This document shows positions 1-64,000 of a stretch of 64,000 bases of DNA, one piece after another. Position 1 is the stretch's first letter, and each line of letters begins with the position of its first letter. The translations under genes were made by a program, and so were the position numbers. The notes beneath the pieces are model-generated. The model ran no database searches. It saw only the letters and a program-made list of their open reading frames with translations, and was not told the origin of the DNA. Source of the DNA: Achromobacter pulmonis (GTDB lineage: Bacteria; Pseudomonadota; Gammaproteobacteria; Burkholderiales; Burkholderiaceae_B); assembly GCF_902859765.1 (NCBI RefSeq), contig NZ_CADIJV010000024.1, forward strand, positions 26,242 through 90,241. The letters are read 5' to 3'.

Positions 1-1
1 C

Positions 2-1456
2 AATGGCAATACCCTGTTCGCTGTGGTGCAGTTCGAATACCAGTCGATGGACCAGTCCGGCGCCGACATGTATGGCCGCCTGCCGTCGCCCATTGCGGTG
101 CTGACGCTGGCGCAGGACCCCGCCACCGGCAAGCTCAGCCTGGTCAAGTACAGCAACGTCGATACGTCGTCGGTCAACGGCCTGTGGATCACCTGCGGCG
201 CCAGCCTGTCGCCCTGGAACACGCACCTGTCCAGCGAAGAGTACGAGCCCGACGCCACCGTCGCCAGCGCCGACGCGCAGTTCCAGGCCTATAGCCAGAA
301 TCTGTTCGGCGACCCCAACAAGGCCAACCCGTACCACTACGGCCATCTACCCGAAGTGACGGTGAACCCGGACGGCACCGGCAGCATCAAGAAGCACTAT
401 TGCATGGGCCGGATCTCGCACGAACTGGTGCAGATCATGCCCGACCAGCGCACCGCGCTGATGGGCGATGACGCCACCAATGGCGGCCTGTTCATGTTCG
501 TGGCCGACCGCAAGGCCGACCTGTCGTCCGGCACGCTGTACGTGGCCAAGTGGACCCAGACCTCGGGAACCGGCCCGGGCGCGGCCACGCTGACCTGGAT
601 CAAACTGGGCCACGCCACCAGCGCCGAAGTGAAGGAACTGGCCGACCAACTGACCGCCGCCGACATCATGGACGTGCGCACCACCGACCCGGCCGACAAC
701 AGCTTCACCCGGATCCGCTACAGCGGCGGCAACAATTGGGTCAAGCTGCTGCCGGGCCGCCGCCAGGCCGCCGCCTTCCTGGAAACGCACCGCTATGCCG
801 CGCTGGTCGGCGGTTCGCTGGGTTTCACCAAGATGGAAGGCACCACGGTCAACGCCAAGGACAAGATCGCCTATAGCGCCATGTCGCGCATCGAGAAGTC
901 GATGATCGACGGCACCGTGGCCGGCATGCAGGTACAGGCCAATTCGGCCGGCGCCGTCTATCAGCTGCACCTGAAGGCTGGCCAGGTCGATACCGACGGC
1001 CAGGCCATCGACAGCGAATGGGTGCCGGTCGACATGGCCGCGGTGCCCGAACTGGTGGGCGCGCCGATCTCGCCGGCCGACGCGTTGGGCAACACCCACA
1101 ACGCCGACCGGATCTCCAATCCGGACAATCTCAAGTTCTCGGAGAAGCTGCGCACGCTGTTCGTGGGCGAGGACAGCGGCGGCCACGTCAACAACTTCCT
1201 GTGGGCCTACAACGTCGACACCAAGCAGCTCTCGCGTCTGCTGTCGTGCCCGGTGGCGGCCGAATCGACCGGCCTGCAGGCGGTCGACGAGCTCAACGGC
1301 TGGACCTATATCACCAGCAACTTCCAGCACGCGGCCGATTGGGGGGCTGTGCACGCAGTGGTGCGGCCGACGCTGGAGCCGCTGGTCAAGGCCAACTACA
1401 AGGACGGCTTCGGCGCTGCGGTCGGCTACCTGACCGGCGTCAAGATCGGCGCCTGA
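2..1456 (+). CDS. PhoX-family (DUF839) phosphatase, C-terminal part
   Basis: The reading frame is already open at the window edge, so only about 484 C-terminal residues are visible and the true start lies upstream. The protein resembles PhoX/DUF839 secreted phosphatases, which are calcium/iron-dependent alkaline phosphatases exported by Tat. Visible support is the segment WNTHLSSEEYEPDA near residue 70, the phrase GDDATNGGLFMFVADRK and the late segment NPDNLKFSEKLRTLFVGED; these are typical of the family. The missing N-terminus would hold the Tat signal. It sits just upstream of two other phosphate-ester hydrolase genes on the same strand but is closed off by a strong hairpin, so it is probably its own transcription unit. 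The substrate cannot be read from the sequence. Confidence 0.85.
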   Translation, partial: NGNTLFAVVQFEYQSMDQSGADMYGRLPSPIAVLTLAQDPATGKLSLVKYSNVDTSSVNGLWITCGASLSPWNTHLSSEEYEPDATVASADAQFQAYSQNLFGDPNKANPYHYGHLPEVTVNPDGTGSIKKHYCMGRISHELVQIMPDQRTALMGDDATNGGLFMFVADRKADLSSGTLYVAKWTQTSGTGPGAATLTWIKLGHATSAEVKELADQLTAADIMDVRTTDPADNSFTRIRYSGGNNWVKLLPGRRQAAAFLETHRYAALVGGSLGFTKMEGTTVNAKDKIAYSAMSRIEKSMIDGTVAGMQVQANSAGAVYQLHLKAGQVDTDGQAIDSEWVPVDMAAVPELVGAPISPADALGNTHNADRISNPDNLKFSEKLRTLFVGEDSGGHVNNFLWAYNVDTKQLSRLLSCPVAAESTGLQAVDELNGWTYITSNFQHAADWGAVHAVVRPTLEPLVKANYKDGFGAAVGYLTGVKIGA

Positions 1457-1490
1457 TCCACGGGCCGCGGACCGCGGCCCGGCGCCAGGC

Positions 1491-1518
1491 AAGGGACCGG
1501 CAAGCCGGTCCCTTGCTT
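1491..1518 (+). terminator. Rho-independent terminator after the PhoX gene
   Basis: A 10-bp perfect stem (AAGGGACCGG at 1491-1500 with CCGGTCCCTT at 1505-1514) closes a CAAG loop and is followed by GCTTTTATT. It lies 35 bases past the PhoX stop codon and separates it from the next lipoprotein gene. Confidence 0.85.
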
Positions 1519-1652
1519 TTATTGCCATCTATGTCGCAGCAGAAAAAAACTGATCCGTCGATCAGCGATTCCTTTCTTCGCTTCATCGGGCTTTCACCTT
1601 GCGAAGCCACTATGTGGACCACCCACAAAGCGGGTTTCGAGAGGGAAAGAAC

Positions 1653-3641
1653 ATGCAGGTATTGAAGTGGAAGCGCTGGTGCGCCGCGTTGGCGGCCCTG
1701 GGCGCGCTGGCCGGTTGCGGCGGCGATGGTGGCAATGACGATGACACGGCGCCCGCGGCGCAGCCGGGCAGCGGCGCTCATGCCAAGGTGCTGTTCATCG
1801 GTGTCGATGGATTGACGTATGACGCCTATCGCCAGAGCGTGGCGGACAAGTCGTTGCCGAATCTGGCGCAACTGACGGCCACCCGTTCCTGGACCGGAGG
1901 CGTGACCGGCGGCGTGACGCAGCAGCCGACGCTGCTGGCGCCGGGCTGGGCCACGCTGCTGACCGGACAATGGGCCGATCAGCACGGCGTGCGCAGCAAC
2001 GCGCCGGGACAGTCGGCCAAAACCGCGACCCTGTTCCAGCGCGTCAAGGCCGCCAGGCCGGCGATGCGCGCCGCGGCGGCCTTCAACTCGCCGCTGTTGG
2101 CCGGCCTGGTCGGCGCCGACCGCGACGCCGGCTATCTGCAGAGCCTGACGGATTGCGCCGGGGTCGATGCGTGCGTCGCCAGCCAGGCGCGCGACCGCAT
2201 CACCGAGGGTTACGATCTGGTGGTGGCGCAGTTCGGCGCGGCCGAGCGCGCGGCCGCCACCGCCGGTTTTGGCGACGGCTATCGCGCCACGTTGCGCCAG
2301 ACCGATGACGCCATCGGCGCGCTGCTCAAGCAGGTGGCCGAGCGCCGCGCCGCCCATCCGGACGAGAACTGGCTGGTGCTGGTGGCATCCAGCCACGGCC
2401 TGGACCGCACCGGCGGCAGCGATGGCCTGCCGCTCTCGCTCAACAAGACCACGCTGCTGGCGATGAACCGCTCTTCGCTGCTGGGCGGCAGCGCCGATGA
2501 CGAGGCCGTCGACGGCGCCTGGAACAACGCCTGGTACAGCCTGCCGAGCGCAGCCGACGCCGCGCCGACGCTGCTGGCGCATCTGGGCGCATTGCCGCCT
2601 TCGGGCCAGTACGACATGGCGGGCACTGCGTTGTCCGAATCCGTCGCGCTGCGCCGGGGCGCCAGCCGCACCTCGATGGACAACAAGAGCGTGGCGTTGA
2701 GCTGGAGCCGCGTGGGCACGCCCACCGGCGACATCGTGATTACCCGCGACGGCCAGGAAATCGCGCGCCTGCCGGGCACCGCCACCGACTATGTCGATAC
2801 GGGCTTTGTTTTCACCACCGAAGGCGTGCACGAACTGAACTACGCCGTCTCGGTCGGCAACGCCGTGACGGCGGTGCGCGCCACCGTGGTCTATACCGCG
2901 CCGGTGCCGCTGCTGGCATCGCTGGGCAGCGGCCTGACCATGATGTTCCCGTTCGAGGGCGACCTGACCGACAAGGCCGCCGGCGGCGGGGCGATCACGC
3001 CCTATGACGGCACGCAGGCGCCGGCCTTCGCCGATAACGGCGTGTTCGGCAAGATGTTCCAGAACGAACGCAGCGGCGATCCGACAGGCGCCTTCAAGCT
3101 GGACTATCCGGCGGGCCTGCTCGACAGCGTCCAGGCCTTCACCATCGGCTTCTGGTACCAGTCGGACGGCACCGCCAACGATCGCTCCATCCTGGGCAAC
3201 AAGGACTACAACTCCGGCGGCAATCCCGGCATCACCATCGCCCAGTGGGCCGGCCCCGAGCTGCGCTTCAACCTGGCCGGCGGCAGCCGCGTCGACATCA
3301 ATGGCGTCAGGTTCACGCCCAACAAGCCGGTCTACGTGGCCATGGTCATCGACAAGACCGCCAAGACCATGGCCGCCTATGTGTACGACAGCGAGATGGG
3401 CTGGTTCAGCCGCTCGATCTCGACCGGCAGCGTCAACTTCGCCCAGATCGCCGGCCTGTTCGGTCCGCACCTGGGCCTGAACGAAGACGGCAAGGGCACC
3501 TACGGCGTGTGCTGCGCCGGCACCAAAGGCCCCTACACCATGTACTTCGACGACCTGGCCTTCTGGTCGCGCGCCCTGACCGAAACCGAGGTCAAGTCGC
3601 TGGCCATGTCCGGCAAGTCCGTTTCCGAATTGCTCCCCTGA
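1653..3641 (+). CDS. Lipoprotein with alkaline-phosphatase-like domain and C-terminal LamG domain
   Basis: 662 residues from the ATG at 1653, chosen because GAGGGA lies 7 bases upstream and because it opens directly into a lipoprotein signal (lipobox LAGC, mature Cys near residue 22, then an Asp/Gly-rich tether). Residues about 40-330 have the alkaline phosphatase/phosphodiesterase superfamily pattern: KVLFIGVDGLTYDAYR with the first metal-site Asp, then APGWATLLTGQWADQHGV as the nucleophile region, and VASSHGLDRTGG resembling the late metal-binding His motif. Residues about 440-650 look like a concanavalin/LamG fold ending in DDLAFWSRALTETEV. The likely role is a cell-surface phosphoesterase or sulfatase-like enzyme that binds a carbohydrate or polymer. 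The substrate is unknown. It stands between PhoX and phospholipase C genes. Confidence 0.75.
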   Translation: MQVLKWKRWCAALAALGALAGCGGDGGNDDDTAPAAQPGSGAHAKVLFIGVDGLTYDAYRQSVADKSLPNLAQLTATRSWTGGVTGGVTQQPTLLAPGWATLLTGQWADQHGVRSNAPGQSAKTATLFQRVKAARPAMRAAAAFNSPLLAGLVGADRDAGYLQSLTDCAGVDACVASQARDRITEGYDLVVAQFGAAERAAATAGFGDGYRATLRQTDDAIGALLKQVAERRAAHPDENWLVLVASSHGLDRTGGSDGLPLSLNKTTLLAMNRSSLLGGSADDEAVDGAWNNAWYSLPSAADAAPTLLAHLGALPPSGQYDMAGTALSESVALRRGASRTSMDNKSVALSWSRVGTPTGDIVITRDGQEIARLPGTATDYVDTGFVFTTEGVHELNYAVSVGNAVTAVRATVVYTAPVPLLASLGSGLTMMFPFEGDLTDKAAGGGAITPYDGTQAPAFADNGVFGKMFQNERSGDPTGAFKLDYPAGLLDSVQAFTIGFWYQSDGTANDRSILGNKDYNSGGNPGITIAQWAGPELRFNLAGGSRVDINGVRFTPNKPVYVAMVIDKTAKTMAAYVYDSEMGWFSRSISTGSVNFAQIAGLFGPHLGLNEDGKGTYGVCCAGTKGPYTMYFDDLAFWSRALTETEVKSLAMSGKSVSELLP

Positions 3642-3661
3642 TGTCCGAGGATAGATACGAC

Positions 3662-3832
3662 ATGAACACTGCTTCCCCGATTTTGCGCGCTTGCCTGCGC
3701 ATGGGCGCCGCCCTGATGGTGGCCGCCGTCCTGACCGCCTGCGGCGGCGACAAGGATGACGACGGCGATACCGGCGCCCAGCCTGAAACGCCGACCCAGC
3801 CGGCCAAGCCCCAACTGCGTTGCGCGCCCTGA
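3662..3832 (+). CDS. Small predicted lipoprotein (56 aa)
   Basis: Starts at ATG 3662 behind GAGG (3647-3650), 20 bases after the preceding lipoprotein gene. The product has a hydrophobic signal (ALMVAAVLTAC, lipobox LTAC, Cys 27), then an acidic stretch GGDKDDDGD and a Pro/Thr/Gln-rich tail. The mature part is only about 30 residues, with no domain. Its lipobox-plus-acidic pattern repeats the N-terminus of the larger lipoprotein upstream, so it may be a duplicated or remnant export leader. The ribosome-binding site and intact signal favour a real gene. It lies 37 bases before the phospholipase C gene and is likely co-transcribed. Function unknown. Confidence 0.6.
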   Translation: MNTASPILRACLRMGAALMVAAVLTACGGDKDDDGDTGAQPETPTQPAKPQLRCAP

Positions 3833-3869
3833 CGCCGCGCCATTTTTCAGAATCCAAGGAATCGCATCT

Positions 3870-6047
3870 GTGACGTCCCACCAAGACCCGATCCACGCCG
3901 GCAAGCGCCGCTTCCTGCGTAACGCCGCCGCCTCGACCGCCGGCCTGACCGCCTTGTCGATGTTCCCGCCGGCCATCCGCCGCGCGCTGGCCATTCCCGC
4001 CAACAACCGCACCGGCACCATCAACGACGTCGAGCATGTGGTCATCCTGATGCAGGAAAACCGCTCGTTCGACATGTACTTCGGCACCTTCAAGGGCGTG
4101 CGCGGCTTTGGCGACCGCATCACCGTGCCGCTGCCGCAGAACCGCTCGGTCTGGGAACAGACCAACGGCACCCGCGTGGTGTTGCCGTACCACCTGGACA
4201 GCACCAAGGGCAACGCGCAGCGCGTGTCCGGCACGCCGCACGACTTCCCCGACGCGCAGAATGCCTGGGACGGCGGCCGCCTGTACCAGTGGCCGCGCTA
4301 CAAGCAGAACCAGTCGATGGGCTACTACACGCGCCAGGAACTGGCGTTCCAGTACGCGCTGGCCGAGGCCTTCACGCTGTGCGATGCCTACCACTGTTCC
4401 TCGCACGGCGGCACCAATACCAACCGCCTGTTTCACTGGACCGGCACCAATGACCCGCTGGCGCAGGGCAATGGCCCGTCGACCCGCAACCAGTGGGACG
4501 GCCTGGGCGCGTCCACCATCGGCTGGACCTGGAAGACCTATCCCGAGCGGTTGCAGGAAAACGGCGTGAGCTGGAAGGTCTACCAGAACCTGCCGGACAA
4601 CTTCACCGACAATCCGCTGGCGGGCTTCCGGCAATTCCGCAAGGCCTATGAACTGTCCGGCAATGATCCCACCGCCGGCAATCCCAGCCCGCCGGCCTGG
4701 ACGCCCGCGGCCGACGCCACCAACCCGCTGTACAAGGGCGTGGCCAACACCATGCCCGACGGCGGCCTGCTGCAGGCATTCCGCGACGATGTATTGAACG
4801 GCGCGCTGCCGCAGGTGTCGTGGATCGTGGCGCCGGCGGCCTATTCGGAGCACCCCGGGCCGTCCAGCCCGGTGCAGGGCGCCTGGTGCATCCAGGAAAC
4901 GCTCAATGCCCTGACGGCCAATCCGGACGTCTGGAGCAAGACGGTGCTGCTGATCAACTTCGACGAGAACGACGGCTTCTTCGACCACGTGCCGCCGCCG
5001 GCCGCGCCGTCGATCAATCCGGACGGTTCGACGGCGGGCGCATCCACCATCAACACCGACCTGGAGCGCCACGTCAAGCCGTCGCTGCAGGACGCCGCCG
5101 ACAACCGCGTGTACGGCCCCGGCCCGCGCGTGCCGATGTACATCGTCTCGCCCTGGAGCCGCGGCGGCTGGATCAACTCGCAGTCGTTCGACCACACCTC
5201 GGTGCTGCGTTTCCTGGAGGCGCGGTTCGGCGTCAAGGAACCCAACATCAGCGATTACCGCCGCGCCGTGCTCGGCGACCTGACTTCGGCCTTCAACTTT
5301 GCCACGCCCAACAACGAGCAGCTGCCCGACCTGACCCTGCTGACCAAAGCCCAGGCCGACCAGACCCGCGCCGACCAGCAGGTGCTGGCCCAGGTGCCGC
5401 TGCCGGACACCGCCACCCAAGCCAAGCCCAGTCAGGAGACCGGGGTGCGCTTCTCGCGCGCGCTGCCCTATGAGCTGCACACCAGCGGCCGCGCTCAGCC
5501 GGGCACCAGCGCCATGTGGCTGGTGTTCGCCAACACCGGCCGCGCCGCCGGCGTGTTCCATGTGTATGACCAGCTGCATCTGGATCGCCTGCCGCGCCGC
5601 TACGCGGTCGAACCGGACAAGCAGCTGGAAGGCAGCTGGGACGCGGCCGCCGACGGCGGCAAGTACGACCTGTGGGTGATGGGTCCGAACGGCTATCTGC
5701 GCCATTTCGCCGGCGACCTGGCGCTGGCCCGCAGCGCCGGGCTGGATGCCGAAATCCGGGTCTGCTACGACATTGCCAACGGCGACGTCTACACCAGCTT
5801 CATCAATAGCGGCAAGCAGCCCTGCACCTTCGTCATCACGCCGAACGCCTACTACACCAATAACGAGAAATGGACGATCACGGTGCCAGCGGGCAGCCAG
5901 GTCGAGCAGTCGTGGTCGCTCAAGGCCAGCGGCGCCTGGTATGACTTCACCGCGCGCCTGAACGAGGACCCGGCCTACATCCGCCGCTTTGCCGGCCGGG
6001 TGGAAACCGGCAAGCCCTCGGTCACCGATCCGGCGATGGGCCTGTAA
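3870..6047 (+). CDS. Tat-exported phosphocholine-type phospholipase C
   Basis: 725 residues from GTG 3870, preceded by AAGGA at 3856-3860. The N-terminus KRRFLRNAAASTAGLTALS is a twin-arginine signal. The mature start HVVILMQENRSFDMYFG, with the Glu-Asn metal site of the acid-phosphatase/PLC superfamily, continues with YHCSSHGGTNTNRLFHWTG, LLINFDENDGFFDHVPPP and SPWSRGGWINSQSFDHTSVLRFLE, all hallmarks of the Pseudomonas PlcH/PlcN family. The C-terminal about 190 residues match the two repeated domains (DUF756-like) of that family. It hydrolyses phosphatidylcholine or sphingomyelin to phosphocholine outside the inner membrane. No PlcR-type chaperone gene follows. Whether it is haemolytic cannot be told. 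Confidence 0.92.
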   Translation: MTSHQDPIHAGKRRFLRNAAASTAGLTALSMFPPAIRRALAIPANNRTGTINDVEHVVILMQENRSFDMYFGTFKGVRGFGDRITVPLPQNRSVWEQTNGTRVVLPYHLDSTKGNAQRVSGTPHDFPDAQNAWDGGRLYQWPRYKQNQSMGYYTRQELAFQYALAEAFTLCDAYHCSSHGGTNTNRLFHWTGTNDPLAQGNGPSTRNQWDGLGASTIGWTWKTYPERLQENGVSWKVYQNLPDNFTDNPLAGFRQFRKAYELSGNDPTAGNPSPPAWTPAADATNPLYKGVANTMPDGGLLQAFRDDVLNGALPQVSWIVAPAAYSEHPGPSSPVQGAWCIQETLNALTANPDVWSKTVLLINFDENDGFFDHVPPPAAPSINPDGSTAGASTINTDLERHVKPSLQDAADNRVYGPGPRVPMYIVSPWSRGGWINSQSFDHTSVLRFLEARFGVKEPNISDYRRAVLGDLTSAFNFATPNNEQLPDLTLLTKAQADQTRADQQVLAQVPLPDTATQAKPSQETGVRFSRALPYELHTSGRAQPGTSAMWLVFANTGRAAGVFHVYDQLHLDRLPRRYAVEPDKQLEGSWDAAADGGKYDLWVMGPNGYLRHFAGDLALARSAGLDAEIRVCYDIANGDVYTSFINSGKQPCTFVITPNAYYTNNEKWTITVPAGSQVEQSWSLKASGAWYDFTARLNEDPAYIRRFAGRVETGKPSVTDPAMGL

Positions 6048-6145
6048 GGCGCGCCCACCGCGGCGCGGCCGGTCCCGGCCGCGCCCGGGCCCAGGCGCGG
6101 CATCTTGCCGGCCGGGGGGGCTGCGGCGCCGGGTCGGCAGGCGGC

Positions 6146-7048
6146 TCAGGCGATGGCCAGCGCGTCGCGCGTGCGGAACGCCGTGGCGCAGGCCTCGCAG
6201 ATGGCGGCGGTAATGTTCTGGCGGGCGTGCTCGCGCCGCTCCAGCATGCCGATGGCCCGCGCCGTCGGCCCCAGGTCGGCGGGTAGCGGCAGGATGCGCA
6301 GCCGGACGCTGGTGCGCCAATTCGAGCCGTTGATCAGCGGCAGCAGCGTCACGCCCACTTCCTGGCGCACCAGCTCGACCAGTGTCTCGATCGCGTTCAG
6401 TTCCAGGAATTCGTCCAGCGGCACCGCCATGCGCCGCAGCAGCCGGTCGATCTGCAGGCCGGTGCGCTGGGTGCGGTCAAAGCGCAGGAAGGGATTGCTG
6501 GCCAGCACCTGGCGCGCGTCATGGCCGATGGCCGAGGGCGGCGCGATCACGACCAGCGGTTCCTCATAGAGCGGGGTCCAGCGCGTGCTGGCCATCTTGC
6601 GGCCGGCCTCGACCAGGAAGGCGGCGTCCAGCTCGCCGTCTTCCACCTTGCCGGCCAGCTCGCTGGCCTTGCCCGACAGAATGCGCACATCCAGCCGCGG
6701 ATGCGCCTTCTTCATGCCCGACACCACCTTGGACAGGGTGCCCATGCACGAGACGATACTGCCGACTGAGACCGAGCCGGCCAGTTCGCCCGGCACCGTG
6801 CGCGGCAGCCGCAAACGGTCGTAGGAATCCAGCAAGTGCTTGATTTCCGGGAGCAATTCCCGGCCGGCCGCGTTGAGGATGGCCAGGCGCCCGCTGCGGT
6901 CGAACAGCTCGCGCCCCAATTCCGCCTCCAGGGAGCGCATCTGGAAACTGACCGCGGCCTGCGTCAGGGCCACTTGCTCGGCCGCTTCGGAGAACGAACC
7001 GTGGTGGGCCACGGCCAGAAAAGTACGCAGGAATCGGAGGGTGCTCAT
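6146..7048 (-). CDS. LysR-family transcriptional regulator
   Basis: 300 residues from ATG 7048 (MSTLRFLRTFLAVAHHGSF); an upstream TTG at 7087 is in frame but would add a poor extension. The N-terminal winged helix (SFSEAAEQVALTQAAVSFQMRSLEAELG, residues about 15-45) is typical LysR, followed by a substrate-binding-type effector domain. It is divergent from the gamma-glutamyltransferase/ABC-importer genes with only 111 bases between, which contain a candidate site (ATCAA-A-TTGAT). Control of that operon, probably responsive to a peptide or gamma-glutamyl compound, is an inference from the arrangement. The gene ends 98 bases from the convergent phospholipase gene, in GC-rich sequence without a clear terminator. 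Confidence 0.9.
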   Translation of the reverse strand: MSTLRFLRTFLAVAHHGSFSEAAEQVALTQAAVSFQMRSLEAELGRELFDRSGRLAILNAAGRELLPEIKHLLDSYDRLRLPRTVPGELAGSVSVGSIVSCMGTLSKVVSGMKKAHPRLDVRILSGKASELAGKVEDGELDAAFLVEAGRKMASTRWTPLYEEPLVVIAPPSAIGHDARQVLASNPFLRFDRTQRTGLQIDRLLRRMAVPLDEFLELNAIETLVELVRQEVGVTLLPLINGSNWRTSVRLRILPLPADLGPTARAIGMLERREHARQNITAAICEACATAFRTRDALAIA

Positions 7049-7090
7049 GGGGAATAAATCACAAAAATTTCTTTCATGACTGAACAAAAA

Positions 7091-7101
7091 ATCAAATTGA
7101 T
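7091..7101. promoter_or_regulatory. Candidate LysR-type operator
   Basis: The palindrome ATCAA-A-TTGAT lies in an AT-rich stretch between the divergent lysR and gamma-glutamyltransferase genes, in the position expected for a LysR recognition site. No experimental or consensus match is claimed beyond the symmetry. Confidence 0.4.
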
Positions 7102-7159
7102 TTAATTAGACCACGGGAGTAATTTCGCCTGCTTACCGCTTACATATGAGACAGGCGCC

Positions 7160-8788
7160 ATGAAATCCTTCGACTGGGTCAATCCTTATCCCTCCATCCG
7201 CATCCCGCTGTTCGCCCGCAACGTGGTGTCCACCTCGCACCCGCTGGCGGCCCAGGCCGGCCTGCGCATGCTGCTCAAGGGAGGCAACGCGGTCGACGCC
7301 GCGATCGCCGCGGCCGCCACCATCGTGCTGGTCGAGCCGGTCTCCTGCGGCCTGGGGGGCGACTGTTTCGCCATCGTCTGGGACGGCCAGGAACTGCATG
7401 GCCTGAATTCCTCCGGCGTGGCGCCGGCCGCCTGGAATGTCGAATACTTCAAGCGCAAGTACGGCGTCGGCGCCGACGGCCTGGCGATCCAGCCCAAGCG
7501 CGGCTGGGACGCGGTGACGGTGCCGGGCGTGGTGGCCGGCTGGGCCGCGCTGCACGAAAAACTGGGCAAGCTGCCGTTCGAGCAACTGTTCGAGCCCGCC
7601 ATCGAGATTGCCGAGCGTGGCTACGCGGTGCCGCCGGTGGTGGCGCACAAGTGGGCCGCCGCCGCCGATGAGCTGCGCGACCAGCCGGGCTACGCCCAGG
7701 CCTTTATGCCGCAGGGCCGCGCGCCCAAGGTCGGCGAGCACTTCCGCTTCCCGGACGCGGCCAACACGCTGCGCCGCATCGCCGCTTCCAAGGGCCGCGA
7801 CTTCTACGAAGGCGAGCTGGCCGAGCGCATCGCCGCCTTCAGCCAGGAATGCGGCGGCGCCATGACCCTGGAAGACCTGCGCGGCTACCGCCCGCAATGG
7901 GTCAAGCCGATCTCCAAGTCCTACCGCGGCTACGAGCTGCACGAAATCCCGCCGAACGGGCAGGGCATCGCCGCGCTGATCGCGCTGGGTATTGTCGAGC
8001 GCTTCAACATCGCCGACATGCCGGTCGATTCGGTGCAGTCGCAGCACGTGCAGATCGAGGCCATGAAGCTGGCCTTCGCCGACCTCTACAAGTACGTGGC
8101 CGACCCGCGCTCGATGGAAGTCACGCCCGAGCAGATGCTGTCGGACGCCTACCTGGACAGCCGCGCCAAGCTGATCCGCCTGGACGGCGCGACCCATTTC
8201 AGCGCCGGCCGTCCGGCCGCAGGCGGCACCATCTACCTGACCGCCGCCGACGAGAACGGCATGATGATCTCGTTCATCCAGTCCAACTACATGGGCTTCG
8301 GCTCGGGCGTGGTGGTGCCGGGCACCGGCATCAGCCTGCAGAACCGTGGCGTCGGCTTCTCGATGGATCCCAAGTCGGCCAACGTGGTCGAAGGCGGCAA
8401 GCGGCCGTTCCATACCATCATCCCGGGCTTCCTGACGCGCGGCGGCAAGCCGGTCATGAGCTTCGGCGTGATGGGCGGCGACATGCAGCCTCAGGGCCAC
8501 CTGCAGACCGTGGTGCGCATGATCGATTACCACCAGAATCCGCAGGCCGCCTGCTGCGCGCCCCGCTGGAAGGTCAACCGCGATTTCACGCTGGATATCG
8601 AGACCAATATGAAGGCTTCCACTATTGCGGGCCTCAAAGACCTCGGGCATGCTTTGAAGTCCGTGGACGACCCGTACATGGATTTCGGCGCCGGCCAATT
8701 CATCTGGCGCATGTCCGAAAGCGACAACGAACTGGGTTACGTCGCCGCCAGCGACAGCCGGCGCGACGGCCAGGCCGTCGGCTTCTGA
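7160..8788 (+). CDS. Gamma-glutamyltransferase family protein
   Basis: 542 residues. An Ntn-hydrolase of the GGT family: the segment HPLAAQAGLRMLLKGGNAVDAA near the start and the autoprocessing site GGT-IYLTAADENG are both present, with Thr 357 as the expected catalytic nucleophile exposed on maturation. RPFHTIIPGF and GVMGGDMQPQGH near the end are family motifs. Unlike periplasmic E. coli Ggt it has no signal peptide, so it should act in the cytoplasm, as in YwrD-like members. It heads a run of importer genes and probably cleaves a gamma-glutamyl compound (glutathione or a gamma-glutamyl peptide) after uptake. No strong ribosome-binding site precedes the ATG; GAGACAGG at 7148 is the nearest. 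Confidence 0.9.
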   Translation: MKSFDWVNPYPSIRIPLFARNVVSTSHPLAAQAGLRMLLKGGNAVDAAIAAAATIVLVEPVSCGLGGDCFAIVWDGQELHGLNSSGVAPAAWNVEYFKRKYGVGADGLAIQPKRGWDAVTVPGVVAGWAALHEKLGKLPFEQLFEPAIEIAERGYAVPPVVAHKWAAAADELRDQPGYAQAFMPQGRAPKVGEHFRFPDAANTLRRIAASKGRDFYEGELAERIAAFSQECGGAMTLEDLRGYRPQWVKPISKSYRGYELHEIPPNGQGIAALIALGIVERFNIADMPVDSVQSQHVQIEAMKLAFADLYKYVADPRSMEVTPEQMLSDAYLDSRAKLIRLDGATHFSAGRPAAGGTIYLTAADENGMMISFIQSNYMGFGSGVVVPGTGISLQNRGVGFSMDPKSANVVEGGKRPFHTIIPGFLTRGGKPVMSFGVMGGDMQPQGHLQTVVRMIDYHQNPQAACCAPRWKVNRDFTLDIETNMKASTIAGLKDLGHALKSVDDPYMDFGAGQFIWRMSESDNELGYVAASDSRRDGQAVGF

Positions 8789-8822
8789 CCCGCGCATTGC
8801 AGCCACAAGGGGAATAAACACA

Positions 8823-10337
8823 ATGAAACGCTTGACCATCACTTTCGGCGCCAGCATGCTGGCGCTGGCCGCGGGCGCGGCATGCGCCCAGAACCTGCGC
8901 ATCGGCCTGCAGGAAGATCCCGACGTGCTCGATCCGCACCGCGCGCGCACCTACGTCGGCCGCATCGTCTTCACCTCGCTGTGCGACAAGCTGGTGGACA
9001 TCGATCCCAAGCTGCATTTTGTGCCGCAGCTGGCCACCTCGTGGTCGTTCAGCCCCGACAACAAGGTGCTGACCTTCAAGCTGCGCCAGGACGTGCTGTT
9101 CCACGATGGCAGCAAGTTCGACGCCGCCGCCGCCAAGGCCAACCTGGAGCGCGCCAAGACGCTGCCGGACAGCCTGCGCAAGGGCGAGCTGGCCTCGGTC
9201 GATAAGGTCGAGGCGCCCGACGCCGCCACGCTGGTGCTGACGCTCAAGCAGCCCGACGCCACGCTGCTGGCGCAGTTGTCCGACCGCGCCGGCATGATGC
9301 TGTCGCCCAAGTCCTTCGCCGATGCCGACGTGGCCGCGGTCGGCCGCAAGCCGATCTGCTCGGGTCCGTACAAATTCGTCGAACGCATCCAGAACGACCG
9401 CATCGTGCTGGAGAAATTCGACCAGTACTACGATGCCAAGGATTACGCCTTCAAGCGCATCACCTTCCTGCCGATCCCGGACACCACCGTGCGCCTGTCG
9501 AACCTGCGCGCTGGCGACCTGGACATGCTCGAGCGCCTGAATCCTTCCGATGCGCCCCAGGTCAAGAATGACGCCAGCCTGACCTTCGCCCCGATTGCCG
9601 GGTTGGGCTTCCAGCAGTTCATGTTCAACGTCGCCAACGGCAAGCGCGCCGAAGACAATCCCTTCAAGAACAAGCTGGTGCGCCAGGCGTTCCAATTGTC
9701 CATCGACCGCGACGCCATCAACGAAGTGGCCGGCGGCGGCATCTTCGAACCGGCGCAGCAGCCGTTCCCGCCCGCCAGCCCGTATCACAGCGACAAGTTC
9801 CCCGTGACCAAGCGCGACGTCGCCAAGGCCCGCGCGCTGCTCAAGCAGGCCGGCTTCGACCGCGTCAAGGCCGAGGTCATGTTCGGCAACAACACCACCA
9901 CCTCGTCGGTGGCCGAGATGGTCCAGGCCATGGCTTCCGAGGCCGGTTTCGACCTGTCGCTGCGTCCCACCGAATACGCCGCGCTGCAGAAGGAGTCGGC
10001 CGGCGGCAACTTCCAGGTGGTGATGCTGGGCTGGTCGGGCCGGGTCGATCCGGATGGCAACATCTACAGCTTCGTGACCTGCAAGGGCGCGTTGAACGAT
10101 GGCCATTACTGCAACCCCGAGGTCGACAAGCTGCTCAAGGAGGCCCGCACGGTGCCGGACGAAGCCAAGCGCCGCGCCCTCTATGACCAGGTGCAGGCCA
10201 TCATCCAGGACGAACTGCCTGGCGTGTACGACTACTACCAGCCGTGGCCGTTCGCGCTGGCCAAGAAGGTCAAGGGCTTCGTTCCCTATCCGGACGGCAT
10301 GATCCGCCTGAAGGGCGTGACGTTCGCGCAGAAGTGA
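8823..10337 (+). CDS. ABC transporter substrate-binding protein, family 5 (peptide/glutathione type)
   Basis: 504 residues with a Sec signal peptide ending at about ACA-QNLRIG (residue 22). The body has the SBP_bac_5 pattern: LDPHRARTYVGRIVFTSLCDKLVDID, then LATSWSFSPDNKVLTFKLRQDVLFHDGSKFDA. It is the periplasmic receptor for the two permeases and the ATPase that follow, most like DppA/GsiB proteins. AGGGG lies 8-12 bases before the ATG, 34 bases after the GGT-family gene, so the two are probably co-transcribed. A stable hairpin lies between it and the permease genes, which would favour excess receptor over permease mRNA. Confidence 0.92.
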   Translation: MKRLTITFGASMLALAAGAACAQNLRIGLQEDPDVLDPHRARTYVGRIVFTSLCDKLVDIDPKLHFVPQLATSWSFSPDNKVLTFKLRQDVLFHDGSKFDAAAAKANLERAKTLPDSLRKGELASVDKVEAPDAATLVLTLKQPDATLLAQLSDRAGMMLSPKSFADADVAAVGRKPICSGPYKFVERIQNDRIVLEKFDQYYDAKDYAFKRITFLPIPDTTVRLSNLRAGDLDMLERLNPSDAPQVKNDASLTFAPIAGLGFQQFMFNVANGKRAEDNPFKNKLVRQAFQLSIDRDAINEVAGGGIFEPAQQPFPPASPYHSDKFPVTKRDVAKARALLKQAGFDRVKAEVMFGNNTTTSSVAEMVQAMASEAGFDLSLRPTEYAALQKESAGGNFQVVMLGWSGRVDPDGNIYSFVTCKGALNDGHYCNPEVDKLLKEARTVPDEAKRRALYDQVQAIIQDELPGVYDYYQPWPFALAKKVKGFVPYPDGMIRLKGVTFAQK

Positions 10338-10365
10338 CCGGGGGCGGCGGTTCGTCGCCGCGCCC

Positions 10366-10389
10366 GCCGGCCGCGCCCTCGCGGCCGGC
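10366..10389 (+). terminator. Hairpin between receptor and permease genes
   Basis: Perfect 9-bp stem GCCGGCCGC (10366-10374) with GCGGCCGGC (10381-10389) and a 6-base loop, followed by only GTTT. It resembles the partial terminators or mRNA-stabilising stems often found after binding-protein genes in ABC operons. The remaining intergenic bases to 10466 are GC-rich with no gene. Confidence 0.5.
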
Positions 10390-10466
10390 CGTTTCCCGCG
10401 GCGGCCGCGCGCCGTGCCCTTCGGGGCCGGTTCCGTCCGCCGCTTTCGTTCTACGGTTTTTCCCTT

Positions 10467-11411
10467 ATGCTCAAACTCATCTTGCGCCGTGTGATCGTCG
10501 CGATACCGACCCTGATACTGGTATCGATGATCGTCTTCATGCTGCAGAAAATCCTGCCCGGCGATCCGGTGCTGACGCTGGCCGGCGAAGAGCGCGATCC
10601 GGCCGTGCTGGATTACCTGCGCGACAAGTACCGCCTCAATGATCCGCTGCCGATGCAGTACGCCGCCTGGGCCGGCCAGGTGCTGCAGGGCGACCTGGGC
10701 AAGTCGCTGCGCACCGACGTGCCGGTGACCACGCTGATCGCCCAGAAACTGCCGGTGACGCTGCAGTTGGCGGCGATGGCGATGTTCTTCGCGCTGCTGG
10801 TGGGCATTCCCATGGGCATCGTGGCGGCCGTGCGCAAGGGCAAGCCGGTCGAGATGGGGGCCAATATCGCCGCGCTGTCCGGCATGTCGATTCCCAACTT
10901 CTGGCTCGGCATCATCCTCATCATGGTGGTGTCGGTGCAATGGAAACTGCTGCCGGCCTCGGGCTACGTGTCGCCGGCCGAGGATTTCTGGCTCTCGATC
11001 AAGACCATGCTGATGCCGTCGCTGGTGCTGTCCACCGCGATTGCCGCCTATCTCATGCGCCACACCCGTTCGGCCATGCTCGAGGCGCTGTCGGCCGATT
11101 ACGTGCGCACCGCCCGCGCCAAGGGCGTGTCGCCGCGCCAGGTGGTGCTGCGGCACGCGCTGCGCAACGCGCTGATGCCGATCGTCACGCTGGTGACGCT
11201 GCTGTTCGGTGAATTGCTGGCCGGCGCGGTGCTGACCGAGCAGGTCTTCACCATCCCCGGCTTCGGCAAGCTGGTGGTCGACGCCGTCTTCACGCGCGAC
11301 TATGCGGTGGTGCAGGGCGTGGTGCTCTGCGTCGCGGTGGGCTTCATCCTGATGAACCTGCTGGCCGACATCCTGTACATCCTGGTCAATCCCCGCCTGA
11401 GGCACGCATGA
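10467..11411 (+). CDS. ABC transporter permease, DppB/GsiC type
   Basis: 314 residues with six predicted membrane segments. The N-terminus (LKLILRRVIVAIPTLILVSMIVF) and the EAA loop (YVRTARAKGVSPRQVVLRHALRNALMPIVT, about residues 210-240) are typical of the first inner-membrane subunit of peptide importers. Its stop overlaps the start of the next permease gene (ATGA at 11408-11411), indicating translational coupling. Confidence 0.93.
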   Translation: MLKLILRRVIVAIPTLILVSMIVFMLQKILPGDPVLTLAGEERDPAVLDYLRDKYRLNDPLPMQYAAWAGQVLQGDLGKSLRTDVPVTTLIAQKLPVTLQLAAMAMFFALLVGIPMGIVAAVRKGKPVEMGANIAALSGMSIPNFWLGIILIMVVSVQWKLLPASGYVSPAEDFWLSIKTMLMPSLVLSTAIAAYLMRHTRSAMLEALSADYVRTARAKGVSPRQVVLRHALRNALMPIVTLVTLLFGELLAGAVLTEQVFTIPGFGKLVVDAVFTRDYAVVQGVVLCVAVGFILMNLLADILYILVNPRLRHA

Positions 11412-12286
11412 GCGCACTTCCCGCAACGGCCGCCGCCGTCACGCCGCCCCGCAGCCGCAACCGCGCCTGGGGCAAGTTCAAACGCAACCACGTCGCCATG
11501 CTGGGCCTGGGTATCGTGTTGTTTTTCGTGCTGGTGGCGCTGCTGGCGCCGCTGATCGCCAGCCAGGATCCGTTCCAGACCAGCTTCACCACCATCCGCA
11601 AGGCGCCATCGGCCGCCCACTGGCTGGGCACCGATGAACTCGGCCGCGACATCTTCAGCCGCATGGTGCATGGCGCGCGCGCCTCGCTCATGGCCGGCCT
11701 GGTGTCGGTACTGATCGCGCTGGTGGTCGGCGTGCCGTTCGGTTTGGCGGCCGGCTATTTCGGCGGCTGGACCGACAGCTGCATTTCCCGCGCCACCGAG
11801 GCGCTGCTGGCGATTCCGTTCCTGATCCTGGCGATCGCGCTGGCCGCTTTCCTGGGGCCCAGCCTGACCAACGCCATGATCGCCATCGGCGTATCCGCCG
11901 CGCCCAAGTTCATCCGGCTCACGCGCGGCCAGGTGCTGGCGGTCAAGAGCGAGGATTACGTGCAGAGCGCGCGCGCGCTAGGCGCCTCCGACCTGCGCAT
12001 CATCTGCCGCCACGTGTTCCCGAACGTGATGCCGCCGCTGATCGTCCAGGCCACCATCACCATCGCCACGGCCATCATCGCCGAGGCCAGCCTGTCGTTC
12101 CTGGGTCTGGGCCTGCAGCCGCCGAACCCGTCCTGGGGCTCGATGCTGAACACCGCCAAGAACTTCATGACCCAGGCGCCCTGGATGTCGATCTTCCCCG
12201 GATCGGCCATTTTCCTGGTGGTGCTGGGCTTCAATCTGCTGGGCGACGGGCTGCGCGATGCGCTGGATCCCCGTCAGGACAAGTAA
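11408..12286 (+). CDS. ABC transporter permease, DppC/GsiD type
   Basis: 292 residues. It has the short cytoplasmic N-terminus of OppC_N proteins ([17 protein letters not shown]), a first membrane helix, then [44 protein letters not shown], characteristic of the second permease in dipeptide/nickel/glutathione importers. The EAA motif ([23 protein letters not shown]) docks the ATPase. It pairs with the upstream permease, overlapping it by four bases, and is five bases from the ATPase gene. Confidence 0.93.
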
Positions 12287-12291
12287 TCATC

Positions 12292-14160
12292 ATGGCAACC
12301 ATGGACCCCAAACGCGTCGTCCAGGTCAATGACCTGACCGTGCGCTTCAAAACCCCCGAGCGTGTCGTCGAAGCGGTGCGCAACGTGTCGTTCCACGTCG
12401 ATCGCGGCGAAACCCTGGCGATCGTGGGCGAGTCCGGCTCGGGCAAGTCGGTCACTTCGCTGGCGCTGATGCGCCTGGTGGAATACGGCGGCGGCCGCAT
12501 CGTCAACGGCGGCATGTTGCTGCGCCGGCGCAACGGCGAGGTGCTGGATCTGGTCAACGCGCCCGACAGCACGCTGCAACGCGTGCGCGGCGCCGACGTG
12601 GCCATGATCTTCCAGGAGCCGATGACCTCGCTCAACCCCAGCTTCACGGCCGGCAGCCAGATCGCCGAGGCGTTGCAACTGCACCAGGGACTGGATGCGT
12701 CCGCGGCGCGCGCCGAGACGCTGCGCATGCTCGAGCGTGTGCGCATCCCCGAGGCCCGCGCCATTCTCGACCGCTATCCGCACCAGCTGTCCGGCGGCAT
12801 GCGCCAGCGCGTCATGATCGCCATGGCGCTGTCATGCAAGCCGCAGCTGCTGATCGCCGACGAACCCACCACGGCCCTGGACGTCACCATCCAGGCCCAG
12901 ATCCTGCAACTGATCCGCCAGCTGCAGGAAGAAATGGACATGGGCGTCATCTTCATCACCCACGACATGGGCGTGGTGGCCGAAGTGGCCGACCGCGTTC
13001 TGGTGATGTACCGCGGCGACAAGGTCGAGGAGGGCGGTTCCGACGAACTCTTCGCACAGCCGCGGCATGCCTACACCCGCGCCCTGCTGTCGGCCGTGCC
13101 GCGCCTGGGCGCCATGCACGGCACCGACGAGCCGGCCCCATTCCCGCTGCTCAAGGTCGAGGACGCCGCGCGCCAGGCCGAGCCGGCGCCCGCGCCGATG
13201 GCCTTGCCTTCCACCGTGCGCCGCGACAATGGCCCGGTGCTGAAGGTGCGTGACCTGACCACCAGCTTCGATATCACCGGCGGTATTTTCGGGCGGGTGC
13301 AAAAGCGCGTGCACGCGGTCGAAAAGGTCAGCTTCGATCTTTACCCTGGCGAAACGCTGTCGCTGGTGGGCGAGTCCGGCTGCGGCAAGACCACCACCGG
13401 CCGTTCGCTGCTGCAACTGGTCAAGAGCAAGAGCGGTTCGATCGAGTTCGACGGCCAGAACATCGGCGCGCTGCGCGGCAGCGCCATGCAGACGCTGCGC
13501 CGCCATATCCAGTTCATCTTCCAGGACCCGTTCGCCTCGCTCGATCCGCGCATGACGGTCGGCTACTCCATCATGGAGCCGCTGTTGATCCACCGCGTCG
13601 CCAGCGGCGCGAAGGCCGAGGAACGGGTGCGCTGGCTGATGGACAAGTGTGGCCTGGCGCCCGAGATGATCGACCGCTATCCGCACGAGTTCTCCGGCGG
13701 CCAGCGCCAGCGCATCTGCATCGCGCGCGCCCTGGCCCTGAACCCGAAAGTGGTGATCGCCGACGAATCGGTGTCGGCGCTGGACGTGTCGATCCAGGCG
13801 CAGATCGTCAACCTGCTGCTGGACCTGCAGCGCGAGCTGGGCGTGTCGTTCCTGTTCATTTCGCACGACATGGCGGTGGTCGAGCGCGTCAGCCATCGCG
13901 TGGCGGTGATGTACCTGGGGCAGATCGTCGAGATCGGCCCGCGCCGCGCCATCTTCGAGAATCCGCAGCATCCCTACACCAGGAAGCTGATGGCGGCGGT
14001 GCCGATCGCCGATCCGCAGCGCCGCCACCGCGAGCGCTCGCTGCTGGTCGACGAGATCCCCAGCCCGATGCGCAAGCTGGGCGACGATCCGCTGGTCGAG
14101 CCGCTGGTGCAGGTCGGGGAAGGGCACTTCGTTGCGCGCCATTCGGTCGGCGTGTACTGA
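12292..14160 (+). CDS. Fused two-domain peptide/glutathione ABC importer ATPase (DppD-DppF/GsiA type)
   Basis: 622 residues with two complete nucleotide-binding domains in one chain. Domain 1 has Walker A GESGSGKS at 46-53, signature LSGGM at 166-170 and Walker [13 protein letters not shown]. Domain 2 has Walker A GESGCGKT at 360-367, signature FSGGQRQR and [12 protein letters not shown]. Each domain carries the oligopeptide-transporter C-terminal region ([28 protein letters not shown]). A single fused ATPase is the GsiA arrangement of the E. coli glutathione importer; most peptide importers use two separate subunits. With the receptor and two permeases this completes one importer. Confidence 0.93.
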
Positions 14161-14268
14161 AGCACGGCGTGTCCGCCCGCCTCGCGGGTGGACGGACACG
14201 CGGTTGGCGCCGCAGGCGGTATCATGGCGGGCTTCAGTCATTTGCCCCCATTCAACGGATTTTTCGCC

Positions 14269-14805
14269 ATGGCCCTGCGCGCCACCATCTACAAGGCCGA
14301 GCTCAACGTCGCCGACACCGATCGCCACTACTACGGCAGCCATTCGCTGACCGTCGCCCGCCATCCCTCGGAGACCGACGAGCGCATGATGGTGCGGCTG
14401 GTGGCCCACGCCTTGAACGCGCAGGAAGAACTGGCCTTCACCAAGGGCCTGAGCGACACCGACGAGCCGGACCTGTGGGTCAAGGATCTGACCGGCGCCA
14501 TCACCCTGTGGATCGAGGTCGGCCAGCCCGAAGAGCGCCGCATCCTGCGCGCCTGCGGCCGCGCCGAGCAGGTCATCGTCTACTGCTACGGCGGCTCGGC
14601 CAGCAAGATCTGGTGGGACGGCGTGCGCAACAAACTCGAACGCACCCGCAATCTCAAGGTCATCAACCTGCCGTCCGAGCAGACCCGCGCGCTGGCCGGG
14701 CTGGCCGAACGCACCATGCAGCTGAACGCCAACATTTCCGACGGCGTGGTGTATTTCTCCGCTGACAAGGGCGAGGTCAGCATCGAACCCGAAGTCTGGC
14801 GCTGA
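14269..14805 (+). CDS. yaeQ: YaeQ family protein
   Basis: 178 residues from ATG 14269 (MALRATIYKAELNVADTDRH); in-frame upstream starts would add an atypical extension, and E. coli YaeQ is 181 residues. Family features are YGSHSLTVARHPSETDERMMVRLVAHAL, LWVKDLTGAITLWIEVGQP and the PD-(D/E)XK-like core. The fold is related to nucleases but the biochemical role is not established; in E. coli it has been linked to suppression of rfaH defects. It is transcribed alone, about 110 bases after the importer ATPase. Confidence 0.9.
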   Translation: MALRATIYKAELNVADTDRHYYGSHSLTVARHPSETDERMMVRLVAHALNAQEELAFTKGLSDTDEPDLWVKDLTGAITLWIEVGQPEERRILRACGRAEQVIVYCYGGSASKIWWDGVRNKLERTRNLKVINLPSEQTRALAGLAERTMQLNANISDGVVYFSADKGEVSIEPEVWR

Positions 14806-14884
14806 TGCCGCCAGGCCAGGCGCCACCGCGGCCGACAATCAGACGTGTTCGGTCACGCTGCGCAGCATCGATCCGCCGGCGCCG

Positions 14885-15187
14885 ATGGGTGAGCAGGCCG
14901 CCATCCTGCCTGAAGCCGACTGGGCCCTGATCTATTCCAACCAGCAGGTGAACGTGCTCGAGAACGGGGTGTCCACCCTGGCCGGGCTGCCGGCGCACCA
15001 GGCGCTGCTGGCCTTGACCCAGGGTGACGACCGCCAGGTGGCGCTGGTGCGGCTGCGGATGGCGGACGACTACACCTGGTCCCTCATGTGTTCGGCCAGG
15101 GCCTACCATCCTGGCGTGGCCAGGGAGGGCTTCGACCGTATGGCCGGAACGTTCCGCAAGGTGCTGGACAGCTTCAGCGCGCCCTGA
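14885..15187 (+). CDS. Hypothetical protein, possibly 5'-truncated
   Basis: 100 residues from ATG 14885, the only start codon found in this frame after yaeQ. No ribosome-binding site is visible. The product (MGEQAAILPEADWALIYSNQQ... ending GFDRMAGTFRKVLDSFSAP) has no signal peptide. The frame stays open upstream of the ATG and encodes protein-like residues (DNQTCSVTLRSIDPP), which suggests the 5' part of a longer gene, perhaps exported, was lost. No family is recognised with confidence. It lies 79 bases after yaeQ and 124 bases before the tetR gene. Confidence 0.4.
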   Translation: MGEQAAILPEADWALIYSNQQVNVLENGVSTLAGLPAHQALLALTQGDDRQVALVRLRMADDYTWSLMCSARAYHPGVAREGFDRMAGTFRKVLDSFSAP

Positions 15188-15280
15188 AACGGGGGCGTTC
15201 CGGCCGCGCCGACAGGCATCCCCGGGACGGATCGTGCGCCGCAACAAAAAAAACGTGCAAAGCGGTTTCGGCGGGTTTAT

Positions 15281-15298
15281 ATTATGATCATCATATTC
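15281..15298. promoter_or_regulatory. TetR operator copy 1, over the tetR promoter/RBS
   Basis: An 18-base near-perfect palindrome centred on ATGATCAT (one mismatched pair) that shares its core ATGATCATCATAT with a perfect copy downstream of the gene. It overlaps TATATTAT, a plausible -10 element, and abuts the AGGAG ribosome-binding site (15298-15302), as expected for autorepression. Confidence 0.7.
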
Positions 15299-15311
15299 AG
15301 GAGCCCAGACC

Positions 15312-15911
15312 ATGGCCGGCCCCGCTTCCCGTAAAGAGATTTCCCACGACCGTATCGTGGAAGCGGCCGCGCGCGCGATCCGGCGGGTCGGTTACGCTGG
15401 CGTCGGCGTGGCCGACGTCATGAAGGAAGCCGGGCTCACGCACGGCGGCTTCTACGCGCATTTCCCGTCGCGCGATGCCATGCTGGTGGCGGCGATGGAG
15501 CGCGCCGGCCGGGACGGCGCGGCGCGCATGGCGCAGGGCGTGGCGCGGCGCCAGGCCGAGGGCGCCAGTCCGTTGCGCGCCCTGGTCGAAAGCTATCTGT
15601 CCGAGGCCCACCTGCTCAATTGCGAAGCCGGCTGCCCGGTCTCGGCGCTGGCCTCGGAGATACCGCGCCAGTCGCCCGAGGTCCGTGACATATCGGCCAG
15701 CCGGGTGACGGGTCTGGTGGGCGTGGTACAGCAGGCGCTGCCAGCCGGCGCGGGTCCGCACGCCGCGATGGCGATCACCAGCAGCCTGGTGGGCGCCATG
15801 CAACTGGCTCGCGCGCTCGGCGACAATGCGCAGGGCCGGGCCATGCTGGCGGCCGCGCGCCAGTCCATCCTGGAGCAATACGACAGCGAGGGGCGTCCGG
15901 CCATCCGTTGA
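15312..15911 (+). CDS. TetR/AcrR-family repressor
   Basis: 199 residues. The N-terminal TetR helix-turn-helix is clear (SHDRIVEAAARAIRRVGYAGVGVADVMKEAGLTHGGFYAHFPSRDAML, residues about 12-58). The C-terminal part with EAGCPVSALASEIPRQSPEVR resembles the TetR_C_16/AcrR-like ligand domain seen in regulators of SDR and MFS genes. Matching palindromes lie just before it and between it and the SDR gene, so it very probably represses itself and the SDR-MFS pair downstream. The inducer is unknown. Confidence 0.92.
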   Translation: MAGPASRKEISHDRIVEAAARAIRRVGYAGVGVADVMKEAGLTHGGFYAHFPSRDAMLVAAMERAGRDGAARMAQGVARRQAEGASPLRALVESYLSEAHLLNCEAGCPVSALASEIPRQSPEVRDISASRVTGLVGVVQQALPAGAGPHAAMAITSSLVGAMQLARALGDNAQGRAMLAAARQSILEQYDSEGRPAIR

Positions 15912-15954
15912 GCATCGCTTTTTCGGGCCGCTGTGCGCGGCCTTTCTTCATTCT

Positions 15955-15980
15955 AAAAATATGATGATCATCATATTTTT
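15955..15980. promoter_or_regulatory. TetR operator copy 2, perfect 26-bp palindrome
   Basis: Both arms read AAAAATATGATGA, giving perfect dyad symmetry over 26 bases. The core is shared with the palindrome before tetR. It sits in the 128-base gap upstream of the SDR gene, where a bound repressor would block that promoter. Confidence 0.8.
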
Positions 15981-16039
15981 GTCACCCCGACCGGCATGGC
16001 CGGCCGCCGTCTGAACGCAGCACCCCAAGGAAAGACATC

Positions 16040-16738
16040 ATGGAACTGAACAACGCAACCGTCCTCATCACCGGCGCCAACCGCGGCATCGGCCTGGCTT
16101 TCGCCCGCGAGGCGCTGGCCCGTGGCGCCCGCAAGGTCTATGCCGGCGCGCGCGATCCGGCCAGCCTCTCGCTGCCGGGCGTGCAGGCTATCAGGCTCGA
16201 CGTCACCCGCGACCAGGACGTGGCCGCCGCGGCCGCGCTGGCCAAGGACGTGACGCTGGTCATCAACAACGCCGGCATCGCCGCGACCGGCGGCTTCCTG
16301 GCCGACGGCAGCATCGAGTCGGCGCGCCGCCATCTGGAAACCAATCTGCTGGGCCCGCTGCGCGTGGCGCAGGCGTTCGCGCCGGTGCTGGCGGCCAATG
16401 GCGGCGGCGCGCTGCTGAACGTGCTGTCGATCGCCAGTTGGATCAACCGGCCGTTGCTGGGCGTGTACGGCATGAGCAAATCGGCCGCCTGGGCGCTGAC
16501 CAATGGCCTGCGCCACGAACTGCGCGAGCAGGGCACGCAGGTGCTGGGCCTGCACATGGGCTTTGTCGATACCGATCTGACGCGCGGCCTGGACGCGCCC
16601 AAGATCACCCCTGAATCCGTGGCGCGCCAGGCCTTCGATGCCCTCGAGGCCGGCGCCGAGGAAGTGCTGGCCGACGACGCCACGCGCCAGGTCAAGCAGG
16701 GCCTGGCGGCCGAGCCGGCCGTCTACCTGCAGGCTTGA
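16040..16738 (+). CDS. Short-chain dehydrogenase/reductase (SDR)
   Basis: 232 residues behind a strong AAGGAAAG ribosome-binding site. Classical SDR motifs are present: TGANRGIG near residue 12, NNAG at about 77-80, the catalytic Ser in VLSIAS and YGMSK as the catalytic Tyr/Lys. It is an NAD(P)H-dependent oxidoreductase acting on an unknown carbonyl or alcohol. The TetR operator upstream and the MFS exporter downstream suggest a detoxification unit in which the enzyme reduces a toxic carbonyl compound. The stop overlaps the most upstream possible MFS start. Confidence 0.92.
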   Translation: MELNNATVLITGANRGIGLAFAREALARGARKVYAGARDPASLSLPGVQAIRLDVTRDQDVAAAAALAKDVTLVINNAGIAATGGFLADGSIESARRHLETNLLGPLRVAQAFAPVLAANGGGALLNVLSIASWINRPLLGVYGMSKSAAWALTNGLRHELREQGTQVLGLHMGFVDTDLTRGLDAPKITPESVARQAFDALEAGAEEVLADDATRQVKQGLAAEPAVYLQA

Positions 16739-16794
16739 GCCGCGCACGCCACGCCTTTGCGGCCTTCCTGACTTCATCTCCGAGTTCGATCGAC

Positions 16795-18213
16795 ATGCAT
16801 TCCAATACCCCTCCCGCGGCGATCCATGCCGCCGCCGCGCGCCCCGCGGCCGCATCCCCCTGGCCGGTCTTCTGGATCGCCAGCGTGGCCGTGTTCCTGG
16901 TCTCGCTGGACGCCACCATGCTCTATGCCGCGTTCGGCGCCATGCGCGCCGGCTTTCCCCAGGCCTCGGCGGCCGACATGTCGTGGGTGTTGAACGCCTA
17001 CACGGTGGTCTACGCCGCCATGCTGATCCCCTCCGGCGGACTGGCCGACACGCATGGTCGCAAGCGCATGTTCATGCTCGGCGTATTGCTGTTCCTGGCG
17101 GCCTCGGCCGCCTGTGGCCTGGCCGGCAGCGTGGGCGGGCTGATCGCGGCGCGCGTGGCGCAGGCGGTCGGCGCGGCGCTGCTGACGCCGGCCTCGCTGT
17201 CGATTGTGCTGGCGGCGTTCCCGGCCTCGCAGCGCTCGGTGGCGGTGAGCCTGTGGGGCGCGGTGGCCGCGCTGGCGGCGGCGGTCGGCCCCAGCCTAGG
17301 CGCGTTCGTGGTCGATGCCGCCGGCTGGCCGTGGGCGTTCTACATCAACCTGCCGCTGGGGGCGCTGTCGCTGTGGTTCGGCGCCGGCCGGCTCAAGGAG
17401 TCGGTGCGGCCCGAAGCGCGGCGGCGCGTCGATGGCGTTGGCATGGCGCTGCTGATGGCGGGCGTGGGCGCGGTGGCGCTGTCGATCGTGCAGTCGGAAT
17501 CACCGCACTGGAGTCCCGGCGAGCTGTGGATGGTGGCGGCGTTGGGGCTGGCATCGCTGGCGGCGTTCGTCGGCTGGGCGCGCGCCACACCGCACCCGCT
17601 CGTGGACCTGGCGCTGTTCAAGCACCGCACCTATCGCTACGTGAACCTGGCGACGTTCAGCTTTGGCATCGCCTTCGCCATGATGTTCTTCGCCTTCTTC
17701 TTCTACATGACCGGCGTCTGGCACTACAGCCTGCCGCGCGCCGGACTAGCCGTCACGCCGGGGCCTCTGTTGGTGATGCCGACGGCGATCATCACCGGCA
17801 GGCTCGCGGCCCGCATGGGGCATCGCCCGTTCCTGGTGGGAGGCGCCCTGGTCTATGCCACCAGCGGCCTGTGGTTTCTGCTGGTGCCGGGCGTCGAACC
17901 GGCCTATCTGGCGCATTGGCTGCCGGGACTGTTGTTGAGCGGGCTGGGCGTGGGCATGGTGCTGCCGTCGCTGGCCGGCGCCGCGGTCAACCGCCTGCCG
18001 CCGCAGCACTACGCGGTGGGCAGCGCCGTCAACCAGGCCACGCGCCAGATCGGCGCGGTGCTGGGGGTGGCGTTGACGGTGCTGCTGCTGGGCAAGGGCA
18101 CATTGAGCCACGCGGACTTCGATCCGGTGTACATCGGCCATGTCGGCCTGGCGCTGTTGACGGGCGTGCTGTGCCTGGCGGTCGATACGCGGCCGAGGCC
18201 CGCCCATGCTTGA
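16795..18213 (+). CDS. MFS drug-efflux transporter, DHA2 (EmrB/QacA) type
   Basis: 472 residues from ATG 16795; an in-frame TTG at 16735 overlapping the SDR stop is less likely. There are about 14 predicted membrane helices. Helix 1 carries FLVSLDATMLYAAFGAM, the DHA2 motif with Asp, and the loop 2-3 motif is GGLADTHGRKRMF. It is a proton-driven exporter of the inner membrane. Its place 57 bases after the SDR gene under the same TetR operator suggests co-regulated export. The substrate is unknown. Confidence 0.9.
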   Translation: MHSNTPPAAIHAAAARPAAASPWPVFWIASVAVFLVSLDATMLYAAFGAMRAGFPQASAADMSWVLNAYTVVYAAMLIPSGGLADTHGRKRMFMLGVLLFLAASAACGLAGSVGGLIAARVAQAVGAALLTPASLSIVLAAFPASQRSVAVSLWGAVAALAAAVGPSLGAFVVDAAGWPWAFYINLPLGALSLWFGAGRLKESVRPEARRRVDGVGMALLMAGVGAVALSIVQSESPHWSPGELWMVAALGLASLAAFVGWARATPHPLVDLALFKHRTYRYVNLATFSFGIAFAMMFFAFFFYMTGVWHYSLPRAGLAVTPGPLLVMPTAIITGRLAARMGHRPFLVGGALVYATSGLWFLLVPGVEPAYLAHWLPGLLLSGLGVGMVLPSLAGAAVNRLPPQHYAVGSAVNQATRQIGAVLGVALTVLLLGKGTLSHADFDPVYIGHVGLALLTGVLCLAVDTRPRPAHA

Positions 18214-18275
18214 GCGTCGGCGCGGCGCGCGAGGGGGCGCTGGGGTGCGGCGCGCGGCCGGCCGCCGCCTCGTGG

Positions 18276-18899
18276 CTAGCGCGGCGTGCGTTGGTGTGGC
18301 ACCAGCGGCGGCGCCGCGCGGCCGCTCACCAGATCCCAGAAATCGGGCAGGAAGCACTCGGCCACCAGCAGCGGCTGGCCCTGGCGCCAGAACACCGAGC
18401 GCCGCGCCCAGACCCGGTCGGCGTCGCGCGCGCGGCCATGGGCGGCCAGCGCGGCGGCTGCCGTGGCGTGAAATGGCACCGGCCAGGCCAGCCGCCGGCA
18501 GGCGAACGGCGACCGGATCACGGTGCTGTCGTGATACAGCATGTCCGCCAGAGGCCGCGTGAGAAGCCGCCGCATGCCCTGCCAGGCCCCATGCGAGGCG
18601 CGCAGCGGTGTCAGGCTGCGCGCCGGCACGCTGTCGACGCCGTCCACCGACATCAGCACCTCGCGCACCCAGACGGGCGCGCCAGGCGCGATGCGCATGG
18701 CCCGCGCCTCGTCGGCGGGGGCGCCGTCGGCGTATTCGGCCAGCACCCGCAGGCGCACCTGGCCGACCTGGCGCAGGCCGGCGGTCAGGGCGCCGGGGCG
18801 GAACAGCCAATGGCGCTGGGAAAGGGTCAGGACGGGCGGAGCGCTGGCCAGCCAGCCGGCGGCCAGGGGAGGGCGATGTGCTGCTGCTGAGGTCATCAT
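18276..18899 (-). CDS. ubiC: Chorismate lyase UbiC
   Basis: 207 residues; two adjacent ATG codons (18899, 18896) could start it. It converts chorismate to 4-hydroxybenzoate plus pyruvate, the first committed step of ubiquinone synthesis, in the cytoplasm. Recognised from [14 protein letters not shown], the region around VWVREVLM and the C-terminal [23 protein letters not shown], which holds the conserved active-site Glu. It is divergent from rluF with 53 bases between and convergent with the MFS gene. No ubiA follows locally. Confidence 0.88.
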
Positions 18900-18952
18900 G
18901 GCTGCGTATTATGCCAAGGCCGGCGCCAGGGCCTGCGCATACAATACCGCCC

Positions 18953-19684
18953 ATGGAAAAAGTACGAATCTCCAAGCTCATGTCCGAGCGTGGACTCTGT
19001 TCGCGCCGCGAGGCCGACAGCTATATCGAGCGCGGCTGGGTGCGGGTCGACGGCGAAGTGGTGTCCGAACTGGGCGCGCGCGCCTTCCCGAACCAGGTCA
19101 TCACCCTGGAACGCGCCGCGCAGGCGCGCCAGACCTCGCGCGTCACCATCCTCATCAACAAGCCGGTGGGCTATGTCTCGGGCCAGGCCGAAAAGGGCTA
19201 CACGCCCGCGGTCGCCCTGATCGACGCGCGTTCGCGCTTTGCCGGCGACCGCAGTCCGCAGCGCTTCGAGCGCGGCCACCTGGACGGCCTGGCCGTGGCC
19301 GGACGGCTGGACATCGATTCGCAGGGCCTGCTGGTGCTGACGCAGGACGGCCGCGTGGCCAAGCTGCTGATCGGCGAGGACTCCAGCATCGACAAGGAAT
19401 ACCTGGTGCGGGTGCAGGGCGAGCTGTCCGAGAACGGCCTGGCGCTGCTCAACCATGGCCTGTCGCTGGACGGCAAGGCGCTCAAGCCGGCCCAGGTGCG
19501 CTGGCAGAATCACGACCAGTTGCGTTTCGTGCTGCGCGAGGGCAAGAAGCGCCAGATCCGCCGCATGTGCGAACTGGTGGGCCTGAAAGTGGTCGGCCTG
19601 AAGCGTGTGCGCATTGGCCGCGTGGCCCTGGGCGACCTGCCGCTGGGACAGTGGCGCTATCTGCGCGACGACGAACGCTTCTGA
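18953..19684 (+). CDS. rluF: 23S rRNA pseudouridine synthase, RluF-like
   Basis: 243 residues from ATG 18953; an open frame extends upstream but the S4 domain starts right here ([31 protein letters not shown], residues 4-34). The catalytic domain contains [14 protein letters not shown] with the conserved Asp, KEYLVRV and [14 protein letters not shown] followed by LPLGQWRYL, closer to RluF than to RluB or RluE. RluF makes pseudouridine at position 2604 of 23S rRNA in E. coli. The exact target here is by analogy. Confidence 0.85.
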
Positions 19685-19770
19685 CCGGGGCGGGCGCGAT
19701 GCGCCACCCGCCCGGCGCAGCGGCGGCCGCCGGCCATACACAAATTTTTCAGTCTGTTTCCGGCCGCCCT

Positions 19771-20694
19771 TCATTTCATGAATGGCGCGGTATCCTTCGC
19801 CTGCCCGCCGCCGCACAGACGCTCCATCAGAAACTCGATGAAGATCCGGGTCTTGGCGGGCAGCAGCCGGGTCTCGGTGACGGCATAGACCGGGAACGGG
19901 CCCAGTTGCCAGTCCGGCAGGACGCGGCGCAACTGGCCCGACTTCTGCTCGGCGGTCTGGCCGCCGACCAGCACGGTGATGCCCGCGCCCAGCATCGCCA
20001 GGCGCCGGGCCATCGCCACGCCGTTGACGGAAAAGCGGTTGCCGGGCGTGAATTCGATGTGCTGGTCGCCGCTGTTGAGCGGCCAGCGCGTCACGCGCCC
20101 GGCGCCTTCGGCGCGGAATTCGATGCACTCGTGGCGGGTCAGATCGCTGGGGTGCCTCGGTTCTCCGTGCTTCTCCAGGTATTCGCGCGAGGCGTACAGG
20201 TGGGCCGGCAGCATGCCCAGCAGCCTGGCAATCTGCGTCGAGTCGGGCAGTTCGCCGATCTCGATGGAAATATCGCAGGTCTGGAACACGCGTTGCGCGT
20301 GGTCGGGATTGGCAAGATCCAGGAAAAAGGTGACGTCGGGATAGCGGCGCGAAAATTCCATGAACGATTCAGCCAGGAAATCCGTGCCGAAATCCGCCGG
20401 CATGTTCACCCGCAGCGGGCCCGACGGCGTGTCGACCAGCTTCTGCAGTTCTTCGTGGGCGATCTGGGCTTCGGCCACGATGCGCTGGCAGCGTTCGAAG
20501 TACAGACGGCCGGCGTCGGTCAGCTCCACCTTGCGGGTGGTGCGGCTGAGCAGGCGCAGGCCGACCGAACGTTCCAGTTCGGCCACCTGGCGGGACAGTG
20601 TCGATTTGGGCACCCCCAGGGCGGCCGCCGCACGGCTGAAACTGTGCGTCTTGGCCACCTCCACGAAGAGTTCCATGCCTTGTAAGCGTTTCAT
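19771..20694 (-). CDS. LysR-family regulator divergent from the efflux operon
   Basis: 307 residues. The N-terminal HTH (THSFSRAAAALGVPKSTLSRQVAELERSVG) and PRxLSRTTRKVELTDAG-like continuation mark the CrgA/AaeR-type LysR subgroup. It lies 318 bases from the adaptor gene of the RND pump on the opposite strand, the usual layout for a local activator or repressor of a MexAB-OprM-like pump. The start at 20694 lacks a clear ribosome-binding site; ATG 20676 is an alternative. The ligand is unknown. Confidence 0.9.
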   Translation of the reverse strand: MKRLQGMELFVEVAKTHSFSRAAAALGVPKSTLSRQVAELERSVGLRLLSRTTRKVELTDAGRLYFERCQRIVAEAQIAHEELQKLVDTPSGPLRVNMPADFGTDFLAESFMEFSRRYPDVTFFLDLANPDHAQRVFQTCDISIEIGELPDSTQIARLLGMLPAHLYASREYLEKHGEPRHPSDLTRHECIEFRAEGAGRVTRWPLNSGDQHIEFTPGNRFSVNGVAMARRLAMLGAGITVLVGGQTAEQKSGQLRRVLPDWQLGPFPVYAVTETRLLPAKTRIFIEFLMERLCGGGQAKDTAPFMK

Positions 20695-21012
20695 GACAGG
20701 GATTCTGTCACACGATGGGCTGAATTATTGTCCCATTTCTGGAATGATGTTTTCTCAATATGCCTCTTTGTTTCTCGGGCGGGATAACGCAAAATGCCGA
20801 TTCTGCATTGCAGCATAGTGTCGAAGCCCTGCCTGAATGTCTGAGGCGAAACCACACCCCAGTCAATCCTCACGAGCCGAACCGATGCGTGGTTCGGCTC
20901 ACGCCGCGGTTGCCGCCGGGTTTCCGGCGGCAACCGCGGTCTCGCTGCGGGCGCCGGCCCGGCGGGCGGGCGCGAGGGCTACCTTTTTAGTTGGAAATCG
21001 GGAATGCAATCT
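20695..21012 (+). promoter_or_regulatory. Structured leader/promoter region between lysR and the efflux operon
   Basis: 318 bases without a gene. The first half is comparatively AT-rich and probably holds both divergent promoters. The second half contains two perfect stem-loops in tandem: 10 bp (20874-20883 with 20891-20900, 7-base loop) and 16 bp (20904-20919 with 20924-20939, loop GTTT). Neither is followed by a T-run, so they look more like a regulatory or stabilising leader structure than simple terminators. GGGA at 21000-21003 is the ribosome-binding site for ATG 21013. Confidence 0.6.
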
Positions 21013-22206
21013 ATGAACAAGAAAAGCGCGATGTGGCGCGGTGCGGCGGTGCTCACGCTGACGGCATCGGCCCTGACGTTGGCCGCTTGCGGCAAGAAAC
21101 AGGAAGCGCCCCAGGCGGGCAAGCCGCAGGTGACGGTGGTCACCCTGACCACCAAACCGGTTTCCCTGACCACTGAATTGCCGGGCCGCACCGCGTCGTT
21201 CCGCGTCGCCGAAGTGCGGCCGCAGGTCAATGGCATCGTGCAGAAGCGCCTGTTCACCGAAGGCGGCGAGGTCAAGGCGGGCCAGCAGCTCTACCAGATC
21301 GATCCCGCGCTCTACCAGGCCAGCCTCGACAGCCAGAAGGCCGCCCTGGCGCGCGCGCAGGCGCAGCAGAAGACCGCCGCGCTGCTGGCCGAGCGCTACA
21401 AGCCGCTGGTGGCCACCCGCGCCGTCAGCCAGCAGACCTATGACAACGCCGTGGCCGCGCGCGACCAGGCCGCCGCCGACGTGCTCTCGGCCAAGGCCGC
21501 GCTCGACACCGCGCGCATCAACCTGGTCTACACCAAGGTGCTGTCGCCGATCAGCGGCATCATCGGCCGTTCCTCGGTCACCGAGGGCGCCCTGGTCACC
21601 GCCAACCAGGCCAGCGCGCTCGCCGCCGTACAGCAGATCGATCCGATCTACGTCGACGTGACCCAGTCCAGTGTGCAACTGCTGCGCCTGCAGAGCGCCC
21701 TGGCCAGCGGCCAGTTGCAGAAGGCCGAGGGCGAGCAGGCCGCGCTGGTATCGCTGACGCTGGAGGACGGCTCGCAGTATGCCCAGCAGGGCAAGCTGCA
21801 ATTCTCCGAAGTCACGGTCGACCCCGGCACGGGCTCGGTCACCTTGCGCGCGGTGTTCCCCAACCCGGACCGCCGCCTGCTGCCGGGCATGTTCGTGCGC
21901 GCCCGCCTGATCGACGGCGTGGCCGTCGACGGCCTGCTGGTGCCGCAGCGCGGCGTGACGCGCAACCAGCGCGGCCAGCCGACGGCGCTGGTGGTCAATG
22001 CCGAGAACAAAGTCGAACTGCGGCAACTCAAGACCGACCGCGCCATTGGCGACCAGTGGCTGGTGACGGACGGCCTGAAAGCCGGCGACAAGGTCATCGT
22101 GGAAGGCTTGCAGATGGTGCGGCCGGGTGTCGAGGTGGTTGCCACCGAAGCCGGCGCCAAGCCGGCGCAGCAACCGCAAGCGGGCGCCGCGGCGGCCAAG
22201 CAGTAG
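21013..22206 (+). CDS. axyA: RND efflux periplasmic adaptor lipoprotein, MexA/AxyA type
   Basis: 397 residues from ATG 21013, chosen for its spacing to GGGA; an ATG at 21004 is too close. A lipoprotein signal ends LTLAAC (Cys 22 or so). The mature protein tracks Pseudomonas MexA closely: [27 protein letters not shown], then a coiled-coil hairpin (about 95-165), [26 protein letters not shown], and a beta-barrel part with [15 protein letters not shown]. It bridges the inner-membrane pump and outer-membrane channel. The symbol follows the Achromobacter MexAB-OprM homologue by resemblance, not by a database match. Confidence 0.93.
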
Positions 22207-22220
22207 TCAGGGAGCCTTGC

Positions 22221-25200
22221 ATGGCAAAGTTTTTTATCGATAGACCGGTTTTCGCCTGGGTGATCGCGATCGTGCTGATGATGGCCGGCGCGCTGTCCAT
22301 CCTGAAGCTGCCGGTGTCGCAGTATCCGAACATCGCGCCGCCGGCCATCGGCATCGCGGTGACCTATCCGGGCGCCTCGGCGCAGACGGTGCAGGACACC
22401 GTGGTGCAGGTGATCGAGCAGCAGATGAACGGCCTTTACGGCCTGGAATACATCTCCTCGGAAAGCAACTCCGACGGCAGCATGTCGATCACGCTGACGT
22501 TCCGCCAGGGCACCAACCCCGACACCGCCCAGGTGCAGGTGCAGAACAAGCTGTCGCTGGCGCAGCCGCTGCTGCCGCAGGAAGTGCAGCAGCAGGGCAT
22601 CCGCGTCACCAAGGCCACCAAGAACTTCCTGATCGTGGCGGGCTTCGTGTCCACCGACGGCACGATGACCAAGGACGACCTGGCCGACTATGTCGCCTCG
22701 TACGTGCAGGATCCCATCAGCCGCACGCAGGGTGTGGGCGACTTCCAGCTGTTCGGCTCGCAGTACGCCATGCGCATCTGGCTGGACCCGGCCAAGCTGT
22801 TGAACTACGGCCTGACCACGGTCGACGTGGTCAACGCCATCAAGGAACAGAACGTCCAGGTCTCGTCCGGCCAGTTGGGCGGCCTGCCGGCGGTGCGCGG
22901 GCAGCAGCTCAATGCCACCATCATCGGCCCGTCGCGCCTGGAGAAGCCGGAAGACTTCGGCCGCATCCTGCTCAAGGTCAACTCCGACGGGTCGCAGGTG
23001 CGCCTGGCCAACGTCGCCCGCATCGAGCTGGGCGGCCAGACCTACGCCATCGACAGCTACTACAACGGCAAGCCCGCCGCCGGCCTGGCGATCAAGCTGG
23101 CCCCGGGCGCCAACGCGCTCGACACGGCGCAGGCGGTGCGCGACACCATCAACAACCTCAAGCCGTATTTCCCGCCGGGCATGGACGTGGTCTATCCGTA
23201 CGACACCACGCCGTTCGTCAGCCTGTCGATCGAGGAAGTGTTCAAGACGCTGGTGGAAGCCATCATCCTGGTGTTCCTGGTGATGTACCTGTTCCTGCAG
23301 AACTTCCGCGCCACGCTGATCCCGACCCTGGCGGTGCCGGTGGTGCTGCTGGGCACCTTCGGCGTGCTGGCGGCGTTCGGCTATTCCATCAACACGCTGA
23401 CAATGTTCGGCATGGTGCTGGCCATCGGCCTGCTGGTGGACGACGCCATCGTGGTGGTGGAAAACGTCGAACGCGTGATGGCCGAGGAGGGCCTGACGCC
23501 CAAGCAGGCCACGCGCAAGTCCATGAGTCAGATCACCGGCGCGCTGATCGGCATAGCCATGGTGCTGGCGGCGGTGTTCATCCCGATGGCGTTCTTCGGC
23601 GGCTCGACCGGCGTGATCTATCGCCAGTTCTCCATCACCATCGTGTCCTCGATGGTGCTGTCGGTGATCGTCGCCATTGTCTTCACGCCGGCGCTGTGCG
23701 CCACGCTGCTCAAGCCGATTCCCAAGGGCCACCACGGCACCAAGCGCGGCTTTTTCGGCTGGTTCAACCGCGCCTTCGACCGCAGCAGCCACGGCTACGC
23801 CAATACCGTGGCGCGCGGCCTGGGCCGCACCAAGCGCCTGATGGTGGTGTACCTGGCCATCGTCATCGCCATGGGCTGGATGTTCACCCGCATCCCGACC
23901 GCGTTCCTGCCGGCCGAAGACCAGGGCATCCTGTTCGCCCAGATCCAGACGCCCGCCGGCGCCACCGCCGAACGCACCAAGGCCGTCATCGACGAGGCCA
24001 CCCACTACCTGCTGACCGAAGAGAAGGACGCGGTCACGTCGGTGTTCGCGGTCAACGGCTTCAATTTCGGCGGCCGCGGCCAGAATGCCTCGATCCTGTT
24101 CATCAAGCTGCGCGACTGGGAAGACCGTGGCGCCGCGAGGCTCAAGGCGGCCGCCGTGGCGGCGCGCGCCAACGCCCATTTCCGCAAGACTGAGCGCGAC
24201 GCCATGCTGTTCGTGGTGCCGCCGCCCTCGGTGATGGAACTGGGCAACGTCGACGGTTTCGACTTCCAGTTGATGGACCGCGCCGGCGTGGGCCACGAAA
24301 AACTGCTGGCCGCGCGCAACCAGTTGCTGGGCGAGGCGGCGCAAAGCAAGATCCTGCAGGGCGTGCGGCCCAACGGCATCGAGGACGCGCCCCAATACCA
24401 GCTCGACATCGACCGCGAAAAGGCGCGCGCGCTCGGCGTGGCGGTGTCGGACATCAACAGCACGCTGTCGACCGCCTGGGGCTCGTCGTACGTCAACGAC
24501 TTCATCGACCGCGGCCGCGTCAAGAAGGTGTTCGCGCAGGGCGAGGCCTCGGCGCGCATGCTGCCCGAAGACCTGGATAAATGGTACGTGCGCAACAAAG
24601 ATGGCGACATGGTGCCGTTCTCGGCGTTCGCCAAGGCCACCTGGAGCTTCGGTCCGCAGAAGCTGAACCGCTACAACGGCGTGCCGTCGTACAACATCCA
24701 GGGCCAGGCGGCGCCGGGCTACAGCTCGGGCGCCGCCATGGACGAAATGGAACGCATCGCCAGCAAGCTGCCCGCCGGGGTGGGCTTCGAATGGACCGGC
24801 ATGTCGTACGAAGAACGCCTGTCGGGCGCCCAGGCGCCGGCGCTGTACGCGATCTCGCTGATCGTGGTATTCCTGTGCCTGGCCGCGTTGTATGAAAGCT
24901 GGACCATCCCGTCCGCGGTCATGCTGGTGGTGCCGCTGGGCATCATCGGGGCGCTGGGAGCGACGATGCTGCGCGGCCTGTCCAATGACGTGTACTTCCA
25001 GGTGGGCCTGTTGACGACCATCGGCCTGGCGGCCAAGAACGCCATCCTGATCGTGGAGTTCGCCAAGGAACACTACGAGGCCGGCGCGAGCCTGACGGAA
25101 TCGGCGATCCACGCCGCCCGCCAGCGCCTGCGCCCGATCCTGATGACGTCGCTGGCGTTCATCCTGGGCGTGGTACCGCTCGCGATCTCCTCGGGCGCCG

Positions 25201-25403
25201 GTTCGGGCAGCCAGAACGCCATCGGCACGGGCGTGATCGGCGGCATGCTGACCGCGACCTTCCTGGCCATCTTCTTCGTCCCCGCGTTCTTCGTGATCAT
25301 GCTGCGCCTGTTCAAGGTGGAACGCATGAGCGCGCGGCGCGACAAGCACGACCCCAGCGCCAATGAGGCGCAGGACGTGACCGCCGAAGGAAAACCGCAA
25401 TGA
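22221..25403 (+). CDS. axyB: RND multidrug efflux pump, HAE-1 family (MexB/AxyB type)
   Basis: 1060 residues behind AGGGAG. A full-length hydrophobic/amphiphilic efflux RND protein: [20 protein letters not shown] at the start, 12 predicted membrane helices in two halves, and the proton-relay pair Asp407-Asp408 in [13 protein letters not shown], with the same numbering as E. coli AcrB. The porter-domain segment [18 protein letters not shown] is typical. It is the trimeric inner-membrane, proton-driven pump that expels antibiotics, dyes and detergents. It sits between adaptor and channel genes and overlaps the latter by four bases. Confidence 0.95.
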
Positions 25404-26869
25404 AGCTGCAGATGAGAACCCTGGTTTCCCTTTCCCTGGCGGCGGCCCTGGCGGGCTGCTCGCTGGCCCCGACCTACGAGCGGCCCGACGCGCCGGTGTC
25501 CCCGGCCTATCCGAGCGGTCCGGCCTACAAGGCCGATCCCACCGGCGCGGTGGCCACGGCCGACATCGGCTGGCGCGACTTCTTCACCGACCCGCTGCTG
25601 CAGCAGCTGATCGGGCTGTCGCTGGCCAACAACCGCGACCTGCGCGTGGCGGCGCTGAACGTCGAGGCCGCGCGCGCTCAGTACCGTATCCAGCGCGCCG
25701 ACCTGCTGCCCAGCGTCGGCATCGCCGGCAAGGAGACCGCGCAACGCACGCCGGCCGACCTGTCGCCCAGCGGACAGGCCACCACCAGCCACAACTACCA
25801 GGTCGGCGCCGCGCTGTCCTCCTGGGAACTGGATCTGTTCGGCCGCATCCGCAGCCTGAGCGACAAGGCGCTGGAATCGTACCTGGCGCTGGACGAGACC
25901 CGCACCGCGACCCAGCTGACGCTGATCGCCGAGGTGGCCAACGCCTACCTGACGCTGCGCGCCGACCAGGAACTGCTGAGCCTGACGCGCGATACGCTCA
26001 AGAGCCAGGACGATTCTTACCAACTGACCAAGCAGAGCTATGACCAGGGCGTGGCAACCGCGCTCGACCTGAGCCAGGCCGAAGTGTCGCTGCGCACGGC
26101 CCAGCGCAACCTGTCGCAGTACACGCGCCAGGCCGCGCAGGACCGCAACGCGCTGGTGCTGCTGGTGGGCCAGCCGCTGTCGCCGGACATCTCGGCGGCG
26201 CTGGACAACGCCGTCAAGCTTGACGACGCCATGTTGCCGACCGCGCTGCCGGCCGGCCTGCCGTCCGAACTGCTGGCGCGCCGCCCCGACATCCGCGCGG
26301 CCGAACACCAGCTCAAGGGCGCCAATGCCAACATCGGCGCGGCGCGCGCGGCGTTCTTCCCGACCATCAGCCTGACGGGCAGCGCCGGCACCGCCAGCGC
26401 CAGCCTGGGCGGCCTGTTCAACGCGGGCTCCGGCGCCTGGAGCTTCGTGCCGCAGATCACGGTGCCGATCTTCGCCGGCGGCTCGCTGCTGGCCGGCCTG
26501 GACCTGGCCAAGGTGCAGAAGAACATCCAGGTCGCGCAGTACGAGAAAACCATCCAGACCGGTTTCCGCGAAGTGGCCGACGCGCTTGCCGGCCGCGGCA
26601 CGCTGGACGAGCAGATCCAGGCGCAGCAGCTGCTGGTGGCCGCCAACCAGCGCGCCTATGACCTGTCCGAGCAGCGCTTCCGCCAGGGCATCGACGACTA
26701 CCTGACGGTGCTCGATTCGCAACGTTCGCTCTACAGCGCGCAGCAGGCGCTGGTCGACGCCCGCCTGTCGCGCCTGTCCAACCTGGTCACCTTGTACAAG
26801 GTGCTCGGGGGCGGCTGGACCGAGCGCACCGTCACGGCGGCTCCCGCGACGGCCGGCCAGCCGGGCTGA
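25400..26869 (+). CDS. axyM: Outer-membrane efflux channel lipoprotein, OprM/AxyM (NodT) type
   Basis: 489 residues starting in the ATGA overlap with the pump gene. The lipobox [13 protein letters not shown] gives Cys 20, followed by the NodT/OprM pattern with two OEP repeats: [12 protein letters not shown]-like (here [18 protein letters not shown]), [41 protein letters not shown], and the final [25 protein letters not shown]. It forms the trimeric outer-membrane duct of the pump. A hairpin terminator follows 23 bases after the stop. Confidence 0.94.
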
Positions 26870-26892
26870 ACGTCACCGCGCCGGGCATGAAA

Positions 26893-26924
26893 AAAGCGGG
26901 CCGATCGAAAGATCGGCCCGCTTT
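26893..26924. terminator. Bidirectional terminator between efflux operon and glsB-like gene
   Basis: Perfect 14-bp stem AAAGCGGGCCGATC / GATCGGCCCGCTTT with a GAAA tetraloop. On the minus strand it ends in six T; on the plus strand it ends CTTTGC. It can end both convergent transcripts. Confidence 0.9.
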
Positions 26925-26943
26925 GCATGAGGCGCGCTGCGAG

Positions 26944-27195
26944 TCAGCCGCGCTTCTTGGCGATCATGCCGACGACGAACAGCACGATGATCGCGCCCAC
27001 CACCGAGCCGATCCAGCCCGCCGGTTCGCCCGGGGCGTACCAACCCAGGGTCTGGCCGAGGAAGCCGGCCACCACCGACCCGACGATGCCCAGGATGGTG
27101 GTCATGATGATCCCCATGTTCTGGTCTCCCGGCATGATCGCGCGGGCAATCAGCCCGACGACGAAACCGACGATGATCATGATGATGATGCTCAT
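26944..27195 (-). CDS. GlsB/YeaQ/YmgE-family small membrane protein
   Basis: 83 residues. Two ATG codons are six bases apart; the second (27195) is preferred because AAGGAG then has a 7-base spacing, whereas for 27201 it would be one base. Three hydrophobic helices with the glycine-rich family pattern (GFVVGLIARAIMPGDQNMG; GIVGSVVAGFLGQTLGWY; GWIGSVVGAIIVLFVVG). These transglycosylase-associated or stress-response proteins sit in the inner membrane. Their molecular role is not defined. Confidence 0.88.
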   Translation of the reverse strand: MSIIIMIIVGFVVGLIARAIMPGDQNMGIIMTTILGIVGSVVAGFLGQTLGWYAPGEPAGWIGSVVGAIIVLFVVGMIAKKRG

Positions 27196-27290
27196 GCGCA
27201 TACTCCTTGCGAGGGTAAAGGGCGAAGTGCCCTGATATTACCCATGCGCGCGGCGGGCGCACTGTAACAACTGGTGTGTGGCGCAAGCGC

Positions 27291-27329
27291 GCAACATGCT
27301 GCGGTGCATCGCCGATGCAGCAATGTTGC
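27291..27329 (-). terminator. Nested hairpin downstream of the SCO gene
   Basis: GCAACAT (27291-27297) pairs with ATGTTGC (27323-27329), and inside it TGCATCG-C-CGATGCA (27305-27319) forms a second palindrome. It lies 8 bases past the SCO stop codon on the minus strand. The run of T is absent, so termination strength is uncertain. Confidence 0.5.
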
Positions 27330-27337
27330 AAGCGGCC

Positions 27338-27961
27338 TTACGAGGTCAGGTCGATCAGCTGGCGCAGATCCTTGGTCATGGCCTCGATGCTGTCGGTGTC
27401 CGAGGCCAGCAGGCGGGCGCGGCCCTGATTGTCGAAAATATACACGCCACGGCTGTGCGTCACGTCGTACTGATCGGCATCGTCGCCGGGCCGGGGTTTT
27501 TCGATCTGGTAGGCCACGCGATAGCGGCGCGCCAGGTCGGCCACCTGCTTTTCGTTGCCGGTCACGCCGATGGCCTGGCTGTTGAAGGCGTTGACGTAGG
27601 CCTGCAGGATGTCCGGCGTGTCGCGATGCGGATCGACGCTGACGAACACGATACGCACGTCGCGCGCTTTCTCGCCCAGGTTGTGCAACACCGCCGTCAG
27701 CTGCGCCATGGTGGTGGGGCAGATGTCGGGGCAACTGGCATAGCCGAAGAACAGCAGCACGGTCTTGCCCTTGAGGTCGTCGCTGCTGACCGTCTTGCCG
27801 CCCGCGCCCGGCAGCGAGAATTTCAGGTCGGGCAGGTGGCCCTTGATGTTGTAGAGGGTCCAATCGACATTGCGTTCGCCGCAGGCGGCAAGCAGCATGC
27901 ACAAGGCCAGGAAGAGGCCGCGCCAGGCGCGGCCGGTAAGCAGGTGTCGCATGGGTTTCAT
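27338..27961 (-). CDS. SCO1/SenC-family copper chaperone lipoprotein
   Basis: About 207 residues if started at ATG 27961; starts at 27985 and 27952 are also possible and none has a clear ribosome-binding site. The lipoprotein signal ends LLAAC (Cys about 27). The thioredoxin-fold core has the copper-binding Cys pair in YASCPDICPTT and the distal His in DVTHSRGVYIFDNQG. SCO proteins deliver copper to the CuA centre of cytochrome oxidase or act as redox sensors at the outer face of the inner membrane. No cytochrome oxidase genes are adjacent, so the partner is not shown here. Confidence 0.9.
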   Translation of the reverse strand: MKPMRHLLTGRAWRGLFLALCMLLAACGERNVDWTLYNIKGHLPDLKFSLPGAGGKTVSSDDLKGKTVLLFFGYASCPDICPTTMAQLTAVLHNLGEKARDVRIVFVSVDPHRDTPDILQAYVNAFNSQAIGVTGNEKQVADLARRYRVAYQIEKPRPGDDADQYDVTHSRGVYIFDNQGRARLLASDTDSIEAMTKDLRQLIDLTS

Positions 27962-28200
27962 CGCCGGTTGCAGGGATAAACCCATCGATTCTACCCGCAG
28001 GCGGCAAGGTGGCCGGGCAGGGCGGCCGGGCCGGAGTTGTCCTGGCGCAAGACGCATGCAGGTCCTTGCGCGACGCCGCGCGCGGACCCGGTTGTGAAGC
28101 TTTGTCGGAATATTGTTGGAGATCTGGCAAAACAGCATGCGCAGAGGGGCCGCGCCCGCTACATTTCAGGACCGTGTCAGTAACCGTCGAGGTGGCCATC

Positions 28201-28953
28201 ATGCATCCCGCGGCCCGTCATGCCTTGGGCTATCCCTATTTTCCGTACTACCCCGTGGTGCTCGAGATCCTGCGCAGCCGCCTGGCGGACAGTGTGCTGG
28301 ATGCACCGTGCGGCCCAGGCTGGCTGGGCGACATGGCGCGCCGCGCCATCGGGCGCGAAGTCCAGGTGGATGGCATCGGCCCGGCCGCGTTGATGGCGCC
28401 GGCCAGCGGCTACCGGCGCCTGACCGCCCACGACCTGGAAGCGCCGCTGCCCGTGGCCGCGCCCTATGACGCGGTGGTCTGTAGCGAAGCGCTGCACCGG
28501 GCGCCCAGCCCGGGTTCGCTGGTGCGCGGCTTGCATGACGCGTTGCGGCCGGGCGGCACGCTGGTACTGACCGCGCCCAATGCGGGCCACGTTCGGACCC
28601 GTCTGCGGACGCTGGCGCGCGGCGTCCATGCCGACCCGTGGTCCGGCGCGGCGCATGCGGAAGGCGCACTGTTTCCATTGGGCTTTGCGCAGGTGCACCA
28701 GCTGCTGGCGCATCACGGCCTGCGTGACATCACCCTGCATGCCGTGGCAGAGCCGGGCCGGCCCGGCGCGCTCGATCGGCTGCTGGCCTGGCCGGCGCGG
28801 CGCTATTGCCAGGCCCGCCTGGCGCAGGCGCAGGACGAAGACCGCCGCCATTTCTGGCGCCAGGCCGGCTCGGACGCGGCGGTGTTCGGTCGCTGGCTGG
28901 TGGTGTCGGCGCGTCGCCCGCCACGATGCGCCAATGGCGCAACGGTGCCATGA
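28201..28953 (+). CDS. Class I SAM-dependent methyltransferase
   Basis: 250 residues from ATG 28201 (GAGG 9-12 bases upstream; a GTG at 28174 is an alternative). Motif I is VLDAPCGPGWLG (residues about 32-43), then YDAVVCSEALHRAPSPGSLVRGLHDALRPGGTLVLTAPN, the post-II region of the Methyltransf_11 type. The C-terminal tail is basic and Trp-rich. No substrate is evident and no neighbour suggests one. It is divergent from the SCO gene and convergent with prlC. Confidence 0.75.
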   Translation: MHPAARHALGYPYFPYYPVVLEILRSRLADSVLDAPCGPGWLGDMARRAIGREVQVDGIGPAALMAPASGYRRLTAHDLEAPLPVAAPYDAVVCSEALHRAPSPGSLVRGLHDALRPGGTLVLTAPNAGHVRTRLRTLARGVHADPWSGAAHAEGALFPLGFAQVHQLLAHHGLRDITLHAVAEPGRPGALDRLLAWPARRYCQARLAQAQDEDRRHFWRQAGSDAAVFGRWLVVSARRPPRCANGATVP

Positions 28954-28957
28954 AAAA

Positions 28958-28978
28958 CGGCCCGCGCAGGGCGGGCCG
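28958..28978. terminator. Terminator hairpin between methyltransferase and prlC
   Basis: Stem CGGCCCGC / GCGGGCCG (8 bp) with a 5-base loop, flanked by AAAA on the left and CGTTT on the right, so it can serve both convergent genes. Confidence 0.75.
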
Positions 28979-28996
28979 CGTTTCGCGCCTGGCCGT

Positions 28997-31063
28997 TCAG
29001 GCCGGGCTCATGCCGCTATGCCGCAGCAGCGCGTCGATGCGCGGCGCGCGGCCGCGGAAGGCCGCGAACGATTCGGCCGCGGGACGCGAACCGCCCACAG
29101 CCAGCACTTCGCGGCGAAAGCGCGCGCCGGTGGCCGGATCGAGCGTACCGAGAGCGTTGCCGGCTTGGCGGGCGGCGGCTTCTTCGAAGGCCTCGTAGGC
29201 ATCGGCCGACAACACCTCGGCCCACTTGTAGCTGTAGTAGCCGGCGCCGTAGCCGCCGGCGAACAGGTGCGAGAAGGCATGCGGCAGGCGGTGCCAGGCC
29301 GGCGGGAACAGCACCGCGACCTCGGCGCGCACTTCCTGCAGCAGCGCCAGCACTTCAGCGATGCTGGCGCCCTTGGCGCGGTCGTGCATCAGCATGTCGA
29401 ACAGCGCGAACTCGATCTGGCGCACGGTCTGCATGCCGCTCTGGTAGTTGCGGGCCGCGACCAGGCGGTCGTAGAGCGCGCGCGGCAGCGGTTCGCCGCT
29501 GTCGACGTGGGCCGACAGCTTCTGCACCACGGCCCATTCCCAGCAGAAGTTCTCCATGAACTGCGAGGGCAGTTCGATGGCATCCCATTCGACGCTGGCG
29601 AAGGCGGCGGCGCCGGGCTCGTCCACTTCCGACAGCAGTGCGTGCAGGGCGTGGCCGGTTTCGTGGAACAGCGTGATGACATCATCGTGCGTCAGCACGG
29701 CGGCGCGGTCGCCGTTGGGGCGCGAGAAATTGCAGGTCAGGTAGGCGATCGGCGTCTGCACGCGGCCGGCGACCACGCGGCGGGTGCGTTCGCTGTCGAC
29801 CCAGGCGCCGCTCTGCTTGCCGGCGCGGGCGTACAGGTCCAGGTAGAGGTAGCCGATCAGCTCGCCCTTGGGGCTCTCGACGCGCACGCCGCGCACGTCG
29901 GCATGCCACGATGACACCGGCGTCTGCGCCAGGCGCACGTCGAACAGCGTCTCGATGACTTCGAACAGGCCGGACAGCACGCGCGGCTCGGTGAAGTACT
30001 GCTTGACCTCGTCCTCGGAGTAGGCGTAGCGCGACTCGCGCAGGCGCTCGGAGGCATAGGCCACGTCCCACGGCTGCAGCTCGGCCAGGCCGAGTTCGGC
30101 GGCGGCGTAGGCGCGCAGTTCGGCCAGGTCGCGCTCGGCGTAGGGCTTGGCGCGCGCGGCCAGGTCGCGCAGGAAGGTAGTGACCTCCTTGGCGTCGCGC
30201 GCCATGCGCGTCTGCAGGCGCAGCGCGGCGAAGGTGCCCAGGCCCAGCAGGGCCGATTCCTCGGCGCGCAGCGCCAGCAGTTCCTCGATCAGGGGCGAGT
30301 TGTCGAATTGCGCGTCGCCCTGTTCGGACGCCACCGTGCCATAGCCGCGGTACAGCGCCTCGCGCAGCGCGCGGTCCTGCGCGTACTGCATGACGGGCAG
30401 GTAGCACGGCATCTTCAGCGTCAGCTTCCAGCCCGGCTGGCCGTCTTCCTCGGCGGCGGCGCGGGCGGCGGCGCGCACGTCGGCCGGAATGCCCGCCAGG
30501 CGCGCCTCGTCGTCGATCAGCAGCGACCAGGCGTCGATGGCGTCCAGCACGTTCTCGGAGAATTTCTGCGAGGCCTGCGCCTCGCGGTCGGAAATCGCGG
30601 CATAGCGTTCGCGGTCGGCGCCGCGCAGCTCGACGCCGCTCAGGCGGAAGTCGCGCAGGGCCATCTCGACGATGCGGCGGCGCACCGGCGGCCACGCGGC
30701 GAAATCGGGCGCGGCGGCCAGGCGCTGGTATTGCTGGTACAGGCCTTCGTGCAGGCCGACCCAGGTCGAGAACTCGGTGACCAGCGGCAGGGCGGCGTTG
30801 TAGGCCTCGCGCAGTTCGGGGGTGTTGACCACGGCGTTCAGGTGGCCGGCCACCGACCACGCGCGCCACAGCCGTTCGGATGCGGTATCCAGCGGCTCGA
30901 CCACGGCTTCCCAGGTGGGCGCCAGCGCCGGATCGGCGGCGCGGTCCACGGCCTGGCGGGCGATACCCAGCAGCTCCTCGATGGCGGGCACGACGTGGGC
31001 GGGTTTGACCGCCTGGTAGTCGACCAGGTCGGAGACGGGGGCGAGCAGGGGATTCTGGGTCAT
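28997..31063 (-). CDS. prlC: Oligopeptidase A (M3 metallopeptidase)
   Basis: 688 residues, close to E. coli PrlC (680). A cytoplasmic zinc endopeptidase that degrades signal peptides and other oligopeptides. The zinc motif HETGH lies in LFHETGHALHALLSEVD with the third ligand Glu about 26 residues on. The N-terminal FDxIxPEHV-like segment (YQAVKPAHVVPAIEELLG), GWVDSERTRR-like loop and C-terminal SHLFAGGYGAGYYSYKWAEVLSADAYEAFEE are M3A features. No signal peptide is present. It is followed by a terminator and preceded by a repeat-rich gap before folD. Confidence 0.93.
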   Translation of the reverse strand: MTQNPLLAPVSDLVDYQAVKPAHVVPAIEELLGIARQAVDRAADPALAPTWEAVVEPLDTASERLWRAWSVAGHLNAVVNTPELREAYNAALPLVTEFSTWVGLHEGLYQQYQRLAAAPDFAAWPPVRRRIVEMALRDFRLSGVELRGADRERYAAISDREAQASQKFSENVLDAIDAWSLLIDDEARLAGIPADVRAAARAAAEEDGQPGWKLTLKMPCYLPVMQYAQDRALREALYRGYGTVASEQGDAQFDNSPLIEELLALRAEESALLGLGTFAALRLQTRMARDAKEVTTFLRDLAARAKPYAERDLAELRAYAAAELGLAELQPWDVAYASERLRESRYAYSEDEVKQYFTEPRVLSGLFEVIETLFDVRLAQTPVSSWHADVRGVRVESPKGELIGYLYLDLYARAGKQSGAWVDSERTRRVVAGRVQTPIAYLTCNFSRPNGDRAAVLTHDDVITLFHETGHALHALLSEVDEPGAAAFASVEWDAIELPSQFMENFCWEWAVVQKLSAHVDSGEPLPRALYDRLVAARNYQSGMQTVRQIEFALFDMLMHDRAKGASIAEVLALLQEVRAEVAVLFPPAWHRLPHAFSHLFAGGYGAGYYSYKWAEVLSADAYEAFEEAAARQAGNALGTLDPATGARFRREVLAVGGSRPAAESFAAFRGRAPRIDALLRHSGMSPA

Positions 31064-31233
31064 GGTGTTACCAAGTGCGTGAAAGGGGCGGGCGGCATGC
31101 GAGCGCGCCGGCAGGCATAAGGTTCAGGTTGGGGCGGCCCGCTGAAAAGCAAGGGCGGGGCCGCTGCCCGCGGTCGCGGGAGGCGCGCCCCGCGGAAGAG
31201 GCGCCGGATTCCGCGCGCGGCGCCCAGAGACGA

Positions 31234-31283
31234 CTGTGGGTTTGCCCCCCGTCCCCCGGAAAGGGCGCGGGGCAAACCCACAG
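31234..31283. repeat. 15-bp perfect inverted repeat, REP-like, between folD and prlC
   Basis: CTGTGGGTTTGCCCC (31234-31248) and its exact complement (31269-31283) flank a 20-base loop. The 249-base gap between folD and prlC is otherwise very GC-rich and holds no gene. The element lies just after the folD stop on the minus strand and may act as terminator or as a dispersed extragenic palindrome. Confidence 0.7.
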
Positions 31284-31312
31284 GGGCGCTGCGGTGGGGC
31301 GGACGGCCGGCT

Positions 31313-32164
31313 TCAGGCCGCGGCCCGTTCCGCCGCTTCGACGGTATTGACCAGCAGCATGGCGATGGTCATGGGGCCGACACCGCCCGGCACGGGGGTG
31401 ATGGCGCCGGCCACCTGGCTGGCGGAGGCGAAATCGACGTCGCCGCACAGCTTGCCGTCGGCGCCGCGGTTGATGCCCACGTCGATGACGACGGCGCCGG
31501 GCTTGATCATCGAGCCGTCGATCATGCCGGGCTTGCCGGTGGCCACCACCAGCACGTCGGCGCGGCGGGTCTGGGCCGCCAGGTCGCGCGTCTTGGAGTT
31601 GCAGAGGGTGATGGTGGCGCCGGCGGCCAGCAGCAGCATGGCCATGGGCTTGCCGACGATATTGCTGGCGCCGACGATCACGGCCTCGGCGCCGCGCAGG
31701 GCCACGCCTTCCGATTCCAGCATCTTCATGACGCCATAGGGCGTGCAGGGGCGGAACAGCGGCTGGCCGGTCATCAGCAGGCCGGCGTTGCTGACGTGGA
31801 AGCCGTCCACGTCCTTCTCGGCGGCGATGGCCTCGATGACCTTGTGCGCGTCCATGTGCTTGGGCAGCGGCAGTTGCACCAGGATGCCGTGGATGGACGG
31901 ATCGCGGTTCAGCTTGTCGATGCGGGCCAGCAGTTCGGCCTCGGTCATGTCGGCGGGGTACTGCTCCTTGACGGAGTGCAGGCCGGCCTTCTCGCAGGCC
32001 GCGACCTTGTTGCGCACGTACACCTGGGAGGCGGGGTCTTCCCCCACCAGCACCACGGCCAGGCCGGGGCGGGTGCCCTTGGCGGCCAGGGCGGCAACGC
32101 GTTGGGCGACTTCTTCGCGGATGCGCTGCGACAGGGCGGCGCCGTCAATAATTCTTGCGGACAT
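31313..32164 (-). CDS. folD: Bifunctional methylene-THF dehydrogenase/cyclohydrolase FolD
   Basis: 283 residues from ATG 32164 with GGAGG seven bases upstream; a longer frame to 32227 is open but overlaps the response-regulator gene. It interconverts 5,10-methylene- and 10-formyl-tetrahydrofolate with NADP. Family signatures are [23 protein letters not shown] with YxxxK-type Lys in [23 protein letters not shown], the NADP site [16 protein letters not shown] and the C-terminal [10 protein letters not shown]. The length is normal for the family. Confidence 0.96.
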
Positions 32165-32219
32165 TAGGCAACCTCCGCGCGGCGCGCTACGGTATTCGCC
32201 TTGGGAACGGCCCGGCGGC

Positions 32220-32846
32220 TCATGCATGCGCCTCCGGTTTGGCCAAGGCCACTTTCATCAGATCGGCAACGGTAGTCACTTCTAGTTTTTCCATGATGTT
32301 GGCGCGGTGCGCCTCGACGGTCTTGATGCTGATGCCCAGGTCGTCGGCGATCTGCTTGTTCAAGCGGCCGGCGACGATGCGCTCGAGCACCTGCTGCTCG
32401 CGCGCGGTCAGGCGCGCCAGCATGGCTTCGTGGTCTTTCTGGGCCTGGTGCTTGCTCACGCGTTGCGTGGCCTGCTCCAGCATGCGCGCCACGATTTCGC
32501 GCAGATCGGATTCGTTGAACGGCTTTTCCAGGAAGTCCACCGCGCCCTTCTTCATGGTCGACACGGCCATCGGCACGTCGCCGTGGCCGGTGATGAAGAC
32601 GATGGGCAGGGGGGCGTTGCGGGCGATCAGCTGTTCCTGCAGTTCCAGGCCGCTCATGCCGGGCATGCGCACGTCGGCGATCAGCACGCCGACCTGGCCG
32701 GGGTCGTAATCTTCCAGGAACGATTCGCCGCTGGCGTAGGCGCGGACGCGGTAGCCGTTGGCCTCAAGCAGCCAGCGCAGCGAATCGCGGACCGCTTCGT
32801 CGTCGTCAACAATGAATACCGTGCTCGACAGGTGGGGCGTGTTCAT
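32220..32846 (-). CDS. FixJ/NarL-type response regulator
   Basis: 208 residues. Receiver domain with acidic pocket ([20 protein letters not shown]), phospho-acceptor Asp 58 in [12 protein letters not shown], the switch segment [11 protein letters not shown] and Lys in DFLEKPF. A LuxR-type HTH follows ([43 protein letters not shown], residues about 145-187). This is the FixJ/TtrR subgroup. It overlaps the sensor kinase gene by four bases, so the two form a pair. Target genes are not shown; aceE is the nearest upstream neighbour of the pair. Confidence 0.92.
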
Positions 32847-34624
32847 GCGTGCAACTCCTCGGACTGATCATTCTGAGCCTGCGTCTGAGACGCAGCGCAG
32901 GGCAGGGTAAAGCGGAAAATAGTACCGCCGGCGGGGTTCGGGTCCGCCCACAGGCGGCCGTGGTGCGATTCGATAATGGTACGGCAGATATTCAGGCCCA
33001 TGCCCAGGCCCTGGGTCTTGGTGCTGAAGAAGGGTTCGAACAGGCGTTCGGGCTCGGCCAGGCCGTGGCCGCGGTCGACCACCGCGACCTCGATGTGCTG
33101 CTCGTGCAGGATCACGGCCACCTTCAGCTCGTCGGACTCGCTGTTTTCCATGGCTTCCAGACCGTTCTTGAGCAGGTTCAGCAGCACCTGCTCGATCAGG
33201 ATCGGGTCGGCCAGCACGTCCGGCGCGTTCGACGGCACGAAGCTGTCGATGCGGATGCGGCGCTTGCGGGCGTCGATCTCGGCAAAACCGATGGCGTTGT
33301 CGACGATGCGGCCGATCGCCACGCGCTGGCGGCGCGGCTCGCTGCGCTTCACGAATTCGCGGATGCGGCTGATGATCTTGCCGGCGCGCTCGGCCTGCGA
33401 GGCGGCCTTTTCCAGGGCCGGCAGCAGCATGTTGGGGCTGGTGTGGCCGGCCTTGACCAGGGCCACCGCGCCCATGCTGTAGTTGGCGATGGCGGTCAGC
33501 GGCTGGTTCAGTTCGTGCGCCAGCGACGAGGCCATCTCGCCCATGGTGGTCAGGCGGCTGGTGAGCTGGATCTTCTCCTGCTGCACGCGCGAGGCTTCTT
33601 CATGGGTGCGGCGCTCGGTGATGTCGCGCGCCACCTGCATGCGCACGCGGCGGCCGTCGGTCCAGGCCAGCATGCGGTGGTGCACTTCGAACCAGCGCTG
33701 CACCGAGGGCGCGAACACTTCCACCGATTCGTCGGTGAAGCGGCCGCGGCGGCCGGCCAGCAGTTCGTCGTGGCCGCCGGTCTGGGCGCCGAACACGCGC
33801 CGGTAGGTGCGGTTGGCGAACAGCAGTTCCAGGCCGTCGTGGGTGTCGGCGGTGACCGAAATGGCGTCGTCCAGGCCTTCCAGCACTGTCATGAAGCGCT
33901 CGTGCGCGGCGGTCAGGGCCTCGCGGATGCGCTTGGGCTCGGTGATGTCGGTCATCGACGTCATCCAGCCGATCTGGTTGCCGTTCGGGTCCAGCAGCGG
34001 CGACACGTACATGCGCGCCGTGAAGCGCGAGCCGTCGCGGCGCTGGGCCTCGACTTCCAGGCCGCTGCTGGGCGTCTTGCCGGACATCAGCACGTCCAGG
34101 GTGTGCTGGTGCTGTTCATGGCGGCCCGGCACCCAATAGGGGAAGGGCGGGCTGCGGCCGATCAGGTCGGCCTCGTTCCAGCCGATCATGCGGCAGAAGG
34201 CCGGATTGACGTAGGCGATGCGGCCTTCCATATCCAGCACGCGCATGCCGGTGGACATGGAGTTCTCCATGGCGCGGCGAAATCCGGTCTCGGCGATCAG
34301 CGCGGCCTCGGCGGCCGAGCGGAAACGGGTATAGCGCCACAGCATCAGCAGGCTGATGACGATCACGCACGACAGCGCCAGCACCACCCAGATCAGGCGC
34401 TGCTGCCGCATTTCCTGGTCGATGGTCACGAACATGACGCTGTCGTCATGGATGCGCTGCAACCAGAAGAACACCGCCATCACACAGATATAGAGGATCA
34501 GCACCATCGCGGGCGTGACCCAGTACACCCCGCGTCGTCGCGTGCGGGCGTGGTCATGGAACGGCGTGGGTATATTGGACTTGGGCGCGCTGGACATGGA
34601 ATTCGGGTCGGATAGACCGGGCAT
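32843..34624 (-). CDS. Membrane PAS sensor histidine kinase, FixL/TtrS-like
   Basis: 593 residues if started at ATG 34624; 34597 (ATG) and 34660 (TTG) are also possible. Two hydrophobic helices (MVLILYICVMAVFFWL and IWVVLALSCVIVISLLMLW) bracket a short periplasmic loop of about 25 residues. Two PAS domains follow (AFCRMIGWNEADLIGRSPP near residue 135; DAISVTADTHDGLELLFANRTYRRVFG near 270). The H-box SSLAHELNQPLTAIANYS puts the phospho-His near residue 370, then the ATPase domain with LLNLLKNGLEAM and GLGMGLNICRTIIE. The signal is unknown. It is divergent from aceE. Confidence 0.92.
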   Translation of the reverse strand: MPGLSDPNSMSSAPKSNIPTPFHDHARTRRRGVYWVTPAMVLILYICVMAVFFWLQRIHDDSVMFVTIDQEMRQQRLIWVVLALSCVIVISLLMLWRYTRFRSAAEAALIAETGFRRAMENSMSTGMRVLDMEGRIAYVNPAFCRMIGWNEADLIGRSPPFPYWVPGRHEQHQHTLDVLMSGKTPSSGLEVEAQRRDGSRFTARMYVSPLLDPNGNQIGWMTSMTDITEPKRIREALTAAHERFMTVLEGLDDAISVTADTHDGLELLFANRTYRRVFGAQTGGHDELLAGRRGRFTDESVEVFAPSVQRWFEVHHRMLAWTDGRRVRMQVARDITERRTHEEASRVQQEKIQLTSRLTTMGEMASSLAHELNQPLTAIANYSMGAVALVKAGHTSPNMLLPALEKAASQAERAGKIISRIREFVKRSEPRRQRVAIGRIVDNAIGFAEIDARKRRIRIDSFVPSNAPDVLADPILIEQVLLNLLKNGLEAMENSESDELKVAVILHEQHIEVAVVDRGHGLAEPERLFEPFFSTKTQGLGMGLNICRTIIESHHGRLWADPNPAGGTIFRFTLPCAASQTQAQNDQSEELHA

Positions 34625-34945
34625 TTTAGTGCGTGTCGGCGCGGAATTGCCGGGAATCAAGCCCGCGGGCAGGGAGATCGGCTAAAAAAGTGGGCGATAT
34701 CCTTTTCAGCTTCTGTTCATAATTTCATCTTATGAAATGCCGTACCGCAACATGAAATTTTCCTTGCGAGCGGTTAATCTTCCTTTTTAGAATGCCGGCT
34801 GACAGGGGGCCACCCCCGCCATCCAGCACAACACCCCGACCCATGCATGGCATGGTAGCCCGGATGATCCCGACTACCATGGCGTGTCCGCGAGCATACA
34901 AATAAGCGGGTGTGGTCACGAACGAACCCCAACAGGAGACACACG
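34625..34945 (+). promoter_or_regulatory. Promoter region of aceE and of the divergent kinase gene
   Basis: 321 bases without a gene. A sigma-70-like promoter for aceE is TTGCGA (34764-34769), 18-base spacer, TAGAAT (34788-34793). About 35 bases upstream is an inverted repeat ATTTCAT-CTT-ATGAAAT (34722-34738), with a third ATGAAAT half at 34752-34758, a plausible operator. The 5' leader of roughly 145 bases ends in AGGAGA before the aceE ATG. Confidence 0.55.
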
Positions 34946-37654
34946 ATGTCCTCTTTCGCCCAGGCTGGCGCCGCACAGGCTGCCAACGACGAAGACACCC
35001 TAGAAACCCAGGAGTGGCTCGAAGCCCTGGCGGCAGTCCTTGATCGCGAAGGACCGCAGCGCGCGCACTACCTGCTGGAACGCCTGATCGATGAGGCCCG
35101 CCGTTCCGGCGCCCACATCCCGTTCTCGCCCAATACCGCCTACGTCAACACGATTCCGCCCGGCCTGGAGCCGGCGCACCCGGGCAACCTGGAACTGGAA
35201 TCGCGCATCCGCTCGTACGTGCGCTGGAACGCCATGGCCATGGTGGTCAAGGCCAACAAGCACAACCCGCCGGATGGCGGCGACCTGGGCGGCCACATCG
35301 CCTCGTTCGCCTCGCTGGCCACCATGATCGGCTGCGGCCAGAACCACTTCTGGCACGCCGAGACCGAAGACCACGGCGGCGACCTGGTCTACTTCCAGGG
35401 CCACACCTCGCCTGGCATGTACGGCCGCGCCTACCTCGAAGGCCGTCTGACCGAAGAACAGCTGAACCATTTCCGCCAGGAAGTGGACGGCAAGGGCCTG
35501 TCCTCTTACCCGCATCCGAAGCTGATGCCGGAATTCTGGCAGTTCCCCACCGTGTCGATGGGCCTGGGCCCGCTGATGGCCATCTACCAGGCCCGCTTCC
35601 TCAAGTACCTGCACGCCCGCGGCATCGCCGACACCAGCAAGCGCAAAGTCTGGGTGTTCTGCGGCGACGGCGAAATGGATGAACCCGAGTCGCTTGGCGC
35701 CATCGCCCTGGCCGCGCGTGAAAAGCTCGACAACCTGATCTTCGTCATCAACTGCAACCTGCAGCGCCTGGACGGTCCGGTGCGCGGCAACGGCAAGATC
35801 ATCCAGGAACTGGAAGGCGACTTCCGCGGTTCCGGCTGGAACGTGATCAAGCTGATCTGGGGCGGCTACTGGGATCCGCTGCTGGCGCACGACAAGGAAG
35901 GCATCCTGCGCAAGATCATGGAGGAAACCGTCGACGGCGAGTACCAGGCGTACAAGGCCAACGACGGCAAGTTCGTGCGCGAGCATTTCTTCGGCAAGCA
36001 TCCCAAACTGCTGGAAGCCGTGTCGCGCATGAGCGACGAGGACATCTGGCGCCTGAACCGTGGCGGCCACGATCCGCACAAGGTCTATGCTGCGTTCGAC
36101 GCCGCCGCCAAGCACGAAGGCCAGCCGACCGTGATCCTGGCCAAGACCATCAAGGGCTACGGCATGGGCCACGTGGGCCAGGCCAAGAACCCGACCCACC
36201 AACAGAAGAAGCTGGAGCTGGACTCGATCCGCGAATTCCGCGACCGCTTCGGCATCCCCATCCCGGACGACCAACTGGCCGACCTGCCGTACTTCAAGCC
36301 GGCGGAAGATTCGCCCGAAATGAAGTACCTGCACGAGCGCCGCGCCGCGCTGGGCGGCTACCTGCCGCGCCGCCGCGCCAAGGCCGACGAGCAGCTCAAG
36401 GCCCCGGCCCTGGACGCCTTCAAGGCCGTGCTGGAACCCACCGCCGAAGGCCGTGAGATCTCCACTACCCAGGCCTTCGTGCGCATCCTGAACCAGGTGC
36501 TGCGCGACAAGGAACTGGGCCCGCGCGTCGTGCCGATCCTGGCCGACGAATCGCGCACCTTCGGCATGGAAGGCCTGTTCCGCCAGATCGGCATCTACGC
36601 GCCGGAAGGCCAGAAGTACGTGCCGGTCGACAAGGACCAGGTCATGTACTACAAGGAGTCGGCCGACGGCCAGCTCCTGCAGGAAGGCATCAACGAGGCG
36701 GGCGCGATGAGCTCGTGGATCGCGGCGGCCACGTCGTACTCCTCGAACAATCGCATCATGATCCCGTTCTTCATCTACTACTCGATGTTCGGGTTCCAGC
36801 GCATCGGTGACCTGGCCTGGGCGGCTGGCGACATGCAGGCGCGCGGTTTCCTGCTGGGCGGCACCGCCGGGCGCACCACGCTCAATGGCGAAGGCCTGCA
36901 GCACGAAGACGGCCACAGCCACATCCTGGCCTCGACCATCCCCAACTGCGTCTCGTACGACCCGACCTTCGGCCACGAACTGGCCGTGATCATCCAGCAT
37001 GGCCTCAAGCGCATGGTGGAAGACCAGGAAAACGTCTACTACTACCTGACGGTGATGAACGAGAACTACCCGCAGCCTGGCCTGAGCGCCGGCGACGAGG
37101 AAGGCATCATCAAGGGCATGTACAAGCTCAAGTCGCACGGCAAGGGCAAGAACCGCGTGCAGCTGATGGGCTCGGGCACGATCCTGCGCGAAGTCATGGC
37201 GGCGCAGGAACTGCTGGAAGCCGATTGGGGCGTGGCCTCGGACCTGTGGAGCGTCACCAGCTTCACCGAACTGCGCCGCAACGGCCTCGATGTCGAGCGC
37301 CACAACATGCTGCACCCCGAAGAGAAGACGCCGCAGGTCGCCTACGTCACGGAGCAGTTGGCCAAGACGGACGGCCCGATCATCGCCTCGACCGACTACA
37401 TGAAGCTGTTTGCGGACCAGATCCGTCCGTTCGTGCCCAAGGGCCGCGAATACAAGGTGCTGGGCACCGACGGTTTCGGCCGTTCGGATTTCCGCGCCAA
37501 GCTGCGCGAGCACTTCGAAGTGGACCGCCACTTCGTCGTGGTCGCCGCGCTGCGCGCGCTGGCCGACGAAGGCAAGGTGCCGGTGGCCAAGGTGGCCGAA
37601 GCCATCAAGAAGTACGGCATCAACCCGAACAAAGCCAACCCGCAATACGCCTGA
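34946..37654 (+). CDS. aceE: Pyruvate dehydrogenase E1 component, homodimeric type
   Basis: 902 residues from ATG 34946 (AGGAGA 6 bases upstream). Decarboxylates pyruvate with thiamine diphosphate and passes the acetyl group to lipoyl-E2. The ThDP motif GDGEMDEPES starts at residue 240. Other E1 features are NTIPPGLEPAHPGNLELE near the start, HAETEDHGGDLVYFQGHTSPG with active-site His residues, and NGEGLQHEDGHSH with the second catalytic His group. Length agrees with the gamma/beta-proteobacterial homodimeric E1 (about 890). The E3 gene follows after 12 bases; the E2 gene aceF normally found between them is absent. Confidence 0.97.
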   Translation: MSSFAQAGAAQAANDEDTLETQEWLEALAAVLDREGPQRAHYLLERLIDEARRSGAHIPFSPNTAYVNTIPPGLEPAHPGNLELESRIRSYVRWNAMAMVVKANKHNPPDGGDLGGHIASFASLATMIGCGQNHFWHAETEDHGGDLVYFQGHTSPGMYGRAYLEGRLTEEQLNHFRQEVDGKGLSSYPHPKLMPEFWQFPTVSMGLGPLMAIYQARFLKYLHARGIADTSKRKVWVFCGDGEMDEPESLGAIALAAREKLDNLIFVINCNLQRLDGPVRGNGKIIQELEGDFRGSGWNVIKLIWGGYWDPLLAHDKEGILRKIMEETVDGEYQAYKANDGKFVREHFFGKHPKLLEAVSRMSDEDIWRLNRGGHDPHKVYAAFDAAAKHEGQPTVILAKTIKGYGMGHVGQAKNPTHQQKKLELDSIREFRDRFGIPIPDDQLADLPYFKPAEDSPEMKYLHERRAALGGYLPRRRAKADEQLKAPALDAFKAVLEPTAEGREISTTQAFVRILNQVLRDKELGPRVVPILADESRTFGMEGLFRQIGIYAPEGQKYVPVDKDQVMYYKESADGQLLQEGINEAGAMSSWIAAATSYSSNNRIMIPFFIYYSMFGFQRIGDLAWAAGDMQARGFLLGGTAGRTTLNGEGLQHEDGHSHILASTIPNCVSYDPTFGHELAVIIQHGLKRMVEDQENVYYYLTVMNENYPQPGLSAGDEEGIIKGMYKLKSHGKGKNRVQLMGSGTILREVMAAQELLEADWGVASDLWSVTSFTELRRNGLDVERHNMLHPEEKTPQVAYVTEQLAKTDGPIIASTDYMKLFADQIRPFVPKGREYKVLGTDGFGRSDFRAKLREHFEVDRHFVVVAALRALADEGKVPVAKVAEAIKKYGINPNKANPQYA

Positions 37655-37666
37655 GGGTAAAGAGAC

Positions 37667-39436
37667 ATGAGCAACGTCGTGCAAATCAAGGTTCCCGACA
37701 TCGGCGACTTCAAGGAAGTGGAAGTCATTGAAGTGCTGGTGGCGGTGGGCGACACGATCAAGGCCGAACAGAGCCTGATTACCGTCGAGTCCGACAAGGC
37801 CTCGATGGAAATTCCCGCCTCCACCGGCGGGGTGGTCAAGTCGATCAGCGTGAAGGTCGGCGACAAGGTCGCCGAAGGCTCGGTGGTGCTGGAAGTCGAA
37901 GCGGCCGGCACCCCGGCCGCCAAGGAAGCGCCCAAGGCCGACGCGCCGCAGGCCGAAGCCCCCAAGGCCGATGCCAAGCCGGCCGCGGCCGCCACCGCCG
38001 CCGCGACCTTCAAGGGCTCGGCCGATGCCGAATACGACATGCTGGTGCTGGGCGCCGGCCCCGGCGGCTATTCGGCCGCCTTCCGCGCCGCCGACCTCGG
38101 CCTGTCCGTGGTGCTGGTCGAACGCTACGCCACGCTGGGCGGCGTCTGCCTGAACGTGGGCTGCATCCCGTCCAAGGCGCTGCTGCACAACGCCGCCATC
38201 ATCGACGAGGCCCGCGAGCTGGCCGCCCACGGCATCAGCTTCGGCGAGCCCAAGATCGACCTGGACAAGCTGCGCGGCTACAAGGACAGCGTGGTCGCCA
38301 AGCTGACCGGCGGCCTGTCCGGCATGGCCCGCGCGCGCAAGGTCACCGTGGTGACGGGCGTGGGCGAATTCGCCGATGCCAACCACCTGGCAGTCAAGGG
38401 CGCCGACGGCAAGTCGCAGACCATCCGCTTCAAGCAGGCCATCATCGCCGCCGGCAGCCAGTCGGTGAAGCTGCCGTTCCTGCCGCAGGACGAGCGCATC
38501 GTCGATTCCACCGGCGCCTTGCTGCTGCGTGAAATTCCCAAGAAAATGCTGATCATCGGCGGCGGCATCATCGGCCTGGAAATGGGCACGGTGTACTCCA
38601 CGCTGGGCGCGCGCCTGGACGTGGTGGAAATGCTGGACGGCCTGATGCAGGGCGCCGACCGCGACCTGGTCAAGGTCTGGCAGAAGAAGAACGCCGGCCG
38701 CTTCGACAACATCATGCTCAAGACCAAGACGGTCGGCGCCGAAGCCAAAAAGGACGGCATCTACGTCACCTTCGAGGGCGAGGGCGCGCCGAAGGAGCCG
38801 CAACGCTACGACCTGGTGCTGCAGGCCGTGGGCCGCAGCCCCAACGGCAAGAAGATCGGCGCCGACAAGGCGGGCGTGGCCGTGACCGACCGCGGTTTCA
38901 TCGAGGTCGATCGCCAGATGCGCACCAACGTGCCGCACATCTTCGCCATCGGCGACATCGTCGGCCAGCCGATGCTGGCGCACAAGGCCGTGCATGAAGG
39001 CCACGTGGCGGCCGAAGCCGCGGCTGGCCAGAAGTCGTTCTTCGACGCCCGCGTGATTCCGTCGGTGGCCTACACCGATCCGGAAGTGGCGTGGGTCGGC
39101 CTGACCGAAGACGAAGCCAAGAAGCAGGGCATCAAGGTCGAGAAGGGCGTGTTCCCCTGGGCCGCCTCCGGCCGCGCCATCGCCAACGGCCGCGACGAAG
39201 GCTTCACCAAGCTGCTGTTCGACGCCGAGTCGCACCGCATCCTGGGCGGCGGCATCGTCGGCACCCATGCCGGCGACCTGATCAGCGAAGTGGCGCTGGC
39301 CGTGGAAATGGGCGCGGACGTCATCGACATCGCCAAGACCATCCACCCGCACCCGACCCTGGGTGAATCGGTGGGCATGGCGGCCGAGGTGGCCGAGGGC
39401 GTCTGCACCGACCTGCCGCCGATGAAGAAGAAGTAA
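37667..39436 (+). CDS. lpdA: Dihydrolipoamide dehydrogenase (E3) with N-terminal lipoyl domain
   Basis: 589 residues. Residues 1-80 are a lipoyl domain with the modified Lys 44 in [12 protein letters not shown] 40-residue Ala/Pro/Lys linker follows, and then a complete E3: FAD site [15 protein letters not shown] near residue 126, redox disulfide [16 protein letters not shown] site [19 protein letters not shown] and the C-terminal catalytic HPHPTLGES. It reoxidises dihydrolipoamide. Lipoyl-bearing E3 is usual in beta-proteobacteria and Neisseria. The unusual point is the direct junction to aceE. The N-terminus reads like that of aceF (E2) proteins as well, so a recombinational or assembly fusion of the two lipoyl regions is possible. 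Confidence 0.93.
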
Positions 39437-39480
39437 TCGCCCTGGATGACCGGATGCACGCATCCGGACGCAGGCATCGC

Positions 39481-39514
39481 AGCCCGAAGCGCCTCCCGGC
39501 CTTCGGGCTGTTTT
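39481..39514 (+). terminator. Terminator after lpdA
   Basis: Stem AGCCCGAAG (39481-39489) / CTTCGGGCT (39501-39509) followed by GTTTTC. A small hairpin CCGGATG-CACG-CATCCGG precedes it at 39450-39467. The rest of the gap to 39702 (about 190 bases) shows no gene. Confidence 0.8.
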
Positions 39515-39702
39515 CATTGCGGCCCGCTTTCGGCAGCTATCCGATCCCGCCGGTTCATCAAGGGCGTTTGCGCGGCCGGCGCCCGACAGCCGTGGGCATT
39601 GGGGCGTTTTTCTGGATAATCTATCCGGCTACACCCGGCTGATCCCGGCCACGCCGCTGCCTAGAATCGAATCTCCATCGACACACATGCGGGAGACTTT
39701 CC

Positions 39703-40476
39703 ATGGCAGACCATTCCATCAAGGGCAAGGTTGTGCTCATCGCCGGCGGCGCCAAGAACCTGGGCGGACTGATCGCCCGCGACCTGGCGCAGCAGGGCGC
39801 CAAGGCCATCGCCATCCACTACAACAGCGCGGCGTCCAAGGCTGACGCCGACGCCACCGTGGCCGCGATCGAGGCCGCCGGCGCCAAGGCGGTGGCGCTG
39901 CAGGCCGACTTGACCACCGCTGGCGCAGTCGAGAAGCTGTTCGCCGACGCGGCGGCGGCGGTGGGGCGGCCCGACATCGCCATCAACACCGTCGGCAAGG
40001 TGCTCAAGAAGCCGCTGACCGAGATCAGCGAAGCCGAGTACGACGAGATGAGCGCGGTCAACGCCAAGACGGCGTTCTTCTTCCTGAAAGAGGCCGGCCG
40101 CCACGTCAATGACAACGGCAAGGTCTGCACCCTGGTGACCTCGCTGCTGGGCGCGTTCACGCCGTTCTACGCCGCCTATGCCGGCACCAAGGCGCCGGTC
40201 GAGCACTACACCCGCGCGGCCGCCAAGGAATTCGGCGCGCGCGGCATCTCGGTGACGGCGGTCGGGCCGGGCCCGATGGATACGCCGTTCTTCTATCCGG
40301 CCGAAGGCGCCGACGCCGTGGCGTACCACAAGACCGCCGCCGCGCTGTCGCCGTTCTCCAAGACCGGCCTGACCGACATCGAGGATGTGGTGCCGTTCAT
40401 CCGCCACCTGGTCAGCGACGGCTGGTGGATCACTGGCCAGACTATCCTGATCAACGGCGGCTACACCACCAAGTAG
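39703..40476 (+). CDS. SDR-family oxidoreductase
   Basis: 257 residues. The NAD(P) loop is GGAKNLGGLIA, with NTVG in place of the usual NNAG, a catalytic Ser in LVTSLLGAF and YAGTK as the Tyr/Lys pair; the end INGGYTTK is typical of FabG-like SDRs. The substrate is unknown. A LysR gene follows on the same strand 133 bases downstream, which is a common regulator/target arrangement. The run of seven G at about 40484 in the gap is noted only as sequence composition. Confidence 0.9.
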   Translation: MADHSIKGKVVLIAGGAKNLGGLIARDLAQQGAKAIAIHYNSAASKADADATVAAIEAAGAKAVALQADLTTAGAVEKLFADAAAAVGRPDIAINTVGKVLKKPLTEISEAEYDEMSAVNAKTAFFFLKEAGRHVNDNGKVCTLVTSLLGAFTPFYAAYAGTKAPVEHYTRAAAKEFGARGISVTAVGPGPMDTPFFYPAEGADAVAYHKTAAALSPFSKTGLTDIEDVVPFIRHLVSDGWWITGQTILINGGYTTK

Positions 40477-40609
40477 GCGCCCCGGGGGGGGGCCGCGGTC
40501 GGCCGCCATGGCGCTCGCGCGCTGGCCCGCGCCAGGCGCAGGTACCGATCGAGCGGCTATGCTGTCACTGGCGGAAGGGTACCGCCGGTGATACCGGGAA
40601 CCAGCAAGC

Positions 40610-41515
40610 ATGGACAGATTCGAACAGTACCGCGTCTTCGCGCAAGTGGCCGAGATGGGCAGTTTCATCAAGGCCGCCAATGCGCTGGAATTGCCGCGCG
40701 CTTCCGTGTCCGCCGCGGTGCAGCAGCTCGAAACCCAACTGGGCGCGCGGCTGCTGCACCGGACCACGCGCCAGGTGCGCCTGACCGCCGATGGCGCGCA
40801 ATTGCTCGAGCGGGTGCGCCCCTTGCTGGCCGATGTCGAGGACATCGACCAATTGTTCCAGCAGAGCCAGCGCCAGGTGGCGGGGCGCTTGAACGTGGAT
40901 GTTCCCAGCCGCATCGCCCGGCGCCTGGTGGCTCCGGCATTGCCGGGCCTGCTGCGCCGCCATCCCCGCTTGCAACTGGCGCTGGGGTCGAGCGACCGCG
41001 CCATCGACCTGATCCAGGAAGGCGTCGACTGCGCGGTGCGCGTCGGCGCCTTGCACGACAGCAGTCTGGTGTCGCGCCCGCTGGGCAGTATTGCGCTGGT
41101 CAATTGCGCCAGTCCGGCCTATCTGCGTGAGCACGGCCTGCCTCATGCGCCGGACGAGTTGCCGAAAGGCCATTGGATGGTGGGATACGCCTCGCCGACC
41201 ACGGGCCGCGAACTGCCCTGGGAGGTGGCTGCCGGCGACGGCCGCCGGTCTGTCGCGGTGCCCAGCCGGGTGGTGGTGAACAATGCCGAGAGCTACATCG
41301 CCTGTTGCCTGGCCGGCCTGGGCTTGATCCAGATTCCGCGTTTCGACGTGCAGGATCTGCTGGAAGCGGGTGAACTGGTGGAAGTCATGCCGGCGCAACG
41401 CGCCGCGCCCATGCCGGTGGCATTGTTGTATCCGCACCGGCGGCAGCGCTCGCGCCGGCTGGCGGTGTTCCTGGAATGGTTCGAGGAATTGATGCGCAGG
41501 CACCTGGAGGCCTGA
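40610..41515 (+). CDS. LysR-family transcriptional regulator
   Basis: 301 residues of the CrgA-like LysR subgroup: FAQVAEMGSFIKAANALELPRASVSAAVQQLETQLGARLLHRTTRQVRLTADGAQLLE covers the winged helix. The effector domain includes GRLNVDVPSRIARRLVAP and DCAVRVGALHDSSLVSRPLG. It is in tandem with the SDR gene and convergent with the small YjfB-like gene 46 bases away. The target is likely the SDR gene but this is inference. Confidence 0.9.
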   Translation: MDRFEQYRVFAQVAEMGSFIKAANALELPRASVSAAVQQLETQLGARLLHRTTRQVRLTADGAQLLERVRPLLADVEDIDQLFQQSQRQVAGRLNVDVPSRIARRLVAPALPGLLRRHPRLQLALGSSDRAIDLIQEGVDCAVRVGALHDSSLVSRPLGSIALVNCASPAYLREHGLPHAPDELPKGHWMVGYASPTTGRELPWEVAAGDGRRSVAVPSRVVVNNAESYIACCLAGLGLIQIPRFDVQDLLEAGELVEVMPAQRAAPMPVALLYPHRRQRSRRLAVFLEWFEELMRRHLEA

Positions 41516-41561
41516 CGGCCTGCCGCATGGCGGAGCCTGGTGCCGCGCGTGTGGCGCCGCG

Positions 41562-41756
41562 CTACGCCTGGGTGTTGATGCGGGTGCCGATCTTGCCGTC
41601 GATGGCCACCACCGGCAGCGATTGCATCAAGGTGGCGACGGTGTCGGCCTGGGCGTTGATGGCCTTCTTGGTGACGCGGGCCTGGACTTCCTGCATCAAT
41701 TGCGCATCGCGCATGGCCAGGCCGGTGTTCACGGTGTTGCTGACGGAAAGATCCAT
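41562..41756 (-). CDS. YjfB-family putative motility protein
   Basis: 64 residues: MDLSVSNTVNTGLAMRDAQLMQEVQARVTKKAINAQADTVATLMQSLP, without a membrane helix or signal. This matches the small YjfB family (putative motility proteins), whose members share an N-terminal Asn/Thr-rich helix and an Ala/Gln helix with TLLQSLP-like end. Its mechanism is unknown. The flagellar genes begin only a few kb away, which fits. GGACC... upstream is not a strong ribosome-binding site (GGGGCGGGGTCC at 41758-41769 in reverse), so the start is moderately sure. Confidence 0.65.
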   Translation of the reverse strand: MDLSVSNTVNTGLAMRDAQLMQEVQARVTKKAINAQADTVATLMQSLPVVAIDGKIGTRINTQA

Positions 41757-41874
41757 GGGGCGGGGTCCTTTGGCAAGACATGCCGGAGCGGTGTCCGGAA
41801 CGAGAGGATTGTGAGGGATTATCGCGCAGTTTCCCGGGGCATGGCGAAATTCTCGGACACCTGCCGCCCCAGCT

Positions 41875-42774
41875 TCAAGGTTGTGACGGACATTCCTTGA
41901 TCGCCCCCCAACCCTGGTTCGGGCCGCAGTATTGCCTGCGGGCGGCCCAGGCGCAGTTGGGGCGCTCGAAAAATCCCAGCGTCGCGCAGCGTGCCAGTTC
42001 GGCTTTCAGACTGTCGACCCAGGCGTGCGGGTTTTCAGCCGGGATTTCTGTGATGCGCAGCGTCGGCTCAGGCATGGCGGTCGCGGCCGCGTCGCCAGAC
42101 GGCGCGGCGCTGACGGTGTCTGGATCGTTGGCCGGGTCGGCGTTTGCGGCGGCGTTCTTGTCGGCCGCCGCGGGCGGCGGGTTGGCGGCTGGCTCCGATT
42201 CGGCGGGGCCGGACACATCGGGCAATCCTGGCAAGGGCGCGGACCTCGCCGGCGCGTCGGCCGGGGCGGAGGGCGGATTGGCTGCCGGATCGGTGGCCTG
42301 CGCGGCGTCCGCATCGCCCTGCACCGGCGCGGGCGTGGGGCCGGGGTTTGCGCCGGGCGGCGGGGTCAGCGGCACGCGCACGGGGCCGGCGGCGGAGACG
42401 TCCGAATGGCCCGCATTCGGCGTGCTCCACGACACCACCAGCAGTACCAATGCGCCATAGATCGCCAGCGTGTAGAGCACGGTCAGCGTGGCGTAACCGA
42501 CCCGCTTGCCGGTGATCGGCGTGGCGTCCTCGCGGTTCACCAGGCTGCGCCAGCCGACCAGCGCGGCGCCGGGCGCGCTGATCAGCCACCAGGCCAGGCG
42601 CTTGAGCGGGCCGGGGCGCGGCAAGGAGGCCTGGACCTGCGCGGCCAGCAACTCGCGCAGGGCACGGTTTTCGTCGCGCAGGCGCTGGGTCTGCGCATCC
42701 ACCGGCGCCTGGTCGTCTGGATCCGGGGTGCCGTCATGCCGCGTAGCGAGTGGATCGGGAGGCGTGGTGGTCAT
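41875..42774 (-). CDS. Hypothetical membrane protein with long Pro/Ala linker and Cys-rich C-terminus
   Basis: 299 residues. Residues about 22-45 form a short predicted coiled coil (QTQRLRDENRALRELLAAQV), then a basic juxtamembrane part, one strong membrane helix (TLTVLYTLAIYGALVLLVVSW, about 95-115), an approximately 125-residue Pro/Ala/Asp linker, and a compact C-terminal domain of about 45 residues with four or more Cys (CATLGFFERPNCAWAARRQYC...ECP). The topology would place the Cys-rich domain in the periplasm, tethered by the linker. No family is recognised. It stands alone between the YjfB-like gene and the terminator of the sugar operon. Confidence 0.7.
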   Translation of the reverse strand: MTTTPPDPLATRHDGTPDPDDQAPVDAQTQRLRDENRALRELLAAQVQASLPRPGPLKRLAWWLISAPGAALVGWRSLVNREDATPITGKRVGYATLTVLYTLAIYGALVLLVVSWSTPNAGHSDVSAAGPVRVPLTPPPGANPGPTPAPVQGDADAAQATDPAANPPSAPADAPARSAPLPGLPDVSGPAESEPAANPPPAAADKNAAANADPANDPDTVSAAPSGDAAATAMPEPTLRITEIPAENPHAWVDSLKAELARCATLGFFERPNCAWAARRQYCGPNQGWGAIKECPSQP

Positions 42775-42847
42775 GTTGCGAAAAATATAGATACAAAATT
42801 GTACGAACGCAATTATGACCGCCTGCCAGAGCGGGCAAAAAAGGAAT

Positions 42848-42869
42848 AAGCCGGCAAAAATGCCGGCTT
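42848..42869 (-). terminator. Terminator of the minus-strand deoxysugar operon
   Basis: Stem AAGCCGGCA / TGCCGGCTT (9 bp) with AAAA loop, followed on the minus strand by ATTCC and seven T. It lies 33 bases past the stop of the last operon gene. Confidence 0.88.
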
Positions 42870-42902
42870 CCGCTCAATCATGCCGTGACTCGGGCGGCTT
42901 GG

Positions 42903-43679
42903 TTACTCCAGGATGGCATAGCTGATGTGCGGTTCGTAGGTGAAACGCTGGATTCTCAACCGATTCAGGCCCAGCTTCTCCATCACGGCCAGGGTTTCAC
43001 CCGGCCAGGTCCGGTTGTTCAGTTCGTCGAAGACGATGACGCCGCCCTTGGGCATGCGCGGCAGGAAATGCTCCAGGCAGATCTTGGTGGGCGCGTACAG
43101 ATCCAGGTCCAGGTGCAGCAGCGACACCACGGTCTGCGGTTCGCGCGCCAGGTATTCCGGCACGCTGTGGGCGACATCGCCCTTGACCAGCTCGACCTTC
43201 TGGATGTGGCCGATGAAGCGGTTGGCATCGAACAGCGCAATGGCGCGCTGCAGATCGGCGTAGCTGTCGGCCTGGTAGCCGTGCTCGCGGCGCTCGGTGG
43301 TCTGCACGACGGCATGGCGATCCTCGTCGGCAATGCCGGTGAACCCGGAAAAGGTGTCGAAGCCGACGATGCGGCGTTGCAGGTTGACCGGCTCGAGCGT
43401 GGCGCTCAACTGGGCGAAGGTCATCAGGCCGCCGCCCCAGTTGACGCCGCATTCCATGATGTCGCCCTGCACGTGCAAGGCCATTTTGAACAGTTCCGTC
43501 AGGCACAGGAAGCGCGCCAGGCTCTGGCGCGGCACGAAACTGGCGAAGTTCTCGAGCTTTTCGACGGTGCTGCCGCCGGCCGCATCGAAGAACGCGCCCA
43601 GTTCCGCACGGTAGCCCACTTCGCGGGTGGTGCTGCGGCCATCCTGGCGGAAGCGGGAGGGATCGGTGGTGTCGTTCAT
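42903..43679 (-). CDS. TylF/MycF-like sugar O-methyltransferase
   Basis: 258 residues. The pattern GDIMECGVNWGGGLMTFAQ, VGFDTFSGFTGI and HLDLDLYAPTKICLEHFLPRMPKGGVIVFDELN is that of metal-dependent TylF-type SAM methyltransferases, which methylate hydroxyls of deoxysugars. It is the last gene of the minus-strand operon and starts in an ATGA overlap with the dioxygenase gene. Its probable job is O-methylation of the CDP-deoxyhexose or of the finished glycan; the position is not predictable. Confidence 0.85.
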   Translation of the reverse strand: MNDTTDPSRFRQDGRSTTREVGYRAELGAFFDAAGGSTVEKLENFASFVPRQSLARFLCLTELFKMALHVQGDIMECGVNWGGGLMTFAQLSATLEPVNLQRRIVGFDTFSGFTGIADEDRHAVVQTTERREHGYQADSYADLQRAIALFDANRFIGHIQKVELVKGDVAHSVPEYLAREPQTVVSLLHLDLDLYAPTKICLEHFLPRMPKGGVIVFDELNNRTWPGETLAVMEKLGLNRLRIQRFTYEPHISYAILE

Positions 43680-44476
43680 GTTGCGGTTCTCTCGGATTCC
43701 TGTTCGCGACGGCGTTGGGCATTGTGCCCGGGGTAGTCGACATAGAAGATGTTGCTGCGGTCGCCGGTGGGGTAGCGCTGGCGGCGGTATTCGGCGTCGG
43801 CCAGGTCCGTGATGCGCAGTTGCGTGGTCCAGCGGATCTGGTCGCCCAGATTGGGCGTGCTGCGGTGGAGCAGCAATTGCTTGAAGATGACCACGTCGCC
43901 GCGAGCGGCGGTGACGGTTTCGGGGGGTTCCGTCACGTCATAGTCCAGGCTCAGGTCGCGCTGCAGGAATGGCACGTAAGGCGCGATCACCTTGTCGCTG
44001 ATGCGCTTGAAGGGATATAGGCCGCGCTTGTGGCTGCCGGGAATGACCTGGATCGTGCCGGACGCCAGGCTGACGTCCTGGAACGGTATCCAGAGCGTCA
44101 CCGCGTTTTCGGAGCCCAGCAGGTAAAGCGTGTCCTGATGCCAGGCGAACAGGTGGCGGGCATCGGCCGGCTTGTCCAGGCGCATGTTGCAGCAGCCCAT
44201 CAGGCCGGGGTGGGCCAGGCCCAGTTCGCGGCACAGCCGGTCCACGGCCGCGCTGCCCGACAGGCGCGACAGCGCGGGCAGGTATTTGAGGCGGTCATAC
44301 AGCAGCGACTGCGTGGCCGCGTCCAGCGTATAGCGGCTGAAATCGTGCACATCGAATTGCGGCCCGACGATGCGCCGCCCCAGCTCGCCCAACTGGTCTT
44401 CCAGCTCGTCGAGTTCGCCGTGCTTCCAGAAGTTCTTCAGGACCAGATAGCCGTCGGCTTCGAATCTTTCGCGCAT
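43676..44476 (-). CDS. Phytanoyl-CoA dioxygenase (PhyH)-family oxygenase
   Basis: 266 residues. A non-haem Fe(II)/2-oxoglutarate enzyme: the iron ligands appear in FAWHQDTLYLLGS (HxD) and LLLHRSTPNLGDQIRW (distal His, with the 2-oxoglutarate Arg a few residues on). The N-terminus FEADGYLVLKNFW is typical of PhyH. In this operon it probably hydroxylates a sugar or an acyl/amide substituent. Coupled by overlap to the TylF-like gene downstream and 61 bases after the acyltransferase gene. Confidence 0.85.
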   Translation of the reverse strand: MRERFEADGYLVLKNFWKHGELDELEDQLGELGRRIVGPQFDVHDFSRYTLDAATQSLLYDRLKYLPALSRLSGSAAVDRLCRELGLAHPGLMGCCNMRLDKPADARHLFAWHQDTLYLLGSENAVTLWIPFQDVSLASGTIQVIPGSHKRGLYPFKRISDKVIAPYVPFLQRDLSLDYDVTEPPETVTAARGDVVIFKQLLLHRSTPNLGDQIRWTTQLRITDLADAEYRRQRYPTGDRSNIFYVDYPGHNAQRRREQESERTAT

Positions 44477-44537
44477 ATAAGTCCGTTCGCTTTTCTGTTT
44501 CAGTTTGTACGGAGGGATTGCCTGGCGTCGGCGCGGC

Positions 44538-45038
44538 TCAGCCGCCGGTCTCTTCGCGCCAGCCCAGCACTTTCATGGGGTTGCCGCCCTGGATCGAGAA
44601 GGCGGCGATTTCGCCGCGCACGATGCTGCCAGCGGCGATGACGCAGCCTTCGCGCAGAATGGCGCCGTCCAGCAGCACGCAGTTGGCGCCGATCCAGACG
44701 TCGTCTTCGATGAGGATGCCGCCCTTGCTGGGGCGGAACCCCTGTTGCCGGATCGGCAGGTCGCGCCGGCGGAACTCGTGGTTGGCGGGCGCGAAGGTGC
44801 AATTGGCGGCGACCGCCACGCGCGCGCCCATGCGGATGCCGTTGCCGGTATAGAGCACGCAGCCGGAATTGATGACGCAATCAGGGCCGATGATGACGTC
44901 GCCCGCGCCGCCGGCAGGCTTGATCTTGACGAAGGCGTCCACCACGGCGCCCGGGCCGATCACGATCCGGGTGCCGCGGGTGGAATCCTCGATGTCGGCC
45001 AGCGACGAGACGCGGGCGCTCGGGGCGATCTCGATCAT
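44538..45038 (-). CDS. Left-handed beta-helix acyltransferase (hexapeptide family)
   Basis: 166 residues made almost entirely of hexapeptide repeats (IVIGPGAVVDAFVKI; VIIGPDCVINSGCVL; DDVWIGANCVLLDGAILREGCVIAAGSIV) with the loop NHEFRRRDLPIRQQGFRPSKGGI containing the acetyl-transfer His. This is the maltose/chloramphenicol O-acetyltransferase (LbetaH) fold. It likely O-acetylates a sugar in the pathway. It lies 19 bases downstream of the CmcI-like gene on the minus strand. Confidence 0.88.
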   Translation of the reverse strand: MIEIAPSARVSSLADIEDSTRGTRIVIGPGAVVDAFVKIKPAGGAGDVIIGPDCVINSGCVLYTGNGIRMGARVAVAANCTFAPANHEFRRRDLPIRQQGFRPSKGGILIEDDVWIGANCVLLDGAILREGCVIAAGSIVRGEIAAFSIQGGNPMKVLGWREETGG

Positions 45039-45057
45039 GGTGCGGCCCTTGGCGTGG

Positions 45058-45813
45058 TCAGGCCTTGCGGCGCAGGAAGCCGTCGGGCGCCGAGGTCACC
45101 AGCAAGCGGTCTTCGACCGAGCGGTCGATCTCGAATTCCGGATGGCTCTTGATCCATTCCCAGACTGCGGTCTTGGGGTTGTTGCCCTTGCCCCAGTGGC
45201 GGCCCGGCCACTCGTAGTCGGCCGGCATGTCTTCGACGAAGGTGTCGAACACCACGCAGTAGCTGCCCACGCTGACCAGGTCGGCATAGGCGTTCAGCTC
45301 GGCCAGCACGTGGTCGTGCGTGTGGTTCGAGTCCAGGCACACCATGATGTTCTTCTTACCCTGGGCGTGCGCGCGTACCTGGGCGATGGTGGCCGGGTCG
45401 ATGCTGGAACCCTCGATCAGGTGGATGCGGCTGGCCAGCGGATGGGCCTCGATGGCGCGGCGGTTGTGTTCGCGGATCTCGATGTCCACGCCCACCACCT
45501 CGCCGGCGCCCAGCAGTTGCAGCATCGAGGCCGACAGCATCAGCGAACCGCCATGGGCGATGCCGGTCTCGATGATCAGGTCAGGCTTGACCGCCCAGAT
45601 CAGTTCCTGCATGGCCATGGCGTCCATGGGCAGCTGGATCAGCGGCCGACCGGCCCACGAGAAGTTGTTCATGTACTTGCGTTCCAGCGCCATCTGGCGC
45701 CAGGCGATCGACAGCTCGCGGAATTCCTGGTCGGTCGCGAATGCGCCGATACGGGCGGCTTTTTCCTGGCGGTATTCGGGATGCGCGTCGGGCGTGGTTT
45801 CAAGGTAGGACAT
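45058..45813 (-). CDS. CmcI/cephalosporin-hydroxylase-family methyltransferase-like protein
   Basis: 251 residues. Matches the CmcI family, named after a cephamycin gene but structurally a SAM methyltransferase: NNFSWAGRPLIQLPMDAMAMQELIWAVKPDLIIETGIAHGGSLMLSASML, VVGVDIEIREHNRRAI, VCLDSNHTHDHVLAEL and YCVVFDTFVEDMP. Family members occur in many O-antigen and rhamnolipid-like clusters and probably O-methylate sugars. Its ATG directly abuts the stop of the reductase gene. Confidence 0.87.
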   Translation of the reverse strand: MSYLETTPDAHPEYRQEKAARIGAFATDQEFRELSIAWRQMALERKYMNNFSWAGRPLIQLPMDAMAMQELIWAVKPDLIIETGIAHGGSLMLSASMLQLLGAGEVVGVDIEIREHNRRAIEAHPLASRIHLIEGSSIDPATIAQVRAHAQGKKNIMVCLDSNHTHDHVLAELNAYADLVSVGSYCVVFDTFVEDMPADYEWPGRHWGKGNNPKTAVWEWIKSHPEFEIDRSVEDRLLVTSAPDGFLRRKA

Positions 45814-46638
45814 TCAGATTCCTTTGCGTTGGCGGAACTGCGCCAGAAAATGCGGGAAATAATCGGAGAATGCGCGTGGCGTGAGGCCAAAACGGGTCTG
45901 GAAGCGCTGCGTATCGATATCGGCAAAGGCCCATTGCTGAGCGTCGGCGGCTTCGGTGACGACGTAGCCAAGTTCCGAGCGCAGGCATTCGGCGATGGCG
46001 CGGTTCTCGACGCCATGGCCCTGGGCCAGGTTGAAGATGCCGGTGGCGTCAGATCGGGCCAGCGCCAGGATCTGGGCGACGGCGTCGTCGATATACAGGT
46101 AGTCCTTGCGGGAGGACAGCGTGGTTTTCAGGGCAATGCGGCCGCTGCTGGCGCCTTCCTCCAGCAGCTGATCGATGAAGCTGTCGGCGGAATCGCGCAG
46201 CCCCACGACGTTGGACAGGCGGGCCACCCGCGCCAGCGGATGTCCGCCATGCAGACACAGCGACTCGCCCATCAGCTTGGACAGGTTGTAGAGGTCGCCA
46301 GGCGCGTTCGGATTGACCGTCAGCGCCGCCTGCTCTCGGGTGTCGTGCGAGCCGGCGTAAACCCGGGTGCTGGACAGGTAGGTCAGGCTGTCGAAATTGC
46401 CGGCGGCGATCAGGCGCCGCAACAGGCAGACATGCGCCTCCACGGTATCGAGCGGCCGGCTGCGGAAGTCCGAGGTCAGGCCGATGGCGTAGATCACGTG
46501 GCCCAGCGGGCGGTCGAACAAGCCGGGCTCGTCGCGCGCCGGCCCGGCGCAGTCCGCGCCGTCGGCGCGCAGGCGCGCCAGCAGTTGGCGGCCGATGAAG
46601 CCCGTCGCCCCGAGGACCGTGACCGTTGGGGTGTTCAT
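45814..46638 (-). CDS. NAD(P)-dependent epimerase/dehydratase-family sugar reductase
   Basis: 274 residues of the extended SDR class: the Rossmann motif VLGATGFIGRQLL at the start, STRVYAGS, the catalytic YNLSK, and KDYLYIDDAVAQILALA. It is shorter than a 4,6-dehydratase, and with the C-methyltransferase next to it is best read as the 4-ketoreductase that finishes the CDP-deoxyhexose. An epimerase role remains possible. It overlaps the C-methyltransferase stop by four bases. Confidence 0.85.
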   Translation of the reverse strand: MNTPTVTVLGATGFIGRQLLARLRADGADCAGPARDEPGLFDRPLGHVIYAIGLTSDFRSRPLDTVEAHVCLLRRLIAAGNFDSLTYLSSTRVYAGSHDTREQAALTVNPNAPGDLYNLSKLMGESLCLHGGHPLARVARLSNVVGLRDSADSFIDQLLEEGASSGRIALKTTLSSRKDYLYIDDAVAQILALARSDATGIFNLAQGHGVENRAIAECLRSELGYVVTEAADAQQWAFADIDTQRFQTRFGLTPRAFSDYFPHFLAQFRQRKGI

Positions 46639-47879
46639 GCGTCCTGGCCGCCGTCGATCGCCAGGGCCGGCACCGCGGTGACCAGCTTGGCATGCCAGCC
46701 CTCGCGGGCATAGGCCAGTTGCTGCGACACTTCGGCCTTCAGGTTCCAGGGCAGCACCACGATGTACTCGGGCCGGTCCTGGCGCAGCACGTCTTCGGCG
46801 ACGATGGGAATGTGGCTGCCCGGCAGGTGCTTGCCCTGTTTGGCCGGATTCAGGTCCACCACATAGGGCAGCAGGTCGGGCCGCACGCCAGCGAAGTTCA
46901 GCAGGGTATTGCCCTTGGCTGCCGCGCCGTACGCGGCCACGCGCTTGCCATTGCGGCGCAACTCCAGCAGCAGCGCCAGCAGGTCGTTCTTGATGCGCTC
47001 GGCCTGTTCCTGGAAACGGGAATAGAACGCCGCGCCGGTCATGCCGGCCTGCCGCTCTTCGTCGAGCGTGCGCGTCACCGCCGCCGTGGCCTCGTGATTG
47101 CCGGTATCGAGCCGCTGCGCATACACGCGCAGGCTGCCGCCGTGCGTGGGCAGGGGCTCGACATCGAAAACGCGCAGGCCATTGGCCTGGAAGATGCGCG
47201 AGACGGCGGTCAGCGACAGATAGGAATAGTGTTCGTGGTAGGCGGTGTCGAACTGGTTTTCGCGCACCATGCGCAGCAGGTGCGGAAATTCGAAAGTGGC
47301 CACGCCCTGCGGCTTGAGCAGCGCTGCGAAACCGGAGACGAAATCATTGATGTCCGGCACGTGCGCCAGCACATTGTTGGCGGCGATCAGGTCGGCGGCG
47401 CGGCCGGTGCTGGCCAGTTCGTCGCCCAGCGCCACGCCGAAGAAGCGTTGCACGATGTCGATGCCGCGCTCGCGCGCGGCCTGGGCCGTGCTGGCGGTGG
47501 GTTCCACGCCATAGCAGGGAATGCCGGCGGCCTTGACGTATTGCAGCAGATAGCCGTCATTGGCGGCGATCTCGCACACCATGCTCTGGGGGCCGAGCCC
47601 GAAGCGGGCAACCATGGCGTCGACGTAGCGGCGCGAATGCGCCAGCCATGACGAAGAGAACGAGCTGAAGTAGGCGTAATCGTCGGTGAACAGCGCTTCG
47701 CGGCCCGCGTGGTCTTCGGTCTGGACCAGCCAGCACGATTCGCAGACCAGCAGGCGCAGCGGAAACCAGGTCTCGGGCCCGCGCAGCGCGTCGGCGGTCA
47801 GATAGGCATTGGACGGCGGGGCATGGCCCAGGTCGAGGAACGGCAGGCGCAGGTCGGCCTGGCAGTGGCGGCACTTCAC
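46635..47879 (-). CDS. Sugar C-methyltransferase (TylC3/NovU type)
   Basis: 414 residues from GTG 47879, which overlaps the stop of rfbC (GTGA). Three parts are visible: an N-terminal zinc-binding region (CRHC at 3-6 and LVCESCWLVQ near 52-55), a SAM domain (MVCEIAANDGYLLQYVKA; AANNVLAHVPDINDFVSGF), and a C-terminal domain (VAAYGAAAKGNTLLNFAG). The motif EHYSYLSLTAV contains the conserved His/Tyr of the active site. Enzymes of this class add a methyl group to carbon next to the keto group of NDP-4-keto-6-deoxysugars (C3 in TylC3, C5 in NovU), giving branched sugars. Confidence 0.92.
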   Translation of the reverse strand: MKCRHCQADLRLPFLDLGHAPPSNAYLTADALRGPETWFPLRLLVCESCWLVQTEDHAGREALFTDDYAYFSSFSSSWLAHSRRYVDAMVARFGLGPQSMVCEIAANDGYLLQYVKAAGIPCYGVEPTASTAQAARERGIDIVQRFFGVALGDELASTGRAADLIAANNVLAHVPDINDFVSGFAALLKPQGVATFEFPHLLRMVRENQFDTAYHEHYSYLSLTAVSRIFQANGLRVFDVEPLPTHGGSLRVYAQRLDTGNHEATAAVTRTLDEERQAGMTGAAFYSRFQEQAERIKNDLLALLLELRRNGKRVAAYGAAAKGNTLLNFAGVRPDLLPYVVDLNPAKQGKHLPGSHIPIVAEDVLRQDRPEYIVVLPWNLKAEVSQQLAYAREGWHAKLVTAVPALAIDGGQDA

Positions 47880-48433
47880 GGCGCGACTCCGGGGAAAGCG
47901 GCGTCCAGGCGCGGATGCTGCAGGTCGCGCTCGGATACCAGGGTAGGGGGCAAGGGCCAGGCAATGCCCAGGCGGGCATCCTGGAAATGCAGGCCTGCCT
48001 CGGCCTGCGGGGCGTAGGCGGCGGAATGGCAATACAGCATTTGCACGTCGTCGCACAGGGTCTGGAAGCCATGCGCGAAGCCCTGCGGGATCAGCAGGGC
48101 GCAGCCGTTGTCGGCGGACAGCCGCTCGGCGTGCCAACGCAGGAAAGTGGGCGAGCCGCGACGCAGATCCACCGCGACATCCCAGACTTCGCCGCGGATG
48201 CAACTGACCAGCTTCATCTCGGCATGGGGAGGCAATTGGTAGTGCATGCCGCGCACCGTGCCGCGTGTGGCGGTATGGGTGTGGTTGACCTGGGCGATGG
48301 CGCCTTCCCAACCCGCGGCGCGCAGGGCCTCGGCGTCGAACAGGCGCGCCAGGAATCCGCGCGCGTCACCGCGCGGGCGCCGTTGCACCCGTTTCAGCCC
48401 GGCCAGAGGGGTGTCGTGGATCTCAAGGCTCAT
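47876..48433 (-). CDS. rfbC: dTDP-4-dehydrorhamnose 3,5-epimerase-family protein
   Basis: 185 residues from ATG 48433, which overlaps the rfbG stop. RmlC-type cupin: GFLARLFD, QVNHTHTATRGTVRGMHYQ (catalytic His in RGMHYQ), VAVDLRRGSPTFLRW, IPQGFAHGFQTL with catalytic Asp/Tyr region DVQMLYCHSAAYAP. In classical pathways it acts on dTDP-4-keto-6-deoxyglucose; here the neighbours make the CDP-linked version, so the nucleotide is probably CDP. It would set the configuration at C3 and/or C5 before or after C-methylation. Confidence 0.9.
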   Translation of the reverse strand: MSLEIHDTPLAGLKRVQRRPRGDARGFLARLFDAEALRAAGWEGAIAQVNHTHTATRGTVRGMHYQLPPHAEMKLVSCIRGEVWDVAVDLRRGSPTFLRWHAERLSADNGCALLIPQGFAHGFQTLCDDVQMLYCHSAAYAPQAEAGLHFQDARLGIAWPLPPTLVSERDLQHPRLDAAFPGVAP

Positions 48434-49500
48434 TGCGGTTCCGAGTAGCGGTCGATATCGGCATGGCACAGCGTCCGCGCATCCTCGCCCGCATCGAAAC
48501 GGCGGTACCAATCCATGCTGCGGGCGACCGCCATGGCCAATGGCCAGCGCGGCGTCGCGCCGAGCACCGCGCGCGTCTTGGCGGTGTCCAGCATCAGCAG
48601 GCCAGCCTCGTGCGGCCCTTCGGGCTGCGCGGCGTAGGCGACGCGGCCACGGCCATAGGCCGCCTGCGCCAGGTCGATCACCGTGCGCACCGGCGCCGCC
48701 TCGGCGGCATCCGGTCCGAAGTTGTAGGCATCCGCCAGGGCGGGGTCGTGCCATAGCGCCTGCGCCAGCGCCAGGTAGCCGGCCAGCGGTTCCAGCACGT
48801 GCTGCCATGGCCGCACCGATTGCGGCCGCCGCACCTGCAGTTCGCCTTCGTCGCGCCAGGCGCGTACGGCGTCAGGCAACAGGCGGTCGACCGACCAGTC
48901 GCCGCCGCCGATCACATTGCCGGCGCGGGCGCTGGCGACCGCCAGGCCTTGTTCTTTCAGGAACGCGTCGCGATACGAGGCAATGACCAGTTCACTGGCC
49001 GCCTTGCTGGCGCTGTAGGGGTCGTGCCCGCCGAGCGCGTCGTTTTCGCGGTACGGATAAGGCCATTCATTGTTGCGATAGACCTTGTCGGTCGTGACCA
49101 TGACCGCCACCCGGGTGTCCGGCGCCGACCGCAGGGCATCGAGCAGGTGCGCGGTGCCCATGATGTTGGTGGCGAAGGTGGCGACCGGCTCGGCGTAGCT
49201 GGGGCGCACCAGGGCCTGCGCGGCCAGGTGCAGCACGATTTCAGGCCGCGCCGCCAGGACGAGCTGGCGCAATGCCGCTGCGTCACGGATATCGCAATGG
49301 CGGCCTTCGACCAGCTCGTCGATGCGGGCCGCCTGGTGGAGGGCCGGCGTCGTGTCCGCCGGCAACGCGATGCCCGTGACATGAGCGCCCAGCCGGTGCA
49401 GCCATAGCGCCAGCCAGCCGCCCTTGAAGCCCGTGTGGCCGGTCAACAGAACGCGCTTGTGGCGCCAGAAGGCGGGGGATGGCAGGAAGGACCCGGTCAT
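48430..49500 (-). CDS. rfbG: CDP-glucose 4,6-dehydratase
   Basis: 356 residues from ATG 49500. Extended SDR: VLLTGHTGFKGGWLALWLHRLGAHVTG is the diagnostic N-terminus of CDP-glucose 4,6-dehydratases, followed by HLAAQALVRPSY, TTDKVYRN, the catalytic YSASKAASEL and GNVIGGGDWSVDRLLPD. It converts CDP-glucose to CDP-4-keto-6-deoxyglucose. It heads the eight-gene minus-strand operon. The matching cytidylyltransferase gene (rfbF) is about 1 kb upstream, with a plus-strand methyltransferase gene in between. No RfbH-type 3-dehydrase is present, so the sugar keeps its 3-hydroxyl. Confidence 0.95.
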   Translation of the reverse strand: MTGSFLPSPAFWRHKRVLLTGHTGFKGGWLALWLHRLGAHVTGIALPADTTPALHQAARIDELVEGRHCDIRDAAALRQLVLAARPEIVLHLAAQALVRPSYAEPVATFATNIMGTAHLLDALRSAPDTRVAVMVTTDKVYRNNEWPYPYRENDALGGHDPYSASKAASELVIASYRDAFLKEQGLAVASARAGNVIGGGDWSVDRLLPDAVRAWRDEGELQVRRPQSVRPWQHVLEPLAGYLALAQALWHDPALADAYNFGPDAAEAAPVRTVIDLAQAAYGRGRVAYAAQPEGPHEAGLLMLDTAKTRAVLGATPRWPLAMAVARSMDWYRRFDAGEDARTLCHADIDRYSEPQ

Positions 49501-49765
49501 GAGTTCCAAATGGGATCGGCGGCGTTCGGGGCGGGAGGCGTTTCGGGAGGGGGTAATGTCCGTGACACGGAGGATTCTAAAGACTTGCCTGCATCGCAAT
49601 AGGGGGATCAGTCCGGAGATCGACCCCTAGTTTTCGGGCAAGGTCGGAGTGTCGCGGGACGTGGCGCTTTTTGAGATATCCGTGGGCGGAAACGCCGGCC
49701 CGCGGCCTCTCGCCTCGCGGATGATGGCGTGATCGCGTTTCATATCCGTCGGGAAGCCATCGAAA
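49501..49765. promoter_or_regulatory. Divergent promoter region of the deoxysugar operon and a methyltransferase gene
   Basis: 265 bases with no gene. It must hold promoters for rfbG (minus) and the plus-strand methyltransferase. A weak sigma-28-like match pointing to the plus-strand gene is TAAAGACT (49578-49585), 10 bases, GCAATAGG, one base short of ideal spacing. I find nothing stronger. Confidence 0.35.
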
Positions 49766-50515
49766 ATGAGCAAGAATCATCTGAAAACGGTGTTTTTCGG
49801 ACTGCAGAACCCCACAATGTTCTACGAAGGGCTCCAGACCGCCCTCGATGCAATCGAGGGCATCGCAGGCGCCTACGCGGGCGACAATCTCTTTACCTAT
49901 CATCGCAATCTGGGCTTTCTGGACGACCCGGCCCTGATGAAGGCGTTCGGCGACCACGCGGGCACCGAGATCGAGCAGGCCGTGCTGTGGCGGATTTCGG
50001 TGGTCCTTTGGGGCGTGCGCCAGGGCCTGCGCCTGGAGGGCGATTTCGTCGAGTGTGCTTGTTACAAGGGCACGACGGCGCGGATCGTTTGCGATGCGGT
50101 CGAGTTTTCATCCCACCCGGACCGCCACTACTATCTGTATGACCTGTTCGATCACGATCCCTCCCAGCCGCATCACGCCATGCCGGAGCACGGCAAGGAG
50201 CTGTATCTCCAGGTCAGGCAGCGGTTCTCCGATCTGCCCAACGTCACCGTCACACAAGGCCAGGTGCCGCAGGTGCTGCAGGATGTCGCGCCCGCCAAGA
50301 TCGCCTTCATGCATCTCGACCTGAACAACGCGGATGCGGAAATCGGCGCGCTGGAAACACTGTTCGATCGCATGGTGCCGGGGGCGGTGCTGATCCTGGA
50401 TGACTATGGCTGGCTGGCGTATCGCGCCCAGAAAGAGGCAGAGGACCCGTGGTTTGTGCGACGCGGCTATCGGGTATTGGAATTACCCACCGGGCAGGGC
50501 CTGCTGATCAAATAG
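49766..50515 (+). CDS. TylF/MycF-like methyltransferase, second copy
   Basis: 249 residues. LEGDFVECACYKGTTARIVCDAVEF, YLYDLFDH and MHLDLNNADAEIGALETLFDRMVPGAVLILDDYGW follow the TylF/MycF pattern, with the Asp-Asp metal site near the end. It is not a recent duplicate of the operon copy because the two differ widely along their length. It is the only plus-strand gene in the island, inserted between rfbG and rfbF, and runs convergently into rfbF with 11 bases between stops. It probably O-methylates the same sugar or glycan. No strong ribosome-binding site is visible. Confidence 0.82.
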   Translation: MSKNHLKTVFFGLQNPTMFYEGLQTALDAIEGIAGAYAGDNLFTYHRNLGFLDDPALMKAFGDHAGTEIEQAVLWRISVVLWGVRQGLRLEGDFVECACYKGTTARIVCDAVEFSSHPDRHYYLYDLFDHDPSQPHHAMPEHGKELYLQVRQRFSDLPNVTVTQGQVPQVLQDVAPAKIAFMHLDLNNADAEIGALETLFDRMVPGAVLILDDYGWLAYRAQKEAEDPWFVRRGYRVLELPTGQGLLIK

Positions 50516-50526
50516 CGCGATCGGCT

Positions 50527-51297
50527 TCACCAGACCTTCCAGGGCGCCTGTCCCGCGTTCCACAGCGATTCGAGCAGGTTCTTTTCTCGCAGCGTGTCCA
50601 TCGGCTGCCAGAAACCCAGGTGTTCGTAGGCGTGCAGGTGCCCTTCGCGGCTGAGGGTTTCGAGCGGTTCGGCTTCCCAGCTGGTGTCGTCTCCGGCGAT
50701 CAGGGGCAGCACGCTGGGCGACAGCACGAAAAAGCCGCCGTTGATCAGTCCGCCGTCGCCGCGCGGTTTCTCGGTGAAACCGGTGACGCGGTCGCCTTCT
50801 CGGCGCAGCGCGCCATAACGGCCGGGCGGCTGCACCGCGGTGACCGTGGCCTTGCCGCCATGGCGGCGGTGGAACGCGATCAGCGCGCTGATGTCGATAT
50901 CGGCCACCCCGTCGCCGTACGTGAAGCAGAACGCTTCCTCTTCCTTGACGTAATCGGCCACGCGCTTGAGACGGCCCCCGGTCATGGTGTTCTCGCCGGT
51001 ATCCACCAGCGTCACGCGCCACGGCTCGGCCTTGCGCTGATGGACTTCCATGCGGTTGTCGGCCATGTCGAAGGTGACGTCGGACATGTGCAGGAAGTAG
51101 TTGGCGAAGTACTCCTTGATCATGTAGCCCTTGTACCCGCAGCAGATCACGAAGTCGTTCACGCCATGGGCGGAGTAGGTCTTCATGATGTGCCACAGGA
51201 TGGGCCGGCCGCCGATTTCGATCATCGGCTTGGGCCGGGTATGCGTTTCTTCGGAAATACGGGTGCCCAGGCCACCGGCCAGGATGATTGCTTTCAT
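50527..51297 (-). CDS. rfbF: Glucose-1-phosphate cytidylyltransferase
   Basis: 256 residues from ATG 51297 (MKAIILAGGLGTRISEETHTRPKPMIEIGG), which overlaps the stop of the large fusion gene by four bases. Nucleotidyl-transferase signature G-G-x-G-T-R with the KPM Lys, FTYGDGVADIDI with the metal Asp, and GGFFVLSP. It makes CDP-glucose from CTP and glucose-1-phosphate and so supplies RfbG. Its coupling to the fusion gene, rather than to rfbG, ties sugar synthesis to the putative flagellin glycosyltransferase. Confidence 0.95.
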   Translation of the reverse strand: MKAIILAGGLGTRISEETHTRPKPMIEIGGRPILWHIMKTYSAHGVNDFVICCGYKGYMIKEYFANYFLHMSDVTFDMADNRMEVHQRKAEPWRVTLVDTGENTMTGGRLKRVADYVKEEEAFCFTYGDGVADIDISALIAFHRRHGGKATVTAVQPPGRYGALRREGDRVTGFTEKPRGDGGLINGGFFVLSPSVLPLIAGDDTSWEAEPLETLSREGHLHAYEHLGFWQPMDTLREKNLLESLWNAGQAPWKVW

Positions 51298-54200
51298 GCT
51301 TGGTTCTCGCACCAATTCGTGAACATGCCGCGCAGGGCGGCTTCGAACTTGCGGGCGAACGCGGGTTCGTCCATCAAGGGGCTGGCGCGCATTTCATCGC
51401 GCAGCGTGTTGCGTACTGCCTGCAGGGCGGGGAGATCGCTGGCCAGTTCCACCACCTTGCGGATGTAGGCGTCTTCGTCATCGGCCACCCATTCGGGACG
51501 ACCGATGCCGTGCAGAACGGAAGCGCCAATACGGCCGACGCTGGGACGATCGGCCAGCGTTACATAAGGCACGCCCATGTACAGCGTTTCGACCAGCGTC
51601 ACGCCGGAATTGTGCGGGAAGCAGTCCAACCCGATGTCCATGCCGCGCAGCACGTCCCAGGGGGGGCTGGTGCAACCGACTTCGAGCCGCTGGCGTTCGA
51701 TGCCGTGCGCCTCGAAGCGGCGGATCAGCTGTTCGCGCATGGGCCCGTCGCGGTAGCTGGTGCTGTTTACCACCAGATGCGCCTGCGGCAGGCGCCGGAG
51801 GATCTCGGACCACACCTTGACGGTGCGGTCGTTCATGCGGATGGCGCGGGTCAGCGTTCCCAGCGTCACGTAGCCGTTGGTCAGCGCCGGCAGCGGGCCG
51901 GGGTCGCCCATGGTGGTGCCCGGCCGGTAGATGAAATTGCTTTGTGCCAGGCGCCAGGGCTTTTCCGAGAACAGGTGCTCATAGCCCGCCGGCAGCATCA
52001 CGTCGTCGGTCATGATGTAGTCGATGGCCGACAGCCCGGTGGTGTAGCCAAAGCCCAGCCACGTCAGCGATACCGGCGCGGGTTTGCGCGCGAACGCGCC
52101 CAGCCGGTTGCCCGCGGTGTGGCCGGCGACGTCGATCAGGATGTCGATGCCGTCGGCGCGGATGCGTTCGGCCAGCTGCGCATCGCTCATCGACGCCGTG
52201 GGGACCCAGTGGTCGAAGTAGGCCTTCAGCCTCGGCGTGGTGGCGTCTTCGGCGACCAGTTCCGCGTAGGCGGTCAGTTCGAAGCGCTCGCGATCATGGT
52301 GCGCGAACACCGGCTCGATGAAGTAATTGCCGGAGTGCTGGCGGAAGTCGGGCGACACGTAGCCGATCCTGAGCCTGCGCTGCGGATCACGGTTGTTGTT
52401 GTGCGGCTTCCAGGTCGAACGCAGCGGCAGGCAGAGGTCGGTGTCGTAATCGCGATAGGCCTGGAACACTTCTTCGGCCGTGCGGTCGTCCGAATAGTTC
52501 ATGGCGAACAGCAGGTTGTTGCGCGCCACCGCAGCGGTCGGGTAGTGGGCCAGGGTCCTGCGGGTCATTGCCTCGGCCTGAGTCACCTCGCCCGAGTCGA
52601 TGTAGATCTTGCTCAGGTTGATGAGCGCCTTGCGGTGGGTCGGATCGAGCGTCAGCGCCGTCAGGTTGCAGGCTTCGGCTTCCTTGTAGCGGCGCTCGGC
52701 GGCCAGCGCATCGGCCAGGGCGGAATGGGTTTCGGGGCTGCGCGGGTCCAGCTCGATCGCGCGGCGGGCCACGCCGATCGCCTCGGCGGTGCGTCCGAGC
52801 TGGGTCAGGACGGCGGCGAGCACGATGTGGCTCTGGGCATCGGCCGGCGCCAGATTCATCATGGTGAGCGTGGGCTGCAGCGCCTGGGGGCTGCGAAAGG
52901 TGCTGAACAGGGCGATGCTCAGCGCTTCCCAGGCGTCCCAGAAACGCGGCGCCAGCTTGGTCAGCTGCCGAGCGACCGGCTCGGCCTCGAGGTAGGCCTT
53001 GCGCATCATCAGTTCGTGCATGCGCTTGACCTGAGCCGTGAGGCCGGCAGGCGGGACGGACTGGTGTCCGCTGGCCTGCAGCACACGCGAATTCAGGCTC
53101 AGGCAGGCCAGCGCGCTGGCATACATGCCGGCCAGCGGCATGTAGTCCTCTCCGGCTGCCTCGAGCGTGCGGCGCAGCAGGTCGGCCCAGGCCTTGGCGC
53201 TACCCTGGGCCAGCGCATAGCGCTTGACCAGCGAGAGGGTTTCCGCCACGTCCGCGGGCAGGGGCGGCGGGGCATCGCCGGCCGCGGCGCTGGGCAGGCG
53301 GCCCGCCGCCAGGTTGGCCAGGATGGCCGCCTGCTGCGCAGGCGGCACGTAATTGACGGTTTCGTGCCACAGGTTGAAGCGCGGTAGCGCGGGTTCGTCG
53401 TCCGCCGCCGCGGTGCTCAGGAAGGGCAGCAGGCGCAAGCTGTCGTCGCCCTCGGTTTCGTAGGGGCCGGGGTCGAGGCAATAGTGCACCAGATCATGCT
53501 CGAGCAAGGTTTGCAGCGTGCGTTGCAGGATCTTGGCGGCCGCGTCATTGTCGATCTGGTTGCGATAGAGCAGGACGGCCAGCAGGGTGCTGTAGGGGAG
53601 CGAGCGGGGCCAGGCATGCGCCAGCGTATCCACCACGGTCACCGTGTCGGGGTCGTGCGTGACCAGGGCGCGGCCAAGGTGGTTCACATAGGTCGCTCCC
53701 TCTTCCTGGCCATTGGCGGCCAGCCGGATCGGCCCGGCGGCGAAGCGCAGGTCATGCAGCCGGGCCAGGTCCGGGCGCTGGACTTCACCCGCCCGTTCCT
53801 CCCGCAGCCAAAGGCATTGGCGGAACGCGCGACCCGTGGCGAAATCGAGATACTGCTGGCGCACGGTGGCGGGTTGTCCCATTGCCACCAGGCTATGGTT
53901 CAGGGAAACGCCTTGGCCGAACGAGAGCGGCAATTCACTCAGGGGCTGCACGTCGCCCAGGTAGGCCAGGCCGGCCTGGCCGGCCGCGCCGGCCAATTCC
54001 ACGAAATAGCTGGGATTGCAGGCCAGCGGATCGGCGCCGCTGGCGTTGTCTAGGGCCCGGGCGAACTGATCCGCCGCGGCCGCCAGGGACGCGGCATGCG
54101 GATTGGCCGCCGCCATGCCGTCCTTGAACAGGGACAGCGCCGCCCGGGCGCTCTGGCGCAATTCGTCGCCGTTCTGGGCGGCGTGACCGTGCAGCAGGAT

Positions 54201-54692
54201 GGCATCGCGCACCACTTCCAGCGATTTGGCGCCGGGATAGACATGGCAATCCAGATACAGGATGCCGCGCGGGCTCAGCAATTGCCCGCAAGCCTGCAGC
54301 AACGCCTGCTGGGCGGGCGCGGGCAAGTAGCTGTACAGGCCGGTGACGATGACGTAGTCGAACAGGCCCAGCTGGGTGCCGATGTCGGCCGCCTCGCCCA
54401 CATACAGCGTGAGGTTGGCCGCGCCCAGCCGCCGGGCGGTCTCGGTGCCTTGTGCCACCAGGGCCTCGGACCCGTCGAGACCGACCGCCTGCGCCTGCGG
54501 GTGGGCGAGCGCGAAGGGCAGCAGCCCGGCGCCGTCGCCACAGCCGATGGCCAGCACCCGGGCGCTGTCCAGAGGGACTGTCTCGACCCCATACAGGTGG
54601 GCGGTGGCGCGCAGCCGTTCGGGGGAATGGCTGGGGGCGAGGGGGCCGGGATCAGCGGCGGTCTGTCGTTGGGTGTGGGCCGGATAAGACAT
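51294..54692 (-). CDS. Fusion protein: PKMT-like methyltransferase + TPR + OGT/SPINDLY-type glycosyltransferase
   Basis: 1132 residues from ATG 54692 (GTG 54755 also possible; neither has a clear ribosome-binding site). Residues about 25-200: SAM fold with VLAIGCGDGAGLLPFALAHP (motif I 47-55) and YLDCHVYPGAK, related to the stand-alone methyltransferase across fliC. About 200-500: the methyltransferase regulatory and winged-helix regions of that family (VRQQYLDFATGRAFRQCLWL; FNLWHETVNYVPP). About 550-730: TPRs (AIGVARRAIELDPRSPETHSALADAL). About 770-1132: GT41/OGT catalytic region (LRIGYVSPDFRQHSGNYF; DILIDVAGHTAGNRLGAFARKPAP; VTLVETLYMGVPYVTLADRPSVGRIG). OGT enzymes put a sugar on Ser/Thr. 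Next to fliC it is the likely flagellin glycosyltransferase, with a possible second activity in methylation. Confidence 0.85.
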   Translation of the reverse strand: MSYPAHTQRQTAADPGPLAPSHSPERLRATAHLYGVETVPLDSARVLAIGCGDGAGLLPFALAHPQAQAVGLDGSEALVAQGTETARRLGAANLTLYVGEAADIGTQLGLFDYVIVTGLYSYLPAPAQQALLQACGQLLSPRGILYLDCHVYPGAKSLEVVRDAILLHGHAAQNGDELRQSARAALSLFKDGMAAANPHAASLAAAADQFARALDNASGADPLACNPSYFVELAGAAGQAGLAYLGDVQPLSELPLSFGQGVSLNHSLVAMGQPATVRQQYLDFATGRAFRQCLWLREERAGEVQRPDLARLHDLRFAAGPIRLAANGQEEGATYVNHLGRALVTHDPDTVTVVDTLAHAWPRSLPYSTLLAVLLYRNQIDNDAAAKILQRTLQTLLEHDLVHYCLDPGPYETEGDDSLRLLPFLSTAAADDEPALPRFNLWHETVNYVPPAQQAAILANLAAGRLPSAAAGDAPPPLPADVAETLSLVKRYALAQGSAKAWADLLRRTLEAAGEDYMPLAGMYASALACLSLNSRVLQASGHQSVPPAGLTAQVKRMHELMMRKAYLEAEPVARQLTKLAPRFWDAWEALSIALFSTFRSPQALQPTLTMMNLAPADAQSHIVLAAVLTQLGRTAEAIGVARRAIELDPRSPETHSALADALAAERRYKEAEACNLTALTLDPTHRKALINLSKIYIDSGEVTQAEAMTRRTLAHYPTAAVARNNLLFAMNYSDDRTAEEVFQAYRDYDTDLCLPLRSTWKPHNNNRDPQRRLRIGYVSPDFRQHSGNYFIEPVFAHHDRERFELTAYAELVAEDATTPRLKAYFDHWVPTASMSDAQLAERIRADGIDILIDVAGHTAGNRLGAFARKPAPVSLTWLGFGYTTGLSAIDYIMTDDVMLPAGYEHLFSEKPWRLAQSNFIYRPGTTMGDPGPLPALTNGYVTLGTLTRAIRMNDRTVKVWSEILRRLPQAHLVVNSTSYRDGPMREQLIRRFEAHGIERQRLEVGCTSPPWDVLRGMDIGLDCFPHNSGVTLVETLYMGVPYVTLADRPSVGRIGASVLHGIGRPEWVADDEDAYIRKVVELASDLPALQAVRNTLRDEMRASPLMDEPAFARKFEAALRGMFTNWCENQA

Positions 54693-54829
54693 GTGGCGTG
54701 CGAAGGAGGGGCGGGCCCCGGGGAATGATTGCGGTAATTCTAGGGAGGCGGGCACCGGCTCATTCAGCGAATCAGCATGCCAATTCGCCGCCAGTTTGGA
54801 TGAAACCGCGCGAAGCCGGCGGGAATGAA

Positions 54830-54921
54830 AAAACCCGCCAGGAGGCGGGTTTTGGATGGCAGGCCACGGTGCGAAGGGCCGTGGCCGGCTGGCCAGGCGG
54901 GGAAACCAGGGCTTCCCCGCC
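54830..54921 (-). terminator. fliC terminator and flanking hairpins
   Basis: On the minus strand, stem AAAACCCGCC/GGCGGGTTTT (54830-54839 with 54844-54853, AGGA/TCCT loop) ends in six T, a strong intrinsic terminator about 90 bases after the flagellin stop. Between it and fliC a further stem GGCGGGGAA/TTCCCCGCC (54896-54904 with 54913-54921) and a GGCCACGG/CCGTGGCC stem could protect the mRNA 3' end. Confidence 0.88.
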
Positions 54922-54943
54922 CGTCCGGGCTGCGAGCCGCGAA

Positions 54944-56623
54944 TTAACGCAGCAGCGACAGCACGGTTTGCGGCACTTGGTTGGCTTGCGCCAGAACCGA
55001 GGTGCCAGCCTGTTGCAGGATCTGGGCCTTCGACATGTTCGACACTTCCGTGGCGTAGTCGGCGTCCTGGATACGCGAACGGGCGTTGGACAGGTTGTTG
55101 ACCACGTTGTTCAGGTTGGCGATGGTCGATTCCAGACGGTTCTGCACGGCACCCAGTTCACCGGTCAGCTTGTCCAGCTTGGTGAAGGCGGCGTCCAGCG
55201 TCTTCAGCGGATCGGTCGTCAGCGTACCCTTGCTGGTGGTGTCCGTGGTCAGCTTGCCCGAGGCGCTGACGTAGGCGGTGGCGCCCACTTGGGGAGCGTA
55301 GTCGCCCGTGCCCGTGCCGCTCTTGACCGTGGCCTTGCCCGTGTTGGGGTCAACCGTGTACACGGTGTCGAAGGTCTTGGTGGTCGTGAACGAGCCCTTG
55401 TCGTCGACGTACGTGTCGGTCGAGGTGCCGTTGACCAGCGTAACCGTGGCGCTGGTGATGCCCTGGCCCAGTTGGATCGACGAGTTGGCGGCGGCCTTGA
55501 CGTTGGCCAGCAGCGCATCGGAGGCGATGGTGTTGGTGAACGTCAGTTGGTTGGCGGTGCCCGTGTTGGAGTACGTCTTGCCACCGATGGCGACCGACGA
55601 CGAACCGGCGGCGCCGGTGTTGTTCGAAGCAGCCGTCATCACGGAGTCGAGCGTGGCAGCGGTGGCGCTGGCGCTGTTGGTGGTCAGGTTGCCGGCGGCA
55701 TCCAGGTAGGCGGCTTGACCGCCGACGGTGACCTTGCCCGTGGCGTCGACTTCGAACGAGGTCGAAGCGGAGCCGTTGCTGTGGGTGTAGGTGGCGGTCG
55801 TGGTGCCGGTGGCCGGACGCAGCGAGTTGGCCAGGGCGGTCACGGCAGCGGCGTTCGACGCCGACTTGTCGGTGAACGTGAAGTTCTTGTTGCTGGCGTC
55901 GTAGGTGTAGACGGTGGCGCCGGCGCCGGTGCCCACGGTGACCTTGTTGCCGCCTTCGAGCTTGCCGAACACTTGGTCAGCGGTGGCGCTGGCGTGGTTC
56001 GTGGTCACGGTCCAGTCGTTGCCAACAGAGGTGCCGCCGGCAGCTTGCAGGTCGGACACGGTGGCCGTGCGGTTCTGGGTCACGCCCGAGCCGTTGACGT
56101 TGAAGCCGTCCAGACCCAGGGTCTTGACGCTGATTTCGGTCAGGTTCAGGGTGATGGTTTCGCCGTCGTTGGCGCCGACTTGCAGCGTCAGGGGCTTGGC
56201 GTTGGAGGACAGGACCTTCACGCCGTTGAAGTCGGTTTGTTGCGAGATGCGGTCGATGTCCGACAGACGTTGGTTGATTTCGTCTTGCATCGAGTTCAGC
56301 TGCTCTTGCGAGTAGCTGCCGTTACCGGCTTGCACCGACAGTTCGCGAACGCGCTGCAGGTGGGTGTTGATTTCGGAGGCGGCGCCTTCCGTCGTCTGGG
56401 CCAGCGAGATGCCGTCGTTGGCGTTACGGGCGGCTTGGGTCAGGCCCTTGACGTTCGCGGTGAAGCGGTTGGCAATGGCCATACCGGCGGCGTCATCCTT
56501 GGCGCTGTTGATGCGCAGGCCGGACGACAGACGCTCGATGGCGGTACCCAGGGCGGATTGCGACTTGTTCAGGTTGTTCTGAGCAACCAGCGACAAGTAG
56601 TTGGTGTTGATAACTGCAGCCAT
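54944..56623 (-). CDS. fliC: Flagellin
   Basis: 559 residues from ATG 56623, with GGGAG seven bases upstream. The conserved N-terminus (MAAVINTNYLSLVAQNNLNK, then SSGLRINSAKDDAAGMAIANRF) and C-terminus (RIQDADYATEVSNMSKAQILQQAGTSVLAQANQVPQTVLSLLR) form the D0/D1 core of the flagellar filament and the type III export signal. The central about 330 residues are very rich in Thr, Ser, Ala and Gly with scattered Lys, ideal as an O-glycosylation and Lys-methylation surface. The gene has a sigma-28 promoter and its own terminator, and sits between two PKMT-like genes. Confidence 0.97.
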   Translation of the reverse strand: MAAVINTNYLSLVAQNNLNKSQSALGTAIERLSSGLRINSAKDDAAGMAIANRFTANVKGLTQAARNANDGISLAQTTEGAASEINTHLQRVRELSVQAGNGSYSQEQLNSMQDEINQRLSDIDRISQQTDFNGVKVLSSNAKPLTLQVGANDGETITLNLTEISVKTLGLDGFNVNGSGVTQNRTATVSDLQAAGGTSVGNDWTVTTNHASATADQVFGKLEGGNKVTVGTGAGATVYTYDASNKNFTFTDKSASNAAAVTALANSLRPATGTTTATYTHSNGSASTSFEVDATGKVTVGGQAAYLDAAGNLTTNSASATAATLDSVMTAASNNTGAAGSSSVAIGGKTYSNTGTANQLTFTNTIASDALLANVKAAANSSIQLGQGITSATVTLVNGTSTDTYVDDKGSFTTTKTFDTVYTVDPNTGKATVKSGTGTGDYAPQVGATAYVSASGKLTTDTTSKGTLTTDPLKTLDAAFTKLDKLTGELGAVQNRLESTIANLNNVVNNLSNARSRIQDADYATEVSNMSKAQILQQAGTSVLAQANQVPQTVLSLLR

Positions 56624-56733
56624 GTTTAGGCTCCCAAGAGAGAAAGGCTTCTTCAAACCGGGCAGCTGGGCCGCCCATCGTTGTAACGGGAAGAATTCGA
56701 TTTCTTGCGTCTTCGAATTTCTCCGTTGCAAGG

Positions 56734-56760
56734 ATTACGGCAGTCGCAATTCAATCTTTA
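56734..56760 (-). promoter_or_regulatory. Sigma-28 (FliA) promoter of fliC
   Basis: On the minus strand TAAAGATT (56760-56753), an 11-base spacer, then GCCGTAAT (56741-56734), against the consensus TAAAGTTT-N11-GCCGATAA. Transcription would start near 56727, leaving a 5' leader of about 105 bases that contains an AATTCGA/TCGAATT inverted repeat (56694-56719). The remaining gap to 56845 holds no gene. Confidence 0.9.
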
Positions 56761-56845
56761 GGGCTTTTTTTTGGCATTCGCAAAATGTTGTTTGACGCAG
56801 ATTCAGACCAATCCGGGGCCGCGGCGCAACCGCCGCGGAGGTCGC

Positions 56846-58450
56846 TCAATGCAGTAACAGGCCCGCGTGGCGCAGGCCGGCGAGCAGGCTGGTGACGATA
56901 TCCTGGGCTACCGGGTCGAGGTTGCGCGCACCTTTATAGGACTTGCCGTCAGGATGCGGGAAGCGCCCGGCCGTGAGGGCATCGCGGGCCAGCGTGCGCA
57001 GATCGCTGATGCTGCGCTGGCCATCGATCTGGCTCAGGAGGTAGCCGTGCAGCGGGGCGGTCGGTGGCGTGACGGGGTGATGCCAAGCGTTGTGCATGCC
57101 GACCTGGCACCCTATTTTTGTTACTTGTTGTAGCAACTGGACGGCGCCCGGCAGCAATTGCGGCCGCGACTGCGGCGTGTCATAAGGCGCGGGCTCGCGC
57201 CGGTAGTGAAGGGCGCCCGCCTGTAGCAGCGTGACCAGATTTCCGATCAGCGCGTCGGAGAGGGCGCCGGCCTCTTGGTCGCCCGCCACGTGGCGCACGC
57301 TGTCGCACAGCGCATCGAAGCTGTGCGATTGCGGCCAGGTCCGCGCCAACCCCTCCATCAGGGCGGCCATCGCCGGGTCCTGGGTGGTGATGCTGGTATT
57401 GGCCGCGGTGCGGAACTGGCGCTGGCCCGCGGGCGCGCCCGCCGGCGCCGGAAGAGGCGTCAGGTCGGCGGCAAAGTGCATGGTGGTGAAGGCATCGCCC
57501 TGCGGCTGCTCCAGGATCTCGCCGGCCCGTTCGGCATGCACCAGCAGGCTCTTGCGGAACTGGCGGCCCACCGCGAAGTCGAGGTATTGCTCGCGCATTT
57601 CCCGGTTGGCGTTGACCGACAAGCCGTTCAGGCCCAGCGCCACGGTGCCGCCGTAAGTCGAGGGAAACGTCTGCTGGGGTTCGGCGTCCGTGACATAGGC
57701 CAGCCCGGCTTGCTGCGCGGCGGCGGCAAATTCCAGGAAATAGCAGGGCGTGTTGATGGCTTCCAGGTACTCGTGCAGCAGGTAGTGGTCGGTCTGGCCG
57801 CGCAGTTTCTGCGCCGCTGGCTGCAGTGCCGTGCGTAGCGGATTGTTATGCCACAGGCCGCTCTCGATCAGCGTCAGCATGTCCTTGGCGCGGGCGATTT
57901 TCTCCTGCGGCGTCTGGGCGCCGAAGCTGTTGAGTATCATCGCGTCGCGGATCACATCCGCCGCCTTCCAGCCCGGGTAGGTGTTGTAGCTGACGTAGGC
58001 GATGCCTTGCGGCGCCAGGTTCTCGCGGCAGACGCGCAGGATGGCGTCGCGCACGTCCGGCGGCACCCAGCTGAACACGCCGTGGCAAATGATGTAGTCG
58101 AACGTGCCGAACGCGGCGGTGATATCCGTCAGACTCATGGCGCGCAGATCCAGATTGCGCGCGCCGACCGCTTCGGCAACCTGCCGGCCGGCGTTGATCT
58201 GCTCGGGCGACAGGTCGATACCCACGACCTGGGCTCCCGGGTGGGCCAGCGCGAACGGCAACAGATTGCCTCCCGCCGCGCAGCCCAGTTCCAATACCCG
58301 CGCCTGCTCCAGCGCGGGCGCCTCGAGCCGGTAAAGGTGCGCGACCGCGCGCAGATGGCCGGGCGAGGTGTAGGAAAACGGCAGGGAGATATACGGGGTT
58401 TCGTCGTAGGCGTCGGAAATGGCCTGCGTCAGGAGGTCGGGTGCGCTCAT
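56846..58450 (-). CDS. PKMT-like (protein-lysine methyltransferase type) SAM methyltransferase with regulatory domain
   Basis: 534 residues. The N-terminal signature YDETPYISLPFSYTSPGHLRAVAHLY, motif I VLELGCAAGGNLLPFALAHP (residues about 52-71), CHGVFSWVP and YVSYNTYPGWK are hallmarks of the rickettsial PKMT1/PKMT2 family, which methylates lysines of outer-membrane protein B. After it come the methyltransferase regulatory domain (about 215-300) and a winged-helix C-terminal half. It lies just upstream of fliC in the same direction and downstream of fliA. Methylation of flagellin lysines is the obvious hypothesis. It is not related to classical FliB. Family is sure; substrate is inference. 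Confidence 0.82.
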   Translation of the reverse strand: MSAPDLLTQAISDAYDETPYISLPFSYTSPGHLRAVAHLYRLEAPALEQARVLELGCAAGGNLLPFALAHPGAQVVGIDLSPEQINAGRQVAEAVGARNLDLRAMSLTDITAAFGTFDYIICHGVFSWVPPDVRDAILRVCRENLAPQGIAYVSYNTYPGWKAADVIRDAMILNSFGAQTPQEKIARAKDMLTLIESGLWHNNPLRTALQPAAQKLRGQTDHYLLHEYLEAINTPCYFLEFAAAAQQAGLAYVTDAEPQQTFPSTYGGTVALGLNGLSVNANREMREQYLDFAVGRQFRKSLLVHAERAGEILEQPQGDAFTTMHFAADLTPLPAPAGAPAGQRQFRTAANTSITTQDPAMAALMEGLARTWPQSHSFDALCDSVRHVAGDQEAGALSDALIGNLVTLLQAGALHYRREPAPYDTPQSRPQLLPGAVQLLQQVTKIGCQVGMHNAWHHPVTPPTAPLHGYLLSQIDGQRSISDLRTLARDALTAGRFPHPDGKSYKGARNLDPVAQDIVTSLLAGLRHAGLLLH

Positions 58451-58610
58451 GGCGAAATTCCAGGGGTCGCGGTGCGTATCTGGCGACGGATCGCCCTGCG
58501 CACCTCATTGGGTCAGCTTGCTAGGCTAACAAGGATGGGCGGGGCGCAATGGCGCGAATAGCGTTGGATTTCCCTGGAATTCCCGCCCGACGGCATGGCG
58601 GGTCGGGCGC

Positions 58611-58630
58611 GGGCCGCAAGGCTGCGGCCC
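58611..58630 (-). terminator. Hairpin after fliA
   Basis: Stem GGGCCGCA / TGCGGCCC (8 bp, 4-base loop) starting 7 bases past the fliA stop on the minus strand. There is no T-run, so it may act as a stabilising stem. The gap to 58451 also contains CCCGCC/GGCGGG symmetry but no gene. Confidence 0.5.
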
Positions 58631-58636
58631 TGTGCT

Positions 58637-59392
58637 TCAGATGATCTGCGCGATCTGCCCGTCCTGGGGCAGGTGCTGCCAGGCCTGTTCGCGCAGCTTG
58701 GCGCGGATGCGGGCGGTGGCCTGTGAACGCAGCTGGCAGACACGGGCCTCGGTCACGTTCATGATCGCGCCGATTTCCTTGAGGTTCAGGCCCTGCTCGT
58801 AGCACAGCGACAGCAGCAGCTTTTCGCGGTCGGGCAGGGTGTCGATGGCGTGGATCAGGGCCTGACGGAAGTCACCGGCCAGCAGCGAGTCCAGCGGATT
58901 GCCGCCGGCGGCGCCGTGGTTCAGCGTGGCGGCCCAGTCGGACTGGCCCGAGGCGGTGTCCGGCTCGGTGGCGAAATCTTCGTAATGAACGATCTGCACG
59001 CCTTGGGCGTCATGCAGAAGCGTCTGATATTCGCTCAGCGGCATTTCCATCTGCTGCGCGATCTCGGCTTCGCTGGGGGCGCGCATCAGGCGCTGCTCCA
59101 ACTGCTGGATGGCCTGTTCGATCTTGCGGGCCTTGGCGCGCACGCTGCGCGGCAGCCAGTCCTGGCCGCGCAGCTCGTCGAGCATGGCGCCGCGGATGCG
59201 GGTGGTGGCGTAGGTCTCGAACTGCGCGTCGGCGGTTTCCTGGTAACGCCGCACGGCGTCCAGCAGTCCGATCATGCCGGCCTGGATCAGGTCGTCGAGC
59301 TCGACGCTGGCCGGCAGCCGGGCGAGCAATTGCAGGGCCAGCTTCCGCACTAGCGGGGCATATTCGACCAAGCTGTCATCTGCGTGGGGCAT
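58637..59392 (-). CDS. fliA: Flagellar sigma factor FliA (sigma-28)
   Basis: 251 residues from ATG 59392; an in-frame TTG at 59443 would add 17 residues. Region 2 is clear (YAPLVRKLALQLLARLPASVELDDLIQAGMIGLLDAVRRY; FETYATTRIRGAMLDELRGQDWLPRSVR), followed by region 3 and region 4 (LPDREKLLLSLCYEQGLNLKEIGAIMNVTEARVCQLRSQA). It directs transcription of late flagellar genes such as fliC, whose promoter here fits it. It is transcribed away from flhDC, its expected activator. Confidence 0.96.
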   Translation of the reverse strand: MPHADDSLVEYAPLVRKLALQLLARLPASVELDDLIQAGMIGLLDAVRRYQETADAQFETYATTRIRGAMLDELRGQDWLPRSVRAKARKIEQAIQQLEQRLMRAPSEAEIAQQMEMPLSEYQTLLHDAQGVQIVHYEDFATEPDTASGQSDWAATLNHGAAGGNPLDSLLAGDFRQALIHAIDTLPDREKLLLSLCYEQGLNLKEIGAIMNVTEARVCQLRSQATARIRAKLREQAWQHLPQDGQIAQII

Positions 59393-59820
59393 TGCGGAAA
59401 TGTCGGGCGGTGTCCATCGTGACGCATTGTCGGTTGTTGTCAATTTACGACATTGTCGACAAACGCGCGGCTACGCTAAGGCTAGCAAGATTTTGTGATC
59501 GGCAAGGCGCCATTGTCGGCAAAAGACGGCATTTCATTCGCTAAAGCACGCAATGTTTTGAATGCTTATTTGCCAAATTGACGTACATTTGTCAGGAATT
59601 TATATGTCAAGGTGTGTCTATAGCATCACGTTGCGCAATATCAACAAAGATTTGTCATATAAGTCATAGAAAATGACATGACCTGTGGTAAATTTTACTT
59701 AAATTGCGAACAAATGATACATTTCGCATTAAAACAGGATGCAGCGGGCGGGCGCAACAATGTTGCGCATGTCATTGGTTATCAAGCCCCTTCGGTGGGA
59801 TAGGGAATAGGGAGTCGGGC
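59393..59820. promoter_or_regulatory. Regulatory region between fliA and flhD
   Basis: 428 bases, far more AT-rich than the surroundings, without a gene. Near fliA are three copies of CATTGTCG (59425, 59451, 59511), two extending to CATTGTCGRCAAA. A sigma-70-like promoter for flhD may be TTGACG (59578-59583), 17 bases, TATATG (59601-59606). Inverted repeats lie at 59705-59728 (TGCGAA/TTCGCA) and 59752-59768 (GCGCAACA-A-TGTTGCGC). This layout fits a master operon that integrates several regulators. Confidence 0.6.
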
Positions 59821-60144
59821 GTGCAACAAGTCGAAAATTCTTTGCTGGCAGATATCCGCGAAGTGAATCTGTCTTATCTACTTCTCGCCCAGCGCATGCT
59901 GCGCGATGACTATGCCGCATCGATGTTCCGCCTGGGATTCAGCAACGAAGTTGCCGACATCCTGATGCGGCTTTCCCCGGCCCAGCTGGTCAAGCTGGCC
60001 AGTTCCAGCTCGCTCCTGTGCCGTTTCCGTTTCGATGACTACAGCCTGCTGTCGGCGCTGACGCACGACGTGCTCGGTGGTGCGCTGCAGCAAGCGCATG
60101 CGACGATCCTGCTGGCCAAGCAACCTGTCGAAGAACTGGCCTGA
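59821..60144 (+). CDS. flhD: Flagellar master regulator subunit FlhD
   Basis: 107 residues from GTG 59821, preceded by GGAG at 59811-59814; the protein begins [47 protein letters not shown], the usual FlhD start. FlhD forms FlhD4C2 with FlhC and activates class II flagellar promoters. The open frame extends upstream to 59704 but without family similarity. flhC follows after 32 bases. Confidence 0.95.
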
Positions 60145-60176
60145 CGGCCGGTCGACGCCCACTTCGGACACGTGTA

Positions 60177-60758
60177 ATGGCCACCAAGAGTGTTTCGCAG
60201 GAAGCGGATGACATCCTGCTCGCCAGCTCCATGATTACCCTGGGGGCGCGGTTGCAGGTGCTGGAGGCTGAAACCAGCCTCAGCCACGACCGCCTGGCAC
60301 GTCTGTACCGCGAGATCCGCGGCTGCTCGCCACCGAAGGGCATGCTGCCTTTTTCGGTCGACTGGTTCATGACCTGGTTGCCGAACATCCACTCCTCGCT
60401 TTTCTACAACGTGTATTCGTTCCTGAATGCGCGTACCAGCAGCAAGGGCATCCGCGCCATCATCGACGCCTACCGGCTCTATCTCGAGAACGCCGGCGTC
60501 GACAACGCCGAGTCCGCCGAACCCGTCCTGAGCTTCACCCGCGCCTGGATGCTGGTGCGGTTCTTCGACAGCGGCATGCTGCAGCTCTCCGCCTGCCGCC
60601 AGTGCGGCGGGCATTTCATTGCCCATGCGCATGACCCGCAGTCGGATTTCGTGTGCGCGATCTGCCGTCCGCCCCCCCGCGCCGGCAAGACCCGCGCCGC
60701 CGCCAAGGCGCGGGCGGGCACCCGTTCCGCGCCAGCCGTAGACGCCGCCCGTTCCTGA
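60177..60758 (+). CDS. flhC: Flagellar master regulator subunit FlhC
   Basis: 193 residues. The DNA-contacting partner of FlhD. Family sequence LLASSMITLGARLQVLEAETSLSHDRLARLYREIRGCSPPKGMLPFSVDWFMTW is clear, and the zinc site is complete with Cys 140, 143, 160 and 163 (CRQC...CAIC). The C-terminal tail after the zinc site is Ala/Arg-rich. motA begins 117 bases later; no convincing promoter is visible in that gap, so flhDC-mot-che may be one long transcript. Confidence 0.96.
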   Translation: MATKSVSQEADDILLASSMITLGARLQVLEAETSLSHDRLARLYREIRGCSPPKGMLPFSVDWFMTWLPNIHSSLFYNVYSFLNARTSSKGIRAIIDAYRLYLENAGVDNAESAEPVLSFTRAWMLVRFFDSGMLQLSACRQCGGHFIAHAHDPQSDFVCAICRPPPRAGKTRAAAKARAGTRSAPAVDAARS

Positions 60759-60875
60759 GCGGTGCGTCCAAATACATCAAAAGCCCTGGAAAACTCCCCG
60801 TAACCCGCCTTTTTGGGACGGGGGGAACAGGGGATCATTGACGCCGGTTTTAGACTTCGTTGGCAGGGGCCTGAT

Positions 60876-61745
60876 GTGTTGATTGTTATCGGTTTTCTCG
60901 TGGTGATCGTGTCGGTCGTCGGCAGCTTCGTAGCGCTCGGCGGTCATCTCGGCGCGCTTTACCAGCCGTTCGAGCTGACGCTGATCTTCGGCGCGGCCTT
61001 CGGCGCGTTCCTGGCCGGCAACAGCAAGAAGTCGCTGATGCTGGTCAAGAAGGCACTGCCTGACACGCTGAAAAGCTCGCGCTACGGCAAGGACGTCTAC
61101 ATGGAGCTCATGGCGCTCCTGTACGTGCTGCTGAACAAGGCGCGCCGCGAGGGCCTGATGGCCATCGAATCGCACATCGAGGATCCGGCCTCCAGCCCGA
61201 TCTTCAGCGAGTACCCGCGCATCGCCAAAGACGACAAGCTCATGGAGTTCATCACGGACTACCTGCGCATCATGATCAGCGGCAACATGAGCTCGTTCGA
61301 GATCGAAACGCTGATGGACGAGGAAATCGAAACCTACCGCCACGAGCGCGAAGTGCCCGCCAGCATGATCCGGCAGATGGCCGACGGCCTGCCGGCGTTC
61401 GGTATCGTGGCCGCGGTGCTGGGCGTGATCAAGGCGCTGGCCGCCGTCGACCAGCCTCCCGCCATCCTCGGCGACCTGATCTCCAAGGCCATGGTCGGCA
61501 CCTTCCTGGGCATTTTGCTGGCCTACGGCTTCGTCGGTCCGCTGGCCTCGCGCATCGAGCGGCGCACGGACGAGGCGATGAAGGTGCTGGAATGTATCAA
61601 GACCACGCTGCTGGCCAGCATGAACGGCTACCCGCCGCAATTGGCGGTGGAATTCGGTCGCAAGGTGCTGTATTCGTCGGTGCGTCCGACCTTCGGTGAG
61701 CTGGAAGAGCACGTCCGGCAGACCAAGTCCACCGCCAAGGCCTGA
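60876..61745 (+). CDS. motA: Flagellar motor stator protein MotA
   Basis: 289 residues from GTG 60876, with AGGGG six bases upstream; this gives MLIVIGFLVVIVSVVGSFVALGGHLGALYQP, the normal MotA start, whereas the upstream ATG would add an unrelated tail. Four membrane helices; the cytoplasmic loop has YRHEREVPASMIRQMADGLPAFGIVAAVLGVIKAL, which holds the charged residues that touch FliG and the conserved Pro. It forms the proton channel with MotB, whose gene follows after 11 bases. Confidence 0.96.
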   Translation: MLIVIGFLVVIVSVVGSFVALGGHLGALYQPFELTLIFGAAFGAFLAGNSKKSLMLVKKALPDTLKSSRYGKDVYMELMALLYVLLNKARREGLMAIESHIEDPASSPIFSEYPRIAKDDKLMEFITDYLRIMISGNMSSFEIETLMDEEIETYRHEREVPASMIRQMADGLPAFGIVAAVLGVIKALAAVDQPPAILGDLISKAMVGTFLGILLAYGFVGPLASRIERRTDEAMKVLECIKTTLLASMNGYPPQLAVEFGRKVLYSSVRPTFGELEEHVRQTKSTAKA

Positions 61746-61756
61746 CGGAGCGGGCC

Positions 61757-62746
61757 ATGAGCACCGTAAACAACCACCGCGTGGTGATCCGCCGCAAGAA
61801 GGTCCATGGCGGCGGACACCACGGCGGCAGCTGGAAAATCGCCTACGCCGACTTCATCACGGCCATGATGGCGTTCTTCCTGGTGATGTGGCTGATCAGC
61901 ATCGTGCCACGCGAGGAACTGAAAGGTATCGCCGAGTACTTCCGCATGCCCCTGCGCGTGGCCCTGACCGGCGGCCCCAGCAGCTCGGCCGAGACCAGCG
62001 CGGTTCCCGGCGGCGGCCGCGATCCCCTGCGCAGCGACGGCGACGAGCGTCGCGGCCAGGGCAACCGGGTCGAGGCCCAGCCGATGGGCGACGCCGAGCG
62101 CCGCGACCAGCATCGCCTCGAAAACCTCAAGCGGCGGCTGGAAAACGTCATCGAGAACAGTCCGGTGCTCAAGAGCTTCCGGCCCCAGCTGTTGCTCGAC
62201 ATGACCACCGAAGGCCTGCGCATCCAGATCATCGACAACCAGAACCGCCCCATGTTCGCCACCGGGCGCGCCGAAGTGCAGCCCTATATGCGCGACATCC
62301 TGCGGGAATTGGGGCCGGTTCTGAACGAACTGCCTAACAAGGTCAGCATCTCCGGGCATACCGATGCGTCGCAGTATGCCCGCGGCGAACGCGCCTACAG
62401 CAATTGGGAACTCTCGGCCGACCGGGCCAACGCATCGCGCCAGGAATTGGTGGCCGGTGGCATGAACGAAAGCAAGGTCATGCGCATCCAGGGCCTGTCC
62501 TCGAGCATGAGTCTGGTTAAAGATGATCCGTATGCGGCCGTTAATAGGCGTATCAGCCTAGTGGTGCTCAACCAGAGCACCCAGCGGCGCATCGAAAGCG
62601 AGAACGCCGCGGCAGCGGACGTCAGCGCCAAGGATGCCCGCGAGGTTGGGACGGCCGTGGAGGCGGCGAATGCCGCAGCCAAGGCCACGACGGCAACTAA
62701 GCATGGCGACGCGGCGGCAACGCCGCCCGCTGAAGGGGCTCGATAG
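61757..62746 (+). CDS. motB: Flagellar motor stator protein MotB
   Basis: 329 residues. A short basic N-terminus, then a single membrane helix with the proton-binding Asp 32 in YADFITAMMAFFLVMWLIS, a variable linker, and an OmpA-type peptidoglycan-binding domain (GLRIQIIDNQNRPMFATGRAEVQPYM; ISGHTDASQY; NWELSADRANASRQELVAGG; NRRISLVVLN). It anchors the stator to the cell wall. The Ala-rich tail after residue 285 is poorly conserved in the family. Two bases separate it from the cheY-like gene. Confidence 0.96.
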   Translation: MSTVNNHRVVIRRKKVHGGGHHGGSWKIAYADFITAMMAFFLVMWLISIVPREELKGIAEYFRMPLRVALTGGPSSSAETSAVPGGGRDPLRSDGDERRGQGNRVEAQPMGDAERRDQHRLENLKRRLENVIENSPVLKSFRPQLLLDMTTEGLRIQIIDNQNRPMFATGRAEVQPYMRDILRELGPVLNELPNKVSISGHTDASQYARGERAYSNWELSADRANASRQELVAGGMNESKVMRIQGLSSSMSLVKDDPYAAVNRRISLVVLNQSTQRRIESENAAAADVSAKDAREVGTAVEAANAAAKATTATKHGDAAATPPAEGAR

Positions 62747-62748
62747 CA

Positions 62749-63129
62749 ATGGCGGCAACGATTCTGGTGGCGGACGATTCGGCGACGATGAGAATGATCG
62801 TCCAGGCGACGCTGACGGGCGCGGGATGGAAGGTTTTGACGGCCGGCAACGGCCAGGAAGCGCTGGAGGTGGCCAGGAGCCATCCGGTGGACCTGGTGGT
62901 GAGCGACTGGAACATGCCCGTGATGGGCGGGCTGCAACTGATCCAGGGCTTGCGCGAACAGGAACAGTACCTGGATGTGCCGGTACTGGTGCTGACCACC
63001 GAGGATGACGTGGACAGCAAAATGGCCGCCCGGGACCTCGGTGTATGCGGCTGGCTCTCGAAGCCGGTCGATCCCGATGTGCTGGTGGAATTGGCGTCCG
63101 AGCTGCTCGATGAGCAGTCCGGCGCGTAG
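62749..63129 (+). CDS. CheY-like single-domain chemotaxis response regulator
   Basis: 126 residues consisting only of a receiver domain: acidic pair Asp9-Asp10 in VADDSATMRMIV, phospho-acceptor Asp 53 in VVSDWNMPVMGG, switch Thr in VLVLTTEDD and the Lys of LSKPVD. Placed between motB and cheA, so a chemotaxis role is likely: either the CheY that binds the flagellar switch or an auxiliary phosphate sink. Which of these cannot be decided without the rest of the che operon. Confidence 0.88.
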   Translation: MAATILVADDSATMRMIVQATLTGAGWKVLTAGNGQEALEVARSHPVDLVVSDWNMPVMGGLQLIQGLREQEQYLDVPVLVLTTEDDVDSKMAARDLGVCGWLSKPVDPDVLVELASELLDEQSGA

Positions 63130-63158
63130 GCAAGTTCATTTATGAAGGCGTACGGGTC

Positions 63159-64000
63159 ATGAGTTCTGGATTGGACCTCAGTCAGTTTTACGAGACCTTT
63201 TTCGACGAGGCGGACGAGCTGCTCGCGCAAATGGAGCAGTTGTTGCTCGAGCTCGACGTGGGCGCGCCGGACATCGAGCAGCTCAACGCCATCTTCCGCG
63301 CAGCCCACTCGATCAAGGGCGGCGCCGCGACGTTTGGCTGTTTCAACCAGCTGGCGGGCACCACCCACTTGCTCGAAAACCTTCTGGACGCGATCCGTCG
63401 CGGCGAAATGGCGCTGCGCACGGACATGATTGATATTTTCTTGGAAACGAAAGACGTGCTCAAAAGCCAACTGGATGCCTACCGGGCCTCCGAAGAGCCC
63501 GATGAAGCCGTGTTTGAGCGTATCTGCGCGGTATTGAGGCAGCTCGCCCTGGAGCACAAGGATCCCGCGGCGGCTGCCTCGGCGCCTGCTCCCGCTCCCG
63601 CTCCGGTGGTTCAGGCCGCGCCCGCTCCCGCGCCCGTGGTCGAGGCGGCCCCCGCGCCTGCGGTCGAGGCGGCTCCGGCGGCCGAGCCCGCCGACGCGGC
63701 CGGTCTGCCGCTGCGCGTGCGCATCACCAAGGTGTCGGACAAGGACGCCGAGGCGCTGCTCGAAGAAATGGGCAACCTCGGCCAGGTCAAGGCCAGCCAG
63801 CGCGCCAACGGCGTGCTGACCGTCTGGGTCGACAGCACCTGCACACCGGACGACATCGAGGCCGTCTGCTGCTTCATTGTCGATGCCGACCAACTGAATA
63901 TTGCCCGCGAAGCGCCGCCGGCGACTGCCGCCGAGCCAACCGTGGCGGCGCCCGTTGTGGCCGCCGAGCCGGCCGCCGCAGCGCCCGAGGCCGCGCCGCC
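63159..64000 (+). CDS. cheA: Chemotaxis histidine kinase CheA, N-terminal part
   Basis: About 280 residues are visible; the gene continues beyond the window. ATG 63159 opens MSSGLDLSQFYETFFDEADELLAQMEQLLLELD, and the HPt phospho-His is His 50 in IFRAAHSIKGGAATFG. An Ala/Pro linker (about residues 140-185) leads to a CheY-binding-like region (LPLRVRITKVSDKDAEALLEEMGNLGQV) and then to a second Ala/Pro linker at the edge. It receives signals from chemoreceptors and phosphorylates CheY/CheB. The kinase domain lies outside the window. Confidence 0.95.
   Translation, partial: MSSGLDLSQFYETFFDEADELLAQMEQLLLELDVGAPDIEQLNAIFRAAHSIKGGAATFGCFNQLAGTTHLLENLLDAIRRGEMALRTDMIDIFLETKDVLKSQLDAYRASEEPDEAVFERICAVLRQLALEHKDPAAAASAPAPAPAPVVQAAPAPAPVVEAAPAPAVEAAPAAEPADAAGLPLRVRITKVSDKDAEALLEEMGNLGQVKASQRANGVLTVWVDSTCTPDDIEAVCCFIVDADQLNIAREAPPATAAEPTVAAPVVAAEPAAAAPEAAP

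Follow-up and report, generated by a model that had tools for sequence, protein, structure and literature searches.

Proteins that combine a methyltransferase with a glycosyltransferase of family GT41 are already known from flagellin islands of the Enterobacteriaceae. An excerpt of De Maayer and Cowan (2016, PMC4875605; 194 strains, 15 island types) describes GT41 proteins with AdoMet_MTase domains in these islands and suggests GlcNAc derivatives as the donor, with genes for CDP-4-keto-6-deoxyglucose in one island type, in 4 strains. A second related system is FlmG of Caulobacter, a flagellin glycosyltransferase of modular build: its TPR half binds flagellin, and its GT half depends on the TPR half to work; the donor is pseudaminic acid, the excerpt describes no methyltransferase part, and FlmG is likened here to our protein by description (PMC7591256). 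The nearest structures are those of SPINDLY from Arabidopsis (7y4i, 8dti) and the OGT of Thermobaculum terrenum (TtOGT, 5djs), in which the catalytic Lys is K665 and K341, respectively, and those of the Rickettsia OmpB lysine methyltransferases PKMT1 and PKMT2 (5dnk, 5doo).

The locus described here lies in a stretch of 64,000 nucleotides from Achromobacter pulmonis (the window). Like the enterobacterial island proteins described in the excerpt, it encodes a methyltransferase and a SPINDLY/GT41 transferase beside flagellin; unlike those islands, by their description, the Achromobacter fusion belongs to a class with Arg at the catalytic Lys position and adjoins a CDP-sugar operon. SPINDLY and TtOGT differ from the fusion, which has Arg952 in place of the catalytic Lys and an extra N-terminal half of the PKMT type. 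Compared with PKMT1 and PKMT2, the fusion has lost the DE.PY segment, the acidic residue of motif I, and Trp, Asn and His positions that are invariant in stand-alone relatives. A full-text search of one literature library found no report of a CDP-using GT41 enzyme, of a Lys-to-Arg subfamily, of the mosaic described below, or of the Achromobacter gene itself. An earlier note on this DNA did not mention the Lys-to-Arg change, the mosaic structure, the tie to a CDP-sugar operon or the published enterobacterial proteins.

The fusion gene beside fliC and its relatives

All features given coordinates here lie on the minus strand. The fusion gene (51294..54692; PKMT-fold, TPR and GT41 parts) was defined by a frame check, Pfam, a PDB search and an AlphaFold2 model. 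The earlier note had claimed an open frame of about 1130 residues, some 250 bases from fliC and overlapping rfbF, and this was borne out: the frame starts with ATG at 54692, closes with a TGA ending at 51294 and encodes 1132 residues, 251 bases separate its ATG from the end of the upstream fliC (54944-56623; flagellin of 559 residues, the proposed acceptor), and its TGA shares four bases with the ATG of rfbF. A longer frame could begin at GTG 54755; L004-L006, the nearest relatives, have frames that start at the equivalent ATG. A scan of the gap between fliC and the fusion gene found no promoter-like site, and its two terminator-like sites were both on the plus strand inside fliC, with shuffled sequences giving more.

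The methyltransferase, regulatory, winged-helix, TPR and OGT/SPINDLY parts that had been read from the frame were likewise recovered by Pfam, the PDB search and the model, and the searches proposed with PF13844, PF10119 and PKMT found both the OGT and the PKMT domains. The methyltransferase core and MethyTransf_Reg region, with a degenerate motif I, span residues 14-345 (53658..54653), followed by the winged-helix part of the PKMT fold (residues 346-496, 53205..53657), where the model aligned to 5dnk up to residue 496. The TPR superhelix occupies approximately residues 546-740 (52473..53057), as judged from Pfam TPR matches, model helices and the SPINDLY alignment, and the GT41 catalytic domain of the SPINDLY/OGT type occupies residues 770-1132 (51297..52385). 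Against the curated Pfam cut-offs, the protein scored 50.2 bits for Methyltransf_25 (cut-off 27), 38.6 for PF10119 MethyTransf_Reg (25.5), 42.1 for TPR_2 (27; other TPR models stayed below theirs) and 150.1 for PF13844 Glyco_transf_41 (25). In the PDB sequence search it matched Rickettsia PKMT1 (5dnk) at E 1e-29 and SPINDLY (7y4i) at E 2.4e-94, and in the ligand-free model (mean pLDDT 85.7) residues 14-496, including the winged-helix part, aligned to PKMT1 and residues 545-1131 to SPINDLY. The protein thus combines PF10119 and a class-I methyltransferase domain, as in the PKMT fold, with PF13844, TPRs, the GT-B fold of OGT/SPINDLY and the conserved His of GT41.

An artefact, or two genes wrongly joined, was ruled out by the occurrence of the full-length fusion in 19 of 43 Achromobacter genomes, that of the window included. 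The rest of the 43 had a stand-alone PKMT-like match only (13 genomes, E up to 1e-30), a GT41 match only (1) or no match (10). At least 12 more full-length fusions were found outside Achromobacter among 250 genomes of the family (L186-L197) and at least one further fusion, belonging to another family and order within the class, among 398 genomes of the phylum (L116/L155; L155 is of the Lys class defined below); the family and phylum searches scored two candidates per genome, and fusions may have been missed. For 31 of the 32 fusions, the surrounding stretch (up to 20 kb) also contained a flagellin gene, the exception being L173. The distance between fusion and flagellin gene was within about 1.3 kb in the window and 13 other Achromobacter genomes, and 6-7 kb in L169-L172. 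One contig, L038/L245, was probably counted twice in the context samples.

Most likely, the fusion is an OGT/SPINDLY-type transferase that modifies flagellin. The proposal of the earlier note was that a single protein may both methylate and glycosylate flagellin, and its two parts fared differently. Glycosylation gained support from the PF13844 match, the flagellin genes in nearly all of the stretches and the FlmG precedent; methylation lost ground with the absence of PKMT residues and the presence of an intact neighbour, as described in the next section.

The methyltransferase half and its stand-alone neighbour

Motif I reads ELGCAAGGN in PKMT1 and AIGCGDGAG in the fusion, and the fusion is without the DE.PY segment; the degeneracy noted earlier was confirmed. 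The window fusion keeps 53 of 86 columns that are invariant in 17 stand-alone relatives. The invariant positions include E54, H123, W128, N156 and W161 (P0002 numbering), and a comparison of 22 Arg-class fusions showed their loss in most or all: Ala replaces W161, and W128 and N156 are lost, in 22/22, H123 is lost in 19/22, and the acidic residue of motif I, E54, is lost in 18/22. D79, presumably the Asp at the ribose position, is kept in 18/22, FD in 22/22 and the next Tyr in 21/22, and such a class-I fold may still bind AdoMet. Twenty-two of 24 Arg-class fusions entered this comparison because near-copies (L005, L006 and L186, the last represented by L038) were dropped from the methyltransferase and GT row sets.

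The methyltransferase core gave omega values of 0.07-0.19 in eight pairwise comparisons, several with dS of about 1 or more, and on these values a decaying domain was rejected. That the fold is conserved while PKMT residues are gone suggests that its role has changed or is no longer enzymatic, and the front end of the protein appears, from its residues, to have lost its original chemistry. Given the W161, W128 and N156 losses and the purifying selection, the main idea of the earlier note fits less well than its fallback, in which this part may have become a module for binding or regulation.

A stand-alone, intact PKMT-like methyltransferase gene (56846-58450, 534 residues; PF10119 at 88.3 bits, PKMT1 at E 2.5e-74) lies on the opposite side of fliC from the fusion gene and was absent from the earlier note. 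Its product keeps YDETPY, ELGCAAGGN, CHGVFSWVP and YNTYPGWK.

One could envision that the fusion is bifunctional, its methyltransferase half methylating lysines of flagellin and its GT41 half glycosylating Ser/Thr of the same flagellin. The complete PKMT fold, the strong purifying selection on its core, and the retention of the ribose-position Asp and of FD in the Arg-class fusions would all agree with this, and an excerpt of PMC3765264 describes Shewanella flagellin that carries both glycans and methylated lysines. In addition, the Lys-class fusions L191-L193 have near-canonical ELxCGxGGN and YPGWK; with motifs nearer to those of PKMT, activity may differ between the Arg and Lys classes. The same Arg-class fusions, however, have lost the Glu, Trp, Asn and His residues listed above, and an intact PKMT-like paralogue adjoins fliC, so we consider the bifunctional reading unlikely. 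Dual methylation and glycosylation is less likely than a glycosyltransferase with a docking half. If lysines of flagellin are methylated, the likelier enzyme, judging from its motifs, is the intact neighbour at 56846-58450.

In the glycosyltransferase reading that we prefer, the N-terminal half, with its PKMT-derived fold and TPRs, would capture unexported FliC in the cytoplasm. The methyltransferase fold would be retained as a docking or structural module, its lysine methylation probably lost.

The GT41 site and the sugar operon

In the GT41 domain, the His of the GYVSxDFxxH motif is kept as H786 and is invariant in the 19 Achromobacter fusions. Arg952 (codon 51837..51839) aligns opposite SPINDLY Lys665 and residue 341 of TtOGT, which is Met in 5djs, a structure titled K341M; the OGT/SPINDLY catalytic Lys is thus Arg, and it is Arg in 19/19 Achromobacter fusions. 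One consequence could be low or no activity. Across 166 GT41 domain matches at the loci at hand, the position held Arg in 88, Lys in 70 and no letter in 8, and we refer to the Arg and Lys classes accordingly. In a GT41 tree built from 80 rows out of 128 (the 8 Lys-class fusions, 16 of the 22 Arg-class fusions, and singles drawn at random, 28 of 53 with Arg and 28 of 45 with Lys), all 44 Arg rows (28 single, 16 fusions) fell in one part with support 96, together with one Lys row, L117.

Downstream of the fusion gene lies a sugar operon. It includes rfbF (50527..51297), a glucose-1-phosphate cytidylyltransferase (TIGR02623, 474.9 bits against a cut-off of 300.25), and rfbG (48430..49497), a CDP-glucose 4,6-dehydratase (TIGR02622, 460.4 bits against 278.45) with the TDK...YxxxK motif, the fingerprint of CDP-glucose dehydratases according to an excerpt of PMC8987622. 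The motif is present in all 19 Achromobacter rfbG frames, and rfbF and rfbG were assigned as CDP-glucose enzymes in the window, in one type B operon and in one type C operon. The further genes encode an rfbC-like sugar 3,5-epimerase (47876..48436; PF00908, TIGR01221), a sugar C-methyltransferase (46635..47888; PF08421, PF08484), a member of the NAD-dependent epimerase/dehydratase family (45814..46638), a member of the CmcI/rhamnosyl (RMNT-type) O-methyltransferase family (45058..45813; PF04989), a hexapeptide acyltransferase-like protein (44538..45038), a PhyH family dioxygenase-like protein (43676..44476) and a TylF-type methyltransferase (42903..43679). From these assignments the product is likely a CDP-activated branched 6-deoxyhexose. 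A profile scan (E up to 1e-5) of ten neighbouring proteins, down to 42903, found no glycosyltransferase family among them, which leaves the fusion as the only transferase recognised in the operon.

To our knowledge, known GT41 enzymes use UDP- or GDP-sugars. Among the 32 fusions of methyltransferase, TPR and GT41, rfbF and rfbG occurred in the stretch for 24/24 of the Arg class and 0/8 of the Lys class, and in Achromobacter they occurred in 19/19 fusion genomes and in 0/13 stretches (14.7-20 kb) with a stand-alone methyltransferase only. The complete split among the fusions points to a CDP-6-deoxy-sugar donor. We extended the count to other loci, calling rfbF at more than 150 bits to the window RfbF. 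In the best 79 loci of 546 relatives, where some stretches are short, rfbF accompanied 37/58 Arg, 0/19 Lys and 0/2 mixed loci, so that 21/58 Arg loci were without it. The counts were 2/4 Arg and 1/36 Lys in a phylum sample (the first 40 of 96 matching genomes listed), 8/8 Arg and 4/12 Lys in a family sample (20 places from 90 matching genomes), and 0/1 Arg, 0/29 Lys and 0/2 with another letter in a class sample selected with the Pfam model (32 genomes out of 52 with a match, our own excluded). The four samples pooled, with the best 79 loci of 546 relatives among them, gave 47/71 Arg and 5/96 Lys.

Chance was set aside on Fisher p values; the rows are related, and only 1-2 pairs are independent. 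Arg and Lys interchange only about twice on the GT41 tree, and an independent-pairs test had 1-2 pairs, placing significance out of reach. The link is therefore to a subfamily, and one hypothesis is that the Arg itself is causal.

The Lys-class loci with rfbF are L258-L261 and L236; L258-L261 have long GT41 frames and flagellin in the same stretch. L258, the one of the five that was scanned, has an extra GT2 domain on its GT41 frame, which could be what uses the CDP-sugar. This bears on an alternative in which the GT41 domain uses a common donor (UDP-GlcNAc or GDP-fucose) and the CDP-sugar is attached by a different enzyme or serves a different glycan. The nearest solved relatives are indeed a GDP-fucose enzyme and O-GlcNAc transferases, and a different genus of the family has a CDP operon beside a TPR-GT41 protein of the Lys class with an added GT2 domain, which shows that GT41 can coexist with a second transferase. 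A glycosyltransferase that is not linked to the operon could also use the CDP-sugar. Nevertheless, the ten neighbours scanned include no other transferase family, the CDP genes divide cleanly between Arg-class and Lys-class fusions, and the GT half and the operon track each other (see below), and we regard this alternative as quite improbable.

In the preferred reading, the downstream operon (rfbF, rfbG, the rfbC-like gene, the C-methyltransferase and the tailoring enzymes) would produce the sugar and activate it with CDP, and the GT41 domain would move the branched 6-deoxyhexose onto Ser/Thr of the outer domain of FliC, donor and acceptor being suggested by gene context. Ser and Thr make up 29% of FliC residues 141-480 and 16-17% of the ends.

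Mosaic structure of the fusion gene

Four Achromobacter fusions (L009, L010, L012 and L016; type B) adjoin a different operon, with rfbG 49-51% identical, against 78-87%; the type B stretches lack both an epimerase-family gene and a full-length CmcI-type gene. Sliding identity showed that L009 resembles the window protein at 73-87% in five sliding windows covering residues 43-342 (P0001) and at 50-73% from residue 763 on, whereas L009 and L016 are 35-66% identical before residue 763 and 73-81% after it. L010 gave the same pattern against the window protein as L009; L012 goes with L008 before the break and is nearer L016 in most sliding windows after it. On the model, the break maps close to where the TPRs give way to GT41. 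In trees of 14 of the 19 Achromobacter fusions, the type B four grouped as a single clade by GT half and by RfbG (support 100 each), a clade that the N-terminal half rejected (p-AU 4.5e-7).

Distances among 11 of the 19 Achromobacter fusion genomes were consistent with this division; the near-copies L004-L006 were left out, as were L017-L021, which have other operons, and the rfbG, rfbC and C-methyltransferase frames of relatives were chosen by phmmer. Distances of fliC correlated with those of the methyltransferase part (rho 0.81, Mantel p 0.0004), the winged helix (0.78) and, to a lesser extent, the TPRs (0.48), with rho 0.17 (p 0.11) for the GT part. Those of the GT part correlated with rfbF (0.74, p 0.001), rfbG (0.74, p 0.003), rfbC (0.76) and the C-methyltransferase (0.71), and those of the methyltransferase part gave -0.23 with rfbG and 0.02 with GT. 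A fliA control, which varies too little to be a good one, gave -0.17 to 0.08 with everything.

The gene is, by these sequence comparisons, a mosaic whose N-terminal half varies with fliC and whose GT half varies with the sugar operon. Physical linkage alone, with fliC beside the N-terminal half and the operon beside the GT half, would give the same distance pattern; the persistence of intact chimeras broken near the domain junction goes beyond linkage by itself. The GT41 end appears to have been swapped between strains along with the adjoining sugar-making genes. The lack of covariation of the N-terminal half with the operon also bears on the idea that the methyltransferase half methylates the attached sugar and not the protein. 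The pathway for the glycan does contain many methyltransferases, and the excerpt of PMC3765264 describes methylated glycans on Shewanella flagellin; the neighbourhood, though, already has C-methyltransferase, CmcI/RMNT-type and TylF-type enzymes, and we think sugar methylation by the fusion very improbable.

With the domains, residue changes, co-occurrence and mosaic shown at the level of sequence and model, we lean towards a cytoplasmic flagellin O-glycosyltransferase, in which a PKMT-derived docking half is joined to a GT41 domain that uses a CDP-sugar from the operon and is swapped with that operon. Between strains, GT41 and the sugar operon would be replaced together, changing the glycan and leaving the flagellin-side half in place. 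A more far-reaching version, which we put forward tentatively and hold at somewhat below even chances, is that the Arg-class GT41 domains form an unrecognised CDP-deoxysugar subfamily of OGT/SPINDLY, that domain and operon are exchanged near the TPR/GT41 boundary, and that the docking half derives from a retired lysine methyltransferase; recombination would then let strains change their flagellin glycan and keep the docking half. If true, OGT-like enzymes would gain a branch that works with CDP-sugars and is marked by Lys-to-Arg, which would broaden their range and give a hint of the flagellin glycan that can be read from a genome. The mosaic suggests separable evolution of two modules, one that recognises the acceptor and one that chooses the donor, with an exchange point near a domain boundary, and the annotation 'methyltransferase' in such proteins becomes a testable question of methyl transfer or docking.

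In the GT41 tree, the eight Lys-class fusions were placed apart from the Arg rows with support 98, and a single origin of the compared fusions by their GT part was rejected (one-clade constraint, p-AU 6.4e-5). The methyltransferase tree, in contrast, grouped the Arg-class fusions with the Lys-class L194 and L195 (support 98), so that related methyltransferase modules are found on two GT41 subfamilies.

Genomic slot of the fusion gene

The slot that the PKMT-TPR-GT41 fusion gene occupies in the window is filled by a different architecture in another genus of the same family. At that relative's locus L258, a gene flanked by fliC and an rfbF-rfbG operon (9059-13795, + strand) encodes a 1578-residue TPR-GT41-GT2 protein, whose GT41 domain retains Lys at the catalytic position.

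Between fliC and the fusion gene of the window, inspection by eye showed a hairpin rich in G+C, with T residues after it (54825-54865, − strand); this hairpin may separate the transcripts of the two genes. The hairpin was absent from the output of a terminator scan of this gap. Between rfbF and rfbG, and in the opposite orientation, lies a TylF-like methyltransferase gene (49766-50515, + strand). Because only 4 of the 18 relatives' stretches have such a gene, it may be an accessory gene that was inserted recently.

Arg in place of the catalytic lysine

Arg also replaces the catalytic lysine in the GT41 domain of a further relative, L271 (G690), perhaps as a second, independent Lys-to-Arg change. 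This domain lacks a TLTRAIRIN-like motif, and the 14-kb stretch of the locus has no CDP-sugar genes.

Tandem GT41 domains

Three tandem Arg-class GT41 domains per protein were observed at L041, L059, L071, L081 and L089; rfbF was not found in the stretch of L081 and is present in those of the other four. Lys-class domains also occur in tandem, each time in one open frame with one additional partial match: eight consecutive domains in L095 of Desulfonema magnum (8-18673, + strand) and seven in L108 (44-16302, + strand).
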